The notes below the pieces were generated by a model, which saw only the letters and a program-made list of their open reading frames with translations, had not been told where the DNA came from and searched no databases. A stretch of 64,000 nt of DNA from positions 3,348,001 through 3,412,000 of the forward strand of contig NZ_CP106798.1 in assembly GCF_025642155.1 (NCBI RefSeq). Direction: 5' to 3'. Shown here piece after piece: positions 1 to 64,000 of the stretch. This DNA comes from Streptomyces sp. HUAS 15-9. Lineage in GTDB: Bacteria > Actinomycetota > Actinomycetes > Streptomycetales > Streptomycetaceae. Position 1 is the stretch's first letter. Each line of letters opens with the position of its first letter. A program made the position numbers and the translations under genes.

Positions 1-80
1 GGCTCGCCGAGTCCGCCGAGTACGGGGCAATGGGACGCCGTCTGATCGGCCGTGCGAGGGCCTCTTTGGACCGCGCGTAG
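1..80 (+). CDS. C-terminal end of a DUF5753 (Scr1-family) regulator, cut by the window edge
   Basis: Reading from base 3, the frame encodes about 25 residues and stops at TAG 78-80. The visible pattern (A-x-Y-G-x-x-x-R-R-L-I-x-R-A) matches the last part of the DUF5753 protein at 2516-3136 (A-S-Y-G-D-A-A-R-K-L-L-T-R-A). DUF5753 is the C-terminal domain of Scr1-family, antitoxin-like XRE regulators of Streptomyces, which usually sit directly upstream of DUF397 genes, as here. Only the tail is visible, so the presence of a helix-turn-helix cannot be judged. Confidence 0.5.
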   Translation, partial: LAESAEYGAMGRRLIGRARASLDRA

Positions 81-167
81 GCAATCAGCCGCAAGCACAG
101 GATCCGCGTGCGCAATCACGCGCAATCGCTACGCGGGTAAGCAATTGCACTGCCTAACGTCCTGGTC

Positions 168-398
168 ATGGCAATGCCCGACACGACCTTCGCTCAGGCT
201 CCGCAACCGAAAGCAGCGGGGGCCCTCTTTGTTGACCGGCCATTGATGACTCTGCGTGTCTCTCACGACTCCGGGCAGACCTGGGAACCCGAACAGGCCG
301 TGTTCGAGAGTGACGGCCTGGCCCCCTTGGTCACCTCGGAATGGCCGCCTTGCCAGTGCGCACGCTGCGCTCGACGCGATGGGGCCTCCAACCGCTGA
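168..398 (+). CDS. small conserved hypothetical protein of the DUF397/DUF6879 neighbourhood
   Basis: This is a 76-aa frame with no recognised domain. The part after residue 27 (an L-R-V-x-H-D-x-G stretch, then E-W-P-P-C-x-C-x-R-C near the end) looks like a real, Cys-containing small Streptomyces protein. Three cysteines near the C-terminus (C-Q-C-A-R-C) could bind metal. There is no clear Shine-Dalgarno before ATG 168; ATG 174 or ATG 246 are alternative starts, the last giving a 50-aa product. It lies between a DUF5753 tail and a DUF397 gene, so it probably belongs to the same accessory cluster. Its function is unknown. Confidence 0.45.
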   Translation: MAMPDTTFAQAPQPKAAGALFVDRPLMTLRVSHDSGQTWEPEQAVFESDGLAPLVTSEWPPCQCARCARRDGASNR

Positions 399-490
399 GA
401 GCGGTTTGCTTCCCCCTCCACGAACTCCCGCCCGTCACGGGTGGCGGCGGTCAGTCATGGCCGTGATCAGCTGAGCAGGAAGGTGCAGTG

Positions 491-715
491 ATGCTGGACG
501 GAACCAAGCTGTACGGGCTCGACATCAGCGGGGCCTCCTTCGTGAAGGCGTGCGGAGGTCCCTGCACCGAGGGATGCGTGACCCTGGCGCGGATCGGCGA
601 CGGCGCCTGGGCACTGGGTGACAGCAAGCGGCCTGAGGCGGAGCCGCTGCGGTTCACAACGGAGGAACTGAACGCGGCCGGCATCGACCCGGCGCGATTC
701 GGCATGTCCGTCTGA
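491..715 (+). CDS. DUF397 domain protein
   Basis: A 74-aa protein made almost wholly of a DUF397 domain: a central C-V-x-L-A-R-I-G-D-G-A-W-A-L-G-D-S-K core and a terminal segment where residues just before the end contain the usual phenylalanine. In Streptomyces, DUF397 proteins are the small partner of Scr1-type XRE regulators (the Scr1/Scr2 toxin-antitoxin-like pairs). AGGAAGG at 478-484 sits 6-7 bases before ATG 491, which I prefer to the adjacent GTG 488. No complete XRE regulator is visible upstream; only the tail of one at 1-80 may be its partner. Confidence 0.8.
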   Translation: MLDGTKLYGLDISGASFVKACGGPCTEGCVTLARIGDGAWALGDSKRPEAEPLRFTTEELNAAGIDPARFGMSV

Positions 716-803
716 CCCTCCCCTCTCCAGCCGGTCCCGGCCGAACACCGCCTCGGATCGGGACCGGCTGCCCATCGCACTCAAGACCGAACGGGTTCCC
801 GCG

Positions 804-1271
804 ATGCACCATCACGGCTATCTGTGGATCGGCCCCAAAGAACGCTTCGACGATGACGCCATGCGACGTCCGCCGCATCCGGGTCACCCGCCGGCCGGAA
901 GCAGACCGGAACTTCTTCAGCGCTACCGCGAGGTGGCTGCGGGGTTCCCGTCCTCGGAGCTGCCGCCGCTGGAAACGGCGTACTGGCTCGTCAAACCGCG
1001 TTCCCTGATCCGGGGCACGTGGGATGACGCCAAGGAAGCAGCAACCTGGCTCGGGGCGCGCGTGGCCGAGTACGCGCCCCGGTTCGCTTCCGAGAGGGAG
1101 CGCGAGATCACCGGCCTGGCGTTGCTGGTCAATTCGGTTGCTGGGAGGCTTGGTTCGGGGAGTGACGTGTCGCTGGGCTTCTACCTCGAACGCCCCTCGT
1201 ATCTGTCGCTCGCAGTGGTGACGTGTTCCCCGAATCGGTCCAACCCTGAACTTGCCTGTCCAGTCCCGTAG
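804..1271 (+). CDS. hypothetical protein, accessory cluster
   Basis: A 155-aa frame with no recognised family. The N-terminal two thirds look coding (Y-R-E-V-A-A-G, then L-P-P-L-E-T-A-Y-W-L-V-K-P, then a helical W-x-x-A-K-E-A segment). The block around residues 39-67 recurs as a degenerate copy at 2420-2506, which supports its being a genuine gene that was partly duplicated. ATG 804 lacks an obvious ribosome binding site. The last 40 residues are less convincing. It is followed after 27 bases by the first DUF6879 gene. Confidence 0.5.
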   Translation: MHHHGYLWIGPKERFDDDAMRRPPHPGHPPAGSRPELLQRYREVAAGFPSSELPPLETAYWLVKPRSLIRGTWDDAKEAATWLGARVAEYAPRFASEREREITGLALLVNSVAGRLGSGSDVSLGFYLERPSYLSLAVVTCSPNRSNPELACPVP

Positions 1272-1298
1272 TCGTAGACAAGGAAGTGAGTACCGAAC

Positions 1299-1814
1299 GT
1301 GCTCTTGGATGGCGACGCGTGGCGCAGGACATTCGACGCGTACGAACGTGACGCATGGCGATTCGAGGCTCAGCCGACCTACACCATGCCCAGGGAAGCT
1401 GAGAACGTCGCCCGCTTCCTCCGAGGGGAACCGAAGCCTGTGGACCACAACGCACGCTGGCATGAACGCGTACGCGACTATGTGACATCAGGGCGGACTA
1501 TCGGGCGGGTACGGGTCGTGCAGCGGCCATTGACGGGCTATCAGCGGTACCAGTTCGCATGGGGAATTCCCGGCAACGTCGAAGCCGGCGAGGACATCCG
1601 GATTCTGGATGTCTCACAGGTGGACTGCGGGCTTCCTCTGACAAGGACCGACTGGTGGTTGTTCGACGAGATGCGCGTCGTGCATCTGAACTACCGGCCG
1701 GACGGGACACAGATCAGCCGGGAGTTGTTCGCGGGTGACATCGGCCCGTACTTGGAGTGGAAGCGTGTCGCGCTGGCTCACTCGGTGCCGTTCGCCGCGT
1801 ACGCAGAGCAGTGA
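1299..1814 (+). CDS. DUF6879 family protein (copy 1)
   Basis: A 171-aa protein of the DUF6879 family, cytosolic, function unknown. Family marks: an N-terminal L-D-G-D-A-W-R-x-x-F segment, A-W-R-F-E with T-Y-x-M-P, a central G-R-V-R-V-V-x-x-P-L-T-x-Y-x-R-Y-x-F, then A-G-E-D-I-R, and a C-terminal W-W-L-F-D and L-N-Y-R-P-D-G-T-Q. GTG 1299 is the only start downstream of an in-frame stop at 1287, with AAGGAAG about 10 bases upstream. DUF6879 genes typically accompany Scr1/DUF397-type regulators; here three paralogues lie within 2.5 kb. Confidence 0.8.
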   Translation: MLLDGDAWRRTFDAYERDAWRFEAQPTYTMPREAENVARFLRGEPKPVDHNARWHERVRDYVTSGRTIGRVRVVQRPLTGYQRYQFAWGIPGNVEAGEDIRILDVSQVDCGLPLTRTDWWLFDEMRVVHLNYRPDGTQISRELFAGDIGPYLEWKRVALAHSVPFAAYAEQ

Positions 1815-1858
1815 GTTAGATCACTGGTTCCGAACAAGAATCCTGAAGGAGGCCATTC

Positions 1859-2404
1859 ATGCTCAATTCTGGCTCTGACCCCGTGGACCTGGACGGTGAA
1901 GCCTGGCGGGCGAAGTTCCAGGACTTCCAGAGCGAGGCATGGCGGCTCGAAACGCTGCCTGAATACCGGGTTCCTCAGGAGGAAGAAGAGATCCGAGCCT
2001 ATCTGGCCGGCGAACGTATCGACCCCCACACGTACTCGGATGCGTACACCGAGGACCTCGGGAGGGTGCGTCGCGAAGGCAAGAGCAAGGGGCGCGTGCA
2101 CATCGTCACACGCCCTCTCACCACGTACCTTCAGTACGAGTTCATGCACTACCGCCCCCATGTATGGGCGGGCGACGACATCCGGATCATGGACGTGACC
2201 GACCGCGAAAACCCTCTGGCGGGCGTCCAAGATTTCTGGGTGTTCGACAAGAAGGAAGTCGTCCTCATGCACTACGAGGCGGACGGCACACAGATCAGCC
2301 GGGAAGTTCACGAGGGTGACGTGACGCCCTTCATGGAGTATCAGCGCATCGCGCTGGCTGAGTCGGTGCCCTTTGACGAGTACGTGAAGTCTCTTACCGT
2401 TTGA
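1859..2404 (+). CDS. DUF6879 family protein (copy 2)
   Basis: A 181-aa paralogue of the proteins at 1299 and 3234. It keeps the family pattern (V-D-L-D-G-E-A-W, A-W-R-L-E with Y-R-V-P, R-V-H-I-V-T-R-P-L-T-T-Y, W-A-G-D-D-I-R, F-W-V-F-D-K-K, D-G-T-Q-I-S-R-E-V). ATG 1859 has a strong GAAGGAGG. The leader just upstream (ctggttccg ... ctgaaggagg) is nearly repeated upstream of copy 3, showing that gene and leader were duplicated together. Function unknown. Confidence 0.8.
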   Translation: MLNSGSDPVDLDGEAWRAKFQDFQSEAWRLETLPEYRVPQEEEEIRAYLAGERIDPHTYSDAYTEDLGRVRREGKSKGRVHIVTRPLTTYLQYEFMHYRPHVWAGDDIRIMDVTDRENPLAGVQDFWVFDKKEVVLMHYEADGTQISREVHEGDVTPFMEYQRIALAESVPFDEYVKSLTV

Positions 2405-2419
2405 GCTGGAGGAGCCAGC

Positions 2420-2506
2420 TACCGCGAGGTCGCCGCGGAGCTCTCGATCGTGGATCTGCCGCTACTGGAAACGGCGCACTGGCTCGTCAAACCGCCTTTC
2501 GACTAA
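2420..2506 (+). pseudogene. scrap duplicated from the 804-1271 gene
   Basis: 28 codons plus TAA with no start codon. The translation runs Y-R-E-V-A-A-E-L-S-I-V-D-L-P-L-L-E-T-A-H-W-L-V-K-P and aligns with Y-R-E-V-A-A-G-F-P-S-S-E-L-P-P-L-E-T-A-Y-W-L-V-K-P inside the 804-1271 product. It sits immediately between DUF6879 copy 2 and the DUF5753 gene, and its end (taaggagaaa) supplies the ribosome binding site of the latter. It marks the edge of a local segmental duplication. Confidence 0.75.
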
Positions 2507-2515
2507 GGAGAAAGA

Positions 2516-3136
2516 GTGACCAGCCTGACTCCATGGCAGCAGCGGCCGTCCACCGGCACGGAAGACATCCAGGATGAAGTGATCTCCTGGTACCAGCAGG
2601 CGCGGCATGGCAGGGCTTACATCCCCACCATGATCTGGGGGACGCTTCAGACCGAGGCCTACGCGACAGTCATCCTCCGCCAGGTCGTCGATTTTCTCGG
2701 GGTTCCGGACGATGTGCCCGTGGGCGTGGCCAAGCGGATGGAGCGGCAGCAGGTGTTGTACGACGGGGAGCATCACTATGAGGTGATCCTCGGCGAACAA
2801 GCCCTGTACACGAACGTCGGAGGGCCGGAGGTCATGCGGGAGCAGATCGCACGGCTCCTTCGGGACCAAGATCTCCCCTCGCTCTCCCTTGGCATCCTCT
2901 CCGCTACCGCGGAGGTGGGTATCGTTCCCATGCCCGCCTTCGACATGAACGGCGATGGCCGAGTGGACTACGAACTCGTGTCCTGCGGCGTGGAAATCAC
3001 CGAGTCTGCCGAACTCGCCTTGCATGACAAGGCCTTCGAGGCCCTGCGCAATGCCGCGTCCTACGGGGACGCGGCCCGGAAACTGCTCACCAGAGCCCTC
3101 GGTTTCTGGGGCGACTGCGATTCCGCCTCGGGGTAG
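2516..3136 (+). CDS. DUF5753 protein lacking the helix-turn-helix (Scr1-family, truncated form)
   Basis: A 206-aa protein that is essentially a stand-alone DUF5753 domain: W-Y-Q-Q-A-R-x-G-R-A-Y-I-P, then L-Q-T-E-A-Y-A near residue 43, R-M-E-R-Q-Q-V-L-Y near residue 77, E-Q-A-L-Y-x-N-V-G-G, V-M-R-E-Q-I near residue 110. In full-length Scr1-type regulators an XRE DNA-binding domain of about 80 residues precedes this block; here only about 20 residues do, and GTG 2516 has AAGGAGAAA directly upstream. So this form probably does not bind DNA alone; it may hetero-oligomerise or bind a ligand (inference). Confidence 0.75.
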   Translation: MTSLTPWQQRPSTGTEDIQDEVISWYQQARHGRAYIPTMIWGTLQTEAYATVILRQVVDFLGVPDDVPVGVAKRMERQQVLYDGEHHYEVILGEQALYTNVGGPEVMREQIARLLRDQDLPSLSLGILSATAEVGIVPMPAFDMNGDGRVDYELVSCGVEITESAELALHDKAFEALRNAASYGDAARKLLTRALGFWGDCDSASG

Positions 3137-3233
3137 CCGGGATGCCTTCGGACGAAACGCCAGTGGAGGGCCGTACAGGCGCCGCCGTGACGACAAGTGC
3201 TGGTTCCGGAAGACATTCTGAAGGAGGACACCC

Positions 3234-3770
3234 ATGTCCGAGGCCAGCTCTGCCCCCGTGTACCTGGACGGCGACGAGTGGAAGTCGTATTTCCGTGACT
3301 TCAAGCGTTCCGCGTTCCGGCTCGAAGTGCACCAGACGTACACCATGCCCGCCGAGGCCGAGACCTTCCGGGCCTTCCTCGCCGGAAAGCCGATTCCAGA
3401 AGGCTTCAACGAGACCTGGCACCGGACCATCCAAGGGCACGTGGCGGCAGGGCGCACTATGACCCGCGCGAAGATCGTTCGTCAGCCGCTCACGCCGTAC
3501 AGCCGCTATCTCTTCGCGTGGGGCATCGCGGGGAACGTCACAGCTGGGGAGGACTACCGAATCGTTGACCTCACCGACCAGCCGGATCCGGATCTGCCTG
3601 AACAGGACTTCTGGATGTTCGACGAGACGACGGTCGTTCACCTCAACTACCGCCCGGACGGAACGCAGATCAATCGGGAGCTGATCCGGGAGCCGGACAT
3701 CGGCAAGTATCTCGCGTGGCGCGATCTCGCTTCGGAGAGTGGCGTTCCGTTCCGTGACTATCAAACCTGA
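3234..3770 (+). CDS. DUF6879 family protein (copy 3)
   Basis: A 178-aa DUF6879 protein, closest by eye to copy 1 (shared Q-T-Y-T-M-P, F-A-W-G-I-x-G-N-V-x-A-G-E-D, V-V-H-L-N-Y-R-P-D-G-T-Q-I). ATG 3234 has GAAGGAGG about 8 bases upstream, and its leader matches the leader of copy 2. It follows the DUF5753 gene by 97 bases and is followed after 29 bases by a 51-aa ORF, so it may end a short operon that includes that ORF. Confidence 0.8.
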   Translation: MSEASSAPVYLDGDEWKSYFRDFKRSAFRLEVHQTYTMPAEAETFRAFLAGKPIPEGFNETWHRTIQGHVAAGRTMTRAKIVRQPLTPYSRYLFAWGIAGNVTAGEDYRIVDLTDQPDPDLPEQDFWMFDETTVVHLNYRPDGTQINRELIREPDIGKYLAWRDLASESGVPFRDYQT

Positions 3771-3799
3771 TTCAGCACGTATCGCCTATAGGAGGGTGA

Positions 3800-3955
3800 A
3801 TGGGGCAAACCCCGCATGAGAAGTACCCGCCCGAGGGCAAGCCCCTGGGCCGCGGCCCCGGCTACGAGTCGAAGACACCGGTCGCCTACTCCACTGAGAC
3901 CCCTGCGGCACGCAAGCTGTGGTGGCGGATCCGCGCAGTGCTGAAGTGGCCGTAA
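3800..3955 (+). CDS. 51-aa basic, proline-rich small protein
   Basis: ATG 3800 is preceded by ATAGGAGGGTGA, a near-ideal Shine-Dalgarno, and the frame runs 51 codons to TAA 3953-3955. The product is rich in Pro, Gly, Lys and Arg and ends in a helical W-W-R-I-R-A-V-L-K-W-P, an amphipathic, Trp-rich cationic tail. No family is recognised. It lies directly downstream of DUF6879 copy 3 and before a long hairpin, so it is probably the last gene of that transcript. Confidence 0.5.
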   Translation: MGQTPHEKYPPEGKPLGRGPGYESKTPVAYSTETPAARKLWWRIRAVLKWP

Positions 3956-4014
3956 AGGGCGCGCCGTCAGACGCGCTGACGTACCGACCAGGGCGTCTTC
4001 CACAAGAAACCCGC

Positions 4015-4068
4015 CTCCTGGATTGCTCGTCTGCCGGTCGAAGCGACGGCAGACGAGCAGTCCAGGAG
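4015..4068 (+). terminator. long hairpin after the DUF6879/small-ORF transcript
   Basis: Arms 4015-4036 and 4047-4068 form a 22-bp stem with one G-T wobble and a 10-base loop. No U-tract follows. It is the strongest inverted repeat of the accessory region and separates the small ORF from the truncated nuclease gene. Confidence 0.65.
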
Positions 4069-4233
4069 TTTGATGACGTCCGGTCTCAGTAGGTTTACGA
4101 GCGCCAGAGTTGGCGGTGAACGTCTGGCCTTTCACGTCCCTTCTCGCTGTCACGCCCTCCGCGCGGCGGATCGCGCGCCATAGGTCCGCCGTCCGTCAGC
4201 GGCTACACACTCGAACGGCGTGAGGCCTGCCTG

Positions 4234-5271
4234 ATGTTCGCCGTGCTGATCAGCGTCGACCGGATCGACAACGGCAAGGTCACACACATCGGCGACGCGA
4301 CGTTCCTCGTCCGCCATGAAACGAAGCTGGCCAACAGTTACAAGAACACGATGCGCGAGGTCCTCGCCGTCAGTGCCCTGACGATCGACTCCACCCTGGG
4401 AACCGTAACGCTGGATTCCTGGAACTCGGACTGCGCACCGAACTGCAAGGTCGAATACTCGTCCTCCTTCGACGGCGCAACGACATGGACGGGGCTGTCC
4501 GACCACCACTGGGCAGCGGCGAGCAAGACGACCACGTGGACGAAGCCGGACGAGGGAACAGAGCAGAACTTCGACCGGAAGTTCTGGCTGGACTTCAAGC
4601 CGTCCGCCGCAACCGGGTCGCTGAAGATCACCCAACCGACCGTCACCTACTTCGACCAGGTCAGGTGCGACAACTCGGTATATGTGAACAACTCGACGGG
4701 CTGTGTGTTCAAAAAGCACATCCCGAAGTTCACCCTCAACACCGCGAAATATCCGGTCGCAGCCGCCTACTACTGGCTGCTGCGGGAGCAGCTGCCCTCC
4801 CATCCGGGCAGCGAGAAGGAGAGAAAGCCGCTGCACCGGGAGATCAACGACTCCGTGCGCCAGGGGAACCGGAACACGATCTGCCCCACGTCGTGGGAGA
4901 CGAACAGCAAGGCCACACCGGAGGCCACCAAGCCGGGCACGTCGGGCGTGGACTGCGACGAGTTCCCCTTCGCCGCCACCAAGGAAAGCGGCGGCCAGTT
5001 CGTCAAAAACGGTGATGAATGCGTTCAGCTGTACGCCCAGAAGAACACCGACGGCAAGTGGCGCCTGTACTTCGACGAACGCTACCCCGACCCCACGTGG
5101 AAGGAGGTGTGCGGTCGCGCGTCCATGTCGGCCAAGCAGAACCAGGGACTCGGCGGCCGGCTCGGAAACTTCTACACGAAGGCGCGGGTCGCCGACGACG
5201 ACGCGTTCTACATCGAGGCACCGGGGCTGGAGGGGTGCACCATCGGCGAGGTGTGTGAGGTCCGCCCGTAG
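4234..5271 (+). CDS. NucA/NucB-type deoxyribonuclease domain protein, 5'-truncated
   Basis: The C-terminal half carries the NucA/NucB signature C-D-E-F-P-F-A-A-T-K-E (about residues 235-245), the conserved core of this secreted DNase family. The N-terminal half is a beta-rich domain with paired cysteines. ATG 4234 has no ribosome binding site, there is no signal peptide, and the open frame continues upstream to 4120 without a start; residues encoded just before ATG (about 4195-4233) still look coding. The simplest reading is a gene that lost its 5' end and signal peptide. It faces the SMI1/KNR4 gene, with a shared terminator between them. Confidence 0.65.
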   Translation: MFAVLISVDRIDNGKVTHIGDATFLVRHETKLANSYKNTMREVLAVSALTIDSTLGTVTLDSWNSDCAPNCKVEYSSSFDGATTWTGLSDHHWAAASKTTTWTKPDEGTEQNFDRKFWLDFKPSAATGSLKITQPTVTYFDQVRCDNSVYVNNSTGCVFKKHIPKFTLNTAKYPVAAAYYWLLREQLPSHPGSEKERKPLHREINDSVRQGNRNTICPTSWETNSKATPEATKPGTSGVDCDEFPFAATKESGGQFVKNGDECVQLYAQKNTDGKWRLYFDERYPDPTWKEVCGRASMSAKQNQGLGGRLGNFYTKARVADDDAFYIEAPGLEGCTIGEVCEVRP

Positions 5272-5288
5272 CTGACACAGTGGAATGA

Positions 5289-5327
5289 GAAGGGGCCGAC
5301 GGGGATGTTCGACTCGTCGGCCCCTTC
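5289..5327. terminator. bidirectional terminator between nuclease and SMI1 genes
   Basis: A perfect 13-bp stem (5289-5301 with 5315-5327) around a 13-base loop, lying in the 69-bp gap between the convergent stop codons at 5271 and 5341. Confidence 0.8.
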
Positions 5328-5340
5328 CGCCAGTCCATAC

Positions 5341-6036
5341 CTAGCACACGATCTCCCAGTCGAGTGCGCCGTCCAGAACTCTCGGCACGTAGACAACCGT
5401 TCCCACAGCGACCGGCCGGGCCGTCTCCAGCGCTTCGACCAGAGAGGTGAACATGGCAGTCACACTGGGCCACACCACAGCGCTCGGGTCCACGGCGTCC
5501 GGTTCGATCCGGCGGACAGCCCCGTGCGTCGCCCCCTGTCGGTGGTCGACGATCAAGTCGTGTCCCGATTCCGTCGAGGATGCGAAGGGGACCCACCGGA
5601 TGTGGCAGGTAGTGGGAGCCGGCACGAGACCCAAGTCCTCGGTCGAGTAGACAGTCGTTCCGTCACCGACGATGTCGAGTTCGTACCCTTCCGCGACGGT
5701 GAACCAGTGGACCTCGTCCTCGTCCTCCTCGTCGAGGCTCCACGCGACCTTCCGTTCCATGTCGCGCTGGCCGACGGCCATGTCTTTCGCCGCGTTCGGG
5801 GCATAGCCGCCCGGCAGAAGAAACCCGGCACGAGAGGGGCCTGTCGTGGCTGCGGCTCCATCATGCCGTTTCAGCCAGGTGACGACGTCGTGGTGCAGAT
5901 CGATCAAATACTCGCCGATCTTGCTGATATCACCTTGCACGGCAGGAGGGTTCAACGCCGCGAAGTCAGCAGGGGCATTCGCTTCGAGCCAGGCGTCGAG
6001 CCGTTCCAGAACTCGGATGAGGAGGTCATCGGTCAT
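5341..6036 (-). CDS. SMI1/KNR4 (SUKH-superfamily) protein
   Basis: A 231-aa protein resembling SMI1/KNR4: an N-terminal helix (L-L-I-R-V-L-E-R-L-D-A-W-L), A-L-N-P-P-A, W-L-K-R-H-D-G-A and F-L-L-P-G-G-Y in the order expected. Bacterial SUKH proteins often act as immunity proteins to polymorphic nuclease toxins, others are of unknown role. ATG 6036 is chosen because the family start fits; an upstream ATG at 6090 would add 18 unlikely residues. The convergent neighbour is a truncated NucA/NucB-type nuclease, so a toxin/immunity relation is possible but unproven. Confidence 0.7.
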   Translation of the reverse strand: MTDDLLIRVLERLDAWLEANAPADFAALNPPAVQGDISKIGEYLIDLHHDVVTWLKRHDGAAATTGPSRAGFLLPGGYAPNAAKDMAVGQRDMERKVAWSLDEEDEDEVHWFTVAEGYELDIVGDGTTVYSTEDLGLVPAPTTCHIRWVPFASSTESGHDLIVDHRQGATHGAVRRIEPDAVDPSAVVWPSVTAMFTSLVEALETARPVAVGTVVYVPRVLDGALDWEIVC

Positions 6037-6092
6037 GGCGACGAGCCTATTGCCAGGCTGTCGCCGGAACTCTAGCCCCCAGCACATCATTC

Positions 6093-6314
6093 TTGAGGGG
6101 GCGGGTCCTGCGCGGGGGCCTGTGGCGGATGGTTCCCGCCCGGGCCAATGGGCAGCCCGCCCTCGTCGTCCACAAGCATGTGGGTGGCGGCGTGTACGAG
6201 GCTTACGGCGTCCAGGTTCTGACGCTGATCGGGGCTCGGATCGCTCGTATCACGGCCTTCAATGATCCCACTCTGGTGCCGGCCTTTGGTCTTGAGGTCA
6301 CGGTCACCGTCTGA
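6093..6314 (+). pseudogene. C-terminal scrap of an ECF-type sigma factor (SnoaL-like domain)
   Basis: About 73 codons read like the extreme C-terminus of long Streptomyces ECF sigma factors with a SnoaL-like domain: W-R-M-V-P-x-R-A-N-G-Q-P-A, G-V-Y-E-A-x-G-V-Q-V-L-T-L, then R-I-A-R-I-T-A-F-x-D-P-x-L-V-P-A-F-G-L. The sigma-2 and sigma-4 regions are missing, and there is no proper start (TTG 6093 without a ribosome binding site). It marks the boundary between the accessory block and the core genes. Confidence 0.6.
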
Positions 6315-6366
6315 GCGACGTCGGCGTTAGCCTCTGGGTATCGGATAGAGGTATGAGGAGGCGGGC

Positions 6367-6669
6367 ATGGCTAGGGTTCCCAGTTCGGTGATTGCCGCGG
6401 GCGGGCTTGTCGGGGGGTACGGCGTTGCCCGCTGGACCAAGAAGCGGCCGCTGGGCGGGGTCGTCCTGGCCGTTGCCGGTGCCGCTGCCGCTCAGCAGTG
6501 GCGGGCTCAGGCCGGTGCGAAGGCCGCGGGGGCGCTGAGCGCCGCGTATGTCGCCGCCTTCGCCGGGTCGCACCCGCTGGCCAAGAAGGTCGGCGCCTGG
6601 CCGTCCGTTCTCGGCGTCGCCAGCGCCGTCGCGGTGGCCTCCTGGGCCGTCGCCGACCGCCGGGCCTGA
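6367..6669 (+). CDS. small conserved membrane protein, unknown function
   Basis: A 100-aa protein with ATG 6367 and GAGGAGG about 8 bases upstream. It is rich in Ala, Gly and Val with two or three likely membrane-inserted stretches (around residues 6-20, 29-42 and 80-95) and basic residues between them (R-W-T-K-K-R-P). The type is familiar from Streptomyces cores, but no function is assigned. Confidence 0.7.
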   Translation: MARVPSSVIAAGGLVGGYGVARWTKKRPLGGVVLAVAGAAAAQQWRAQAGAKAAGALSAAYVAAFAGSHPLAKKVGAWPSVLGVASAVAVASWAVADRRA

Positions 6670-6923
6670 CGGCAGGCGCACTCGGGGGGCGACCACGGGC
6701 GCCTGAGTTTCTGTTATCGGCTCCCGCCCCGGCCCGTCTCCCAGGCATGCACCTGACTCGAGAGATCAGCCGCCGGAGCATGCGGAAGGCCACGGGAGCC
6801 GGGCCACCGTCGTGGGTGGGGCCGGCGGCACCGCCACCCCTGCCGTGGCCACGAGCACCGGGAGCGCGGCTTGGGGGAGGCACGACTGCCCGCAGCCGTG
6901 GCGGCCGGGCGGCCCTGGCCGGA

Positions 6924-8267
6924 CTATGCGCCCAGCCCCCGCGACACCGTATAGATCAGCAGGCCCGCCAGCGAGCCCACCACCGTGCCGTTGATTCGGA
7001 TGAACTGGAGGTCTCGGCCGATGTGGGCCTCGATCTTGCGGGTGGTGTGTTCGGGGTCCCAGCTTGCCACCGTGTCGGTGATCAGGGACGTGATCTCCTT
7101 GCGGTAGGTCGTCACGACGTGTACGGCGGCGCCCTCGACCCAGCTGTCGACCTTGTTCTGGACCTTGGGTTCCGTGGCCATCCGGGCGCCCAGGGAAAGG
7201 AGGGAGGCGCGGACTCGTAGGCGCAGCTCGCTGCGCTCGTCCTCGGCCGCGGAGACGATCATGGAGCGTACGGCCGTCCATGCGGACGCGATCAGGTCCT
7301 GGACCTCGCCACGGCCCAGCACCTCGCCCTTGAGCCGCTCCACACGCGCGCGCGTGTCCGTGTCGGACTGGAGGTCGGAGGCGAAGTCGGTGAGGAAGCG
7401 GTCGAGGGCGCCGCGGGCGGGGTGGGAGGGCATGTCGCGCATCTCGGCGCAGAAGCGGAGCAGCTCCTTGTAGACGCGTTCGCCGACCTTCTTGTCGACG
7501 AAGCGCGGGGTCCAGCCGGGGGCCCCGCCCTGGACGGCGTCCATGACCTGGTCGTCGTGCAGGACCAGCCAGTCGTGGGCACGGGTGACGATGAGGTCGA
7601 CGGCCCGTCTGTGGCCGCCGTCGGCGACGATCTTCTCCAGCATCTTCCCTATGCCGGGCGCGATCTCCTGGACGTTGGCACGGCGGGTGATCGCCTCGCC
7701 GACCACCGCCTGGACGTCGGAGTCGCGCATCACCGTGAGGGCGCCGCGCAGGGCCGTGGCCAGTTCAGCGGTGACCCGGTCGGCGTGCTCCGGGTCGGCC
7801 AGCCAGGCGCCGAGGCGGCTGCCGATGCCGACGGCGCGCAGCCGCTGCCGTACGACGTCCTGGGAGAGGAAGTTCTCGCCGACGAATTCGCCCAGGGAGA
7901 CACCCAGCTGATCCTTCTTGTTGGGGATGATCGCGGTGTGCGGAATGGGCACGCCGAGGGGGTGGCGGAACAGGGCCGTGACCGCGAACCAGTCCGCCAG
8001 GGCGCCGACCATGCCGGCCTCGGCGGCCGCGGCCACGTAGTCCGCCCAGGGGCCGGCGCCCTGGCCGGAAGACCATTTGGCGAGGGCGTACACCACCGCC
8101 ACGAACAGCAGCATCCCGGTCGCCGTGAGTTTCATGCGTCGTACCCCGCGCTGCCGCTCCTCGTCGGCGGGAGTGAAGGCGCTCATGGATTTGTAGGACG
8201 GGGCACTGGTCTGCGGTGCCGTTGCCACTTCCGTTTCCGGCGTTTCCATGCGTTCCATCTGCTCCAC
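6924..8267 (-). CDS. DUF445 family membrane protein
   Basis: A 447-aa DUF445 protein, a family of membrane-anchored proteins of unknown function. A hydrophilic head (residues 1-45) is followed by a membrane segment (about 50-66), then a second hydrophobic stretch with W-A-D-Y-V-A-A-A-A-E-A-G-M-V-G-A-L-A-D-W-F-A, a conserved DUF445 mark, then H-P-L-G-V-P-I-P-H-T-A-I-I-P, a long coiled helical region, and a C-terminal membrane segment. ATG 8267 has GGTGGAG a few bases upstream; ATG 8258 and 8249 are possible. Confidence 0.85.
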   Translation of the reverse strand: MEQMERMETPETEVATAPQTSAPSYKSMSAFTPADEERQRGVRRMKLTATGMLLFVAVVYALAKWSSGQGAGPWADYVAAAAEAGMVGALADWFAVTALFRHPLGVPIPHTAIIPNKKDQLGVSLGEFVGENFLSQDVVRQRLRAVGIGSRLGAWLADPEHADRVTAELATALRGALTVMRDSDVQAVVGEAITRRANVQEIAPGIGKMLEKIVADGGHRRAVDLIVTRAHDWLVLHDDQVMDAVQGGAPGWTPRFVDKKVGERVYKELLRFCAEMRDMPSHPARGALDRFLTDFASDLQSDTDTRARVERLKGEVLGRGEVQDLIASAWTAVRSMIVSAAEDERSELRLRVRASLLSLGARMATEPKVQNKVDSWVEGAAVHVVTTYRKEITSLITDTVASWDPEHTTRKIEAHIGRDLQFIRINGTVVGSLAGLLIYTVSRGLGA

Positions 8268-8452
8268 CCGTTCGGTGATCCCTCACACATTGTCCCTTCC
8301 TGACCGACTCCTGGAACGGAACAGGAGTTCCCGGCGTCTGTCAGAAAGGGGGTTTGGACAGGGTCCTGTCAGTTCTCCCGGACCCATGTCGCATCATGGA
8401 CACAACAGATCGGAGCCCCGGGCTCCCAGTGCCCGAGGAGAACAACACCAGC

Positions 8453-9790
8453 ATGACCAGGCGTCATGGCTATGCCCTGCTGAGTGCCGTCGTCGCGCTG
8501 GTCGTGGCCCTGTGCGCCGCCATCTTCGTCACGGTCGCGGCCGACGACGGCGTTCCGCTCGACGGCGCCGGCGGGGGTCGTCCCCGCCATGACTCCTCGG
8601 CCGCTCCCGCCTCCACCGGCACCTGGGTCGGCTCCTGGTCCACCTCCCCGGTCGGCGCCGAGCCGGGCACCGAGACCGACGGACTGGCGGGACGCTCGGT
8701 GCGCAACGTCGTGCACGCGAGCGCCGGGGGTACGAATGCCCGGATCACGCTGTCCAATCTCTACGGCCAGGCGCCGCTGACCATCAGCCACGCCTCGGTC
8801 GCGGTCGCGGCCGGCGACGGCAGCGCGGCGGCCGCGGCACAGACAATGCGCCGGCTCACCTTCGGCGGCGGCCCCGACGTGGTCATACCGGCGGGTGGGC
8901 AGGTGCTGAGCGACGCCGTGCGCATCGTGATACCGCGCGAGACGGATGTGTTGGTCACCACGTATTCTCCCGTCCCGTCCGGGCCGGTTACTTACCATCC
9001 GCACGCGCGGCAGGTGTCGTACGTCGCGCAGGGCGACCACACGGAGGACCCGGCCGGAGCCCCGTACACCGAACAGACGCCGTACTGGCGCTATCTGACG
9101 GCCCTCGACGTGCTGAGCAACGAGTCCGACGGCACGGTCGTCGTGTTCGGCGACTCGATCACCGACGGGATCACCTCCACCGTGGGCGCCAACCACCGCT
9201 GGACGGACGTCCTTTCGGAGCGGCTGCGCACGGGGCTCGCCGACGGCCGCCGGGACGTGCCCCGTTACAGCGTCGTCAACGAGGGCATCAGCGGCAACCA
9301 GGTCCTCGCGAGCGGACTCGGGCGGCCCGCCGACAACCAGAGCGGGCTGGGCCGTTTCGGCCGGGACGTGCTCTCCCGTACGAACGTCAAGGTCGTCGTC
9401 ATCGAGCTGGGCGTCAACGACATCCTCAGGAACCCGCGGCTCGCCGACCCCGACCGGATCACCGACGGCCTGCGCACCCTCGTCCGCCAGGCCCACGCCC
9501 GCGGCCTCAAGGTCGTCGGCGCCACCCTGATGCCCTTCCAGGGCCACCGCGGGTACTCGGCGGCCCGGGAAGCGGTACGACAGCAGGTCAACACCCGGAT
9601 CCGGGCCGGGCTGGTCTACGACGCGGTGGTCGACTTCGACCAGGCCCTGCGTGACCCGTACAACCCGCGCAGGCTCCGCCCCGACTACGACTCGGGCGAC
9701 CATCTCCACCCCAGCGACCAGGGCTTCCGGAAGATGGCGGACGTCTTCGACCTGCGGGAGCTGAAGGGTGCGGGCCAGGCGGAGCTGTAG
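8453..9790 (+). CDS. secreted SGNH/GDSL-type hydrolase
   Basis: A 445-aa exported esterase/lipase-like protein. The start at ATG 8453 gives a signal peptide (M-T-R-R-H-G-Y then a hydrophobic run of about 20). SGNH blocks appear in order: V-F-G-D-S-I-T-D-G (nucleophile Ser), G-I-S-G-N-Q (Gly), L-G-V-N-D-I-L (Asn), and G-D-H-L-H-P-S-D near the end (Asp and His). An N-terminal beta domain of about 150 residues precedes the catalytic part. The substrate is not predictable. GAGGAG lies 13 bases before the start, rather far. Confidence 0.85.
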   Translation: MTRRHGYALLSAVVALVVALCAAIFVTVAADDGVPLDGAGGGRPRHDSSAAPASTGTWVGSWSTSPVGAEPGTETDGLAGRSVRNVVHASAGGTNARITLSNLYGQAPLTISHASVAVAAGDGSAAAAAQTMRRLTFGGGPDVVIPAGGQVLSDAVRIVIPRETDVLVTTYSPVPSGPVTYHPHARQVSYVAQGDHTEDPAGAPYTEQTPYWRYLTALDVLSNESDGTVVVFGDSITDGITSTVGANHRWTDVLSERLRTGLADGRRDVPRYSVVNEGISGNQVLASGLGRPADNQSGLGRFGRDVLSRTNVKVVVIELGVNDILRNPRLADPDRITDGLRTLVRQAHARGLKVVGATLMPFQGHRGYSAAREAVRQQVNTRIRAGLVYDAVVDFDQALRDPYNPRRLRPDYDSGDHLHPSDQGFRKMADVFDLRELKGAGQAEL

Positions 9791-9881
9791 CCGGTACGCG
9801 GCCCCGTCCCGCCTGGTACGACGGCCCCGCGTCGCCTGGTACGACGGCCCCGCCTCGCTCAGTAGTCCCCGCGCCCGCGCC

Positions 9882-10748
9882 TCACCAGTCCCCGTGCCTG
9901 CGCCGCCGCTCCTCCCGACGCTCCCGCTGGCGCTCACGGCGCTCCTCGTGCCGCTCGCGGCGCTCTTCGTGGCGCTCTTCGTGGCGCTCCCGCAGCAGGT
10001 CGCGGTGGCCGTCGAGCATCCTGCGGTGGGCATCCTGGACGTCGTCCCGGAAGGATGCCTCCAGTTCCTTGCGCGCCGCCTTGCGGTCCAGCTTCTCCTG
10101 GCGGCGCTCCTCCTTCAGCCGCTGCCGCTCGGCCCGCGTCACCTTGCGCTCCACCCCGACCCCGCCCCAGAAGGCGAAGCCGCTCACGATCACCCGCGGG
10201 GCGCCCGGCTCGCCCCCGGCACCTTCCTCGCGGTGGTCGAAGCCGCCCATGATGCCGATGCCCCGCACGACGACCTCGACCCCGGGCGGCACGATGACCT
10301 GCACACCACCCATGATCGCGATGCAGTTGATCTCCACCTCGCGGTCCGCGAAGTCCGCCTCCCGCAGATCGATCTCACCGCCGCCCCAGAAGGTGAAGCA
10401 GTTGAGCCGCTTCGGCATGGTCCAGCGGCCCTTGCGCTGGAAGCCGGACATGATGGCGACCGCCCAGCCGGGCGAACCCTCGCCGCCGGTGATCCGGCCC
10501 GCCCAACTCCCGCTCTCCACGGGGTCCTTGCGCAGGGACACCACGGGAGGGGCCACCACGTCGGGTCCCGGCAGATCCCGGGTGATGGGTGCCAGTTCGC
10601 GGTAGGTCCGCGCCTTGTACGTCTCCTCCAGCCGCTCCTCGAACTCCGCCATGTCGAGCCGCCCTTCCGCGAGGGCGTCCCGCAGGACCTCGGCGACTCG
10701 CTCACGATCGGCGTCGGAGGCACGCAGTTCCGGGGCATCGTCGGTCAT
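9882..10748 (-). CDS. DUF1707 / LiaF-like C-terminal domain protein with charged tail
   Basis: A 288-aa protein. Residues 7-60 are a DUF1707 (SHOCT-like) domain with L-R-A-S-D-A-D-R-E-R-V and D-M-A-E-F-E-E-R-L. The middle has the repeated N-C-x-x-x-M-G-G / F-W-G-G beta pattern of LiaF-type, cell-wall-stress-associated domains. From about residue 205 the protein becomes an Arg/Glu helix made of R-H-E-E-R-R-E-R repeats ending R-R-H-G-D-W. There is no signal peptide or clear membrane segment. A role in envelope-stress sensing is inferred only from the domain family. Confidence 0.8.
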   Translation of the reverse strand: MTDDAPELRASDADRERVAEVLRDALAEGRLDMAEFEERLEETYKARTYRELAPITRDLPGPDVVAPPVVSLRKDPVESGSWAGRITGGEGSPGWAVAIMSGFQRKGRWTMPKRLNCFTFWGGGEIDLREADFADREVEINCIAIMGGVQVIVPPGVEVVVRGIGIMGGFDHREEGAGGEPGAPRVIVSGFAFWGGVGVERKVTRAERQRLKEERRQEKLDRKAARKELEASFRDDVQDAHRRMLDGHRDLLRERHEERHEERRERHEERRERQRERREERRRRHGDW

Positions 10749-10781
10749 GGAGAGCAGCCTACGAGTTCCCCGCGCCGCGCA

Positions 10782-11837
10782 CTATGCGGTGGCCTTGTCG
10801 GGCGGGGGTTTGGGGGTGTCCCCCAATGAATGCAGCATCTTCGCGATCACCGCCTCGATGTCCGGCTCCCGCACCGACAGGTCCACCAGCGGATACTCCG
10901 CCGCCACGCGCGCCACCAGCGGCGCGGCCGACTCGGACGCCGGGAAGGCCAGCCACTGCCGCGGGCCCTCCACCTTCACCACGCGCGCCGGCGGCACCTC
11001 GACGGGCGGCAGCTCCCGCTCCAGGTCCACCACCAGCGTCCGCTCGCTCGTCCCGACCTCGTGCAGCCCGGCGAGCGGGCCGTCGTACATCAGCCGGCCG
11101 TGGTCGATGACCATCACCCGGGAGCAGAGCTGCTCGATGTCCTGGAGGTCGTGCGTGGTCAGCAGCACCGTGGTGCCGCGTTCGGTGTTCAACTCCCGCA
11201 GGAATCCGCGGACCTTGGCCTTGGAGATGACGTCCAGGCCGATCGTCGGCTCGTCGAGGTAGAGCACCTCGGGGTCGTGCAGCAGCGCCGCCGCGATGTC
11301 GCCGCGCATGCGCTGGCCGAGGGAGAGCTGGCGGACGGGGACGTCCAACAGGTCGGCGAGTTCGAGGAGTTCGACGCAGCGGTCGAGGTTCTCGCGGTAA
11401 CGCCGGTCCGGGATCCGGTACATGCGGTGCACCAGCCGGTAGGAGTCGATCAGCGGCAGGTCCCACCACAGCGTGGTCCGCTGCCCGAACACCACGCCGA
11501 TACGGTGCGCCAGGCGGGCGCGTTCGCGGGAGGGGTCGATGCCGGCCACGCGCAGGCGGCCGCCGCTCGGGGTCAGGATGCCCGTGAGCATCTTGATCGT
11601 CGTCGACTTGCCCGCGCCGTTGGGGCCGATGTAGCCGACCATCTCGCCGCGCGCCACGGTGAAGGAGATCGAGTCGACCGCCCGCACCTCCCGGCGCTCC
11701 CGCTTGAGGAAGCCGGTCTTCTTCCGCACCTCGAAGACCTTTTCGACGCGGTCGAGTGCGATGAAGTTCTCGGTCGAGTTCTGCGTCAAGTTCTGGGTCG
11801 AGTTCTGGGTCGAGTCCTCGATGAAGTCACTGTCCAT
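10782..11837 (-). CDS. ABC-2 type exporter, ATP-binding subunit
   Basis: A 351-aa ATPase with Walker A G-P-N-G-A-G-K-S-T, signature L-S-L-G-Q-R-M-R, Walker B V-L-Y-L-D-E-P-T and switch H in T-T-H-D, in the drug-resistance/ABC-2 class. It ends a three-gene operon with two permeases; its ATG lies 6 bases after the stop of the preceding permease, with GAGG inside that gap. The first 25 residues are an odd Q-N-S-T repeat (T-Q-N-S-T-Q-N-L-T-Q-N-S-T), encoded by tandem repeats at about 11765-11815. The substrate is unknown. Confidence 0.9.
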   Translation of the reverse strand: MDSDFIEDSTQNSTQNLTQNSTENFIALDRVEKVFEVRKKTGFLKRERREVRAVDSISFTVARGEMVGYIGPNGAGKSTTIKMLTGILTPSGGRLRVAGIDPSRERARLAHRIGVVFGQRTTLWWDLPLIDSYRLVHRMYRIPDRRYRENLDRCVELLELADLLDVPVRQLSLGQRMRGDIAAALLHDPEVLYLDEPTIGLDVISKAKVRGFLRELNTERGTTVLLTTHDLQDIEQLCSRVMVIDHGRLMYDGPLAGLHEVGTSERTLVVDLERELPPVEVPPARVVKVEGPRQWLAFPASESAAPLVARVAAEYPLVDLSVREPDIEAVIAKMLHSLGDTPKPPPDKATA

Positions 11838-11843
11838 GGTTCC

Positions 11844-12665
11844 TCAGCTCCCCGTACTCCGATACGCCCGAAGCCCCGCCCGCCATGCCACTCCGGCCAG
11901 CGCGCAGCACCCCACCGCGACGAGCGGCGAAGTGAATGCCGTCCACTGCGGCAGGCGCAGCGGATACGGCAGGCCCAGGACGTAGGTCGCGGGCAGCCAG
12001 TTGACGAAGGCCAGCGGGAGCACGAAGGTCACCCCGCGCACCAGGTCCTTCGCGAAGACGGTGGGCGGGTACTGCAGCAGCGTGGTGCCGCCGTAGGTGA
12101 ACGCGTTCTGCACCTCGGACGCGTCCTGCGCCGCGAACTGGAAGGCCGCGCCGGCCACGAACACGGCGCTGAAGATCGCGGCACCGCTGATCACCATCAC
12201 CGGCATCAGCAGCAGCTTCAGCGGGGTCCACTCGATGTCGACGGCCGTCAGCGCGTAGCCGAGCACCAGCGAGCCCTGCGTCACCCGGCCCAGGCGGCGC
12301 AGCGCGAACCGGTCGGCGGCCAGCTGCGCAAGGACCGGCGCCGGACGGACCAGGAGGGTGTCGAAGGTGCCGTCGCGCACCCGGCGCCCCAGCCGTTCCA
12401 TCGAGCCGATCACCAGGTCGGCCAGCCCGAAGGCCGTACTGGACAGGCCGTACAGGAAGGCGATCTCGGGCAGCGAGTAGCCGCCGAGCGCGTCCACGCG
12501 GGAGAACATCAGCAGGATCGTGACGAAGTCGAGGGCGGTCGCGGTGAAGTTGGCGACCGTCGTCATCACGAAGGACGTCCGGTACGCCATCGTGGAGCGG
12601 ATCCACATCGCGGCGATCATCCGGTAGGCGCGCATACCGTCGGCGACCCGGTTGGTCTCAGCCAC
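11844..12665 (-). CDS. ABC-2 type exporter, permease subunit
   Basis: A 273-aa integral membrane protein with about six hydrophobic segments (for example F-V-M-T-T-V-A-N-F-T-A-T-A-L, L-L-L-M-P-V-M-V-I-S-G-A-A-I-F). It belongs to the ABC-2 permease group that pairs with daunorubicin-type ATPases. GTG 12665 overlaps the end of the upstream permease by 8 bases, so translation is probably coupled. The two permeases and the ATPase form one exporter. Confidence 0.85.
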   Translation of the reverse strand: MAETNRVADGMRAYRMIAAMWIRSTMAYRTSFVMTTVANFTATALDFVTILLMFSRVDALGGYSLPEIAFLYGLSSTAFGLADLVIGSMERLGRRVRDGTFDTLLVRPAPVLAQLAADRFALRRLGRVTQGSLVLGYALTAVDIEWTPLKLLLMPVMVISGAAIFSAVFVAGAAFQFAAQDASEVQNAFTYGGTTLLQYPPTVFAKDLVRGVTFVLPLAFVNWLPATYVLGLPYPLRLPQWTAFTSPLVAVGCCALAGVAWRAGLRAYRSTGS

Positions 12666-13458
12666 CCTGCACCACCACCCGCCGCGTCGCCGTCGACTGC
12701 ACCAGCCGCCCCAGCGCGAGCAGCGCCGCCGCCCAGGCCGCCTGGAAGAGGAAGACGCCCCAGGGATCGGCCTGCCCCAGCAGTACGTCGGCCGGGGCCT
12801 GCAGCAGCGAGGACCAGGGCAGGGTCCGTACGACGTCGCCGATCGCGCCCGGGAAGACGTTCAGCGGCAGCACCATCCCGGAGCAGAAGAAGCCCGTGAT
12901 CCACGCCGCATGCGCCACCCCGGTGCCGTCCAGCAGCCAGAACGCGCTCAGCCCCACCAGGAAGCGGATCCCGAAGCCGACCAGCATCGCCAGCAGGACG
13001 GCGACGAGGAAGGCGGCCCAGGTTCCCGCGTCCGAGGGCAGCGCCACCGGGAAGAACAGCGCGCCGAAGACGAAGGGGATCACTCCCCGGCCCATGAGCT
13101 GGAACAGGGCCCTGCCCAAGTCCGCGGACAGCCACCACAGTTGCAGGTCGGCGGGGCGGTACAGGTCGATCGCGATGTCACCCGTACGAATGCGTTCCAT
13201 GAGCTCGTCCTCGACACCGCCACCCCCGATCGCGAGCGTCGACAGCAGCGCCTGGCCCACCCACACGTAGGTGATCGCCTGCGCCTGGTCATAGCCTCCC
13301 AGGTGGGGTTTCTCGTCCCACAGGGCGAGATAGGTGTAGACGAGGATCAGGCCGAAGACCGTGTTGGTGAACACCCCTGCCGCAGTGGCCGCCCGATACG
13401 TCGCGTACCGTCTGAAACCCCCCGCAGCGACGGCCCCGTACAACCGTCCCGCGCCCAC
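12658..13458 (-). CDS. ABC-2 type exporter, permease subunit
   Basis: A 266-aa membrane protein from GTG 13458, which has GGGGAGG 9 bases upstream. A longer frame reaches 13875 but its extra 139 residues are low-complexity and run antisense to the next gene's promoter. About six membrane segments are visible, with the typical loop M-E-R-I-R-T-G-D-I-A-I-D-L-Y-R-P between the second and third. It is first in the operon with the second permease and the ATPase. Confidence 0.85.
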   Translation of the reverse strand: MGAGRLYGAVAAGGFRRYATYRAATAAGVFTNTVFGLILVYTYLALWDEKPHLGGYDQAQAITYVWVGQALLSTLAIGGGGVEDELMERIRTGDIAIDLYRPADLQLWWLSADLGRALFQLMGRGVIPFVFGALFFPVALPSDAGTWAAFLVAVLLAMLVGFGIRFLVGLSAFWLLDGTGVAHAAWITGFFCSGMVLPLNVFPGAIGDVVRTLPWSSLLQAPADVLLGQADPWGVFLFQAAWAAALLALGRLVQSTATRRVVVQGG

Positions 13459-13562
13459 GCCAGTCAACCTCCCCGACCGCCCGACACCGAAGCGCAGGAG
13501 CCTAGTCCGGGACCGACGCGGCGTGCCACGCATTTTCCGTCCCGGACGCGTGCCGGAATCCG

Positions 13563-13588
13563 GGAACGGAACGCTTGGTGCGAGAGTC
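13563..13588 (+). promoter_or_regulatory. possible ECF (SigE-like) promoter of the PBP gene
   Basis: GGAAC at 13563-13567 and GTC at 13586-13588 are separated by 18 bases, the spacing of SigE/SigR-type promoters, and lie about 75 bases before the PBP start. A cell-wall gene would fit the SigE regulon. Short motifs like this occur by chance, so this is only a candidate. Confidence 0.25.
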
Positions 13589-13663
13589 TTCACCCTGGGG
13601 GAGCAGATGGCGTATGAGGGCGTACGGCAACGTACGAGGCGATAACAGGAGTCCGTGCACGAG

Positions 13664-16600
13664 ATGAGCGACGAGCCGCAGCCGCAGCCGCAGCAGCCGA
13701 ACGAAGGCGGTGCGACGACGCAGCCGACGGCGGCCGAAGAGCCCGCCGAGCAGGGGGGCAGGCCGGCCGAGAAGGCCGGTACGGTCCCGAAGGCACGGAC
13801 CGCGGAGCCCTCCGGGCCGGGCAACGTCGACACCAGCCGCCTCGCGAGGATCAAGGAGAACGCCCCGACGGCCAAGGCCCCCGAAACCGCCGAGCCCTCT
13901 GGGACCTCGGGTGACGCTGATCACGTGGATGACGCGGGAAGCGCCGACGGTGAGGCGGGGGCGAGGGCGGCAAGTGCCGGGATCGCGGACACCACGAGGC
14001 TGACGCGGATCAAGGAGAACGCCCCGACAGCCAAGCCCCCGCTCATGGACGAGACGACCCGGCTGACGCCGATCAAGGACGACGACCCGCCGACGGCCAA
14101 GGCTCGCGGGGCTGCGGGCAACGCAGCGCGCGCGGCGGGCACGGCCGACGCGGCGAGCGGCTCGGGCTCAGCGGGCGCGGCAGGCGCACGCCCGGGCGCG
14201 GCGGGTGCGGCACGCGGCGCGGCGCGGCGGGTGCGGCACGCGGCGCCGGCGCGGCAGGCGCAGCACACGGCGCCGGCGCGGCACACGGCACTGGCGCGGC
14301 AGGCGCGGCACACGGCGCCGGCGCGGCAGGCGCAGCACACGGCACTGGCGCGGCACACGGCACTGGCACGGCAGGCGCGGCACACGGCACTGGCACGGCA
14401 GGCGCGGCACACGGCACTGGCGCGGCACACGGCACTGGCACGGCAGGCGCGGCACACGGCACTGGCACGGCAGGCGCGGCACACGGCACTGGCACGGCAG
14501 GCGCGGCCGACGCGGCAAGCCCCGGTGCCGCCGACACCACCCAGTTCGCGCGGATCAGGGGAAGCGCCCCGGCCGCCAAGCCCGCGGCGACGGACGAAAC
14601 CACCCGGCTCACGCCGATCAAGGACAACCCACCGACCGGCAAGGCCCCCGGGACCGCGGGCAACGCCGGTAACGCGGCGCGCGGCGCGGGCGCGGCAGGC
14701 GCGGCGGGCGCAGGCATCGTGGGCGCAGCAGGCGCGGCGCGTGCAGCCGGCGTGGCAGGCGCAGCCGGTGCGGCAGGTATCGCGGGCGCGGCAGGCGCAG
14801 TCGGCGCGGCGCGTGGCGCGGGCGCCGCCGACGCACGGACCGGTGCCCATCCCGCGACCGCGGCCAACGCACGGACCGCCGCCAACCCCGCGACCGCGGC
14901 CAACGCCGCCAACGCACGGAGTGCCGCCGCCCCCGCCGGCCCGGTCACCCCGGTGCCCCCGGAGACCGCCGGCAAGGGCAAGAAGCCCAAGCGGCCCAAG
15001 CGGACCGGGTGGCGGCGGATCATTCCCACCTGGCGGATGGTGCTCGGTACCTTCTTCATCGGTGTGTTGCTGATCATCGGGCTGTTCTTCCTCGGCTACT
15101 CCATGGTGAAGATCCCGCCGGCCAACGCGCTCGCCACCAAGCAGAGCAACGTCTACCTGTACGCGGACGGCTCCCAACTGGCCCGTGACGGCGACATCAA
15201 CCGGGAGAACGTCACCCTCGCGCAGATCTCCAAGGACGCCCAGCACGCCGTACTGGCCGCCGAGGACCGGGACTTCTACACCGAGTCGGCCATCGACCCC
15301 AAGGCGATGATCCGCGCGGCCTGGAACACCGCGACCGGCAAGGGCAAGCAGTCCGGCTCGACGATCACCCAGCAGTACGTGAAGAACTACTACCTGGCGC
15401 AGGAACAGACGGTCACCCGTAAGGCCAAGGAGTTCTTCATCTCGATCAAGCTGGACCGCAACAAGTCGAAGGACGACATCCTCGAGGGCTACCTCAACAC
15501 CAGCTACTTCGGCCGCAACGCCTACGGCATCCAGGCCGCCGCCCAGGCCTACTACGGCGTGGACGCCACCGACCTGGACCCGGCCCGCGCCGCCTACCTC
15601 GCCGCGCTGGTCAACGCGCCCAGCGAGTACGACGTCGTCGCGCACCCGGAGAACAAGTCCGCGGCCGTGGCCCGCTGGAACTACGTCCTGGACGGCATGG
15701 TCACGAAGGGCTGGCTCGGCGAGTCCGAGCGGGCCGGCATGAAGTTCCCGATGCCGAAGGAGCAGACCGTCTCCACCGGCCTGTCGGGCCAGCGCGGCTA
15801 CATCGTGGACGCGATCAAGCACTACCTCACCACGAACAAGATCATCGACACGGACGCCCTGGAGGGCGGCGGCTACCGCATCACCACGACCCTGCAGAAG
15901 GACAAGCAGAACGCCTTCGTCAAGGCGGTCAACGACCAGCTGATGGACAAGCTGGACAAGAAGAACCGCAAGGTCGACAACTACGTCCGCGCGGGCGGCG
16001 CCTCCGTCGACCCGAAGACCGGCAAGGTCGTCGCGATGTACGGCGGCGTCGACTACGTGAAGCAGTACACGAACGGCGCGACCCGGGGCGACTTCCAGGT
16101 CGGCTCCACGTTCAAGCCCTTCGTGTTCACCTCGGCGGTGCAGAACGCCTCCACCACCCAGGACGGCCAGCCGATCACGCCGAACACGTACTACGACGGC
16201 ACCAACCAGCGGCCCGTACAGGGCTGGAACGGTGGCACGTACGCCCCCGAGAACGAGGACGCAAAGTCGTACGGGCAGATCACGGCGCGGCAGGCCACCA
16301 ACCTCTCGGTCAACTCGGTGTACGCGCAGATGGCCGTCGACGTGGGCCCCGCCAAGGTGAAGAAGACCGCGGTCGACCTCGGTATCCCGTCCGACACCAA
16401 GGACCTGAACCCCTACCCGTCCATCGCCCTCGGCACCGCCACCGCGAGCGTGCTCGACATGGCGGAGGCGTACGCCACGCTCGCCAACCACGGCAAGCAC
16501 GGCACGTACACGATGATCGAGAAGATCACCAAGGACGGCAAGGACGAGGTCGAGCTGCCCGGGGACGACACCGAGCAGGCCGTCAGCCGTGAGGCCGCCG

Positions 16601-17298
16601 ACACCACGACGTCGATCCTGCGGAGCGTGGTCCAGACGGGCACCGCGACCGCCGCGCAGAACGCCGGCCGCCCCGCGGCGGGCAAGACCGGCACCGCGGA
16701 GGAGGACACGGCGGCCTGGTTCGCGGGCTACACGCCCGATCTGGCCACGGTCGTCTCCGTGATGGGCCAGGACCCGGTGACGGCCGCCCACAGGCCGCTG
16801 TACGGCGTGATGGGCCTGCCGCGCATCAACGGCGGCGGGGCGCCCACCGACATCTGGGCCCAGTACACGAAGAGCGCCCTGAAGGGGAAGCCCGCCGCCG
16901 AGTTCGACCTCGAACTGCAGCAGGGCGCCGAGATCCAGGCCCCGAGCTCACAGGCCCCGACCCAGCCCGGCACCACGGGCAGCCAGGACAACGGCGGCAC
17001 GACCGACGGCGGTCAGGACCAGGGGCAGACCCAGGGCCAGGACAACGGCGGCACGACCGCGCCCCCCACGGACGGGACGACCACCGGCGGCACCCCCACG
17101 ACCGGCGGCGACACGACCGGAGGCACGACCGGCGGCGGGACCACCACCGGCGGCGATGCGACGGGAGGCACGGCCGACGGCGGCACCACCACCGGAGGGA
17201 CCACCGGCGGCACGGACGGGGGCACGACCGGGGGAACCCAGGGAGGTACCACGGGCGGCACCGTCGCGGGCCCGCTGGGCGCTACTAGGAGATGGTGA
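13664..17298 (+). CDS. class A penicillin-binding protein, with a frameshift in its repetitive head
   Basis: A bifunctional peptidoglycan glycosyltransferase/transpeptidase. ATG 13664 has CAGGAG 11 bases upstream. The cytosolic head repeats T-T-R-L-T-x-I-K-x-x-x-P-P-T-x-K-A motifs. The frame set by this start is lost at about 14216-14223, where one G seems to be missing; after the slip the same motif family resumes and leads into a membrane segment (15034-15102), the GT51 domain (E-D-R-D-F-Y, G-S-T-I-T-Q-Q) and the transpeptidase domain (S-T-F-K, S-V-N, K-T-G-T). The tail is Gly/Thr-rich. With the base restored the product is about 1211 aa. Either a sequencing slip or real loss of the head; ATG 14719 could still give an 859-aa enzyme. 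Confidence 0.85.
14245..14510 (+). repeat. GC-rich tandem repeat in the PBP head
   Basis: Units of 27 and 18 bases (each starting with GGCACACGGCACTGGC) follow one another about ten times, encoding H-G-T-G-T-A-G-A-A-type peptides in the PBP frame. Imperfect units at both edges fade into Ala/Gly-rich sequence. The array starts a few bases after the inferred frameshift, and its copy number is likely unstable. Confidence 0.75.
17005..17270 (+). repeat. Gly/Thr repeat tail of the PBP
   Basis: Degenerate repeats of GGCGGCACGACC-like units encode T-T-G-G-T-T-type sequence for the last 85 or so residues of the penicillin-binding protein, outside the membrane. Such tails are common and variable in Streptomyces class A PBPs and may thread through the wall. 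Confidence 0.6.
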
Positions 17299-17319
17299 TG
17301 CTGACCGGTCGCTGATCCG

Positions 17320-17640
17320 TCAGTGACCGGAGGTCGCCTTCAGCCCCACCACGGCGACCAGCAGCAGACACACGAAGAAGATCCGGGCGGCGGTCGCCGG
17401 CTCCCCCAGCACCACCATGCCGAGCACCGCCGCACCGGCGGCCCCGATGCCCACCCACACGCCGTAGGCGGTACCGATGGGCAGGGACCGGGCGGCGTAG
17501 GACAGCAGCAGCATGCTGGCGACGATGCCCGCGCCGGTGAGGACACCGGGGACGGGCCGGGTGAAGCCGTCGGTGTACTTCATTCCGACCGACCAGCCGA
17601 CCTCGAGCAGACCGGCGACGACGAGCAGGACCCAGGCCAT
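17320..17640 (-). CDS. sugE: SMR-family exporter, SugE/Gdx type (guanidinium exporter)
   Basis: A 106-aa protein with four membrane segments and the SMR active-site Glu in helix 1 (L-L-E-V-G-W-S-V-G-M-K-Y). The helix-3 sequence G-T-A-Y-G-V-W-V-G-I-G-A-A-G is typical of the SugE/Gdx subgroup, which exports guanidinium in exchange for protons. A guanidine-III riboswitch lies about 40 bases upstream, which strongly supports guanidinium as substrate. ATG 17640 follows a GGAGG. Confidence 0.9.
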   Translation of the reverse strand: MAWVLLVVAGLLEVGWSVGMKYTDGFTRPVPGVLTGAGIVASMLLLSYAARSLPIGTAYGVWVGIGAAGAAVLGMVVLGEPATAARIFFVCLLLVAVVGLKATSGH

Positions 17641-17678
17641 GGGGGCACCTCCGGGACGTACGTGCTGACGGACAGGGG

Positions 17679-17730
17679 GTGCGTCGTCTTTGCGTACATC
17701 GATCCCGGTACGGCGCGTCTCGTCGGGCTT
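17679..17730 (-). promoter_or_regulatory. guanidine-III riboswitch (ykkC-III)
   Basis: On the minus strand the RNA reads CCCGACGAG, then GCGCCGUACCGGG, then CAAAGACGACGC. This follows the guanidine-III consensus: P1 forms from CCCG/CGGG around the conserved ACGAG, and GCGCCGU pairs (one mismatch) with the downstream ACGACGC as pseudoknot helix P2. It precedes a SugE/Gdx gene, the usual target of this class, and presumably turns expression on when guanidine binds. Confidence 0.85.
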
Positions 17731-17755
17731 CCCCCGAAGATAGCAAGGGAATACG

Positions 17756-17789
17756 AAAAGGGCTGGTGACCATGGTCACCAGCCCTTTT
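17756..17789 (-). terminator. intrinsic terminator of the GroES-like gene
   Basis: A perfect 16-bp stem (17756-17771 with 17774-17789) beginning AAAAGGGCTGG and ending in CCCTTTT, 11 bases after the stop of the GroES-like gene. It isolates that gene from the SMR transcript. Confidence 0.85.
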
Positions 17790-17799
17790 CGCCGTTGAT

Positions 17800-18156
17800 T
17801 CAGAGATACAGACCCGTGGAGTCCTCCGACCCCTCGAACCGGTCCGCCGCCACGGCGTGCAGATCGCGTTCCCGCATGAGCACGTACGCGGTGCCGCGCA
17901 CCTCGACCTCGGCCCGGTCCTCCGGGTCGTACAGGACGCGGTCGCCCGGCTCCACCGTCCGTACGTTCTGCCCGACCGCCACCACCTCGGCCCAGGCCAG
18001 CCGCCGCCCGACCGCCGCCGTGGCGGGGATCAGGATGCCGCCGCCCGACCGCCGCTCGCCCTCACTGGTGTCCTGCCGCACGAGCACGCGGTCGTGCAGC
18101 ATGCGGATGGGCAGCTTGTCGTGGTGGGTGCTGGGGACATTTCTGTTGGCGCTCAC
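17800..18156 (-). CDS. GroES-like (chaperonin 10) family protein
   Basis: A 118-aa protein with a GroES fold signature: M-L-H-D-R-V-L-V-R-Q (residues 19-28), a mobile-loop-like G-E-R-R-S-G-G-G-I-L-I-P, V-V-A-V-G then V-E-P-G-D-R-V-L-Y-D. It has extra residues at both ends and stands alone without groEL, so it is probably a specialised GroES relative, not the main co-chaperonin. Confidence 0.8.
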   Translation of the reverse strand: MSANRNVPSTHHDKLPIRMLHDRVLVRQDTSEGERRSGGGILIPATAAVGRRLAWAEVVAVGQNVRTVEPGDRVLYDPEDRAEVEVRGTAYVLMRERDLHAVAADRFEGSEDSTGLYL

Positions 18157-18200
18157 GCCTTCGAACCTACCTGCCTTTTACGCCTGCGTACGCGACCGGG

Positions 18201-18530
18201 TCAGCTCTTGCGGCGCCGGGTGCCGAATGCGAGCAGCCCCACGACCCCGACGGCAAGGAGCGCGACCGGCACGATGCGCTCGACCCGGGGCGCGCCCTCC
18301 TCGTCCACGAACTGCGCCCGCACCTCGCTCACCACGCGGTTGACCTGGACGTAGGCGCGGCCGAGGGTGTGGTCGACATTGGCGACGACCTTCGCCTTGG
18401 CGTCGCCCACGATCGTCTTCGGATGCACCCGCACCCCGATCTCGTCCAGCGTCTCGGCCAGCACCTCGCGACGGCGCTTGATGTCCGCCTCGATCTGCGC
18501 CGGGGTTCTGGTGTCCGACGTCTCCGCCAC
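18201..18530 (-). CDS. DUF3618 family protein
   Basis: A 109-aa protein with the DUF3618 pattern: T-P-A-Q-I-E-A-D-I-K-R-R-R-E near the start, L-A-E-T-L-D-E-I-G, V-H-P-K, and a single C-terminal membrane helix (I-V-P-V-A-L-L-A-V-G-V-V-G-L-L). GTG 18530 is preferred because GGAGG lies 8 bases upstream; a longer frame to 18608 adds 26 unlikely residues. It is a single-pass membrane protein of unknown function, divergent from bcp. Confidence 0.85.
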   Translation of the reverse strand: MAETSDTRTPAQIEADIKRRREVLAETLDEIGVRVHPKTIVGDAKAKVVANVDHTLGRAYVQVNRVVSEVRAQFVDEEGAPRVERIVPVALLAVGVVGLLAFGTRRRKS

Positions 18531-18636
18531 CGTACGGCCTCCGAAGTCTTCGATGCTGTGTCTTCGATGCTGTTCTGGACAGTCTGTCAGCTTCGCACGC
18601 CGCCGCACTGTCAGGACCCCCCGTTACTCTGGTCCG

Positions 18637-19104
18637 ATGAGCGAGCGACTCCAGCCCGGGGACGTGGCCCCCGACTTCACCCTGCCCGACGCCGACGGCA
18701 ACGAGGTGTCCCTGGCCGACCACAAGGGCCGCAAGGTCATCGTGTACTTCTACCCGGCGGCCCTCACCCCCGGCTGCACCAAGCAGGCCTGCGACTTCAC
18801 GGACAACCTCGAGGTCCTGGCGGGCGCGGGCTACGACGTGATCGGCATCTCCCCCGACAAGCCGGAGAAGCTGGCCAAGTTCCGCGAGAAGGAGTCCCTG
18901 AAGGTGACCCTCCTCGCCGACCCCGACAAGCAGGTCCTGGAGTCGTACGGCGCCTTCGGCGAGAAGAAGCTGTACGGCAAGACGGTCGTCGGTGTCATCC
19001 GCTCCACGGTCGTAGTCGACGAGGAGGGCAAGGTCGAACGCGCCCTCTACAACGTGAAGGCGACGGGCCACGTGGCAAAGATCATCAAGGATCTGGGCGT
19101 CTGA
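18637..19104 (+). CDS. bcp: thioredoxin-dependent peroxiredoxin, Bcp/PrxQ type
   Basis: A 155-aa Bcp-family peroxiredoxin that reduces hydroperoxides with electrons from thioredoxin. P-A-A-L-T-P-G-C-T-K-Q-A-C-D-F holds the peroxidatic Cys and, five residues on, the resolving Cys typical of PrxQ. P-D-F-T-L-P-D near the N-terminus and F-G-E-K-K-L-Y-G-K further on are family marks. The start is ATG 18637; the longer upstream frame is antisense to DUF3618. Confidence 0.92.
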   Translation: MSERLQPGDVAPDFTLPDADGNEVSLADHKGRKVIVYFYPAALTPGCTKQACDFTDNLEVLAGAGYDVIGISPDKPEKLAKFREKESLKVTLLADPDKQVLESYGAFGEKKLYGKTVVGVIRSTVVVDEEGKVERALYNVKATGHVAKIIKDLGV

Positions 19105-19143
19105 CCGCACTGCCCGGCCGCTAGCATGGCCGGGCAGCACCGG

Positions 19144-19230
19144 GCGGCCGTGGTGGAATTGGCAGTCACGCTGGGTTTAGGTCCCAGTGGGGTAACTCCC
19201 GTGAGGGTTCGAGTCCCTCCGGCCGCACCA
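19144..19230 (+). tRNA. tRNA-Leu (anticodon UAG)
   Basis: An 87-base class II tRNA. The acceptor stem GCGGCCG pairs with CGGCCGC at the 3' end, followed by A and an encoded CCA. The anticodon stem CTGGG/CCCAG encloses loop TTTAGGT, giving anticodon TAG, which reads CUA. A long variable arm (GTGGGGTAACTCCC) and a GGTTCGAGTCC T-arm are present. Its end lies 5 bases from the stop of rdgB on the other strand. Confidence 0.96.
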
Positions 19231-19235
19231 GCTCC

Positions 19236-19841
19236 TTACCGACCGAGCAACTCCCTTACGACGGGCACCAGGGCGCGGAACGCCTTGCCCCGATGGCTGA
19301 TCGCGTTCTTCTCCTCGGGGCTCAGCTCGGCGCACGTCCGCGACTCCCCCTCCGGCTGGAGAATCGGGTCGTATCCGAAGCCGTTGGTGCCGCTGGGCGC
19401 GTGGCGCAGGGTGCCGGTCAACCGGCCCTCGACCACCCGCTCCGTCCCGTCCGGCAGCGCGATAGCCGCCGCGCAGGCGAAGTGGGCGCCGCGGTGTTCG
19501 TCGGCGATGTCCGAGAGCTGGGCCAGCAGAAGGTCCAGATTGGCCTTGTCGTCGCCGTGGTTGCCCGCCCAGCGGGCGGAGAAGATGCCGGGGGCTCCGC
19601 CCAGGACGTCCACGCAGAGGCCGGAGTCGTCGGCCACCGCCGGCAGGCCGGTGGCCCGGGCCAGGGCGTGTGCCTTGAGGAGGGCGTTCTCGGCGAACGT
19701 CACGCCCGTTTCCGGGACATCGGGGATCTCGGGGAACGCGTCGGCGCCGACCAGCTCGTGCGGCAGGCCTGCGTCGGCGAGGATCGAGCGGAGCTCGGTG
19801 ATCTTTCCGGCGTTGCGGGTGGCGAGGATCAAGCGGGTCAT
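19236..19841 (-). CDS. rdgB: RdgB/HAM1 non-canonical purine NTP pyrophosphatase
   Basis: A 201-aa enzyme that hydrolyses dITP, XTP and ITP to monophosphates, cleaning the nucleotide pool. Family blocks: L-A-T-R-N-A-G-K (substrate loop), T-F-A-E-N-A-L-L-K-A, V-A-D-D-S-G-L-C-V-D, F-S-A-R-W-A-G, G-F-G-Y-D-P-I-L and S-H-R-G-K-A-F at the end. ATG 19841 matches the family start, 8 residues inside a longer frame. It lies in the familiar rph-rdgB neighbourhood. Confidence 0.93.
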   Translation of the reverse strand: MTRLILATRNAGKITELRSILADAGLPHELVGADAFPEIPDVPETGVTFAENALLKAHALARATGLPAVADDSGLCVDVLGGAPGIFSARWAGNHGDDKANLDLLLAQLSDIADEHRGAHFACAAAIALPDGTERVVEGRLTGTLRHAPSGTNGFGYDPILQPEGESRTCAELSPEEKNAISHRGKAFRALVPVVRELLGR

Positions 19842-19922
19842 GGGGTTCAGTATCCCTGGCCCCACGACCTGCCCCGCGGGGTGCGGACCTCTGGGGCTCG
19901 CTACGGGTGCGGATCCGTGGTG

Positions 19923-20330
19923 CTACGGGGTGCAGACCTTGGTCAGTTCGCCCGCCGCGTCCGTGACCGGGCCGATGTCCGGGGTCTCGTCGCCGTTCTT
20001 GATCGCCTGACGGACGTTGTCGACCGCCTTACGGAGGTCGTCGACCGCCTTGTTGACATCGGCGTTGTCCGTCTTGTCGCCGATCTTGTCGAGGTTCTTC
20101 TGGATCGAGTCGAGGGACTCGTCGGTCTGCGTCGGGTCGTTGGCCGCGTTCTCCACCGCCTGCTGGAGATCGGTCACGCTGTCCGCGATGGAGTCGGCGG
20201 TCTGGACGCAGTCCAGGGCCTTGTTGACGGCGTCGCAGCCGGTGGTGAGGCCCGCGGTGAGCGCTACGGCGGCCACGGTGGCGGCGATGGCGGTGATACG
20301 GCCTCGACGTCGGTGTCGGCTCGCGCCCAT
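19923..20330 (-). CDS. small secreted lipoprotein
   Basis: A 135-aa protein with an export signal (M-G-A-S-R-H-R-R-R-G-R then a hydrophobic run) and a lipobox-like L-T-T-G-C at about residue 32. The mature part is a helical Asp/Asn/Lys-rich rod (V-T-D-L-Q-Q-A-V-E-N-A, then D-L-R-K-A-V-D-N-V-R-Q-A), likely a coiled coil. GAGGGAGAGGG precedes ATG 20330. It lies between rdgB and rph and may share their transcript. No function is known. Confidence 0.75.
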   Translation of the reverse strand: MGASRHRRRGRITAIAATVAAVALTAGLTTGCDAVNKALDCVQTADSIADSVTDLQQAVENAANDPTQTDESLDSIQKNLDKIGDKTDNADVNKAVDDLRKAVDNVRQAIKNGDETPDIGPVTDAAGELTKVCTP

Positions 20331-20450
20331 GGTGTTGGTCCCTCTCCCTCGTCGGCCGGGCGCACGGCGGTATGCCGTGCGCCCGTACCGATAGGGACGC
20401 CGGGGAGGCCGACCGGGTTGCCGTCCGCCGCCTCGTCTTTTGGTGCTCCC

Positions 20451-20520
20451 TTTACTTATGTTTCTTCTACTTCTGCCACTTCTTCTACTTCTGTTCCACC
20501 GTCTTCTTACTTCTGTTCCA
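20451..20520 (-). repeat. purine-rich tandem repeat at the rph stop codon
   Basis: On the minus strand the last codons of rph (TGGAACAGAAGTAAGAAG) are followed by TGGAACAGAAGTAGAAGAAG and then GCAGAAGTAGAAGAAA, roughly 22-24-base units. The stretch is A/G-only for most of its length and far lower in GC than its surroundings. It looks like tandem duplication of the gene's end. Confidence 0.7.
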
Positions 20521-21247
20521 GCGTCGCTTCCAGTGCCGCGCGCTGGAGGAGGGAGAGCTCCGTGCAGCCGGTCACGGCCAGGTCGAGCAGGGCGTCGAGC
20601 TCCTCGCGGGCGAAGGGCTCGGCCTCGGCGGTGCCCTGGACCTCGACGAAGCGGCCGTCGCCGGTGCAGACGACGTTCATGTCGGTCTCGGCCTTCACGT
20701 CCTCGTCGTAGCACAGGTCGAGGAGGGGGACTCCGCCGACGATGCCGACCGAGACCGCGGAGACCGTGCCGGTCAGCGGCTGGCGGCCGGCCTTGATCAG
20801 CTTCTTGCCCTGGGCCCAGGTGACCGCGTCGGCCAGTGCCACATAGGCGCCGGTGATGGCCGCCGTGCGCGTGCCGCCGTCGGCCTGGAGGACGTCGCAG
20901 TCCAGGACGATGGTGTTCTCGCCGAGGGCCTTGTAGTCGATGACCGCCCGCAGGGAGCGGCCGATGAGGCGGGAGATCTCATGCGTGCGCCCACCGATCC
21001 GGCCCTTGACGGACTCGCGGTCGCCGCGGGTGTTGGTGGCGCGGGGCAGCATGGCGTACTCCGCGGTGACCCAGCCCTCGCCGCTGCCCTTGCGCCAGCG
21101 CGGGACGCCTTCGGTGACCGAGGCGGTGCAGAAGACCTTGGTGTCGCCGAAGGAGACGAGGACGGAGCCCTCGGCGTGCTTGCTCCAGCCACGTTCGATG
21201 GTGACCGGGCGGAGCTGATCGGGGGTGCGGCCGTCGATTCGAGACAT
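20507..21247 (-). CDS. rph: ribonuclease PH
   Basis: A 246-aa phosphorolytic 3'-5' exoribonuclease that trims tRNA 3' ends. It starts M-S-R-I-D-G-R with R-P-V-T-I-E-R-G, and contains the RNase PH blocks A-E-Y-x-M-L-P-R-A-T, [24 protein letters not shown] and D-M-N-V-V. ATG 21247 is the conserved start; the longer frame is spurious. Length is normal for the family. Confidence 0.95.
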
Positions 21248-21272
21248 GGCGACGAGCCTAGCCGCACATGAG

Positions 21273-21307
21273 GAAGGGGCCCCTCCCACATCGGAAAGAG
21301 CCCCTTC
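21273..21307 (-). terminator. hairpin after nagF
   Basis: GAAGGGGC at 21273-21280 pairs with GCCCCTTC at 21300-21307, just beyond the nagF stop at 21325 and before rph. The stem is 8 bp with a long loop, so it is a weaker candidate than the others in the window. Confidence 0.5.
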
Positions 21308-21324
21308 GAGGTGAGCGGCGCGGC

Positions 21325-21558
21325 TCACATCATGTCTTCGATCTCCGCGGCGATCGGGTCGGCGTCGGTGCCGATGACGACCTGGATGGCCGTGCCCATC
21401 TTGACGACGCCGTGGGCGCCGGCGGCCTTCAGGGCGGCCTCGTCGACCAGCGAGGGGTCGGAGACCTCGGTCCGCAGGCGGGTGATGCAGCCCTCGATCT
21501 CCTCGATGTTGTCGATGCCGCCGAGCCCGGCGACGATCTTCTCAGCCTTGGTGGCCAT
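21325..21558 (-). CDS. nagF: PTS enzyme IIB, N-acetylglucosamine type (NagF)
   Basis: A 77-aa stand-alone IIB domain of the glucose/GlcNAc PTS family: [10 protein letters not shown], then I-E-G-C-I-T-R-L-R with the Cys that takes the phosphate, and H-G-V-V-K. In S. coelicolor nagF, nagE1 and nagE2 are adjacent, and NagF phosphorylates GlcNAc taken up by the IIC proteins. Neither IIC protein here carries its own IIB, matching that split system. ATG 21558 is the domain start. It diverges from nagE1 with a DasR-type site between. Confidence 0.88.
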
Positions 21559-21676
21559 GATCCTTCTCCCTGATCCGAACCGCTTGTCGCAGTAACCCAC
21601 AGTTGGCCTATCTTCGCGAGCGGTCATGTCGTACGTCCCGAATGATGGCGTTCACGACAGCGAAACCGTCCGAACA

Positions 21677-21692
21677 ACTGGTCTACACCACC
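21677..21692. promoter_or_regulatory. DasR operator (dre) upstream of nagE1
   Basis: ACTGGTCTACACCACC closely matches the DasR consensus ACTGGTCTAGACCACT. DasR is the GntR-family regulator that represses GlcNAc and chitin genes in Streptomyces until GlcN-6-P builds up. The site lies in the shared nagF-nagE1 gap, 53 bases before nagE1, and could control both. Confidence 0.8.
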
Positions 21693-21744
21693 CTGGGGAC
21701 GGTCGCCAAACCCGCCTCTTCGCCGAGCGGCCCGGAGGACGCGC

Positions 21745-23043
21745 ATGAGTGCCGGAAGCAGCGCCGAAGGCACGGTCGGCTCCGCCCGCGCGCGCTGGAA
21801 CGCCCTGTTCCAGGGCCTGCAGAAGATGGGCCGCAGTCTCCAGCTCCCCATCGCGGTGCTGCCGGCCGCCGGCATCCTCAACCGGCTCGGCCAGCCCGAT
21901 GTGTTCGGCAAGGACGGTCTGGGCTGGACCGCCGTCTCGAAGGTGATGACGGGCGCGGGCGGCGCGCTGCTCGACGGCTCGCTCGGTCTTCCGCTGCTGT
22001 TCTGCGTCGGCGTCGCCATCGGCATGGCGAAGAAGGCGGACGGCTCGACCGCGCTGGCGGCGGTCGCGGGCTTCCTCGTCTACTACGGGGTGCTGCACCA
22101 GTTCCCCCAGCCCTGCCCGGAGGGCTCGAAGCAGGTCTCCATCGGCTGCCAGGTGTCCGACGGGACGGTGTCGACCTTCACCTTCCAGAACCCCGGGGTC
22201 TTCGGCGGCATCGTCCTCGGTCTGATGGCGGCGTCCCTCTGGGTCCGCTACCACCGCACCCGACTGGTGGACTGGCTGGGCTTCTTCAACGGGCGCCGGC
22301 TCGTGCCGATCCTCATGGCGTTCGCCGCCATCGTCTTCGCGGCGCTGTGCCTGTGGGTCTGGCCGCCGATCGGCGGCGCGCTGGAGAGTTTCAGCGACTG
22401 GCTGAGCGACTTGGGCGCGTGGGGTGCGGGGGTCTTCGGTGTGGCGAACCGGGCGCTGCTGGTCGTGGGGCTGCACCAGTTCCTGAACGTGCCCATCTGG
22501 TTCCAGTTCGGCAGCTACACCAAGCCCGACGGGACGGTCGTGCACGGCGACATCAACATGTTCCTGGCGGGCGACCCGAACGCGGGCCAGTTCACCTCGG
22601 GCTTCTTCCCGATCATGATGTTCGCGCTGCCGGCCGCCGCGCTGGCGATCACCCACTGCGCCAAGCCGCACCGCCGCAAGGAGATCGGCGGGCTGATGCT
22701 CTCGGTGGCGCTGACCTCGTTCGTCACCGGCATCACCGAGCCCCTCGAGTACTCGTTCCTCTTCGTGGCGCCCCTTCTGTATGTGGCGCACGCGCTGCTC
22801 ACCGGTGCGTCGATGGCGGTGACCTGGGGGCTCGGGGTGCACGACGGCTTCAGCTTCTCCGCGGGCCTCATCGACTACGTCATCAACTGGAACCTGGCCA
22901 CCAAGCCGTGGGCCATCATCCCGATCGGCCTGTGCTTCGCAGCGGTGTACTACGCGGTCTTCCGCTTCGCGATCACGAAGTTCGACCTGAAGACACCGGG
23001 ACGGGAGCCGGAGGAAGAACGCGAGGACGTCACGAAGCTCTAG
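21745..23043 (+). CDS. nagE1: PTS enzyme IIC, N-acetylglucosamine type (NagE1)
   Basis: A 432-aa membrane permease of the GlcNAc/glucose PTS family: G-R-S-L-Q-L-P-I-A-V-L-P-A-A-G-I-L at residues 30-46, L-G-Q-P-D-V-F, G-L-H-Q-F-L-N, and G-I-T-E-P-L-E near the C-terminus, the conserved substrate-site motif. It has only the IIC domain, needing NagF and general PTS proteins. ATG 21745 has GGAGG upstream. It is highly similar to nagE2, 115 bases downstream. Confidence 0.9.
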   Translation: MSAGSSAEGTVGSARARWNALFQGLQKMGRSLQLPIAVLPAAGILNRLGQPDVFGKDGLGWTAVSKVMTGAGGALLDGSLGLPLLFCVGVAIGMAKKADGSTALAAVAGFLVYYGVLHQFPQPCPEGSKQVSIGCQVSDGTVSTFTFQNPGVFGGIVLGLMAASLWVRYHRTRLVDWLGFFNGRRLVPILMAFAAIVFAALCLWVWPPIGGALESFSDWLSDLGAWGAGVFGVANRALLVVGLHQFLNVPIWFQFGSYTKPDGTVVHGDINMFLAGDPNAGQFTSGFFPIMMFALPAAALAITHCAKPHRRKEIGGLMLSVALTSFVTGITEPLEYSFLFVAPLLYVAHALLTGASMAVTWGLGVHDGFSFSAGLIDYVINWNLATKPWAIIPIGLCFAAVYYAVFRFAITKFDLKTPGREPEEEREDVTKL

Positions 23044-23108
23044 CCCGGCCGGTAACCCAAATCGTTACGGGAATCGCGGGTTCCTTATGCCGCCTTCATC
23101 GTGCTACA

Positions 23109-23141
23109 ACAGGTCTACACCACTGAGTGGTGTAGACCACC
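23109..23141. promoter_or_regulatory. paired DasR operators upstream of nagE2
   Basis: Two dre-like sites, 23109-23124 and 23126-23141, form a perfect inverted repeat: GGTCTACACCACT, one base, AGTGGTGTAGACC. The double site ends 16 bases before the nagE2 start codon and overlaps the likely promoter and leader, fitting tight DasR repression of the main GlcNAc permease. Confidence 0.85.
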
Positions 23142-23157
23142 ACCCGATGGAGGAACC

Positions 23158-24411
23158 ATGAGCACCGCCACCGCGTCCTCGGCGGCTCCCGCAAAGAAGC
23201 GGGGATCAGGTCTGTTCCAGGGCCTGCAGAAGGTCGGCCGCAGTCTGCAGCTTCCGATCGCCGTGCTTCCGGCGGCGGGCATTCTGCTTCGGCTGGGCCA
23301 GCCCGATGTGTTCGGCAAGGACGGCCTCGGCTGGAACAAGGTCGCGGCGGTGTTCGCCACCGCCGGCGACGCCGTCTTCAGCAACCTGCCCCTGCTGTTC
23401 TGCGTGGGCATCGCCATCGGCTTCGCCAAGAAGGCCGACGGCTCCACGGCGCTGGCGGCCCTGGTCGGCTTCCTGGTCTACAAGAACGTGCTGACCGCGT
23501 TCCCGATCACCGAGGCGAAGGTCACCAAGGGCGCGGACGTCGCCGCCACCTACAACGACCCCAAGGTCCTCGGCGGCATCCTGATGGGCCTGATAGCCGC
23601 GGTCACCTGGCAGCGCTTCCACCGCACCAAGCTCCCCGACTGGCTGGGCTTCTTCAACGGCCGTCGGCTGGTCCCGATCCTGATGGCCTTCATCGGCACC
23701 GGCGTCGGTGTGGTCTTCGGTCTGGTCTGGGAGCCCATCGGCAACGTCATCACCGACTTCGGCCAGTGGATGACCGGCCTCGGCGCCGTCGGCGCGGGTA
23801 TCTTCGGCGCCATCAACCGTGCGCTGCTGCCGGTCGGTATGCACCAGTTCGTCAACACGGTCGCCTGGCAGGAGATCGGCTCCTTCAAGGACTCCTCCGG
23901 CACCGTCTGGCACGGCGACCTGCCGCGCTTCTTCCACGGCGACCCGACCGCCGGCCAGTTCATGACGGGCTTCTTCCCGATCATGATGTTCGCCCTCCCG
24001 GCCGCCGCCCTGGCGATCACCCACTGCGCCCGCCCCGAGCGCCGCAAGGCCGTCGGCGGCATGATGGTCTCGCTCGCGCTGACCTCGTTCGTCACCGGCA
24101 TCACCGAGCCGATCGAGTTCGCGTTCATGTTCATCGCCCCGGTGCTCTACGTCATCCACGCGCTGCTCACCGCCCTCTCGATGGCGGTCACCTGGTCCCT
24201 GGGCGTGCACCACGGCTTCAGCTTCTCGGCCGGCGCGATCGACTACTTCCTGAACTGGGGCCTGGCCACCAAGCCCTGGATGATCATCCCGATCGGCCTG
24301 GTCTTCGCCGCCCTCTACTATTCGGTCTTCCGCTTCGCCATCACCAAGTGGAACCTCCCCACCCCGGGCCGTGAGCCCGAGGAGGAGCTCGAGGACCTCA
24401 CGAAGGCGTGA
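23158..24411 (+). CDS. nagE2: PTS enzyme IIC, N-acetylglucosamine type (NagE2)
   Basis: A 417-aa IIC-only PTS permease, paralogous to NagE1: L-Q-L-P-I-A-V-L-P-A-A-G-I-L-L-R, G-M-H-Q-F-V-N, H-H-G-F-S-F-S-A-G and G-I-T-E-P-I-E. In S. coelicolor NagE2 is the principal GlcNAc permease, and GlcNAc import feeds the DasR signal that controls development. ATG 23158 has GATGGAGG. A paired dre palindrome lies directly upstream and a strong terminator follows. Confidence 0.92.
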   Translation: MSTATASSAAPAKKRGSGLFQGLQKVGRSLQLPIAVLPAAGILLRLGQPDVFGKDGLGWNKVAAVFATAGDAVFSNLPLLFCVGIAIGFAKKADGSTALAALVGFLVYKNVLTAFPITEAKVTKGADVAATYNDPKVLGGILMGLIAAVTWQRFHRTKLPDWLGFFNGRRLVPILMAFIGTGVGVVFGLVWEPIGNVITDFGQWMTGLGAVGAGIFGAINRALLPVGMHQFVNTVAWQEIGSFKDSSGTVWHGDLPRFFHGDPTAGQFMTGFFPIMMFALPAAALAITHCARPERRKAVGGMMVSLALTSFVTGITEPIEFAFMFIAPVLYVIHALLTALSMAVTWSLGVHHGFSFSAGAIDYFLNWGLATKPWMIIPIGLVFAALYYSVFRFAITKWNLPTPGREPEEELEDLTKA

Positions 24412-24429
24412 GTCCCCGTACGGCATGAC

Positions 24430-24464
24430 GAAGGCCCCGGAACCGGGCAGGTTCCGGGGCCTTC
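24430..24464. terminator. bidirectional terminator after nagE2
   Basis: A perfect 15-bp stem (24430-24444 with 24450-24464) and a 5-base loop in the gap between the convergent nagE2 and metallo-hydrolase genes. Confidence 0.85.
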
Positions 24465-24482
24465 GCATGCGTATGGGGGGGT

Positions 24483-25235
24483 TCAGATCTGGTACGTCAC
24501 CCTGGGCACCGCCAGTTCCACCGGGCCGTCGAAGACCTCGCGGGCGTCGGCGAGGTTGACCATGGGGTCGGTCCACGGGGGGATGTGGGTGAGGACCAGG
24601 CGGCGGGCGCCTGCCCGGGCCGCCGTCTCGCCCGCCTCGCGGCCGTTGAGGTGCAGGTCGGGGATGTTCTCCTTGCCGTGCGTGAACGCGGCCTCGCACA
24701 GGAACAGGTCGGTGTCCCGGGCCAGCGAGTCGAGCACCTCGGTGACACCCGTGTCGCCGGAGTACGTCAGCGACGTCCCGCCGTGCTCGATACGGATGGC
24801 GTACGCCTCCACGGGGTGGCGGACCCGCTCGGTGTGCACCGTGAACGGGCCGATGTCGAACGTCGACGGCTTGACCGTGTGGAAGTCGAAGACCTCGCTC
24901 ATCGACGAAGCGGTGGGGGTGTCGGCGTAGGCCGTGGTCAGCCGGTGCTCCGTGCCCTCGGGTCCGTAGACGGGGATCGGGTCGCAGCGGCCGCCTTCGT
25001 GGCGGTAGTAGCGGGCCACGAAGTACGCGAGCATGTCGATGCAGTGATCAGCGTGCAGATGGCTCAGGAAGATCGCGTCGAGGTCGTAAAGACCGCAGTG
25101 GCGCTGCAGCTCGCCCAGGGCGCCGTTGCCCATGTCGAGAAGCAGCCGGAAGCCGTCGGCCTCGACGAGGTAGCTCGAACAGGCCGATTCCGCGGACGGG
25201 AACGACCCCGAGCAGCCGACGACGGTGAGCTTCAT
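24483..25235 (-). CDS. MBL-fold metallo-hydrolase, RNase Z-like
   Basis: A 250-aa cytosolic metallo-beta-lactamase-fold enzyme. The zinc motif S-H-L-H-A-D-H lies at about residue 58; D-M-G-N-G-A, Y-S-G-D-T-G-V (metal-bridging Asp) and L-T-H-I-P-P-W (last His) follow at the usual distances. The order resembles RNase Z and small phosphodiesterases; the physiological substrate is not evident. Starts further upstream would add a low-complexity head; M-K-L-T-V-V-G-C-S-G-S is the normal family start. Confidence 0.88.
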   Translation of the reverse strand: MKLTVVGCSGSFPSAESACSSYLVEADGFRLLLDMGNGALGELQRHCGLYDLDAIFLSHLHADHCIDMLAYFVARYYRHEGGRCDPIPVYGPEGTEHRLTTAYADTPTASSMSEVFDFHTVKPSTFDIGPFTVHTERVRHPVEAYAIRIEHGGTSLTYSGDTGVTEVLDSLARDTDLFLCEAAFTHGKENIPDLHLNGREAGETAARAGARRLVLTHIPPWTDPMVNLADAREVFDGPVELAVPRVTYQI

Positions 25236-25592
25236 GAAGCAGAAACCTCCGTTGGCGGGAAATCCGGAAGTCCGGCGGACCGGAAGAAGGGGACCGAAAG
25301 GAGCGGACCGGAAGGAGAGGAAGGAGTCAGGAAAGGGGGCAGACGGGGGTCGTGCGATTCGTCGAGCGTAAGGCGCAAAAGGGCCGGTCGCTCCTCCGCC
25401 AGGGGCTGTTGTGGGCGAACTCACCTGCCAGGCGCCGCCATCCGAGTTACCTGACGTGCAGCCGTTCGACAAAGATCCGCGGGCATGCCGAGGGCACGCG
25501 TGCAGCAGCGAAATCACCGGAATCGAACATGTGACCGCCGTACGTGAGGCGGGCGCCTCACGTACGGCGTGTGAACCTGCCCCCGTGTCCGG
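25236..25592. other. intergenic region, 357 bases
   Basis: It holds the promoter side of the metallo-hydrolase gene (minus strand) and the terminator of the secreted-protein gene at 25536-25569. A purine-rich stretch on the plus strand (about 25285-25340, GGA/GAA repeats) lies near the hydrolase start. I see no further gene or RNA. Confidence 0.5.
25536..25569 (-). terminator. terminator of the secreted-protein gene pair
   Basis: A perfect 16-bp stem (25536-25551 with 25554-25569) 24 bases after the stop codon of the gene ending at 25593. Confidence 0.8.
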
Positions 25593-26648
25593 CTAGCGGT
25601 TGACGGCCTGGATCTCCTGGACGACGACGTCCTGCTCGGCTCCGAACGTGCCGTCCGGCAGGCCCCGTTCGCCGTTCACGCCCGTACCGGTCCAGTGGAT
25701 CTTCCAGGTGATGGTGGCCTTGAGCTTGTACGAGCCCTCGCCGGAGGAACGCAGGTACTTCACGCCGCACGGCGGCGTCTCGTCGGCCTTCCCCTTGGCG
25801 TACGCCTCGCCGATGCGGCCACCATTGTTCTGGCACACGCCGGACGCGGGGTACGTCGTGGCGTCGTCCGTGCCGGGCTCGATCTTCAGCGACACCGGTT
25901 CGGCGGTCGTGGTCGCCTCGATGCCGAGCACCGGGACGGACGCGGTGACGGAGACCGGCTTGAACTCGGCGGCATCCAGCCAGGCCCAGGTCGGCAGATT
26001 CACCTTCGTGGTGTCCTGCGGAGCGAGCTGGACCTTGGTCGAGGGGACGCGGATCTCGGCGTACGCGAGCTGAGCGAGGACCTCCGGCGTCACGGCCTGG
26101 GGGATGTCCGCCGGCGGAGCCTCACCCTTGTCCACCCAGAAGATGGACTTGTCACAGTCGAGCGCGCCCGGGTCGCCCTCACGTCCCGGCGTGACGTACG
26201 AGTCCCACCAGTAACCCTTGCCGGTCTTGTCCTTGTTGAAGTCCTTGTACGTGCCGGGGGTCTCGCCACCGTTCTCGTACTCGTCGCGCTGCTCCTGGTC
26301 CCACTGATACCCCGTCGACTCCTGGTCCCAGATCGACTGCAGGTATTTCTTCAGCTCGGCCGGGCTGTACTTGGGCGCGTAGTAACACGCGGGCGGGGTC
26401 CACGTGGTCGTGGACGTCACCGCTCCCACGGACGGCCCGGAACCGTTGTTTCCACGGTCGTAGACCACCGCGCCCGCGGTCGCGGAGAGCGTCCCGTCGT
26501 CGGTGACGTTGCCGTGCGGCGTCGGAGTGGTGTTCTCATTGCCCTCTCCACCGCGGCCACCGGCGTACGCGGCTTGCGGAGCAAGCACGCCCACGCAGAC
26601 GAGCGACATCAACGCCAATGCGGTTACCGACCGCTTCACGGCTGGCAC
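25593..26648 (-). CDS. secreted protein of unknown function
   Basis: A 351-aa exported protein. The signal peptide covers about residues 1-29 (V-K-R-S-V-T-A-L-A-L-M-S-L-V-C-V-G-V ending A-Y-A). The mature part is Tyr/Trp/Asp-rich with few cysteines (C-Y-Y, L-D-C-D, G-V-C-Q-N, P-C-G-V-K) and no lipobox, transmembrane tail or sortase signal. No family is recognised. Its ATG overlaps the end of the upstream lipoprotein gene by 13 bases, so the two are translated from one transcript and probably act together at the cell surface. Confidence 0.7.
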   Translation of the reverse strand: MPAVKRSVTALALMSLVCVGVLAPQAAYAGGRGGEGNENTTPTPHGNVTDDGTLSATAGAVVYDRGNNGSGPSVGAVTSTTTWTPPACYYAPKYSPAELKKYLQSIWDQESTGYQWDQEQRDEYENGGETPGTYKDFNKDKTGKGYWWDSYVTPGREGDPGALDCDKSIFWVDKGEAPPADIPQAVTPEVLAQLAYAEIRVPSTKVQLAPQDTTKVNLPTWAWLDAAEFKPVSVTASVPVLGIEATTTAEPVSLKIEPGTDDATTYPASGVCQNNGGRIGEAYAKGKADETPPCGVKYLRSSGEGSYKLKATITWKIHWTGTGVNGERGLPDGTFGAEQDVVVQEIQAVNR

Positions 26649-27298
26649 TGGTCAGCACCTCGCTTTGAAATGACCTTCGTGGTCTGCCACACACCGGCGG
26701 CGTTCTTGACGAGCTTGGTGTTGTACAGGACGTAGCTGTCGGACGTGGTCGGCGTCTTCTCGATCTTGCCCGTCTTCCGGTCCTTGAGGAAGGACTTGCT
26801 CTCGTCGGAGCAGTAGACGACGGCAGCGCTACCGTCGTCGCGGAACGTCACCTGCCGGTCGAAGTACCGAGTGGTCCCCTCCCAGGAACGACCGTCGTCC
26901 AAGTAGCCCTTGATGAAGGTCCTCGCGCTGTCCAACGCGCCTTCGGCGCTGTAGAAGCTCAAAGCCTTCGTGTTCACGGCCCCGCGGAAGATCGCGTCGT
27001 CCACGGAGTTGATGCGCTGAGCGTTGTCGGCGAGCACCGCGTCCTTCTTGGCGTCCCCTGTCTTCTGCCCCTCGAAAACGTTTCGGGCATCGGACGGGAA
27101 CTTGATCGTCGGACGCCCAGCCGTATCCGCCGAGGACGCACTCGGCGACGGCGATGTTCCGCTCCCGGTGTCCGCGCCCGCGATCTTGTCCTTGTCCTTG
27201 TCCTTGGAATTGTCGTCGCCGCTCCCGCAGGCGGACAGCGACAGGGCCGCGGCGGCGGTCAGCGCGGCGACTGCGAGCAGTGTGGGGCGGCGGTTCAC
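26636..27298 (-). CDS. secreted lipoprotein of unknown function
   Basis: A 220-aa protein with a lipoprotein signal: M-N-R-R-P-T-L-L-A, a hydrophobic Ala/Leu core and lipobox L-S-A-C-G at residue 24. A Ser/Asp/Lys linker follows, then a compact domain with Y-S-A-E-G-A, Y-F-D-R-Q-V-T-F and V-V-Y-C-S-D-E-S that resembles small extracytoplasmic domains. It is first in a two-gene operon with the secreted protein at 25593-26648. Confidence 0.75.
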   Translation of the reverse strand: MNRRPTLLAVAALTAAAALSLSACGSGDDNSKDKDKDKIAGADTGSGTSPSPSASSADTAGRPTIKFPSDARNVFEGQKTGDAKKDAVLADNAQRINSVDDAIFRGAVNTKALSFYSAEGALDSARTFIKGYLDDGRSWEGTTRYFDRQVTFRDDGSAAVVYCSDESKSFLKDRKTGKIEKTPTTSDSYVLYNTKLVKNAAGVWQTTKVISKRGADQCQP

Positions 27299-27537
27299 GG
27301 ATGGCTCCCGGTGGGGCGAGGGTTCTCACGAGTGTGCCAACGCTATCGATGGGATCTGGCTGAGACCAAGCGGGTTCACGTCAAGGCCGGTCCCCAACCG
27401 GGCCGATCCGGGCAGAAGTTGCTGTGCCGTCGAGGGGTACTCCGCCCGCGAGCGGCCCAAAGTGATACGGAAGGTTGCCCCCAGCAGTCGAGTGGGAGGG
27501 CGCGCAATGGGCATCGCGCGCCGGTACCGTCGTTCAC

Positions 27538-27996
27538 ATGGACACGTCGTGGTGGCTCGCGCTGGTGGCGGTGGTGCTGCTCGCGCTGGTCGCCACGCTC
27601 GTCGACGGCTGGGGGCGCGGGCACCGTCCGCAGGGGCGCGGGAAGCGGCCGCCGGGCCGTCCGGAAGGGCCCCGGGGCCGTGCCGAGCGGCCGCGGCCCG
27701 GGGACATCTGGTGGGCGAACGTGCCGTTCGAGAACGGTCCGGGCACCAAAGACCGGCCATGTCTCGTTCTCGCCGTGCGCGGCAAGCGGGCGACGGTCGC
27801 GAAGATCACCAGCAAGTACCACGACGAACGCGCCGGAGTCATTCCGCTCCCGCCCGGCTCCGTCGGCGACGCCCACGGCCGCCCGAGCTTCCTGGAGACC
27901 GACGAACTGCGCCAGGTCCCGGTGTGGGACTTCCGCCGCCGGGTGGGCGTGGTCGACCCGGTCCTGTGGGACCAGGTAAGGCACCTCGCGGGCTGA
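27538..27996 (+). CDS. membrane-tethered PemK/MazF-like protein
   Basis: A 152-aa protein with an N-terminal membrane helix (residues 5-24, W-W-L-A-L-V-A-V-V-L-L-A-L-V-A-T-L), an Arg/Gly/Pro-rich linker (25-53) and a PemK/MazF-like domain from R-P-G-D-I-W-W-A (about 54) with K-D-R-P-C-L-V-L-A and L-x-T-D-E-L-R-Q-V-P. MazF-type toxins are ribosome-independent endoribonucleases, but this form is held at the membrane and no antitoxin gene adjoins it, so it may not be a toxin. ATG 27538 is chosen because it begins the hydrophobic segment. Confidence 0.78.
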   Translation: MDTSWWLALVAVVLLALVATLVDGWGRGHRPQGRGKRPPGRPEGPRGRAERPRPGDIWWANVPFENGPGTKDRPCLVLAVRGKRATVAKITSKYHDERAGVIPLPPGSVGDAHGRPSFLETDELRQVPVWDFRRRVGVVDPVLWDQVRHLAG

Positions 27997-28009
27997 GGCC
28001 GGCCTCAGC
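27992..28009. terminator. palindrome spanning both stop codons
   Basis: The 18-base perfect palindrome GCTGAGGCCGGCCTCAGC contains the TGA of the PemK-like gene (27994-27996) and, on the other strand, the TGA of the lipoprotein gene (28005-28007). The two convergent genes thus share a minimal bidirectional stop and terminator. Confidence 0.55.
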
Positions 28010-28481
28010 GCACCTGGACGGTGACCGTCCACTCCTCGATGCCCTTGCAGGACACCCGGCCCGGGCTCGGGCTCGCGGCGCACAGCGGGCGGGACGAGGA
28101 GAGCTTCGCGGTTCCGGGGGCCACCGCGTCGTAGGCGGCGACGGCGTCACCCGGCAGGATGACGATGCCCGGGTTCGCGGCCTTCAACGAGTCGCCGGTC
28201 ACGGTGACCGGCTTCCAGGGCCGCTCCTCGGTTCCGTCCAGGGTGAGCCGGACCTGGCCGCCCTTCGGCATGCAGATGGTGCGACCGTTGTCGGCGGCGG
28301 TGAGCTGGAAGTGGCGGGCGCAGTCCGCGGCGGTCGCGGTCACAGTCGGGGACGGCGTCGTGGTCGGGGAGACGGTGCCTCCCTTGCCCGCGCCCCCTCC
28401 CTGCGAGCCGCAGCCCATGAGGAGGAGCGTCGCTGCCGCGACGGTGGTGACTGTCATGCGGTGGAGCGTCGTACGGCGCAT
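28005..28481 (-). CDS. small secreted lipoprotein
   Basis: A 158-aa protein with signal and lipobox (V-A-A-A-T-L-L-L-M-G-C-G, Cys at about residue 24), a Thr/Pro-rich linker and a mature domain with four Cys (C-A-R-H-F-Q, I-C-M-P-K-G-G, L-C-A-A-S, S-C-K-G-I), suggesting two disulphides. No family is recognised. It converges on the PemK-like gene with an 8-base gap. Confidence 0.7.
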   Translation of the reverse strand: MRRTTLHRMTVTTVAAATLLLMGCGSQGGGAGKGGTVSPTTTPSPTVTATAADCARHFQLTAADNGRTICMPKGGQVRLTLDGTEERPWKPVTVTGDSLKAANPGIVILPGDAVAAYDAVAPGTAKLSSSRPLCAASPSPGRVSCKGIEEWTVTVQVR

Positions 28482-28604
28482 GGGGGACCGCCTTTCCGCC
28501 GGGACCGGAGCTGATGCAGATGTGACGTTCCACCTGCGTCCGCGGATCCCGGAAGGACCCCGGCCGAGTCCGACGGCCGGGGTCCCCCGCTCAGCGGAAC
28601 CGGA

Positions 28605-28732
28605 TCAGCTGGTCGTCACGGCGGTGTCGTCCACGACGAAGCTGGTCTGCAGCGAGGAGTCCTCGACCCCGCTGAACTTGATCGTGACCGTCGAGCCCGC
28701 GAACGAGGACAGGTCGAAGGTCTTCTGGGATT
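28605..28732 (-). pseudogene. C-terminal scrap of a secreted protease-type beta domain
   Basis: Reading leftwards, about 40 codons give [22 protein letters not shown], then [12 protein letters not shown] and a TGA at 28605-28607. This resembles the C-terminal jelly-roll that ends several secreted Streptomyces proteases. Upstream it is cut by the right end of an IS200/IS605-type element at about 28733. No matching N-terminal part is visible on the other side of that element (39531-39690), so the rest was lost. Confidence 0.6.
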
Positions 28733-29090
28733 GACTTCCGCTCCCCGGGCTAAAGCCCGGGGATTCCTACCACGGTCGGCTGACCGTCTCGGTGGGTTCC
28801 TAATGGGCAGCAGTTGGAGCCGGAGAAGCCTCGTCCTGACCCAGGTGGATGAACCCTGAAATCGAGAGTGGCTCGATGGTTCTGACTCCGATCGATGGCG
28901 GGAGGGACGGGTTGTACTCGTCGTGGGTTCCCGGGGCCAGGACCCCTTGAATGCAGAGTCGAGCCGCCGCTTCTCCCGCCGTCCCGGTCACGTTGCCGGA
29001 CACCGGCGTCAGCACGATGCCCTCCGTTGATCCGGGCTTGAGCCCCTGAAAAAGACCGGCGGGTGCTGGCGCTCGTGGTCGGCAACGTGA
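28733..29090 (-). mobile_element. right-end part of an IS200/IS605-family element, separated from its tnpB
   Basis: On the minus strand this ends GGAATCCCCGGGCTTTAGC, CCGGGGAG, then GTCAA, the typical right-end hairpin of Streptomyces IS605-type elements (8-bp stem 28743-28750 with 28755-28762, loop TAAA). A second small hairpin lies at 28772-28787. Its missing left part is the tnpA/tnpB block at 39.7-41.4 kb: IS110 split the element and an inversion then carried the tnpB half away. This stretch should hold the guide (omega) RNA scaffold. The boundary with IS110 near 29090 is a guess. Confidence 0.6.
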
Positions 29091-29877
29091 CCGATCACAT
29101 GATCAGACCGTTGACGTTCATGGTCCGAGCCGCTCGCAGGGATCACCTCTGACCTGTTCAGGAGCCATCGAGCTCTTCTCAAGACTGAGGACCCTGCAGG
29201 TCGCTGGGGTCACGAACGGCTAATCGGATGACGGGCCATCGAGCCCTGCCATTAGGGAGACGCGTGCCCCGCACGGCTGTGACCAGCCAAAATACGCGAC
29301 TCACCCGAGAGGACGTGAACCGTATTGAGCGTGTTCTGCGGCATCGACTGGGCCAGCGACCACCACGACGTCGTCCTGGTCGACAACGCCGGATCCTTAC
29401 TGGACAAGGCCCGTATCGACGACAACGCCGACGGCCTGGCCCACCTCCTGCAGATGCTTACCGAGCACGGCGACAGCGCCGAAGCTCCCATTCCGGTGGC
29501 CATCGAGACCTCCCGCGGGCTGCTGGTCGCCTGCCTGCGCGCGACCGGCCGCCCCATCTACGCGATCAACCCGCTGGCCGCAGCACGCTACCGCGACCGG
29601 CATGCGGTCTCCCGCAAGAAGTCCGACCACCTCGACGCCGTGGTACTCGCGAACATCCTGCGCACCGACGCCGCCGCCCACCGCCAGCTGCCGGCCGACT
29701 CCGAGCTCGCCCAGGCAATCGCGGTCCTCGCCCGCGCTCAGCAGGACGCCGTGTGGGACCGCACCCAGGCCGCCAACAAGCTCACCTCGCACCTCCGCGC
29801 GTACTTCCCCGGCTTCCTCGCCTCCGTCGGCGTGCGCCGCGAGGGCGTCTGCCACCCCATCGCCCGCGTCCTGCTTG
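29090..29877 (+). mobile_element. left part of IS110-family element A (left end and N-terminal half of transposase)
   Basis: It holds the non-coding left end (about 29090-29324, no ORF), which in IS110 elements encodes the bridge RNA, followed by the first 184 codons of the transposase. The element stops at the inversion breakpoint TTG 29875-29877; the remainder is at 41429-42116 on the other strand. The outer boundary is not resolved. Confidence 0.6.
29325..29877 (+). pseudogene. IS110 transposase, N-terminal half
   Basis: From TTG 29325 (or GTG 29331) the frame reads F-C-G-I-D-W-A-S-D-H-H-D, the RuvC-like DEDD start of IS110 transposases, then A-I-E-T-S-R-G-L-L, A-I-N-P-L-A-A-A-R-Y-R and K-K-S-D-H-L-D-A-V-V-L-A with the catalytic acids, up to A-R-V-L-L. 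At TTG 29875-29877 it joins the body of an M6 protease in another frame. Joined to 42116-41429 it gives A-R-V-L-L-A-A-A-P-T-P-G-Q and a protein of about 413 aa, normal for the family. Confidence 0.85.
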
Positions 29878-32082
29878 AAGCAGCAGGAGCACAACCTCGA
29901 CGGTCCGCTCAGCAAGACCCAGGAGGCCCAGCGTCAGGAGGCCCTGAACCAGGTCATATCCGGCGAGGCCAAGGTCAAGGACCGCAACGGTTCGCAGGTC
30001 GTCCAGCTCAAGAGCAAGAAGGGCGACAGCAAGTACGTCGAGCTCGGCCGCGAGAAGACCGACAAGATCTTCACGATCCTGGTGGAGTTCGGCGATCAGA
30101 CCGACCCGAAGTACGGCGGCACGGCCGGCCCGCTGCACAACAAGATAGCCGCGCCGGACCGGGCCAAGGACAACTCGACGGCCTGGCAGAAGGACTACAA
30201 CCAGAAGCACTTCCAGGACCTCTACTTCGGCACCGGCAAGAAGACCGAGTCGATGAAGAAGTTCTACGAGAAGGAGTCCTCGGGCCGCTACTCGGTCGAC
30301 GGCGAGGTCGCCGACTGGGTCAAGGTCCCCTACAACGAGGCCCGTTACGGCAACAACGCCTGCGGCTCCACCAACTGCCCGAGCGTGTGGAACGTCGTCA
30401 GCGACGGCCTGAACTCCTGGGTCGCCCAGCAGAAGGCGGCCGGCCGTACCGACGCCCAGATCAAGACGGACGTGGCGAAGTTCGACCAGTGGGACCGCTA
30501 CGACTACGACGGCGACGGCAACTTCAACGAGCCCGACGGCTACATCGACCACTTCCAGATCGTGCACGCCGGTGAGGACGAGTCCGCGGGCGGCGGCGTC
30601 CAGGGCAAGGACGCGATCTGGGCCCACCGCTGGTACGCCTTCGGCACCGACGCCGGCGCCACCGGCCCCACGGGCAACAAGCTGGGCGGCGCGCAGATCG
30701 GCGACACCGGTGTCTGGGTCGGCGACTACACCATCCAGCCGGAGAACGGCGGACTCGGCGTCTTCGCCCACGAGTACGGCCACGACCTCGGTCTGCCGGA
30801 CCACTACGACACCACCGGCGGCGACAACTCCACCGGTTTCTGGACGCTGATGTCCTCCGGTTCCTGGCTCGGCCGGGGCAAGGACTCCATCGGCGACCTG
30901 CCGGGCGACTTCAGCGCCTGGGACAAGATGCAGCTCGGCTGGCTGAACTACGACACGGCCAAGGCCGGCAAGCAGTCCACCCACAAGCTGGGCGTCGCCG
31001 AGTACAACACCTGGGACAAGCAGGCCCTCGTGGTCTCCCTGCCGGACAAGGCGGTCACCACCACCGTCGTGACCCCGGCCGAGGGCGCGTCCCAGTGGTG
31101 GAGCGGCAGCGGTGACAACCTCAAGAACACGCTGACCCGTTCCGTCGACCTCACCGGCAAGTCCTCGGCCACGCTGAGCATGGACGGCTGGTACGACATC
31201 GAGGCCAACTACGACTACCTCTACACCGAGGTGTCGACCGACGGCGGCGCCAACTGGACCGCGATCGACGGCACGGTGGACGGCCAGGCCATCCCGCGCG
31301 ACGCCAGCAACGCCCCGGCGCTGACCGGCACGGTCGACGGCTACAAGAAGCTGTCGTACTCGCTGGACGCCTACGCGGGCAAGAAGATCGACGTCCGCTT
31401 CCGCTACGCGACCGACGGCGGCGTGGCCCAGAAGGGCTTCGCGGCCGACGAGATCACGCTGACCGCCGACGGCGCGACCGTGTTCTCCGACAACGCCGAG
31501 TCCGCGGACGCCGCTTGGACCGCGAACGGCTTCTCCCGCATCGGCGCGTCCTTCACCAAGGACTACGCGCAGTACTACATCGCGGAGAACCGCCAGTACG
31601 AGTCGTACGACAAGACCCTCAAGGTCGGCCCGTACAACTTCGGCTTCTCGACGACCCGTCCGGGCTGGGTGGAGCACTACCCGTACCAGAACGGTCTGCT
31701 GATCTGGAAGTGGGACACCTCCCAGGCGGACAACAACACCAGCCAGCACCCGGGCGCCGGCCTGGTCCTGCCGATCGACTCGCACCCGCAGGCGCTGAAG
31801 TGGGCCGACGGCACCCTGATGCGCAACCGCATCCAGGCGTACGACTCGCCGTTCAGCCTGTACGGCACGGACGGCATGACGCTGCATCTGGCGGACAAGG
31901 CGACCAAGATCAAGTCGTCGAAGGGCGTGCCGGTCTTCAACGACCACACGAGCACCTACTACGACGAATCGAACCCGACCGGTGGCGTCAAGATCACTGA
32001 CACCAACACCAAGATCAAGATCGTCAAGGAGGCCAAGAACGGCTCCACGATCTTGCTCCAGGTCGGACCCGCGGTGAAGTAG
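29878..32082 (+). pseudogene. M6-family metalloprotease (immune inhibitor A type), body without signal peptide
   Basis: 734 codons of a secreted zinc protease: an N-terminal Q-Q-E-H-N-L-D-G-P-L-S-K, the zinc motif H-E-Y-G-H followed by D-L-G-L-P-D-H-Y-D, and C-terminal beta domains (F-R-Y-A-T-D-G-G, then Y-P-Y-Q-N-G-L-L-I-W). It has no start or signal peptide; these lie at 42117-42266 on the opposite strand. Across the repaired joint the frame reads D-P-A-P-V-L-K-Q-Q-E-H-N, giving about 784 aa, the usual length. In its present state it is out of frame with the upstream transposase and cannot be exported, so the gene is inactivated. Confidence 0.9.
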
Positions 32083-32203
32083 TCCGCGTTTTCGCAGGTC
32101 AGAAGCGTATCGGCGGTGACCCCCTGGCGGGTTGCCGCCGATCGTGTTTAGGTGCGTCCTGTGGTCCTCTTATTGACACCGACGCACACGGGGGTGTGAC
32201 CGC

Positions 32204-32602
32204 ATGGCCGCAGGAGGTTTCTGCAAGCTGCCGAACGGCACGGTGGTGGTGGCACTGAACCTGCCCCGCCCCACCGCCGACGGCTCCGGCAGCGTGCGCG
32301 TTCTCGTCCACGCCCACAACCGCGCCCGCGCCCTGACGCGGCTGCGCAACCTGGGCATGCGCGCGGTCTACCTGCGGGGCAACGCGGCCCCGCCGACCCC
32401 GGACGAGATCACCGCGGTCCTGCACCACCCGGACGGCCTGATATGGCGCACGGCTCCCGACAACGGTGTCCCGGCACTCGATCCCGAACCGGTGACCGAG
32501 CTGTGGCGCCCGATCAGGGCCCTGCTGAGACGGCAGCCGACACCGCAGCCGACACCGCAGCCGACGCCGCAGCAGACGGTCCGGACGACGGTGCAGACCT
32601 AG
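32204..32602 (+). CDS. conserved hypothetical protein
   Basis: A 132-aa cytosolic protein of unknown function. After M-A-A-G-G-F-C-K-L-P-N-G-T it has a compact alpha/beta stretch (V-R-V-L-V-H-A-H-N-R-A-R-A-L-T-R-L-R-N-L-G, then V-Y-L-R-G-N) and ends in P-T-P-Q repeats. ATG 32204 lacks a clear ribosome binding site. Its TAG overlaps by 3 bases the stop of the convergent nicotinamidase gene. Confidence 0.65.
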   Translation: MAAGGFCKLPNGTVVVALNLPRPTADGSGSVRVLVHAHNRARALTRLRNLGMRAVYLRGNAAPPTPDEITAVLHHPDGLIWRTAPDNGVPALDPEPVTELWRPIRALLRRQPTPQPTPQPTPQQTVRTTVQT

Positions 32603-33186
32603 GCGACGACGGGCTTGCCCGACAGGTCCACGCCTGCCTCCCGCAGCTCCTCCAGGGCCCGCTCGGTGGTGTCCTCGGCCACCCCCGCGGTGAGGTCGAG
32701 CAGGACGTTCGTACGGAAACCCTCCCGCACGGCGTCCAGCGCGGTGGCGCGTACGCAGTGGTCCGTGGCGATGCCGACCACGTCCACTTCGTCGATGTCC
32801 CGGGCCCGCAGCCAGTCGCCCAGCGAGACGCCGTTCTCGTCCACGCCCTCGAAACCGCTGTACGCGGCCGCGTACGCCCCCTTCTCGAAGACGGCCTCGA
32901 CCGCGCCGGAGGCGACCGCCGGGGCGAAGTTCGGATGGAAGCCCACGCCCTCCGTCCCCGCGACGCAGTGCGCCGGCCAGGAGCGGACGTAGTCGGGGTT
33001 GTCCGCGAAGTGGCCGCCGGGCGCGATGTGGTGGTCGCGGGTGGCCACGACATGCCGGTAGCCGGCGGGGGCCTGCCCGATCAGCTCGGTGATGGCGGCG
33101 GCCACATCGGCACCCCCGGCCACCGCGAGGCTGCCCCCCTCACAGAAGTCGTTCTGCACGTCAACGACGATCAAGGCGCGGCGCAT
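32599..33186 (-). CDS. pncA: nicotinamidase (isochorismatase family)
   Basis: A 195-aa enzyme that hydrolyses nicotinamide to nicotinate. The triad is visible: Asp in I-V-V-D-V-Q-N-D-F, Lys in F-E-K-G-A-Y, Cys in G-I-A-T-D-H-C-V-R-A-T. The metal site lies in T-R-D-H-H-I-A-P-G-G-H-F. It is followed on the same strand, in the 5' direction, by nicotinate phosphoribosyltransferase (33290-34684), so the pair carries nicotinamide to NaMN for NAD salvage. ATG 33186. Confidence 0.9.
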   Translation of the reverse strand: MRRALIVVDVQNDFCEGGSLAVAGGADVAAAITELIGQAPAGYRHVVATRDHHIAPGGHFADNPDYVRSWPAHCVAGTEGVGFHPNFAPAVASGAVEAVFEKGAYAAAYSGFEGVDENGVSLGDWLRARDIDEVDVVGIATDHCVRATALDAVREGFRTNVLLDLTAGVAEDTTERALEELREAGVDLSGKPVVA

Positions 33187-33289
33187 GGTCGGTGTCCTTC
33201 GACTGGGGTCCCCCCGCTCGTGGAGCCCGGGGGAGAGTGAACTTACGAGCCTAGAGACTTCGGCGGCTGTCGGGGAGGGGGCACCTGCT

Positions 33290-34684
33290 CTAGCTACCCG
33301 ACTCCCCGTGGACGTACTCCGTCTGAAGGACGGGTTCCCCTCTGGACAGCTGGGTCGCGGACAGCGGCAGGTTGGCGCGGGCGGCCGTGTGCCGGTCGCG
33401 GACCACGTCCAGCGGCTCGCGGGCGACGACCTCGCCCCCCTTGACCAGCTCGACGAGCAGCTGCCTCTCGACCAGGTCGGCGGGCATCGGCCCGGTGCCG
33501 ACGACCTCGGCCTCCGCCACCCCCTCCGCGTCCAGCCGCCGCGCGGCCCATTTGCGGCCGCCGATGGAGGTCTTGCCGCCGGTGGACTTCTTCGCCACCG
33601 GCACCAGCGGCGCCCCGGGGTCGGTGGACTCGGCGCGGGCGACCAGCTTGTAGACCATCGAGCAGGTCGGATGCCCGGAACCGGTCACCAGCTGCGTACC
33701 GACGCCGTACGCGTCCACGGGCGCGGCGGCGAGCGAGGCGATGGCGTACTCGTCGAGGTCCGAGGTCACGACGATCTTCGTGCCGGTGGCGCCCAGGTCG
33801 TCCAGCTGCTGCCGCACCCGGTGCGCGACGAGGAGCAGGTCGCCGGAGTCGATGCGCACCGCGCCCAGCTCGGGTCCGGCCACCTCCACGGCCGTACGGA
33901 CGGCTTCCGCCACGTCGTACGTGTCCACGAGCAGCGTGGTGCCCCGGCCCAGGGAGTCGACCTGGGCCCGGAAGGCGTCCCGCTCGCGGTCGTGCAGCAG
34001 GGTGAAGGCGTGCGCGGAGGTGCCGACGGTCGGAATGCCGTAGCGGAAGCCGGCCGCCAGGTCCGAGGTGCTCGCGAAACCGCCGAGGTAGGCGGCCCGT
34101 GAGGCGGCGACGGCGGCCAGCTCGTGGGTGCGGCGGGCGCCCATCTCGATCAGCGGCCGGGTCCCGGCGGCCGAGGACATGCGGGAGGCGGCGGCCGCGA
34201 TCGCGGAGTCGTGGTTGAGGATGGACAGGATCACGGTCTCCAGGAGCACGCACTCGGCGAAGGTGCCCTCCACCCGCATGATCGGTGAGCCCGGGAAGTA
34301 CACCTCGCCCTCGGGGTAGCCCCAGATGTCACCGCTGAAGCGGTAGCCGGCCAGCCACTCCAAGGTCTCCTCGTCGACGATCTGCCGCTCGCGCAGGAAG
34401 CCGAGGACGCCCGCGTCGAACCGGAAGTTCTCGACCGCGTCCAGGACGCGCCCGGTGCCCGCCACGACGCCGTAGCGGCGGCCCTCGGGCAGCCGACGGG
34501 TGAAGACCTCGAACACGCTGCGCCGTTCGGCGGTACCCGCCTTGAGGGCGGCCCGCAGCATCGTCAGCTCGTACTGGTCCGTGAAAAGCGCCGTCGAGGG
34601 AACGCCCACCCGTCGCCCACCACCGCCCTTGTGAGGAAGCGCTTCGCGCCCTTCTTCTGGCAGCCCAAGGTCCGCTGTGTTCAT
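33290..34684 (-). CDS. pncB: nicotinate phosphoribosyltransferase
   Basis: A 464-aa NAPRTase that makes NaMN from nicotinate and PRPP. Family blocks: [11 protein letters not shown] near residue 35, [18 protein letters not shown], a H-D-S-A-I-A-A-A segment, L-V-D-T-Y-D, and [11 protein letters not shown] 34684 is preferred over a GTG-like start 7 codons upstream. It diverges from clpS across 57 bases and sits 103 bases upstream of pncA. Confidence 0.92.
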
Positions 34685-34741
34685 GGCAACCGATGGTACC
34701 CCCATTTCGTCAGTGTGACGATTTATGGCGTGCGTGGCAGC

Positions 34742-35059
34742 ATGGGCCCTGTGACGTCACCCGCTCCCGTAGAGATCGAACGCACCGAATCGGCGGAAGA
34801 GACCTTCGCCGTACCCGAGCCCGACGTCCCCTGGGTCACGATCGTCCACAACGACCCGGTCAACCTCATGAGCTACGTGACCTATGTCTTCCAGGCGTAT
34901 TTCGGGTACACGAAGGACAAGGCAACCAAGCTCATGCTCGACGTTCACCACAAGGGCCGGGCGGTCGTCTCCAGCGGCAGTCGCGAGGAGATGGAACGCG
35001 ACGTGCAGGCGATGCACGGTTACGGCCTGTGGGCCACCCTCCAGCAGGACCGGAAGTAG
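34742..35059 (+). CDS. clpS: ClpS, adaptor of the ClpAP/ClpCP protease
   Basis: A 105-aa N-end-rule adaptor. The core [16 protein letters not shown] has the Asn-Asp of the N-degron pocket; V-H-x-K-G-R-A-V-V and R-E-E-M-E-R-D-V follow. It delivers proteins with destabilising N-termini to Clp. ATG 34742 or GTG 34751 are both possible starts; neither has a strong ribosome binding site. The next gene, DUF2017, starts 12 bases downstream, the usual actinobacterial pairing. Confidence 0.93.
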
Positions 35060-35071
35060 CGAATCTCCTCC

Positions 35072-35677
35072 ATGCCCGGAACCTTCGAACCGCTCCCCGG
35101 CGGCGGCGCGGCCGTCGCGCTCGACGACGTCGAGATCTCCATCATCCGGTCGCTGGCCGTCCAGCTCCTGGAGCTCATCGGTCCCGGCCCCGGCGCGGAG
35201 GCCCCCGAGGACCCGCTCGCCGAACTGTTCGCCGAGGGCCCGAGCGAACCGCCCGCCGACCCGGTGCTGCGCCGGCTCTTCCCGGACGCCTACAGCGACC
35301 CGGAGCTGGCCCCGGACTCGCCGAAGGACGCCGAGGAGCAGCGGGCCCACTCCGCGGAGTTCCGCCGCTACACCGAGAACGACCTGCGGGCCGGCAAGCG
35401 CGAGAGCGCGCTCGCGGTGATCGGCTCGCTGGACGCGCTCGCCCCGGTGGGGGAGGAGGGCGCGGTCCTCAAGCTCTCCCCCGAGGAGTCCCGGCGGTGG
35501 CTGGGCGCGCTCAACGATCTGCGTCTGGCGATCGGCTCCCGGCTGGAGATCACGGACGAGGACGACACCGATCTGCTCTACCGGCTCCCCGACGAGGACC
35601 CGCGCAAGCCGATGGTGATGGCGTATCTGTGGCTGGGCGGACTCCAGGAGACTCTGGTCGCCACCCTTATGCCCTGA
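35072..35677 (+). CDS. DUF2017 family protein
   Basis: A 201-aa actinobacterial protein of unknown function, regularly found after clpS and before a JAMM protease. It has F-E-P-L-P-G-G-G then V-A-L-D-D-V-E-I-S-I-I-R-S-L, D-P-V-L-R-R-L-F-P-D-A-Y, and Y-L-W-L-G-G-L-Q-E-T-L-V at the end. ATG 35072 lies 12 bases after the clpS stop, so the two are cotranscribed. Confidence 0.88.
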   Translation: MPGTFEPLPGGGAAVALDDVEISIIRSLAVQLLELIGPGPGAEAPEDPLAELFAEGPSEPPADPVLRRLFPDAYSDPELAPDSPKDAEEQRAHSAEFRRYTENDLRAGKRESALAVIGSLDALAPVGEEGAVLKLSPEESRRWLGALNDLRLAIGSRLEITDEDDTDLLYRLPDEDPRKPMVMAYLWLGGLQETLVATLMP

Positions 35678-35998
35678 TTCGAACCGGTCACGCGTTCGCT
35701 CAGAGGACGCTCAAATCCGGATAACGATCGCGTCACCAGTGCGGCCTGGTATGCCCCCTACGGGTGCTCTTTGTCCGCTTCTTCCTGTGCCGTGCGCCAC
35801 AGCGGGCAGAGTCGATCAATGTTGCGGCCGTGATAGATCTTCACGACCGCCCGGCGAACACCACCCATGTTCGGCCGGGTGCGCCACCGAGCCGGCGACC
35901 GCCGGCCAGGCAACAGCTCCATCAATCCGGGGGGATCGAAACCCGATCCGAGGCCGACTCGAGGCCCGGTTCGGCATGGAGAAAGGCGCACACAACTC
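35678..35998. other. intergenic region, 321 bases
   Basis: Upstream region of the permease gene. It contains a GCCGGC/GCCGGC hairpin at about 35892-35907 and otherwise mixed sequence. A riboswitch or attenuator is possible given the length, but I recognise no known class. No gene is supported. Confidence 0.4.
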
Positions 35999-37423
35999 AT
36001 GACCTCCGCTCAGGTCGACACGGAGAAGACCTCCGAAGAGGGTTACGAGCGCGGACTCGGCAGCCGCCAGGTCCAGATGATCGCCATCGGCGGCGCCATC
36101 GGCGTCGGCCTGTTCCTGGGAGCCGGGGCGAACATCGCCAAGGCCGGTCCCAGCCTCATCCTGATGTACGCCCTCGCGGGCGCCATCGTCTTCTTCATCA
36201 TGCGGGCGCTCGGCGAGCTCCTGCTGTACCGCCCGGTCTCGGGCTCCTTCGCGGAGTACTCCCGCGAGTTCCTCGGCCCGTTCTTCGGCTACTTCACCGG
36301 CTGGACGTACTGGCTGATGTGGGTCGTGACCGGCATGGCCGAACTGACGGCCGCCGCGATCTACGTCCACTACTGGTTCCCGCACATCCCGCAGTGGGTG
36401 ACCGCCCTGGTCTTCCTGGTGATCCTCTTCGGGGTCAACCTGATCTCCGTGAAGGTCTTCGGCGAGCTGGAGTTCTGGTTCTCGATGGTCAAGGTCACCG
36501 CCCTCATCGGCATGATCGTGATCGGCCTGGGCGTGCTGACCTTCGGCTTCAGCTCCGCCGGTGACACCGCCGCGGTGTCCAACCTCTGGCAGTTCGACGG
36601 CTTCTTCCCCAAGGGCATCGGCTCGTCCCTGATGACCCTGCAGGGCGTCATGTTCGCCTACCTCGCCGTCGAGTTGGTCGGTGTCACGGCCGGCGAGTCC
36701 GAGGACCCGGAGAAGACCCTCCCCAAGGCGATCAACACCCTGCCCTGGCGTATCGCCCTCTTCTACGTCGGCGCCCTCACCGTCATCCTGTGCGTGGTCA
36801 AGTGGACCGAGTTCGCGCCCGGCGTGAGCCCCTTCGTCGCCGCCTTCGCCAAGATCGGCATCCCGGCCGGCGCCGGCATCGTCAACTTCGTGGTGCTCAC
36901 CGCCGCCCTGTCGTCCTGCAACTCCGGCATGTACTCCACGGGCCGCATGCTGCGCACCCTGGCCGACAACGGCGAGGCCCCGCGGGTCTTCAGCAAGCTG
37001 TCGTCCACCAAGACGCCCGCCTTCGGCATCACGGTCTCGGTCCTCTTCATGGGTATCGGCGTGATCCTGAACTACATCGTCCCGGAGAAGGCCTTCGGCT
37101 ACGTCATGTCCGTCGCCACCGCGGCCGGCATCTGGACCTGGCTGATGATCCTGATCAGCCACGTCCTGTACCGCCGCGCGGTCGTCGCGGGCCGGCTGCC
37201 CGCCTCCGCCTTCCCGGCGCCGGGCGGCGCGGTGTGCAGCTGGATCGCCATCGTGTTCCTGCTCTTCGTCACGGGCCTGATCGCGTACGACGCCGACTCC
37301 CGCGTCTGCCTGTACGTGATGGCCGGCTGGGCCGCCGCCCTCGGTGTCGGCTGGGCCGTGCTCAAGGCCCGCAACCCTCAGGTCACCGAGCGCCGCGAGC
37401 CGGTGCTCGAGAAGGTCGGCTGA
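35999..37423 (+). CDS. amino-acid permease (APC superfamily)
   Basis: A 474-aa transporter with about twelve membrane helices. Helix 1 reads Q-M-I-A-I-G-G-A-I-G-V-G-L-F-L-G-A-G, the substrate-binding motif of the AAT/GabP-type subgroup; F-A-E-Y-S-R-E-F-L-G, V-E-L-V-G-V-T-A-G-E-S-E-D-P and C-N-S-G-M-Y-S-T-G-R-M-L are further marks. ATG 35999 is the family start. The substrate is not defined. It lies between DUF2017 and the cysteine genes and ends at a strong terminator. Confidence 0.9.
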   Translation: MTSAQVDTEKTSEEGYERGLGSRQVQMIAIGGAIGVGLFLGAGANIAKAGPSLILMYALAGAIVFFIMRALGELLLYRPVSGSFAEYSREFLGPFFGYFTGWTYWLMWVVTGMAELTAAAIYVHYWFPHIPQWVTALVFLVILFGVNLISVKVFGELEFWFSMVKVTALIGMIVIGLGVLTFGFSSAGDTAAVSNLWQFDGFFPKGIGSSLMTLQGVMFAYLAVELVGVTAGESEDPEKTLPKAINTLPWRIALFYVGALTVILCVVKWTEFAPGVSPFVAAFAKIGIPAGAGIVNFVVLTAALSSCNSGMYSTGRMLRTLADNGEAPRVFSKLSSTKTPAFGITVSVLFMGIGVILNYIVPEKAFGYVMSVATAAGIWTWLMILISHVLYRRAVVAGRLPASAFPAPGGAVCSWIAIVFLLFVTGLIAYDADSRVCLYVMAGWAAALGVGWAVLKARNPQVTERREPVLEKVG

Positions 37424-37500
37424 CCTCACCCCAGGGACGTCCGGCCGCGGGGAGCACTCGTGGCGCCCCCAGCGGCCGCCGCTCAGGGCGTCCGGCATAT

Positions 37501-37537
37501 GGGCCGCCCCGTACCAGCCTTCGGTACGGGGCGGCCC
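37501..37537 (+). terminator. terminator after the permease
   Basis: A perfect 15-bp stem (37501-37515 with 37523-37537) and 7-base loop, 77 bases after the permease stop and 20 before the JAMM protease start, so the latter needs its own promoter or read-through. Confidence 0.8.
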
Positions 37538-37556
37538 TCTGCTTATCCTGACCGAC

Positions 37557-37979
37557 ATGCTGACCATCACCCAGGCCCTCCACGACCAGATCGTCGCCCA
37601 TGCCCGCAAGGACCACCCCGACGAGGCGTGCGGCGTCGTCGCGGGCCCGGCGGGTTCGGACCGCCCCGAGCGCTTCGTCCCGATGCTGAACGCGGCCATG
37701 TCGCCCACCTTCTACGAGTTCGACTCGGGCGACCTGCTCAAGCTCTACCGGGACCTGGACGACCGGGACGAGGAGCCGGTGGTGATCTACCACTCCCACA
37801 CGGCGACCGAGGCTTACCCGTCCCGCACCGACATCTCCTACGCCAATGAGCCCGGCGCCCACTACGTGCTGGTCTCCACGGCCGACACCGACGGCCTCGG
37901 CGAGTTCCAGTTCCGCTCCTTCCGCATCCAGGACGGCGAGGTCAAGGAGGAGGAGGTCAAGGTCGTGGAGGCCTACTGA
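37557..37979 (+). CDS. mec: JAMM-type protease, Mec-like (CysO processing)
   Basis: A 140-aa Mov34/MPN (JAMM) metalloprotease. The zinc motif is H-S-H-T-A-T-E-A-Y-P-S-R-T-D with an upstream Glu in D-E-A-C-G-V-V. In Mycobacterium Mec releases cysteine from the sulphur carrier CysO after CysM has built it. Here cysO and cysM follow within 600 bases. CysO carries two residues after its GG, so this protease may also mature CysO (inference). ATG 37557. Confidence 0.88.
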   Translation: MLTITQALHDQIVAHARKDHPDEACGVVAGPAGSDRPERFVPMLNAAMSPTFYEFDSGDLLKLYRDLDDRDEEPVVIYHSHTATEAYPSRTDISYANEPGAHYVLVSTADTDGLGEFQFRSFRIQDGEVKEEEVKVVEAY

Positions 37980-38066
37980 GGGGAGGATCCCGCAGTTCGG
38001 TCAGAATTCATCCACGATGCGAGATCACACTCCAGGATCCGGACCGGGAATCGATACGATGAGCCC

Positions 38067-38162
38067 ATGGTTCTGAACGACGTGAGCGAAAAGACGCCGG
38101 GCATGCTGCTCGTGGCGCGGCTGCACGTCGACCTGTGCAGGCTCGCCAGCGCCATCTGTTGA
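38067..38162 (+). CDS. 31-aa leader peptide upstream of cysO-cysM (putative attenuator)
   Basis: ATG 38067 opens a 31-codon frame ending A-R-L-H-V-D-L-C-R-L-A-S-A-I-C then TGA 38160-38162. The R-x-H-V-D-L-C-R-x-A-S-A-x-C motif is that of the short putative leader peptides upstream of sulphur-metabolism genes in Streptomyces. Two Cys codons, one just before the stop, suit attenuation that responds to cysteine supply. The 120-base leader after it, rich in GC and with partly complementary stretches (for example about 38176-38200), leads to cysO at 38284. Confidence 0.75.
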   Translation: MVLNDVSEKTPGMLLVARLHVDLCRLASAIC

Positions 38163-38283
38163 CGCCGAACACTGCCGCCGTACGGCCGTGAGCCGCGGCA
38201 CGTTTGACCGCGTACGAGTACGCCCCCCCCAGCGCCGCCGCGCGCCCCACCGACCTGACTACTTCCGACAGGAGCCCGCACCC

Positions 38284-38562
38284 ATGGCCATCGAGGTCCG
38301 CATCCCCACCATCCTCCGCACGTACACCGACGGTCAGAAGGCGGTGGAGGGCAGTGGTGAGACCCTCGCCGAGCTGCTCGCCGACCTCGAGACCCGGCAC
38401 ACGGGCATCCATGCCCGGATCGTCGACGAAGGCAGGCTGCGCCGCTTCGTCAATGTCTACCTGAACGACGAGGACGTCCGCTTCCTCGACAACATCAACA
38501 CCAAGCTGTCCGACGGTGACGCGGTGACGATCCTCCCCGCTGTCGCCGGCGGCATGGCCTGA
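38284..38562 (+). CDS. cysO: CysO-like sulphur-carrier protein (MoaD/ThiS family)
   Basis: A 92-aa ubiquitin-like sulphur carrier. It matches mycobacterial CysO closely: V-x-I-P-T-I-L-R near the start, F-V-N-V-Y-L-N-D-E-D-V-R-F-L in the middle and D-A-V-T-I-L-P-A-V-A-G-G at the end. A thiocarboxylate on the C-terminal Gly donates sulphur to CysM. Unlike the Mycobacterium protein, two residues (Met-Ala) follow the GG, so a trimming step must come first. The cysM start is 17 bases downstream, in one operon. Confidence 0.9.
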   Translation: MAIEVRIPTILRTYTDGQKAVEGSGETLAELLADLETRHTGIHARIVDEGRLRRFVNVYLNDEDVRFLDNINTKLSDGDAVTILPAVAGGMA

Positions 38563-38573
38563 TCGGCCGCTGA

Positions 38574-39530
<957 letters not shown>

Positions 39531-39549
39531 GGCTCATCAAGCAGCCGCC

Positions 39550-39571
39550 AGCCCCCTCTCACGAGGGGGCT
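39550..39571 (+). terminator. terminator after cysM
   Basis: A perfect 9-bp stem AGCCCCCTC / GAGGGGGCT with a TCAC loop, 20 bases after the cysM stop. Confidence 0.75.
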
Positions 39572-39689
39572 AAACGCTGCCTATGGAGCGGCAAAGATCT
39601 TTCCGCGGTACTGCCGGGGTCCCCGCGCCGAGGCTACGGTCCTCGCGCACTCCCCTGAGTGTCATGCTCATGGCTGCACGGACCCCGCC

Positions 39690-41428
39690 GCTACCGGGTC
39701 TAATCGCAGTGCACCGGGCTTTGGCCCGGTGGTGAAGCGATTCTGAGAAGTGCTCTGACTTGCCTGTGCACATGGGTCCGCACTGTCGACCTCAGCTCAG
39801 ACGGGCCGGTTCTGCTGCTCGATGTACTGTTTCACGATCGACAGAGGAGCCCCGCCGACCGACCCGGCGAAGTACGAGCCGGACCACAGCCGCTGTGCCC
39901 GCCAGTAGTGTCGGACCAGTTCCGGATACTCCTGGCGGAGCCTGCGGGAACTGACGCCCTTGAGGCTGTTGACCAGCTTGGACAGGGCAACTTTCGGCGG
40001 GAAGTTCACGAGCAGGTGGACGTGGTTGTTCTCGCCGTTGAACTCGACCAGCTCGCATTCGAAGTCGGCGCAGACGGCCCGCATGATCTCTTCCATGCGC
40101 GTCAGGTGGGCGTCATTGAAGACCTTGTGCCGGTACTTCGTCATGAAAACCAAGTGTGCGTGAAGAACGAAGACACAGTGTCGGCCGGTGCGGATGTTCT
40201 GATACTCAGCCATAAACCAACCGTAGTAGGGTCAGAGGTATGCAGCTGAGGTACAGCTTCCGCCTGTATCCGAATGGTTTTCAGCGCTCAGCGTTGGCCA
40301 GGGCGTTCGGGTGTGCGCGGGTGGTCTACAACGATGCGCTTCGCGCCCGTGAGACCGCCCGCGCCGCGGGCGAGGCGTTCCCGAAGACCGGGGAGCTGTC
40401 CAAACTGCTGATCACCGAGGCCAAGCTCACCGAAGAGCGCGCATGGCTCGGCGAGGTGTCCGCCGTCGTCCTCCAGCAGTCCCTCCGGGACCTGGACACC
40501 GCATACCGGAACTTCTTCGACGGCCTCAAGGGCAAGCGCCCGCGCATGGGAGCGCCCCGGTTCAAATCCCGCAAGGACAACCGGCAGGCCGTACGGTTCA
40601 CCGCGAACGCCCGATGGAAGATCACGACCGGCGGGGACCTGTCCCTGCCGAAGATCGGCGACGTGCGGGTCAAGTGGTCCCGCAATCTCCCCTCCGTGCC
40701 GTCCACGGTAACCGTGATCAAAGACGCTGCCGGGAGATACTTCGCGTCCTTCGTCGTGGAGACCGGCCCCGAGACGCTGCCCGACGTGGCAGCCGCCGTC
40801 GGCATCGACCTGGGCCTCGGGCACTTCGCGGTCCTCTCCGACGGCACGAAGATCGACGCCCCGCGCTTCCTGCGCCGGGCCGAGAAGAAACTCAAGAGGG
40901 AACAGCGCCGCCTGTCCCGCAAGGCCAAGGGATCGAAGAACAGGGACAAGGCCCGCATCAAGGTCGCCCGCGCTCACGCGCAGGTGGCCGACGCACGGCG
41001 CGAGTTCCACCACCAGCTCTCAACGAGGATCATTCGCGACAACCAAGCGATTGCCGTTGAGGACCTGGCGGTGAAGGGGCTCGCTCGTACGCGCCTGGCC
41101 AAGTCCGTCCACGACGCGGGATGGTCCGCGTTCGTGACGATGCTGGAGTACAAGGCCGCGAAGTTCGGCCGCAGCTTCCTCCGCATCGGACGGTTCGAGC
41201 CGACCTCCCAGGTCTGCTCGCAGTGTGGCGTCAAGGACGGCCCCAAACCCCTGCACATTCGCGTGTGGGAATGCGGGGCTTGCGGGGCCGTCCTCGACCG
41301 GGACATCAACGCGGCGGTCAACGTCGCCAAGGCCGCCGGACTGGCGGTGTCAGCCTGTGGAGCGCAGGTAAGACGGGTACTCGTACCGGCCCAGCGCGGT
41401 GAAGCAGACATCCGATGCGGAAGAACTG
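39690..41428 (+). mobile_element. left part of an IS200/IS605-family element (left end, tnpA, tnpB)
   Basis: The element has divergent tnpA (minus) and tnpB (plus). Its left end carries a two-part hairpin at 39702-39742: AATCGC pairs with GCGATT outside and CACCGGGC with GCCCGGTG inside. The tnpB end is cut by the end of IS110 element A at about 41428, and the missing right end lies at 28733-29090. The exact left boundary is uncertain. Between the cysM terminator and the element (39572-39701) only a distant inverted pair (39615-39622 with 39680-39687) is seen. Confidence 0.7.
39797..40213 (-). CDS. tnpA: IS200/IS605 transposase TnpA (HUH, Y1)
   Basis: A 138-aa single-strand DNA transposase. 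The HUH metal motif is N-H-V-H-L-L-V and the catalytic Tyr lies in I-V-K-Q-Y-I-E-Q-Q near the C-terminus; V-F-M-T-K-Y-R-H-K-V-F near the start is conserved. It would cut and join the element's hairpin ends. It looks intact, but its own right end has been carried 12 kb away. It diverges from tnpB with 26 bases between. Confidence 0.92.
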   Translation of the reverse strand: MAEYQNIRTGRHCVFVLHAHLVFMTKYRHKVFNDAHLTRMEEIMRAVCADFECELVEFNGENNHVHLLVNFPPKVALSKLVNSLKGVSSRRLRQEYPELVRHYWRAQRLWSGSYFAGSVGGAPLSIVKQYIEQQNRPV

Positions 41429-41505
41429 TCAAGCGGCATCCGCTAGTTGAGTGTCTGATGGGGCGGCGAAGGCCACCGTTTCGCTGTAGTGGACGCGGTG
41501 GGTGA
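40240..41505 (+). CDS. tnpB: TnpB RNA-guided nuclease of the IS605 element, with an altered C-terminus
   Basis: A 421-aa TnpB. The RuvC acids lie in G-I-D-L-G-L-G-H-F-A, V-E-D-L-A-V-K-G-L and L-D-R-D-I-N-A-A-V-N-V; the zinc ribbon is C-S-Q-C ... C-G-A-C-G. TnpB uses an omega RNA encoded over its gene's 3' end to cut DNA. From about 41429 (after R-G-E-A-D-I-R-C-G-R-T-V) the frame runs into IS110 sequence, so the last 25 or so residues are foreign, and the normal 3' guide RNA region and right end are missing. Confidence 0.88.
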   Translation: MQLRYSFRLYPNGFQRSALARAFGCARVVYNDALRARETARAAGEAFPKTGELSKLLITEAKLTEERAWLGEVSAVVLQQSLRDLDTAYRNFFDGLKGKRPRMGAPRFKSRKDNRQAVRFTANARWKITTGGDLSLPKIGDVRVKWSRNLPSVPSTVTVIKDAAGRYFASFVVETGPETLPDVAAAVGIDLGLGHFAVLSDGTKIDAPRFLRRAEKKLKREQRRLSRKAKGSKNRDKARIKVARAHAQVADARREFHHQLSTRIIRDNQAIAVEDLAVKGLARTRLAKSVHDAGWSAFVTMLEYKAAKFGRSFLRIGRFEPTSQVCSQCGVKDGPKPLHIRVWECGACGAVLDRDINAAVNVAKAAGLAVSACGAQVRRVLVPAQRGEADIRCGRTVKRHPLVECLMGRRRPPFRCSGRGG

Positions 41506-42116
41506 GGCAGTGGTGGAGGCAGCCGAGCATGCGGTTGAAAAGGTTGCGCTGAGCGGCGGTGTGGCGGTCTCCGGCCTTGCGGCGGCGGTCGTAGTGGGCT
41601 CTGGCGCCGTCTGAGTGGGCCATGGCGGCGAAGGCCCACACGTAGCCGACACCGGCCAGTCGCTGGTTCTTGACCCGGCGGGCAAGGACGGCCACGCTCT
41701 TGCCGGAGGCCCTGGTGATCGGGGCCGAACCGGCGTAAGCCTTGAGGCTTTTCGCGTCGGCGAAGCGGGATCGGTCGTCGCCGATCTCGGCGAACACCCG
41801 GGCGCCGCTGAGCGCGCTGAGCCCTGGGAAGCCGGTGATGATCTCGGCGTCCGGGTGCTGCTTAAAGACTCCATCGCGGCCTCGGCGAGGTCGTCGGCGC
41901 TGGCGCAGGCGGCATCCAGCTGCCGCAGCAGGGCGAGGGTCTGGCGGCCCATGGCCTCTTCGACCAGCGGGAGCTGGCGCATCTGCGGGGCGCGCAGCGC
42001 GGTCTGGAGACGCTCTGCCTCTGCATCGATGGTGTTCTTGCGACCGGCCTTCTTCAGCAACGACCGCAACTGGGCGCGGGTCAGCTGGGCGGCCTGGCCG
42101 GGGGTGGGGGCGGCCG
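41429..42116 (-). pseudogene. IS110 transposase, C-terminal half (element A), with a frameshift
   Basis: Read from 42116 to 41429: A-A-P-T-P-G-Q-A-A-Q-L-T-R-A-Q-L, then Q-L-P-L-V-E-E-A-M-G, then after a slip H-P-D-A-E-I-I-T-G-F-P-G, A-R-V-F-A-E-I-G-D-D, and A-Y-A-G-S-A-P-I-T-R-A-S-G-K-S, the IS110/IS902 C-terminal domain with its serine. One T is missing in TCTTTAAG at 41864-41870, so the frame breaks there. The N-terminal half is at 29325-29877. Its stop TGA is 41431-41429, right at the joint with tnpB. Confidence 0.85.
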
Positions 42117-42266
42117 CAACACCGGCGCCGGGTCGTGCCGGTTCGCGGCAGCGGACTTGGCCGTCGTGCCGGCCTCCGCCACGGCGAACGTCGAGAACGT
42201 GGCGGTGGCCGCCGCGAGTGCCACACCGATCGCGGCCGCTCTGAACGTCCAGGGTCTGCTGATCAC
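42117..42266 (-). pseudogene. M6 protease: start and signal peptide, cut from its body
   Basis: GTG 42266 has GGGGGAGGAAG 5 bases upstream and opens W-T-F-R-A-A-A-I-G-V-A-L-A-A-A, a signal peptide, then N-R-H-D-P-A-P-V-L, ending at TTG 42119-42117. There it meets IS110 sequence. The body that should follow (K-Q-Q-E-H-N-L-D) is at 29878-32082. Frame and sense fit exactly across the joint. It is still next to its native promoter region, so this end did not move. Confidence 0.88.
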
Positions 42267-42666
42267 TTGCTTCCTCCCCCGCGTCCGGGCACACGGAAGG
42301 GGGTCCTGGTCATGGAGGTCCGTGCGCGCCTGATCAACGCGTGTAGTCAAGTGACGACATTTGACTAGAGGTTTAAAAGAAAAGACAGACCTTGACTTGG
42401 ACAGGACAAGTGCACTATGCGGAGCGGGAGTTCGCTTTACGAACGCCTCGCATACGACTTGACGGGCGCGCGAGTCCGTCCACTTGGCGGACCCCATGAC
42501 TCCGTGCGCCCCCTGTGCACCGGTACCGTGGGTTAGGTCACGCTTACCGGCGGTTCCACTCGGGCATGCACGCGATTAGAGTCGAATGGTGGAACGCCCG
42601 GAAGTCGGCGGAAAGCCAGGCCGGTTACCCGTCTCACCCCCAATATCTTCCGAGGACACGATTGCC
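42267..42666. other. intergenic region, 400 bases, divergent promoters
   Basis: It lies between the M6 start (minus) and the small membrane protein gene (plus). The part around 42340-42420 is unusually AT-rich for this genome. It has several TTGACT/AGTCAA boxes: an inverted pair AGTCAA (42345-42350) and TTGACT (42361-42366), another TTGACT at 42392-42397, and TTGACG at about 42459. These suggest promoter or operator elements of the protease gene. No other gene is supported. Confidence 0.5.
42345..42366. promoter_or_regulatory. inverted repeat AGTCAA-N10-TTGACT
   Basis: A perfect 6-bp inverted repeat with a 10-base spacer, about 80-100 bases upstream of the protease GTG, in an AT-rich stretch with further TTGACT boxes. 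A regulator site is likely but the factor is unknown. Confidence 0.35.
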
Positions 42667-42951
42667 ATGCCTCGTCCGACTGCCGCACAGCTCGCCTACG
42701 GTTCCTGCACCGTGATCTTCTCGACCCTCGCCATGCTGCTGCTGTCACAGACGAGTTCGGGTCTGGGGATCGCGGTCATCGCGTTCTCGGCTCTCGCCCT
42801 CGGGCTGCTGGTCGCCATGACGGTGCCACTGCCCAGGACTCGCACGGTCGCGGCACCGCAGCCCGCCCCGGTCGTCCAGCAGCGGGTGCCCGCACCGCGG
42901 GAGCCCGTGGCCGCCACGGTCGAGCCGATACGGGAGCCGAGCGCTCCCTGA
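42667..42951 (+). CDS. small two-helix membrane protein, unknown function
   Basis: A 94-aa protein with two membrane helices (about residues 12-26 and 34-51) and a Pro/Val-rich cytosolic tail. ATG 42667 is chosen from the start of the hydrophobic part; an upstream frame lacks coding character. No family recognised. It is convergent with the first RDD gene, with a terminator between. Confidence 0.6.
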   Translation: MPRPTAAQLAYGSCTVIFSTLAMLLLSQTSSGLGIAVIAFSALALGLLVAMTVPLPRTRTVAAPQPAPVVQQRVPAPREPVAATVEPIREPSAP

Positions 42952-42962
42952 CAGCCGAAGAC

Positions 42963-42991
42963 GGCGGGTCCGTGAGACGTACGGGCCCGCC
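42963..42991. terminator. bidirectional terminator between membrane protein and RDD gene
   Basis: Stem GGCGGGTCCGT (42963-42973) with ACGGGCCCGCC (42981-42991), 11 bp with one G-T wobble, in the 60-bp gap between the convergent stops. Confidence 0.7.
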
Positions 42992-43011
42992 GCCTGCTGT
43001 GTGGCGCCCGC

Positions 43012-43764
43012 TCAGCCGGTGCTGACCACCACGGTCTTGGCCGCCTTGTCGTGCAGGCCCTGCTTGTAGGGCTTGTCGAAGAAGCTCCAGCCGCCGGCGA
43101 TCGCGGTCCAGATGCACGCGCAGCAGAAGGCGAACGGGATCCACAGGACCAGCGCGCGGGTCAGCGACGTCTGGGTGGAGGGCGTGGAGCCGTCCTCCAG
43201 GTCGGCCACCCGCATGCCCAGCCACTTCTTGCCGAGGGTCTGTCCCGTCTTGGCGATCAGGAGCGTGTCGTAGGCCACGTAGAGCACCGCGACGATGATC
43301 GACTGCGCGAACCCCTTGCCCACCTCGATCCGGTCGCTGCTCATCTGGAGCTCGTTCACCCGGAAGACCAGGGTGACCAGCCAGACGACGATGCCCACCA
43401 GGACCATGTCGATGATGCGGGCGAGCGTGCGCTTGCCGCTGTCCGCGAGCGGGGGCATGCCGGCCAGCGGGTCGGCGGGGGCACCGCCGCTTCCGTAGGG
43501 GCCACCGCCGTAGGGCGGCGGGGGCTGGCCGCCGGGCGGGACGTCGTAGGGCGAACCGGGACCCGGCGGTCCCTGACCCGACGGGGTGTCATAGGGCGAA
43601 CCCGAACCAGGACCCGGGCCAGGACCCGGCGGTCCCTGGCCCTCGCCCTCGCCCGCTGGGGTGTCGTACGGCGAGCCCGCCCCCTGGCCCGGTGGGGGCT
43701 GCTTCCTGAACGGGTCTTCTTCCGGTGGCTGCTGTCCTGAGCCGGGGGGCGGTTCGGTGCTCAT
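43012..43764 (-). CDS. RDD-family membrane protein with Pro-rich head
   Basis: A 250-aa protein. Residues 1-105 are cytosolic and Pro/Gly/Gln-rich with S-P-Y-D-T-P repeats; then an RDD domain: R-T-L-A-R-I-I-D-M-V-L-V in helix 1 (Arg and Asp of the family name), K-T-G-Q-T-L-G-K-K-W-L-G-M-R-V, and a Cys-rich last helix. ATG 43764. RDD proteins are membrane proteins, some of them Na+/H+ antiporters; no role can be assigned here. The adjacent gene encodes a second RDD protein on the same strand, 63 bases upstream. Confidence 0.82.
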   Translation of the reverse strand: MSTEPPPGSGQQPPEEDPFRKQPPPGQGAGSPYDTPAGEGEGQGPPGPGPGPGSGSPYDTPSGQGPPGPGSPYDVPPGGQPPPPYGGGPYGSGGAPADPLAGMPPLADSGKRTLARIIDMVLVGIVVWLVTLVFRVNELQMSSDRIEVGKGFAQSIIVAVLYVAYDTLLIAKTGQTLGKKWLGMRVADLEDGSTPSTQTSLTRALVLWIPFAFCCACIWTAIAGGWSFFDKPYKQGLHDKAAKTVVVSTG

Positions 43765-43827
43765 GGCCCGAGTGGACCGCGAAGAACCGGGCACCGCATC
43801 CGGCGGGCCGCCGTACGGGGGACCCGC

Positions 43828-45246
43828 TCAGCCCGCGACGAAGGTGTGCGCCGCCTTGTCGTGCCAGCACTGGCGCCAGGGGCGGTCGAACACGCACCAG
43901 GCGAGGCCGACGAGTCCGATGCCGAGCAGGCTGGGCACGGTGCAGACGAGCCAGCGGCGCAGGGCGAGGCCGAAGGTGGGCGGCTCGTGCGCCTCGATGT
44001 CCCGGACCTCGAGACCGCACACCTTCTTGCCCAGGGTGCGGCCCCACTTGGCGGTGGGCAGCACCTCGTAGAGGAGGCCGGAGACGAGGAGGGCGGCGAG
44101 GACGATGCCGAGATACGTCCCCGTCGTGCCGTCGAGCAGCCAGACGGTGACGGTCCGGCCGGAGAGCTTGGCCTCGTCGATCTTCCCCTGGATGTGGTCG
44201 ATCGCCTTGGCGCCGAACGGCATGGCGGCCGCGGCCGTCAGGGTGCCGACGACCAGGCTGTCGATGAGCCGGGCGGCCAGCCGTCTGCCGAGTCCCGCGG
44301 GCCGCGCCGCCGCCTGCCGCCGGACAACCGCCTGGAACGGGTCCTCCACCGGCGGCTTCCACGGCACCACCGGCTGGTCGTCCCCGGCCCCGGCGAGCCG
44401 GTGCACCTGCTGGGCCCAGGAGGACTGCCCGCCACCGGCGCCGCTGGCCATGGGAGTTGCGCCGGCCGACTGCTGGGGTACGGAGGGAGCGGGAGCGGAC
44501 GCCTGGGCGACCGGCGTCGCTGCCGCCGCCTGGGCCGCCTCGGCCTGCGCCGCGGCCGCACGGTCCGCGGCGGCCTTGCCGGCACCGAACCCGGGGCGAG
44601 GGGAGCCGCCCGAAGAACCGGGAGGACTTGACGGGCCGGAGGAACCGGAGGCACCAGAGGGCCCGGAGTCCCCCACCGCCACCGGCCCCCGGGCGGCGAA
44701 GCCCGGCGTGCTTCCGGCCTGCGCCCCCGGCGCCCCGCCCTGCTGACCCGTGCGCGGGGAGGGCGCGCGGAACGGGGGGTTGGCGTCGGAGGAAGAGGAC
44801 GCGGTCGGCCTGCGGAAGACGAAGGTGCCGTCGGACGGCACGTCGGACGAGTCCGCCGGAGGGATCGTCGCCGTCCCGTCGGTGTGGGCGGACGCGCCGT
44901 CCGGCTGGGCCGGGGGATCCGCGGGGACCCGGGGATCGGCGCCCCAGGACACGCGCCGGTCCTGGTCGCCGCCGAAGCCGGACTGCTGGGCCCGGTCGGC
45001 TCCCCAGCCGGGCTCCGGCTGCGGATCCTCGTCGAAGAAGTGCGGTCCTGTCTCCTCCACGGCGGGAGCGGCCGGGTGTCCGCCGGACGGTGCCATGAGC
45101 GGTTCGCCGTCCCGCGGCGCGGGCCGGCTGGTGCCCGGCACCCAGGCGGCACCGTTCCAGTACCGGACATATCCAGGAATGGACGGGTCCGGGTAATACC
45201 CTTCGCGGGGCCGGTCGTCGCCGGGGGCCGGGGTTGGGGCGCTCAT
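43828..45246 (-). CDS. DUF2510 + RDD membrane protein
   Basis: A 472-aa protein. Residues 15-42 form a DUF2510 motif (G-Y-Y-P-D-P then Y-V-R-Y-W-N-G-A-A-W-V), followed by a long Pro/Ser/Gly/Ala-rich region to about 330 and an RDD domain (R-L-A-A-R-L-I-D-S-L-V-V, W-G-R-T-L-G-K-K-V-C-G-L, C-V-F-D-R-P-W-R-Q). ATG 45246 is the family start; 35 upstream codons are rejected. It likely pairs with the RDD protein downstream. Confidence 0.85.
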   Translation of the reverse strand: MSAPTPAPGDDRPREGYYPDPSIPGYVRYWNGAAWVPGTSRPAPRDGEPLMAPSGGHPAAPAVEETGPHFFDEDPQPEPGWGADRAQQSGFGGDQDRRVSWGADPRVPADPPAQPDGASAHTDGTATIPPADSSDVPSDGTFVFRRPTASSSSDANPPFRAPSPRTGQQGGAPGAQAGSTPGFAARGPVAVGDSGPSGASGSSGPSSPPGSSGGSPRPGFGAGKAAADRAAAAQAEAAQAAAATPVAQASAPAPSVPQQSAGATPMASGAGGGQSSWAQQVHRLAGAGDDQPVVPWKPPVEDPFQAVVRRQAAARPAGLGRRLAARLIDSLVVGTLTAAAAMPFGAKAIDHIQGKIDEAKLSGRTVTVWLLDGTTGTYLGIVLAALLVSGLLYEVLPTAKWGRTLGKKVCGLEVRDIEAHEPPTFGLALRRWLVCTVPSLLGIGLVGLAWCVFDRPWRQCWHDKAAHTFVAG

Positions 45247-45487
45247 GTCCGTCGTCCCGTATCTGCTCGGGGGTCGTATAGGGGCTCCACATCTATCAGA
45301 CGTGCGCAACTCCCACCGCCAGTCCCGCCGGACCCGCCCCTTTCCGGGCAACGACGTGCACCCGCTTCACAGAGTCGGAAAGAAATTCTCCGAACCCGCG
45401 TAATGATCGCGCCCTTACGTCCTCTCCCCTCGTGCGAGGCCCCCGCCGCGGGGCCCGCACACCCGACCGAGAGAGGAAACCGACGCC

Positions 45488-45901
45488 ATGCACCGCACAG
45501 TGGTGGAGCGCGAACTGGAGCTCAGGCTCGTCCTGTCACCGGAGCGCAGCATCCCGGTCCCGGCCCGGCTCGGCTACCGCACCACCGACCCGTACGCCGT
45601 CCACATCACCTTCCACATCAACTCCGAGCACCCGGTGCACTGGACCTTCGCCCGCGAACTCCTCGTGGAGGGGGTGTTCCGGGCGTGCGGGCAGGGGGAC
45701 GTACGGGTGTGGCCGACGAAGACGGAGGGCCGCAGCGTCGTCCTCGTGGCGCTCAGCTCGCCCGACGGCGACGCCCTCCTGGAGGCGCCCGCCGCCCAGG
45801 TGTCCGCGTGGCTGGAGCGAACGCTGCGCGTGGTGCCCCCGGGGACGGAGGGCGGGCAGCTCGGGATCGACGACGCGCTCGACCAGCTGCTCGCCCGGTG
45901 A
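45488..45901 (+). CDS. ssgG: SsgA-like protein, SsgG type (sporulation septation)
   Basis: A 137-aa SALP protein. Family marks: V-P-A-R-L-G-Y-R-T-T-D-P-Y-A-V-H-I-T-F-H, then W-T-F-A-R-E-L-L-V-E-G and G-D-V-R-V-W-P. SsgA-like proteins guide sites of septum formation and cell-wall growth in Streptomyces sporulation. The neighbourhood matches S. coelicolor ssgG (SCO2924) as I recall it; the subtype is inferred from that. ATG 45488 has GAGAGGAA. Confidence 0.85.
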   Translation: MHRTVVERELELRLVLSPERSIPVPARLGYRTTDPYAVHITFHINSEHPVHWTFARELLVEGVFRACGQGDVRVWPTKTEGRSVVLVALSSPDGDALLEAPAAQVSAWLERTLRVVPPGTEGGQLGIDDALDQLLAR

Positions 45902-45917
45902 CGGCGGGAGGGCGGGT

Positions 45918-47318
45918 TCAGAACAGCTTGCCCGGGTTGAGGATGCCCAGCGGGTCGAAGACCTGCTTCACCGCGCGCTGCATCTCGACCCCGACCGGGC
46001 CGATCTCCCGTGCCAGCCACTCCTTCTTCAGGACGCCCACGCCGTGCTCGCCGGTGATGGTCCCGCCGAGTTCCAGGCCGAGGGCCATGATCTCGTCGAA
46101 GGACTCCCGGGCCCGCCGGGACTCGTCGGGGTCCTGCGCGTCGAAGCACACGGTGGGGTGTGTGTTGCCGTCCCCGGCGTGGGCGCAGACGCCGATGGTC
46201 AGCCCGAACTTCCCGGCGATCCGCTCGATGCCCTCCAGCATCTCGCCCAGCCGCGAGCGGGGCACGCACACGTCGTCGATCATCGTCGTGCCCTTGACCG
46301 CCTCCAGGGCGGTGAGGGACAGCCGGCGTCCCTGGAGGAGGAGTTCGGACTCGGCGGCGTCCTCGGCCGGGACCACCTGGGTGGCACCGGCGGCCTCGCA
46401 CAGCGCGCCGACGGCGGCGAGGTCGGCGGACGGGTCCGGGGTGTCGAAGGCGGCGAGGAGCAGGGCCTCGGTCGACTCGGGCAGGCCCATGTTGGCGAGG
46501 TCGTTGACCGCCTTCACCGTCGTACGGTCCATGAGTTCGAGCAGGGAGGGCACGTGCCCACCCGCCATGATCCGGCACACCGCGTCGCAGGCGGCGGCCG
46601 CGGAGGCGAACTCGGCGGCGAGCACCAGCTGCCGCGGCGGCTTGGGCTTGAGCGCCAGGACGGCCCGCACGACGATGCCGAGCGAGCCCTCGGAGCCGAC
46701 GAACAGACGGGTCAGGTCGTAGCCCGCGACGCCCTTCGCCGTGCGGCGGCCCGTGGACATCAGACGGCCGTCGGCCAGCACGACGTCCAGACCGAGGACG
46801 TACTCGGCCGTCACCCCGTACTTCACACAGCACAGACCGCCGGAGCCCGTCCCGATGTTGCCGCCGATGGTGCACATCTCCCAGCTGGAGGGGTCCGGCG
46901 GGTAGTACAGGCCGTGCTCCTCGACCGCGCGGGAGAGGGTGGCGTTGATGACCCCCGGCTCGACCACCGCGATCCGGTCGACCGGACTGATCTCCACGAT
47001 CCGGTCCATCTTGATGAGGGACAGCACGATGCAGCCCTCGGAGGCGTTGGCGCCGCCGGACAGACCGGAGCGGGCGCCCTGCGGGACGACCGGGACGCGC
47101 AGTTCGGTGGCGACCCGCATGACGTGCTGGACCTGTTCGACCGTGCGCGGCAGGACGACCACGGCCGGTGCGCCCGCCGGGCAGAAGCTCGCCATGTCAT
47201 TGGCGTACGAGGCGGTGACGTCGGGATCGGTGAGGACCGCCTCGGCCGGCAGGCCCGCGAGGAGCCGGTCGCCGAGGTTTCCCTGGGCTTCGTCGGGTGC
47301 GGCTTGGATACGGCTCAT
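45918..47318 (-). CDS. FAD-linked oxidase, GlcD (glycolate/lactate oxidase) type
   Basis: A 466-aa flavoprotein. The PCMH FAD fold is seen at V-V-V-L-P-R-T-V-E-Q-V-Q-H-V-M, P-Q-G-A-R-S-G-L-S-G-G-A, G-N-I-G-T-G-S-G-G-L-C-C and R-R-T-A-K-G-V-A-G-Y-D-L; the C-terminal part has H-A-G-D-G-N-T-H-P and T-G-E-H-G-V-G, which bind the substrate. It probably oxidises a 2-hydroxy acid such as glycolate or D-lactate. ATG 47318 fits the family; a further 60 residues upstream are unlikely. Confidence 0.9.
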   Translation of the reverse strand: MSRIQAAPDEAQGNLGDRLLAGLPAEAVLTDPDVTASYANDMASFCPAGAPAVVVLPRTVEQVQHVMRVATELRVPVVPQGARSGLSGGANASEGCIVLSLIKMDRIVEISPVDRIAVVEPGVINATLSRAVEEHGLYYPPDPSSWEMCTIGGNIGTGSGGLCCVKYGVTAEYVLGLDVVLADGRLMSTGRRTAKGVAGYDLTRLFVGSEGSLGIVVRAVLALKPKPPRQLVLAAEFASAAAACDAVCRIMAGGHVPSLLELMDRTTVKAVNDLANMGLPESTEALLLAAFDTPDPSADLAAVGALCEAAGATQVVPAEDAAESELLLQGRRLSLTALEAVKGTTMIDDVCVPRSRLGEMLEGIERIAGKFGLTIGVCAHAGDGNTHPTVCFDAQDPDESRRARESFDEIMALGLELGGTITGEHGVGVLKKEWLAREIGPVGVEMQRAVKQVFDPLGILNPGKLF

Positions 47319-47416
47319 GATCACAGCGTCGCACCCGCGGCCATCGGTGTGAACCCCGTCCATGACGCGCCTTGAGCTGACCGTATGGCTTGTCGTATTA
47401 GCGCACAGTGAGCGCC

Positions 47417-48901
47417 ATGGAGAACGAACAGTCCCGCCCGGGTACGTCGCTGCTGGCGGAGCAGCCGCCCCGCCGCTCCCGAAGGCTGCGGCGCGCACTG
47501 ATCGTCTCGGTCGCGGCAGGCGTCGCGGCCGGTGCCGCGGTCGGCGGAGTCCTCATGCTGCTCCCCTCGTCGCCCCGGGCCAGGCCACCGGTGCCGGGGT
47601 CCGGGCCGCACGCGCTGACGGCTGTCAACGCCGGGGTGCCGGCCGCGCTGCCCGACCTGGCCGCGCTGATCGGACAGCAGGAGAGACATCTGCGGAGGCA
47701 TCCGCAGGACGCGCCGGCCTGGGCCGTGCTGGGCACGTCCTATGTGGAACAGGGGCGGCGGACCGCCGACGCCGCGGACTTCCCGAGGGCCGAGCGGGCG
47801 CTGCGCACCTCGCTCAGGGTGCTGGGCGAGGACAACCCGCAGAGCGCGCCGGCGCTCGGCGGGATGGCCGCGCTGGCGAACGCGCGCCGGGACTTCGCCG
47901 AGGCCAAACGCTGGGGCGAGCAGGCGCTGGACGCGGAGCCGGAGCGGTGGTCGACCTATCCGCTGCTGATCGACGCGTACACCGGCCTCGGCGACTACAA
48001 GGCGGCGCGGGAGACGCTGGAGAAGCTGATGGGGCTGAAGGTCGATGCCGCCCGGCGGCCGGCCGTGATGGCGCAGGCGGCCGCCGTCTACCGCGACCGG
48101 GGCTGGCGCGAGGACGCCGCGGCGCAGCTGGCGGACGCCTCGGCGGCCGCGCGGACGCCCACCGAGCAGGCGGCCTATCTGGAGCAGGCCGGACAGCTGG
48201 CCTGGGAGCGCGGCGACCGCGAGGACGCGCTGCGGCACTTCGAGGCGGCCCTGCGTCTCGACCCCGGCCAGGCGGCCGCCCTGGCCGGGCGGGGCCGGGC
48301 GTTCGCCGCGCTGGGCCGCACCCAGGACGCCCTCAACGCCTACCAGGAGGCGCTCGCCAACCAGCCCAGTCCCCAGTACGCCCTGGAACTGGGCGAGTTG
48401 TACGAGTCGCTGGGGCAGCGGCCGGAGGCCCGGGTGCAGTACGACCTGCTGCGGGTGCGGGTGGCCCAGGACACGGCGGGCGGGGTCGACGACGAGCTGG
48501 TGCTCGGGCGGTTCGAGGCGGACCACGGGAACCCGCAGGATGCCGTACAGCGGCTGGAGGCCGAGTGGGAGCGGCAGCCGGGGATCGAGGTGGCGGACGC
48601 GCTGGGGTGGGCGCTGAACCGGGCCGGGGACGCCGAGAAGGCGCTGGAATACGCCGAGATCGCCACGGACAAGGTCAACGGCGGCGGAGTGCGCAGCGCC
48701 CTGTACGCGTTTCACCGGGGCATGATCGAGCGGGAGCTGGAGCTGGACGGACCGGCCCGGCGGCACCTGGAGGAGGCACTGCGGATCAGTCCGTACTTCT
48801 CGCCCCTGCAAGTGCCCGCGGCCAGGGCGGCGTTGCGGGAGCTGGGCGAGCCGTCGACCGAGGAGCCGTTGTTCGACGACGCGAAGGCACCGCGACGGTG
48901 A
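47417..48901 (+). CDS. TPR-repeat membrane-anchored protein
   Basis: A 494-aa protein with one membrane helix (about residues 28-48) after an Arg-rich head, then about ten TPR-like helical repeats (for example A-W-A-V-L-G-T-S-Y-V-E-Q-G, L-R-H-F-E-A-A-L-R-L-D-P-G). The bulk is probably extracytoplasmic. TPR proteins serve as scaffolds; no partner is evident. ATG 47417 preferred over GTG 47408. It diverges from the FAD oxidase. Confidence 0.82.
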   Translation: MENEQSRPGTSLLAEQPPRRSRRLRRALIVSVAAGVAAGAAVGGVLMLLPSSPRARPPVPGSGPHALTAVNAGVPAALPDLAALIGQQERHLRRHPQDAPAWAVLGTSYVEQGRRTADAADFPRAERALRTSLRVLGEDNPQSAPALGGMAALANARRDFAEAKRWGEQALDAEPERWSTYPLLIDAYTGLGDYKAARETLEKLMGLKVDAARRPAVMAQAAAVYRDRGWREDAAAQLADASAAARTPTEQAAYLEQAGQLAWERGDREDALRHFEAALRLDPGQAAALAGRGRAFAALGRTQDALNAYQEALANQPSPQYALELGELYESLGQRPEARVQYDLLRVRVAQDTAGGVDDELVLGRFEADHGNPQDAVQRLEAEWERQPGIEVADALGWALNRAGDAEKALEYAEIATDKVNGGGVRSALYAFHRGMIERELELDGPARRHLEEALRISPYFSPLQVPAARAALRELGEPSTEEPLFDDAKAPRR

Positions 48902-48930
48902 GTCGGGCGCCACGGTGAGTCAGGAAGGTA

Positions 48931-48971
48931 CCGGGTCCTGCGCATGCCCCCGAGGCACCCGCAGGACCCGG
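48931..48971. terminator. bidirectional terminator between TPR gene and hppD
   Basis: A perfect 12-bp stem (48931-48942 with 48960-48971) with a 17-base loop, in the gap between the convergent stops. Confidence 0.8.
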
Positions 48972-48976
48972 ACGGG

Positions 48977-50185
<1,209 letters not shown>

Positions 50186-50243
50186 TCAGTAGTACGGCCG
50201 TATCGGCGGACCTTCTGTACAGGATGACCAACCGGGAGACGAC

Positions 50244-50723
50244 GTGGCGATCGATCATCTGGACGGGCGCATCATCCTGCTGCTGGCCCGGGAGCCACGG
50301 CTCGGGGTCCTGGAGATGTCACGGCGGCTGGGGGTCGCCCGGGGGACCGTGCAGGCGCGCCTGGACCGGCTTCAGTCGAACGGAGTCATCCGCGGATTCG
50401 GACCGCAGGTCGATCCGGCGGCCCTCGGCTATCCGGTCACGGCGTTCGCCACGCTCCAGATCCGGCAGGGACAAGGGCCCGATGTCCGGGCCCACTTGGC
50501 GACTGTGCCGGAGGTGCTGGAGCTGCACACCACCACGGGCACCGGGGACATGCTGTGCCGGCTGGTGGCCCGCTCCAACGCCGATCTCCAGCGGGTGATC
50601 GACCGGGTTGTCGGTTTTGATGGCATCGTCCGGGCCTCCACGGCGATCGTCATGGAGAACCCCGTCCCGCTGCGGATCATCCCGCTGGTGGAGCAGGCGG
50701 CGGGGGACCGGGACGGAACCTGA
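50244..50723 (+). CDS. Lrp/AsnC-family regulator, probable control of hppD
   Basis: A 159-aa regulator with an N-terminal helix-turn-helix (L-G-V-L-E-M-S-R-R-L-G-V-A-R-G-T-V-Q-A-R-L-D-R-L) and a RAM-type ligand domain (T-A-F-A-T-L-Q-I, then G-T-G-D-M-L-C-R-L-V-A-R). GTG 50244 has GGGAG. It diverges from hppD; in S. coelicolor an AsnC-type regulator at this place (HpdA, from memory) controls hppD. Its stop is followed 27 bases later by an ABC permease gene. Confidence 0.88.
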   Translation: MAIDHLDGRIILLLAREPRLGVLEMSRRLGVARGTVQARLDRLQSNGVIRGFGPQVDPAALGYPVTAFATLQIRQGQGPDVRAHLATVPEVLELHTTTGTGDMLCRLVARSNADLQRVIDRVVGFDGIVRASTAIVMENPVPLRIIPLVEQAAGDRDGT

Positions 50724-50750
50724 CCCGACCGACCCGGGGGTGAGCAGGGC

Positions 50751-51398
50751 GTGGGCTTCTGGGAGTACCTGGGCGACCGTCACCAGCAACTGCTCACGGA
50801 TGCCTGTCAACACGCCAGTGTCGTCTTCCAGTGCATGGTCGTGGCGACCCTGCTCGGCGTGCTGATCGGAGTCGTCACCCACCGCAGCGAATGGGCCGGG
50901 AACCTCGCCACCACGGCCACCGCCACCATCTTGACCATTCCGTCCCTCGCCCTGATCGGCCTGCTGATCCCTCCCGTGGGCCTCGGCGTGCCGCCGACGG
51001 TGATCGCACTGACGCTGTACGGGCTGCTGCCGATCGTGCGGAACGCGGTGGTGGGCCTGCGCGGAGTCGATCCGGTGCTGCTGGACGCGGCGCGCGGCAT
51101 CGGCATGTCCCGTCGCTCCCGGCTGCTGCGGGTGGAGCTGCCGCTGGCCTGGCCGCCGATCCTGACCGGCATCCGGATCTCCACCCAGATGCTGATGGGC
51201 ATCGCGGCCGTCGCCGCCTATGCCTCCGGGCCAGGTCTCGGCAACGAGATCTTCCGCGGGATCGCCTCCCTGGGCAGCAGGAACGCGCTCAACCAGGTGC
51301 TCGCGGGCACGCTCGGGATCATCGTCCTGGCGTTGCTGTTCGACGCCGCGTACGTGCTGGTCGGACGGCTGACGATTTCGAGGGGGATCCGTGGCTGA
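50751..51398 (+). CDS. OpuB/ProU-type osmolyte ABC permease
   Basis: A 215-aa binding-protein-dependent permease with about five helices and the cytoplasmic loop G-L-R-G-V-D-P-V-L-L-D-A-A-R-G-I-G-M-S typical of OpuB/ProW permeases. GTG 50751 is chosen. It is first in a four-gene operon with ATPase, a second permease and a binding protein; the GTG of the ATPase overlaps its end by 8 bases, so translation is coupled. Confidence 0.9.
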   Translation: MGFWEYLGDRHQQLLTDACQHASVVFQCMVVATLLGVLIGVVTHRSEWAGNLATTATATILTIPSLALIGLLIPPVGLGVPPTVIALTLYGLLPIVRNAVVGLRGVDPVLLDAARGIGMSRRSRLLRVELPLAWPPILTGIRISTQMLMGIAAVAAYASGPGLGNEIFRGIASLGSRNALNQVLAGTLGIIVLALLFDAAYVLVGRLTISRGIRG

Positions 51399-52578
51399 GC
51401 CCAACGGCAGCGCTGCCACGCACGGCGCCTCGATCGAGCTGGAGCACCTCACCAAGCGCTATCCGGGCAGCGCGGACCCCTCCGTGGACGACGTGACCAT
51501 GGGGATCGGGGCGGGCGAGACCGTCGTGCTCGTCGGCCCGTCCGGGTGCGGCAAGTCGACCACCCTGAAGATGATCAACCGGCTGATCGAGCCGACCGGG
51601 GGCCGTATCCGGATCGACGGCGCGGACGTCACCGCCATGGACCCGGTACGGCTGCGCCGGAACATCGGGTACGCGATCCAGTCGTCCGGGTTGTTCCCGC
51701 ATCTGACCGCCGCCCAGAACATCGCGCTCGTACCGCGGATGCTCGGCTGGCCGAAGCCACGGATCAGGCGGCGGGTGGCGGAGATGCTCGTCCTGGTGGG
51801 TCTCGACCCCGGCGAGTTCCACGACCGCTATCCGCGCGGGCTCTCCGGCGGCCAGCAGCAGCGCGTCGGGGTGGCACGGGCGCTTGCCGCCGATCCGCCT
51901 GTCCTGCTGATGGACGAGCCGTTCGGCGCGCTGGACCCGATCACCCGCGACCGACTCCAGGACGAACTGATCCGGCTCCAGCGCGAGCTGCACAAGACGA
52001 TCGTCTTCGTCACCCACGACTTCGACGAGGCGATCAAACTGGGCGACCGGATCGCGGTGCTGCGCGAGCGCTCGCACATCGCCCAGTTCGACACCCCGGA
52101 AGCTATCCTCACCGGCCCGGCGGACGACTTCGTGTCCGGGTTCGTGGGCGCGGGGGCGGCGCTGAAGCGGCTCCATCTGACCCGTGTACGGGACGTGGGG
52201 ATCGCCGACTGTCCCACGGCCACCGAGGACACCCCGCCGCACGAGATGCTCGACCGGCTGCGCAGAAGCGGTACGGACGAGATCCTCCTCCTCGACCAAC
52301 AGCGCCGCCCCGGCAGCTGGCTCCGGCGCGGCGACCTCGTACGGGCCGGGAGCCGGCCGGTCCGTACGGGCACACCGGTGGGCCGCACCGTGGCCCGGGA
52401 CGCGACGCTGCGGGACGCGCTGGAGGCGCTGCTGACGGACAGCGCGGGCCGGGTCGCGGTGACCGGGGCCGACGGGGAGTACGCGGGTGTCGTCGACGTG
52501 GGGACGCTGATGCGCTCCGTGCACGAGCTGCTGGCGGCCGACCGGGCGGCGGACGGCGGAGGGGCAGGCACGGCGTGA
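51391..52578 (+). CDS. OpuB/ProU-type osmolyte ABC ATPase
   Basis: A 395-aa ATPase with Walker A G-P-S-G-C-G-K-S-T, signature L-S-G-G-Q-Q-Q-R, Walker B L-L-M-D-E-P-F-G-A-L-D and T-H-D-F-D-E. The tail after about residue 265 looks like a CBS-type domain (A-T-L-R-D-A-L-E-A-L-L-T, G-V-V-D-V-G-T-L-M), the ionic-strength sensor in OpuA-type systems. It would take up glycine betaine or related compounds in the osmotic response. Confidence 0.9.
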   Translation: MAEPNGSAATHGASIELEHLTKRYPGSADPSVDDVTMGIGAGETVVLVGPSGCGKSTTLKMINRLIEPTGGRIRIDGADVTAMDPVRLRRNIGYAIQSSGLFPHLTAAQNIALVPRMLGWPKPRIRRRVAEMLVLVGLDPGEFHDRYPRGLSGGQQQRVGVARALAADPPVLLMDEPFGALDPITRDRLQDELIRLQRELHKTIVFVTHDFDEAIKLGDRIAVLRERSHIAQFDTPEAILTGPADDFVSGFVGAGAALKRLHLTRVRDVGIADCPTATEDTPPHEMLDRLRRSGTDEILLLDQQRRPGSWLRRGDLVRAGSRPVRTGTPVGRTVARDATLRDALEALLTDSAGRVAVTGADGEYAGVVDVGTLMRSVHELLAADRAADGGGAGTA

Positions 52579-53438
52579 CGACCCCGGGCCGCCTGGATTC
52601 GCGGGAAGGCCCAGCCGGGCCGCAGGAGCCGACGGCCGGGACCGGGTCCGCGGATGCCGCCAGGGTGGAGGGGCCCCGGACCCCGCCGCCCCGGCCGCGC
52701 CGCCGACTCACCTGGCAGAAACTGACCGTCATGCCGGCCGTACTGGTCGCGGTCCTGCTGGCGACCCTGCTGTGGTTCCGGCGGGCCGACCTGGACGAGG
52801 TCTCCCGTAACGCGCTGTCCGGCGGCCAGGTGTCCAAGGCCCTGTGGCAGCACGTCGAACTCACCGTGATCTCGACCTTCTTCGTGCTGGTCATCGCGAT
52901 CCCGCTGGGCATCCTGCTGACCCGCGCGGCATTCCGGCGGGCCACCCCGCTCGTCATGGCGATGGCCAACACGGGCCAGGCGACACCCGCGATCGGACTG
53001 CTCGCCCTGCTGGTGATCTGGCTCGGCACCGGTATGAAGGCCGCCCTGATCGGCATCACCGCCTACGCCCTGCTGCCGGTGCTCGCGAACACCGTCACGG
53101 GCCTGAAGGCGAACGACCCGACCCTGCTCGAAGCCGCCCGCGGCATCGGCATGTCCTCGCACGGCGTGCTCGCCCGCGTGGAACTCCCCCTAGCCGTCCC
53201 ACTGATCCTGGCCGGTGTGCGCACGGCGCTGGTCCTCAACGTCGGCACGGCCACCCTCGCCGCGTTCGGCGGAGGCGGCGGCCTCGGCGTGCTGATCACC
53301 GCCGGAATCACCACCCGCCGCATGCCGGTACTGATCCTCGGCTCCGTCCTGACGGTCACCCTCGCCCTGCTCGTCGACTGGCTGGCCTCACTGGCCGAGC
53401 TGCTGCTACGGCCACGCGGCCTGGCGGTGGAGACATGA
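52575..53438 (+). CDS. OpuB/ProU-type osmolyte ABC permease (second)
   Basis: A 287-aa permease starting at GTG 52575 inside the stop of the ATPase (GTGA overlap). The first 45 residues are a Pro/Arg-rich cytosolic head; five or six membrane helices follow with N-T-G-Q-A-T-P-A-I-G-L-L and A-N-D-P-T-L-L-E-A-A-R-G-I-G-M-S loops. It forms a heterodimeric channel with the first permease. Confidence 0.9.
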   Translation: MTTPGRLDSREGPAGPQEPTAGTGSADAARVEGPRTPPPRPRRRLTWQKLTVMPAVLVAVLLATLLWFRRADLDEVSRNALSGGQVSKALWQHVELTVISTFFVLVIAIPLGILLTRAAFRRATPLVMAMANTGQATPAIGLLALLVIWLGTGMKAALIGITAYALLPVLANTVTGLKANDPTLLEAARGIGMSSHGVLARVELPLAVPLILAGVRTALVLNVGTATLAAFGGGGGLGVLITAGITTRRMPVLILGSVLTVTLALLVDWLASLAELLLRPRGLAVET

Positions 53439-54394
53439 ACCGCCGCGCCCGTCTGCTGCCGGCCGGGGTGCTGGTGGCGGTGGCCGGGTGTGGGCTGAGC
53501 AGTGGGTCGCCGATGGTGGACGACGTCCGGCCGGGGTCCATCGGGCAGGGGCGGCCGCTCAAGGGTGCCCATCTGACGGTGACGTCAAAGGCGGACACGG
53601 AGAGCCTGATCCTCGGCGCGATGATGGGCATCGCCTTCCAGGCGGCGGGCGCGGACGTCGTCGACCGGACCGGTGTCCAGGGCTCGATCGGGGCGCGGGA
53701 GGCAGTCAGGAGCGGGGACGCGGACGCCATGTACGACTACACGGGCACCGCCTGGATCACGTACCAGGGCAACAGCGAACCGATCCCCGACCCACGCAAG
53801 CAGTGGCAGGCGGTGCGCGACGCGGACCTCGCCAACGGGCTGACCTGGCTCGCGCCCTCGCGACTCGACAACACCTACGCCCTCGCCGTGAACCGGGCCG
53901 GTGCCAGGAGGTACGGCACCCGGACCCTGTCGGACCTGGCCGCGCTGACCAGGTCGCGCCCCGGTGCCGTGACGCTGTGCGTGGAGGGCGAGTTCGCCAA
54001 CCGGGCGGACGGGCTGCGGGGGATGCAGAAGGCGTACGGGATGAAGGTCCCGGCGTCGGACATCACACAGATGGACACCGGGATCATCTACACCGAGACG
54101 GCGAAGGGGAGTTGCACCTACGGGGAGGTCTACACGACCGACGGGCGTATCCGTGCCATGGGCCTGGAGGTGATGGCGGACGACCGGAAGTTCTTCCCCA
54201 ACTACAACGCGGCCCCCGAGATCAACTCCCGGACTCTGAAGCAGTGGCCGGCGATCGCCGGCGTACTCGACCCCGTCACGGCGAAGCTCGACAACTCCGT
54301 GGCACAGACCCTCAACGCGAAGGTGGACGTCGACGGGGAGGATCCGCACCAGGTGGCTCTGGACTGGATGAAGGCGCAGGGGTTCGTGAAGTAG
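53435..54394 (+). CDS. osmolyte-binding lipoprotein of the ABC transporter
   Basis: A 319-aa substrate-binding protein. ATG 53435 overlaps the preceding stop (ATGA). Signal L-V-A-V-A-G-C-G gives a lipobox with Cys at residue 19. The mature part has V-T-S-K-A-D-T-E-S-L-I-L-G, Y-D-Y-T-G-T-A-W and A-A-P-E-I-N-S, as in ProX/OpuBC binding proteins for quaternary amines. It ends the operon; the Lon-like protease gene converges after 22 bases. Confidence 0.9.
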   Translation: MNRRARLLPAGVLVAVAGCGLSSGSPMVDDVRPGSIGQGRPLKGAHLTVTSKADTESLILGAMMGIAFQAAGADVVDRTGVQGSIGAREAVRSGDADAMYDYTGTAWITYQGNSEPIPDPRKQWQAVRDADLANGLTWLAPSRLDNTYALAVNRAGARRYGTRTLSDLAALTRSRPGAVTLCVEGEFANRADGLRGMQKAYGMKVPASDITQMDTGIIYTETAKGSCTYGEVYTTDGRIRAMGLEVMADDRKFFPNYNAAPEINSRTLKQWPAIAGVLDPVTAKLDNSVAQTLNAKVDVDGEDPHQVALDWMKAQGFVK

Positions 54395-54416
54395 GCGTAG
54401 ACGTACCCGGCAGCGT

Positions 54417-55208
54417 CTAGCAGCTCGGTACCGGGCCCTTCCCCTTCTCCAGGGCCACCAAGGAGTCCACCGCCCCCTTCAGGGTGGTCACCGGAACCAG
54501 TCGCAGTCCCTTCGGGAGCTCCGACTTCGCCTCGCGGCACTCGTCCTTCGGCACCAGGAAGACGGTCGCCCCGTCCCGCCGCGCGGCCTGCGTCTTAAGG
54601 GCCACGCCCCCGACCGCGCCGACGGTGCCGTTCGTGTCGATGGTCCCGGTGCCGGCGATGGTGCGGCCGCCCGTGAGGTCGCCGCCGCTGCCGTTGCCGT
54701 CCAGCTTGTCGATGATCCCGAGCGAGAACAGCAGCCCCGCGCTGGGCCCGCCGACGTCGGCCAGCTTCAGCGACACCTTGACGTCCTTGTCGCTCAGCTT
54801 CAGATACTTCAGCGCCGCCTGGGTCGCCGCGTCCTGGGACTGCCGCATCTGCTCGGCGTTGTGCTGCTCGATCTCCTTGACGCTGTTGCCGGTCGGGTAG
54901 ACCGCGTCGCGCGGCATCACCGCCCGGTCCGTACGGAACCAGCTGTCGACCACGTCACCGAGCGGCACCTGCGCGTCCGGGCCGGTCGCCTCGATGGTCG
55001 TCATCCGCAGCTGCCCGTTCGTGTTCCGGGTCGGCGCCCCGGAGATCGTGATCACCTGGGTGTCCCGGTTCTCGCCCAGCACGTTCGCCGTCATCCCGGG
55101 CTGTGCCACCGAGAACGGCAACGGCGCGAAGACCGCCGTGGCGAGCAGGGCCACGACGGGCAGGGCGCAGACGGCGACGGCCTGGAGGCGCGTGAGACGA
55201 GAGAGCAC
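54417..55208 (-). CDS. secreted Lon-like protease (YlbL family, S16)
   Basis: A 263-aa membrane-anchored protein. An N-terminal helix (A-V-C-A-L-P-V-V-A-L-L-A-T-A) is followed by a region that may be a cut-down PDZ, then the S16 Ser/Lys dyad: V-G-G-P-S-A-G-L-L-F-S-L (Ser) and G-G-V-A-L-K-T-Q-A-A-R (Lys). ATP-independent, outside the membrane. ATG 55208. The natural substrate is not known. Confidence 0.85.
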   Translation of the reverse strand: MLSRLTRLQAVAVCALPVVALLATAVFAPLPFSVAQPGMTANVLGENRDTQVITISGAPTRNTNGQLRMTTIEATGPDAQVPLGDVVDSWFRTDRAVMPRDAVYPTGNSVKEIEQHNAEQMRQSQDAATQAALKYLKLSDKDVKVSLKLADVGGPSAGLLFSLGIIDKLDGNGSGGDLTGGRTIAGTGTIDTNGTVGAVGGVALKTQAARRDGATVFLVPKDECREAKSELPKGLRLVPVTTLKGAVDSLVALEKGKGPVPSC

Positions 55209-55275
55209 GAGGTCAATCTAACGTGGCGAGCACTTCCGGCCACCGGCACGGCGGCGGGTCAGTACGGGCGATGGG

Positions 55276-56394
55276 TCAGCCCAGGCCGGCCCGGTACAGG
55301 TCCCGGCGCTCCCGGGTGTAGCGGCGCAGTGCCTCGGGGAGCGGCTCGATGCCGATGCCCGGTGCGGTCGGGACGGGCAGATGTCCGTCCTGGAGCACGA
55401 AGGGCTCGGTGATGTCCTCGGCGAAGTAGCGGGAGGACGCCGAGGTGTCACCGGGGAGGGTGAAGCCGGGCAGAGCCGCCAGCGCCAGGTTCGGGGCGCG
55501 GCCGATGCCCGTCTCCAGCATCCCGCCGCACCACACCGGCACGCCGTGCGCGTGGGCCACGTCGTGGATGCGACGGGCCTCCAGATAGCCGCCGACCCGG
55601 GCGGGCTTGACGTTCACGACCCGGCAGGCGTCCAGGGAGATCGCGGAGGCGGTGTCGGCAGCGTTGTGCAGGGACTCGTCCAGGCAGACGGGGGTGCTGA
55701 TGCGCTGCTGGAGGCGCGCGTGGGCGTACAGGTTGTTCTCCTCCAGCGGCTCCTCGATCAGCAGCAGCCCGAAGTCGTCGAGGCGCCGCAGATGCTCGGC
55801 GTCGGCGAGGGTGTACGCCGTGTTGGCGTCGACCTGGAGGGGCAGCGCCGTGCCGAAGCGCTCGCGCACCGCCCGTACCGGCTCGATGTCCCAGCCGGGC
55901 TCTATCTTCAGCTTGATGCGGACGTACCCCTCGGCGAGATAGCGCTCGACGTCGTCCATCAGCTCGGGGACCGAGTTCTTGATGCCGACCGAGACTCCGG
56001 CGGGGACCCGGTCCCGTACGGCGCCCAGATAGGTCGCCAGCGGCATGCCGTGCGCACGCAGCTCCGCGTCCAGGACCGCCGTCTCCAGGGCGGCCTTCGC
56101 CAGCTCGTGTCCCTTGATCTTCGCCATCGCGGGGGCCAGCGCGGCCGTGGTGAGGTGCGGGAGTGCGGCGACGCGCGGCAGCAGGAAGTCGCGCAGCACG
56201 ATCTCGGCGCCTGCGGTGAACTCCGAGCAGTACAGCGGCTCGGGGTCGGCGGCGAACTCCGACCAGCCCTCGGCCGCGTCGGTGACGACGTGCAGCAGAA
56301 AGGTGTCCTTCGCCGTCATGGTCCCGAAGGACGTGCGGAAGGGGGTGACGAGCGGGATCGCCACGTGGACGATCTCTACGCGCTCCAGCTTCAT
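55276..56394 (-). CDS. enolase-superfamily racemase (OSBS / N-succinyl-amino-acid racemase type)
   Basis: A 372-aa enzyme of the OSBS/NSAR subgroup. Catalytic K-x-K is R-I-K-L-K-I-E; metal ligands are in Q-V-D-A-N-T-A-Y, L-I-E-E-P-L-E and C-L-D-E-S-L; the second base Lys is in N-V-K-P-A-R-V-G-G. It can either make o-succinylbenzoate for menaquinone or racemise N-succinyl-amino acids. No men genes are nearby, but a GNAT gene overlaps (4 bases) and an M20 deacylase lies 2.6 kb away, so racemase is more likely. Confidence 0.85.
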   Translation of the reverse strand: MKLERVEIVHVAIPLVTPFRTSFGTMTAKDTFLLHVVTDAAEGWSEFAADPEPLYCSEFTAGAEIVLRDFLLPRVAALPHLTTAALAPAMAKIKGHELAKAALETAVLDAELRAHGMPLATYLGAVRDRVPAGVSVGIKNSVPELMDDVERYLAEGYVRIKLKIEPGWDIEPVRAVRERFGTALPLQVDANTAYTLADAEHLRRLDDFGLLLIEEPLEENNLYAHARLQQRISTPVCLDESLHNAADTASAISLDACRVVNVKPARVGGYLEARRIHDVAHAHGVPVWCGGMLETGIGRAPNLALAALPGFTLPGDTSASSRYFAEDITEPFVLQDGHLPVPTAPGIGIEPLPEALRRYTRERRDLYRAGLG

Positions 56395-57191
56395 GCCGCT
56401 TCCTCCGTCCGGGTGAGCGTGTACCAGCCGTCGCGGGACATGCCCGTGGCCGTGAATCCCTCGGCGAAGGCCTCGGTGAAGACCTCGCGCACCGCGTGCC
56501 GCCAGCGCAGCGCCAGCACGGGGTCGGCGGCGCGCAGCTTCACGATGTCGTCCGGGACCCGGCAGTGCACCTGCCGGCCGGCGAGGTCGCGGCGGGCCAG
56601 GGCGTCGCCGTCGGGGGCCATGGGGGTCCCCCCTGCTGGAGCGAAGTCGAAAGCTTGGGGGAGTGTGGCGGGCGCCGCCTCACGGTCGTCCGTCGTGTCG
56701 TACGACGGGGTCGGCGCCGTCAGGTCCCAGGTCACCGTCAGCCGGTCGCTCTCGTCGCCGTCGTTCACGCCGTCCGCCATCGGGCCGTAGAAGTCGACCA
56801 GGTACTCGGTGCCGACCGCGCCCAGCTTGGCCAGGTTGAAGCGGGCGTTGCGGCCGACCAGCGGGTCGAAGGTCCAGCGCATGGTGCGGGCGCCGAGGTC
56901 CAGCGCCCAGGCGCGCTGGGCCTGCTTCACCGCGTACCCGAGGCCCCGGTCGGCGGCCGCCACCAGCGAGTAGGTCTCCTGCCCCGGGCCGAACACGGCC
57001 ACGGACGCCCCCGCCAGCCGCTGCCCGTCGTAGGCGGCGTGCACGGCACCGCCCGCGTGGACGAGGCTGTGCAGGACCTCGGCCGGGTAGGGGGGCGCGC
57101 TGCGGGGTGTCTGCCAGACGTCGCTGAAGTAGGCGCTCACGGCCGCGAGCCCGGTGACGTCGTGGACGGTACGGATGGTGACTCCTGTCAT
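56391..57191 (-). CDS. GNAT-type acyltransferase, partner of the racemase
   Basis: A 266-aa protein with a GNAT-like fold (V-H-A-A-Y-D-G-Q-R-L-A-G-A-S-V-A-V-F-G, then Y-A-V-K-Q-A-Q-R-A-W-A-L, and W-T-F-D-P-L-V-G-R-N-A-R-F-N). It overlaps the racemase start by 4 bases, so the two are cotranscribed. In Geobacillus a GNAT succinyltransferase of this place modifies D-amino acids for the racemase. ATG 57191; the gene diverges from the PucR regulator. Confidence 0.8.
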   Translation of the reverse strand: MTGVTIRTVHDVTGLAAVSAYFSDVWQTPRSAPPYPAEVLHSLVHAGGAVHAAYDGQRLAGASVAVFGPGQETYSLVAAADRGLGYAVKQAQRAWALDLGARTMRWTFDPLVGRNARFNLAKLGAVGTEYLVDFYGPMADGVNDGDESDRLTVTWDLTAPTPSYDTTDDREAAPATLPQAFDFAPAGGTPMAPDGDALARRDLAGRQVHCRVPDDIVKLRAADPVLALRWRHAVREVFTEAFAEGFTATGMSRDGWYTLTRTEEAA

Positions 57192-57222
57192 GGTCCGAGT
57201 CTCGGAGGCCGGGGGCGGGCAC

Positions 57223-57244
57223 GTGTTGTGCGAGTGGACAACAC
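57223..57244. promoter_or_regulatory. inverted repeat between GNAT and PucR genes (operator candidate)
   Basis: GTGTTGT (57223-57229), eight bases, ACAACAC (57238-57244) is a perfect 7-bp inverted repeat 32 bases before the GNAT start and 121 before pucR. It is placed to serve both genes and is the likely site for the PucR regulator. Confidence 0.5.
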
Positions 57245-57364
57245 ATGCGTACGTTCGTTTCGAGATCGGCCAATACAGCGGCCAGTACCGTCGCCCGATC
57301 CTGGGGGCCGATCCTGTCGGCCGAAGGCCGACGCCCTCGGCCGGTACCGGAAGGTGAGGACCCC

Positions 57365-59026
57365 ATGGACGCCTGCACGCTCGGCGACCTCCTGGACGTC
57401 ATCGGCGGTCCCTCCGTACGCCTGCACACCGCCCCCGCCGGACTGACCGTGCCGGTCACCGAGGCGGTGCTGTACGACGCCCACGCCCCGCTCCCCCGGC
57501 TGCCCGGGGCGCTGCTCCTCGCGGTCGGGGTGCGCGCGGCGGCGGCCGGGCCGCTGGTGCGGGCGGCGGCCGAGGCGGGGATGACCGGGGTGGTGGTGCG
57601 GGGGGAGGACGGCCCGGTCGGCGAGGCGGAGGCGCGGGGCGTGGCGCTGCTGTCGGTCGACGAGGACGCGGCCTGGCACCACATCCATCTGCTGCTGGCG
57701 TCCGCGATCGGCGCCCGGCCCGCCGCTTCCGGCAGCGGGCTCGGCGATCTGTTCGCGCTGGCCGACGCGATCGCCGCGGCGGCGGGCGGGGCCACCGCCA
57801 TCGAGGACACCCGGCAGCGGATCCTGGCCTACTCGACCGTCCCCGGCCAGGTCGTCGACGAGGACCGCCGGCAGGGCATCCTGGGCCTCCAGGTGCCGCC
57901 CAGCTCGGAGAACACCGAGCAGTACCGGGTGCTGTTCGCGGCCGACCGGCCGGTGCGGCTGCCCGCGCTGCGGGACGCGGACCTGCCCCGGCTGGCGATG
58001 CCCGTCCGGGCGGGCGGCGAGACGCTCGGCTCGGTGTGGGTGGTCGACGACGGCACGCTCGCGCCCGACGCCGAGGAGACCCTCGCCCAGGGCGCCTCCA
58101 CGGCCGCGCTGCTCCTGCTGCGCGCCCGTGCCGCGCAGGAACTGGCCCGCCACCAGAACAGCGATCTGCTGCGCCGGCTGCTGGAGGGCACGGCCGACGC
58201 GTCGACGGCCGGGCAGCGGCTGGGGCTGGAGGGCGCCGTACGCGTGGCCGCGTTCGTCCTCGACTCGGCGGCGAGCGTGCCGGACTCCGAGCGGACCGCG
58301 CTGCGTCTGCTGGACGTCGTACGCCTGCAGTGCGAGGCGCGCTACGGGCGGCACGCGTGCGTGCTGGCCGACGGGGTGGTGTACGCGCTGCTTCCGGCAC
58401 CCGGAGCCCGTGAGCCGCAGGGGCGCGCCGGTGTCGAGGGGCCGAGCGCGCGCAGGTCCGAAGGGCTGAGCACGGTCGGTCACTCGACACCGGCTGGAGC
58501 GCCTCTGCGGCGAACAAATGGACACAGCCACAAGAGGCTCGCGGAAGACATCGTGCTGCGGGCCGGGCAGGCGCTGCGGGTGCCGGTGCGGGCGGCGCTG
58601 GGCGAGCTGGTGCCGGATGTCGGCGGGGTGGCCGACTCGCGGGCCGACGCGGACCTGGTGCTGCGGGTGCTGGGCCCCGAGCTGCCGGTGGCGACGGTGG
58701 ACGAGGTGCGCCCGCGCGTCACCCTGCTGCGGCTGACGGAACTGCTCGGTGAGCGGCGTGAGTTGAGCGCGGGCGCGTGGCGGCGGGTGCTGGAGTACGA
58801 CGCGGACCAGGGCACGGACTACGCCCGCACCCTGGTCTGCTGGTTGGACGCGGGCTGCGACATGGCGGGCGCGGCGAAGCTGCTCGCCGTGCACCCCAAC
58901 ACCTGCCGCTACCGGCTGAGGCAGGCCCAGCAGCACGTCGGGATCGACCTGGACGATCCCGACGAACGGCTGGTGCTGTGGCTCCAGTTGAGGGTCCTCG
59001 CGGGCCTCAGAGGAGCCACTTCCTGA
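57365..59026 (+). CDS. PucR-family transcriptional regulator
   Basis: A 553-aa regulator. The N-terminal PucR domain spans about residues 1-130 (L-G-D-L-L-D-V-I-G-G-P, L-L-L-A-V-G-V); a GGDEF-like/GAF-like middle follows, with a Gly/Ser/Arg insert (about 375-420); the C-terminal helix-turn-helix is at L-L-A-V-H-P-N-T-C-R-Y-R-L-R-Q-A. PucR proteins often activate amino-acid or purine use. ATG 57365. The 3' end overlaps the deacylase gene by 20 bases on the other strand. Confidence 0.9.
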   Translation: MDACTLGDLLDVIGGPSVRLHTAPAGLTVPVTEAVLYDAHAPLPRLPGALLLAVGVRAAAAGPLVRAAAEAGMTGVVVRGEDGPVGEAEARGVALLSVDEDAAWHHIHLLLASAIGARPAASGSGLGDLFALADAIAAAAGGATAIEDTRQRILAYSTVPGQVVDEDRRQGILGLQVPPSSENTEQYRVLFAADRPVRLPALRDADLPRLAMPVRAGGETLGSVWVVDDGTLAPDAEETLAQGASTAALLLLRARAAQELARHQNSDLLRRLLEGTADASTAGQRLGLEGAVRVAAFVLDSAASVPDSERTALRLLDVVRLQCEARYGRHACVLADGVVYALLPAPGAREPQGRAGVEGPSARRSEGLSTVGHSTPAGAPLRRTNGHSHKRLAEDIVLRAGQALRVPVRAALGELVPDVGGVADSRADADLVLRVLGPELPVATVDEVRPRVTLLRLTELLGERRELSAGAWRRVLEYDADQGTDYARTLVCWLDAGCDMAGAAKLLAVHPNTCRYRLRQAQQHVGIDLDDPDERLVLWLQLRVLAGLRGATS

Positions 59027-60062
59027 GGCTGTCCTCGCACTCGCGCAGGTGTGCCACGGGGACGTACTCCCCCGCCGTGTGTGCGAGCGACGGGTCCCCG
59101 GGGCCGTAGTTGAGCGCGGGCACGCCCAGCGCGGCGAACCGGGCCACGTCGGTCCAGCCGAGCTTGGGCCGGGGCTCGGCGCCGAGCACGGCGACGAGGT
59201 CACCGACCTGCTCAAGGCTGGGCAGCGCTCCCGGTACGACCTCGGTGACCCGCACTTCGTACTCGGGGAAGAGCCCGCGGACGTACGCCTCCGCCTCCTC
59301 GGCCGAACGGTTCGGTGCGAAACGGGAGTTGACCGTGACGATACACTCGTCGGGCACGACGTTCCCGGCGACCCCGGCCCGTACGGCGACCGCGCCGAGC
59401 CCCTCCCGGTACTCCAGTCCGTCGATGACGACGCGCTCCGGCGTGTGGTCGTCGAGCCGCTGGAGGACGCGGGCGGCCTTGTGGGCGGCGTTGACGCCCT
59501 TCCAGGCGCGGGCGGTGTGGGCGCGTTCGCCCCGTACGACGATGTCGGCGCTGAGGATGCCCTGGCAGCCCGCCTCGATGCCGGCGTCGGAGGGCTCCAT
59601 GAGGATCGCGAGGTCAACCTGTTCGAGGAGGCCGGGCCGTTCGGCGGCGATCCGGCCGAGCCCGTTGCGCTCGCCCTCGACCTCCTCGCACTCGTAGAAG
59701 ACGAAGGTGAGGTCGAGCGCCGGGTCCGGGACGGTGGCCGCGAGGCGCAGGGCCACGGCCACTCCGCCCTTCATGTCGCAGGCGCCGAGTCCGTGGACGC
59801 GGTCGTCGGCGAGCCGGGAGGGGAGGTTGCCGGCGGCCGGGACGGTGTCCAGGTGCCCGGCGATCACGGCCCGCCGGGGGCGGCCCAGCCCGGTGCGGGC
59901 GACGACCGAGTTCCCGACGCGCTCCACGGTGAGGTGGGGCAGGGCGGCCAGGGCCGCCTGGACGGCGTCCGCGATCGCGGCCTCCTCCCCGCTCTCGGAG
60001 GGGAGGTCGACGAGGGCCCGGGTGAGGTCGACGACGTCGGCGGTGAGGTCCAGGGAGGTCAT
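59007..60062 (-). CDS. M20-family deacylase (DapE/N-succinyl-amino-acid desuccinylase type)
   Basis: A 351-aa metallo-peptidase: G-H-L-D-T-V-P (His and Asp), G-A-C-D-M-K-G-G-V-A-V-A-L (bridging Asp), Y-E-C-E-E-V-E-G-E (catalytic base and ligand) and a late H in S-L-A-H-T-A-G. It could be the succinyl-diaminopimelate desuccinylase of lysine synthesis or, given the racemase and GNAT genes next door, an N-succinyl-L-amino-acid desuccinylase. ATG 60062. Its upstream region is now occupied by an IS110 element. Confidence 0.88.
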   Translation of the reverse strand: MTSLDLTADVVDLTRALVDLPSESGEEAAIADAVQAALAALPHLTVERVGNSVVARTGLGRPRRAVIAGHLDTVPAAGNLPSRLADDRVHGLGACDMKGGVAVALRLAATVPDPALDLTFVFYECEEVEGERNGLGRIAAERPGLLEQVDLAILMEPSDAGIEAGCQGILSADIVVRGERAHTARAWKGVNAAHKAARVLQRLDDHTPERVVIDGLEYREGLGAVAVRAGVAGNVVPDECIVTVNSRFAPNRSAEEAEAYVRGLFPEYEVRVTEVVPGALPSLEQVGDLVAVLGAEPRPKLGWTDVARFAALGVPALNYGPGDPSLAHTAGEYVPVAHLRECEDSLRKWLL

Positions 60063-60109
60063 GCGAGGTCCTACCTTTCAAGGGTGGTTGCTCTGGTCAT
60101 TCGTAAGAT

Positions 60110-61495
60110 CGGAGGGCCCAGGGGTTCTCGGTATGGCTGTCATGCGAGCGCCGGTTCGACGGCTCAAAGGACTTGGCCGCCCGGAGCCCCGCGACGACTC
60201 GACCGCCAATTGGGAGACGCGACTCGATCGCTGCTGTAGGACAACGTCGGCGAGGTCGTCTGCGGGATCGATGTGATGGCGAGCTGGCGGAGGGGAACGT
60301 GCCCGAGATCTGGGCCGGAGTGGACATCGGCAAGGAACACCACCATTGCGTGGTGATCAACGCGGATGGCGAACGTCTGCTGTCCCGTCGGGTCCTGAAC
60401 GACGAGACCGAGCTGCTGCAGCTCATCGGCGATGTCCTGGCGATATCCACCGACGTGCTGTGGGCCGTCGACCTCAACCACGGCGGCGCCGCTTTGCTGA
60501 TTGGCCTGCTGCTCAATCACGGCCAGCCGATGGCTTACCTCACCGGCCTGGCGGTCCACCGGGCCTCGGCCACCTACAAGGGCGAGGGCAAGACCGACGC
60601 GAAGGACGCCTTCGTCATCGCCGACCAGGCCCGGGTCCGCCGGGACCTCGGGCTGCTGCGGCCCGGTGACGAGATCGCCGTCGACCTGCGCACTCTGACC
60701 ACCCGGCGGCTGGACGTGGTCTTCGACCGCACCCGGCAGATCAACCGTCTGCGGGCTCAACTGCTGGAGATCTTCCCCGCGTTGGAACGGTCGCTGGACC
60801 TGGTCAACAAGGGCCCGGTGACGCTGCTGACCGGCTACCAGACCCCGGCCGCGATCCGCCGCGCGCGTCAAGCGGATCGAGACCTGGCTGAAGCACCGCA
60901 AGGTCCGCGGCGCCGCCACGCTCGCGAAGAAGGCGGTGGAAGCCGCGCAAGCCCAGCAGACTGCGCTGCCCGGCGAGAGGCTGGCCGCCGCCATGGTGGT
61001 CCGCCTCGCGAAGGGGGTGATGGCCCTCGATGAGGAGATCGCCGAGCTCGACGCCCTGATCGAGGCCAGGTTTCGCGAGCATCCGCACGCCGAGGTGATC
61101 CGCAGCCTCCCCGGTATGGGCACCAAGCTGGGTGCCGAGTTCATCGCCGCCACCGGCGGTGACATGGACGCCTTCGGCAGCGCCGACCGACTGGCCGGCT
61201 TCGCCGGCTTGGCCCCCAGACCACGCGACTCCGGCCGCGTCAGCGGCAACCTGCGCAGGCCCAAGCGGTACCACCGTGGCCTGCTGCGGTCGATGTACCT
61301 CTCGGCGATGGTCAGCATCACGACATGCTCCGCCTCCAAGGCGTACTACCAGCGCAAGCGCAGCGAGGGGAAAGGACACAAGCAGGCCCTGCTGGCCCTC
61401 GCTCGCCGCAGGCTCAACGTCTTGTGGGCGATGATCCGTGACGGAGAGTGCTATCAAGGTTCACCTCCCGTCACGGCTGCGGCTTGACATCACGA
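60110..61495 (+). mobile_element. IS110-family element B, inserted at the permease 3' end
   Basis: The element holds a frameshifted IS110 transposase (60299-61487) and a non-coding left end (about 60110-60298), where IS110 elements encode a bridge RNA. The right boundary lies within a few bases after the transposase stop, inside the last codons of the permease. The boundaries are estimates; I see no clear target duplication, as expected for IS110. Confidence 0.6.
60299..61487 (+). pseudogene. IS110-family transposase (element B), frameshifted
   Basis: GTG 60299 has GCGGAGGGG upstream and opens W-A-G-V-D-I-G-K-E-H-H-H, the DEDD start; then A-V-D-L-N-H-G, K-T-D-A-K-D-A-F-V-I-A-D. At about 60861-60868 the frame slips: after I-R-R-A the sense resumes as V-K-R-I-E-T-W-L-K-H-R in another frame, then S-L-P-G-M-G-T-K-L-G-A-E-F and F-A-G-L-A-P-R-P-R-D-S-G-R-V-S-G. 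The C-terminal domain has no other break. It is only distantly related to the transposase of element A. Confidence 0.85.
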
Positions 61496-62966
61496 TTGGG
61501 AAGTCCTGCGGGGGCTGGTCGAGACGGTCGAGCTGGTTGAGCTTGGAGTGCCGGATGCCGTAGAGGCCGTAGACGACGAGGCCGACCGCCATCCACACCC
61601 CGAAGGCGATCCAGGTGTCGGCGCCGAGGCTGAACAGCATGTAGGCGCAGAAGCCGACGCCGAGCAGGGGCGTGACCGGAGAGAGGGGGACGCGGAAGGA
61701 GCGGGAGGCCTCGGGGCTGCGCCGGCGCAGGATGACGACCGCGAGGTTGACCAGCATGAAGGCGAACAGGGTGCCGATGCTGGTGGCGTCGGCGAGGCTG
61801 CCGAGCGGGACGAGCGCGGCGAGCACCGCGATGAAGCCGGAGACGATGACCGTGTTGGCGCGCGGCACCCCGGTGCGCGGATGCACCTTGGCGAACAGCG
61901 GCGGCACGAGACCGTCCCGGGCCATCGCGAACAGGATGCGGATCTGTCCGTACTGCACGGTCAGCACGACGCTGGTGGTGGCGACGACGGCACCGATGGA
62001 GAGCAGGATCGGCCAGACGTTCCCGCCGCCGACGGCGTGCACCAGCATCTGGCTCAGCGTGGCCTCGGTGCCCTCGAACTTCGTCCACGGCATGGCGCCG
62101 AGCGCGGCGACGGCGACGAGGACGTACAGGGCGGTGACCAGGACGAGGGACAGGATGATGGCGCGCGGCAGGTCCCGCTGCGGGTTCTTGGCCTCCTCGC
62201 CCGCGGTGGAGGCGGCGTCGAAGCCGATGTAGGAGAAGAACAGGGAGGCGGCACCGGCGCTCATGCCCGCGGCGCCGAGCGGGAACAGGGGCTGGAAGTT
62301 CCCGGCGTGGAACGCGGTGAAGGCGACGGCGCAGAACATCACCAGCGCGGCGATCTTCACCGCGACCATGATCGTGTTGGCGACTGCGCTCTCCTTCGCG
62401 CCGCGCAGCAGCACGACCATGGCGAGGACGACGATGAGGGCGGCCGGGATGTTGAGCGTGCCGCCGAGTCCGGGCGGGGCGCTGAGCGACTCGGGCAGGG
62501 TGACACCGAGGGTGAGGTCGAGCAGTTCGTTGACGTACTGGCCCCAGCCCACCGCCACGGCGGCCACGGACACCCCGTACTCCAGGATCAGACACCAGCC
62601 GCACACCCAGGCGACGAACTCCCCGAGGGTGGCGTAGGCGTAGCTGTACGACGAGCCCGAGCCCGGGATCATGCCGGCCAGCTCGGCGTAGGAGAGGGCC
62701 GAGAAGAGCGCGGTCACCCCGGCGAGCACGAAGGAGACGACGATGGCCGGGCCCGCTTCGGGGACGGCCTGCCCGAGCACGACGAAGATGCCCGTGCCCA
62801 GGGTCGCGCCCACGCTCAGCAGCGTGAGCTGCGCGACCCCCATGGTCCGCTTGAGCGGGCTGCCCTCGGCCTCACCGACGAGCGAGCCGACGGCCTGCCG
62901 CCGGGTGAGGCGGCCTGCCGGCCTCGTTTCCTGTCCGGCTCTGGGCCGTGTTCCGACTGTCTCCAC
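61461..62966 (-). CDS. amino-acid permease (APC, cationic amino-acid transporter type)
   Basis: A 501-aa transporter with about 12 helices. The helix-1 motif is S-V-G-A-T-L-G-T-G-I-F-V-V-L-G; A-G-M-I-P-G-S-G-S-S-Y-S-Y-A-Y and F-F-S-Y-I-G-F-D-A-A-S-T-A-G-E-E are typical of CAT-type carriers. ATG 62966. The last 9 or so residues and the stop come from IS110 element B, whose 3' end overlaps this gene. The desuccinylase may have been downstream in the same transcript before the insertion. Confidence 0.88.
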   Translation of the reverse strand: METVGTRPRAGQETRPAGRLTRRQAVGSLVGEAEGSPLKRTMGVAQLTLLSVGATLGTGIFVVLGQAVPEAGPAIVVSFVLAGVTALFSALSYAELAGMIPGSGSSYSYAYATLGEFVAWVCGWCLILEYGVSVAAVAVGWGQYVNELLDLTLGVTLPESLSAPPGLGGTLNIPAALIVVLAMVVLLRGAKESAVANTIMVAVKIAALVMFCAVAFTAFHAGNFQPLFPLGAAGMSAGAASLFFSYIGFDAASTAGEEAKNPQRDLPRAIILSLVLVTALYVLVAVAALGAMPWTKFEGTEATLSQMLVHAVGGGNVWPILLSIGAVVATTSVVLTVQYGQIRILFAMARDGLVPPLFAKVHPRTGVPRANTVIVSGFIAVLAALVPLGSLADATSIGTLFAFMLVNLAVVILRRRSPEASRSFRVPLSPVTPLLGVGFCAYMLFSLGADTWIAFGVWMAVGLVVYGLYGIRHSKLNQLDRLDQPPQDFPIVMSSRSRDGR

Positions 62967-63039
62967 CGTGTCGTTCCCTCCACCGTCGGGCTGCTATGGC
63001 CCCTGATGATGCGGAGGGACGACGACGCCGGGGTGAGGG

Positions 63040-63083
63040 GATCGACCAAAGGTGGGGCGAGCCGATTTACGGATCGGCCAAAG
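63040..63083. promoter_or_regulatory. direct repeat upstream of permease/IclR genes
   Basis: GATCGACCAAAG (63040-63051) and GATCGGCCAAAG (63072-63083) are 12-base direct repeats with one difference, spaced 32 bases, about three helical turns. They lie between the permease start and the IclR stop and may be operators for the IclR regulator. Confidence 0.4.
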
Positions 63084-63113
63084 AATTCGCGCTTGCCGTG
63101 CCGGGAGGATCGG

Positions 63114-63764
63114 CTAGCGCAACGCTTCGGCAACCTCCCGGGCCGCGTCCATGACCCGCGGTCCGACCCGCTCGGGCACGGAGTCCGCCAGCATCACGAC
63201 GCCGACGCTGCCCTCCACGCCCGTGACGCCGAGCAGGGGCGCCGCCGCCCCGCTGGCACCCGCCTCCAGCTCACCGTGCGTCAGGGTGTAGCCGGGCTCC
63301 GTCAGCGGCGACTGCCGTGCCGAGAGGATCGCCCGGCCCGCGGCTCCCCGGTCCAGCGGATGCCTGAAGCCCGCCCGGTAGGCGACGTGATAGTCCGTCC
63401 ACGACGGCTCGACCACCGCGACGGCCAGTGCCTCCGTGCCGTCGACGAGCGTGAGATGGGCCGTCGCGCCGATGTCCTCGGCCAGCGCCCGCAGCGCGGG
63501 CAGTGCCGCCTCGCGCACCAGCGGATGCACCTGCCGGCCCAGGCGCAGCACTCCCAGCCCGACCCGGGCTCGGCCGCCCAGATCACGCCGTACCAGCGCA
63601 TGCTGTTCGAGCGTGGCCAGCAACCGGTACACGACGGTCCGGTTCACGCCCAGTTTGTTGGATAGCTCGGTGACGGTCAGCCCATGGTCCGTGTCGGCCA
63701 GCAGCTTGAGGACGCGCAGTCCCCGGTCGAGCGTCTGAGAGGTCTCCGCGGTCACGACGCCCAC
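63114..63764 (-). CDS. IclR-family transcriptional regulator
   Basis: A 216-aa regulator. The winged helix-turn-helix is T-V-T-E-L-S-N-K-L-G-V-N-R-T-V-V-Y-R-L-L-A-T-L-E at about residues 29-52; the ligand domain carries A-L-A-V-A-V-V-E-P, H-P-L-D-R-G-A-A-G-R-A-I-L-S-A and G-V-E-G-S-V-G-V. GTG or ATG near 63764 starts it. It lies upstream of the permease on the same strand, 147 bases away, and probably controls it. Confidence 0.9.
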   Translation of the reverse strand: MGVVTAETSQTLDRGLRVLKLLADTDHGLTVTELSNKLGVNRTVVYRLLATLEQHALVRRDLGGRARVGLGVLRLGRQVHPLVREAALPALRALAEDIGATAHLTLVDGTEALAVAVVEPSWTDYHVAYRAGFRHPLDRGAAGRAILSARQSPLTEPGYTLTHGELEAGASGAAAPLLGVTGVEGSVGVVMLADSVPERVGPRVMDAAREVAEALR

Positions 63765-64000
63765 TCCTTCAATGGTGAGGTCGGCAACCCCTTCACGGCG
63801 GATGCGTCGCAGAGTCCCGTCGGCGACGCGCTTTCAGAGGCCGCCGATCGGCATGGCGGCCCGGAGGCTCCGGGCCAAGTCGCTTCACGGCTGCGCTCCG
63901 CGGCGGCGCTGCCACGGGGCGTGTGCGTAGCGGGACATTAGCGAAGCCGGTTCGCTGAGCGGAAGCCTCCGTCCAGAATCCGGGCAAGACCAGATCCGGC
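63765..64000 (-). other. non-coding end of window, possible IS110 left-end relic
   Basis: No gene is supported. On the minus strand, GAAGCGACTTGGCCCGGAGCC with a strong hairpin (GGCCCGGAG / CTCCGGGCC, about 63858-63876) resembles the AAAGGACTTGGCCGCCCGGAG stretch in the left end of IS110 element B (about 60163). It may be a relic of a related element's RNA-coding end. The match is short and this is uncertain. Confidence 0.3.

Follow-up and report, generated by a model that had tools for sequence, protein, structure and literature searches.

A 12.2-kb inversion in Streptomyces that divided an IS110 element and an M6 protease gene and left TTG at both joints

In the genome of Streptomyces sp. 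HUAS 15-9, an IS110 transposase gene on the plus strand runs into the body of an M6 protease, and about 12.2 kb further on, the start of an M6 protease on the minus strand runs into the remainder of an IS110 transposase. What kind of event produces two such composite genes, and why does the same triplet, TTG, stand at both joints? The window, by which we mean the whole stretch of 64,000 nucleotides that was analyzed (positions 3348001-3412000, strand +, of a 9.6-Mb genome), contains the following features around the two joints:

28730..28799, minus strand: residual right end of an IS200/IS605 element, beyond IS110 (outer end approximate; hairpin and tnpB tail beside 28800)
28800..29877, plus strand: left part of IS110, comprising the left end with a long non-coding region and transposase codons 1-184 (other copies, domain, mapping on an intact copy)
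29875..29877, plus strand: TTG copy 1, at the left joint (one TTG in the IS copies, none here in protease relatives)
29878..32082, plus strand: M6 protease body, without start and signal peptide (domains; 97% protein identity to relative L029)
29878..42116, strand given as ".": inverted segment, with the protease body, pncA (isochorismatase-type), pncB (NAPRTase), further genes, cysM (PALP-type), IS200/IS605 and the IS110 right part
39685..41405, plus strand: the same IS200/IS605 element (Y1_Tnp, OrfB_IS605 and Cas12f1-like_TNB domains)
39797..40213, minus strand: Y1 transposase tnpA of IS200/IS605
from 40240, plus strand: tnpB of IS200/IS605, with IS110 located in its tail
41406..42119, minus strand: right part of IS110, comprising transposase residues 185-413, which shift frame near 269, plus the right end (other copies, domain, frame)
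42117..42119, minus strand: TTG copy 2, at the right joint, a 3-bp duplication (same comparison of IS copies and protease relatives)
42120..42266, minus strand: M6 protease start with the signal-peptide region (adjoins 29876 in 79/80 relatives; signal peptide recognized by eye)

The two transposase pieces belong to one element of about 1.79 kb, 28800-29877 (+) plus 42119-41406 (−), with CT at both ends. The left piece carries a DEDD_Tnp_IS110 domain (E 9e-37) and the right piece a Transposase_20 domain (E 3.1e-12), and both map onto a single uninterrupted 413-aa copy, L109, as residues 1-184 and 185-413, respectively. In five other copies in the same genome (L109-L113), one part passes directly into the other at the same TTG, and all five read CTGC-TTG-CGG at the point where the window's copy is split. 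The left part is 99.7-100% identical to these five copies, while the right part, when aligned alone, is 99.7-100% identical to L109, L110, L111 and two pieces of L113, a copy that is interrupted further on. The right part of L112 gives 88.5% overall when aligned together with a less similar tnpB flank and is 99.8% identical to L109. Genome-wide, 29150-29877 is found at six places at 100% (one being the window) and at a short seventh at 81%. The right part has nine matches: seven at 99-100%, among them the window itself and an interrupted copy that counts twice, once for each of its pieces, and two of short length at 86-90%. The sequence-only reading had predicted that rejoining would yield an in-frame transposase of about 413 aa. 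Reading does continue in frame across the joint (residues 184/185), but a frame change follows in the right part near residue 269, so this copy was, or became, defective apart from the inversion. L109 and L110 are uninterrupted at 413 aa; L111 and L112 change frame elsewhere.

The protease body contains Peptidase_M6 (E 4.9e-113), InhA-like_MAM and InhA-like_VEG domains. Across the best 80 of 468 related loci, a set that may omit records of the same or a very near genome, the gene runs unbroken through the breakpoint in 79 and is split in none, and the remaining locus (L076) has Ns at the break position. The closest relative of the body that was found, L029, comes from another species, Streptomyces olivochromogenes A53 (97% protein identity). 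Four plasmid records match the body, none covering more than 80% of it, and the only M6 match in the strain's own genome is the window's protease. The reading frame of the protease start (ORF 42081-42497) now stops at 42081, within IS110 sequence. The proposal that the exported protease was inactivated holds for the structure of the gene, the only M6 gene found in this genome, whose body lacks a start and signal peptide; from these missing parts, loss of the secreted protease can fairly be inferred.

Gene order tells the same story on a larger scale. The relatives join window position 42120 to 29876, i.e., across both breakpoints, and have the order RDD side, protease, a stretch collinear with window 29876 to ~39530, and then the left-flank genes reversed. 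This is the order obtained by flipping ~29878-42116. The genes of the segment were assigned by domain search as isochorismatase-type, NAPRTase and PALP-type, and we take them to be pncA, pncB and cysM. Of the 80 loci, 61 include cysM together with the left flank; in the other 19, one or both were not found within the fetched stretch, and no match in the 80 loci started within the IS regions (28800-29860 or 39700-42100). None of the 80 carries the split arrangement seen in the window. Among 392 genomes of the genus searched, the exact 20-mer of the left joint occurs only in the window's own genome; allowing up to two mismatches, 34/392 genomes have a match, but all those outside the own genome have two mismatches and are attributed to chance because a reversed control pattern matches more often. 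With the halves contiguous in the IS copies and the protease loci, the proposed inversion of ~12.2 kb, having one break in IS110 and one in the M6 protease, is confirmed, and comparison of the sequences shows the window's arrangement to be the derived state. The repetition of IS110 in the genome could suggest that an assembly or chimeric-read artefact mimics this picture. We find such an artefact hard to credit, as the joints lie mid-repeat rather than at repeat ends, each joint has unique sequence on one side, the joints complement each other, and the genome is in 3 contigs at completeness 100.

The joints themselves can be read to the base. The left joint is CTGCTTG-AAG and the right joint is CCGGTG-TTGCGG, while the parents are CTGC-TTG-CGG in the IS and CCGGTG-AAG in the protease, the latter being the reading of L029 and of 23 of the 36 loci with a KQ motif in the spacer. 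TTG precedes the K codon in none of these 36, of which 34 are in register; L089 and L101 read GCC before it. When the spacer from DP to the conserved xxLxGP motif is compared in 94 loci (the 80 plus 14 more, with possible overlap in species between the two sets), it measures 7 residues in 60, 8 in 26, 6 in 3 and 10 in 2, two loci having no motif and one being too short. The window's spacer is 8 residues, as is that of L089 from the KQ group, in which the extra residue is located after KQ. Only one division of the right joint is possible, but three of the left (with the IS ending in TTG, TT or T), and every division gives a total gain of 3 bp, the parents overlapping by no more than 2 bp (TG) on the left and by 0 on the right. 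Judged by its relatives, the protease parent very probably lacked the TTG, and an older TTG codon in the protease of the window's own lineage is unlikely. The triplet belongs to the IS and now occurs twice, so three bases were gained.

This gain bears directly on how the inversion had first been explained, namely as a reciprocal exchange between two genes that each already carried the 3-bp TTG, so that nothing was added. As that reading noted, the triplet does stand at both joints, and 26 of the 94 loci above have a spacer as long as the window's. However, its presence in both parents is contradicted by the KQ-motif relatives, the nearest of which, L029, reads GTG-AAG, and a microhomology exchange would require the window's lineage to have acquired an identical triplet by chance at precisely this position. 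We therefore regard such an exchange as very unlikely, and the absence of a net base change is at odds with the duplication of the IS triplet relative to the relatives.

The three-letter repeat instead suggests the ordinary repair of two broken DNA ends. Our favored explanation, which we consider quite probable, is that two breaks with a combined stagger of 3 nt were filled in and rejoined in inverted orientation by non-homologous end joining. An IS110 element, probably of the bridge-RNA type, would have inserted into the tnpB tail of the IS200/IS605 element beside cysM, and two double-strand breaks ~12.2 kb apart would have followed later, one at codons 184-185 of the IS110 transposase and the other ~49 codons into the M6 protease. 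One or both breaks would have been staggered, by 3 nt in total. After fill-in of the overhangs, joining of the ends in the wrong orientation, presumably by the Ku pathway, would have placed TTG at both joints of the now inverted segment, the duplicated bases from the IS and the protease numbering 3+0, 2+1 or 1+2, and the event would leave the protease body deprived of start and signal peptide and the transposase in two pieces. Topoisomerase or gyrase subunit exchange could also yield near-reciprocal joints with short duplications, and its products are not distinguishable here from those of end joining; we rate this as the least likely of the alternatives considered.

End joining after fill-in is consistent with several features of the locus and the host. 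The genome has two matches to Ku, and the best inverted match between the 28-bp stretches at the two break sites is 4 bp, with no long homology. The short duplication is present at both inversion ends and absent from the KQ-motif protease relatives. In excerpts of a study of break repair in S. ambofaciens, scars show microhomology of 1-6 nt in 50% of cases and nucleotide addition in 40%, the additions consisting either of 1-4 nt of fill-in or of one nucleotide without a template (PMC5869714). Likewise, in the excerpted text of a Drosophila study, inverted duplications at inversion ends are interpreted as filled-in staggered breaks, with repair without staggered breaks given as an alternative source of such duplications (PMC7584159). 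Two sets of observations were counted on the other side. The ancestral protease sequence is taken from other species, and the spacer varies in length, as described above. CTGCTT lies directly beside each of the breaks, and at the protease site 11 bp match the target of this same IS110, neither of which is explained by random breaks.

These likenesses raise the question of whether the IS110 recombinase was itself involved. It could have made the breaks or the inversion through bridge-RNA off-target sites, or, in a variant, a bridge-RNA-guided enzyme could have cut its own transposase gene and an off-target site in the protease, with the abortive ends then end-joined in inverted orientation. Two putative parts of the bridge RNA are recognized by sequence match only:

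28923..28931, plus strand: GTGGGTTCC, identical to the left flank of the insertion site and a candidate for the left target guide in the IS110 bridge RNA
29223..29255, plus strand: candidate donor-binding loop

Within the candidate loop, ATCGGATG (29223) is also present in the right end, and GCCATTAG (29248) complements the left end. The whole IS110 left end folds better than shuffled sequences (z −3.6), but three shorter segments are not exceptional (z −0.8 to −1.4), and we therefore claim no bridge-RNA structure. The IS110 targets read CT followed by GCTTCACC (window tnpB), GCTTCGCC (L109, L112) or CGATGCC (L111). Break sites, with that of the protease taken from L029, were compared to these targets by best ungapped match against 6000 random sites, in one orientation and with comparisons picked after the sites had been seen. 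The protease site and the tnpB insertion site share CTGCTTCACCG (11 bp), a match as high as which is reached by 5/6000 random sites, or 21/6000 over three targets. The IS site shares TCCTGCTT (8 bp) with the tnpB target (173/6000) and 10 bp with the L109 target, the latter out of register with the CT core (50/6000 over three targets). The two break sites match each other over 7 bp in direct orientation (462/6000 pairs).

The likeness of the break sites to IS110 targets is above chance in single comparisons, and IS621 is able to invert DNA given suitable sites, according to excerpts of that work (PMC11208160). This likeness was, however, noticed after the fact, and CTGCTT lies at the two breaks in direct orientation, for which the same excerpts describe excision between loxP-like sites so placed (PMC11208160). 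The joints fall 2-6 bp past CT, whereas the excerpted account of IS621 has it cutting next to CT (PMC11208158), and no donor-like site was seen by eye. The left guide fits 3/8 and 1/8 at the break sites against 8/8 at tnpB, a weak test because the real sites of L109 and L111 score only 0 and 3. As neither the orientation nor the crossover position fits, we reject IS110-guided recombination, and a role for the IS110 enzyme in the inversion is not supported; breaks or inversion by the recombinase itself are highly improbable, and off-target cutting followed by end joining is just as doubtful. If true, the latter would provide a natural example of a genome rearranged through off-target breaks under bridge-RNA guidance.

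Illegitimate inversion is an already known kind of event, and, going by titles among the matches listed, this particular one is unreported in the literature on IS110/Streptomyces inversions and illegitimate recombination. When compared to the repair scars described in excerpts for S. ambofaciens, the proposed end joining agrees in having a few nucleotides of fill-in, little or no microhomology, and a Ku-bearing host (PMC5869714). Unlike those scars, which stem from induced breaks in a text that nowhere uses the word inversion, we observe a natural inversion with both joints kept (PMC5869714). As in the staggered-break inversions of Drosophila, the inverted duplication lies at both ends and in the inverted state only, but the overhangs quoted in the excerpts there are 58 and 534 nt, compared to 3 bp in all in this bacterium (PMC7584159). 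The programmable inversion by IS621 (PMC11208160) and the Piv invertase (PMC11187229), again as excerpted, resemble our case in having an IS110-type element at a break with CT at its ends, and differ in that the exchange here is not at CT and the sites are wrongly oriented. The locus therefore offers a natural Streptomyces inversion that is legible to the base with both joints preserved, and it appears to display the type of fill-in scar known from laboratory break-repair work in the genus. It also illustrates that a triplet common to two joints need not be microhomology, such that relatives must be checked, and that annotators should read the two gene pairs as pieces left by a single inversion and not as fusion genes.

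The neighboring mobile elements were also considered. The likeness of the protease site to tnpB sequence prompted us to consider cutting by the IS200/IS605 TnpA/TnpB at the element's own end, which we dropped because the tnpB-like sequence is internal to the tnpB tail and not at an element end. A second IS110 family in the window (60057-61507), whose ends and flanks were set beside the breaks by eye, was likewise rejected. The left-flank homology ends at 28727-28728 in 5/5 relatives checked, and in L112, IS110 sits at the same place in another tnpB.

The tnpB tails of two IS605-type elements, one in the window and one at a second locus of the same genome (L112), are interrupted by the same IS110 at an identical point:

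28800-29325 and 39685-41405, IS110 and IS605-type element in the window
6669-9914, IS110 and IS605-type element at L112

The left part of the IS110 is 99.9% identical between the two loci, whereas the common sequence of their IS605-type hosts is just 82% alike, which suggests separate insertions into one preferred target. The insertion site in tnpB also has 11 bp (CTGCTTCACCG) in common with the protease site as it stood before the inversion, reconstructed from a relative (S. olivochromogenes A53). The break sites concerned are:

29865-29890, break site
42110-42125, protease break site

At the left end of the IS110, we compared one stretch with its relatives:

28800-28990, IS110 left end

The first 170–196 bp find no alignment in the five best relatives (L116-L120), while the remainder aligns; in two others (L127 and L133), the alignment begins at the very end of the element. 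Possibly the target-guide part of the bridge RNA changes fast here, next to a donor-guide part that is conserved.

A second IS110 family has four more copies in this genome (99.4–99.9% identity), and a PemK/MazF-like gene lies left of the inversion:

60057-61507, second IS110 family, window copy
27475-27996, PemK/MazF-like protein (PF02452, E 3.9e-9)
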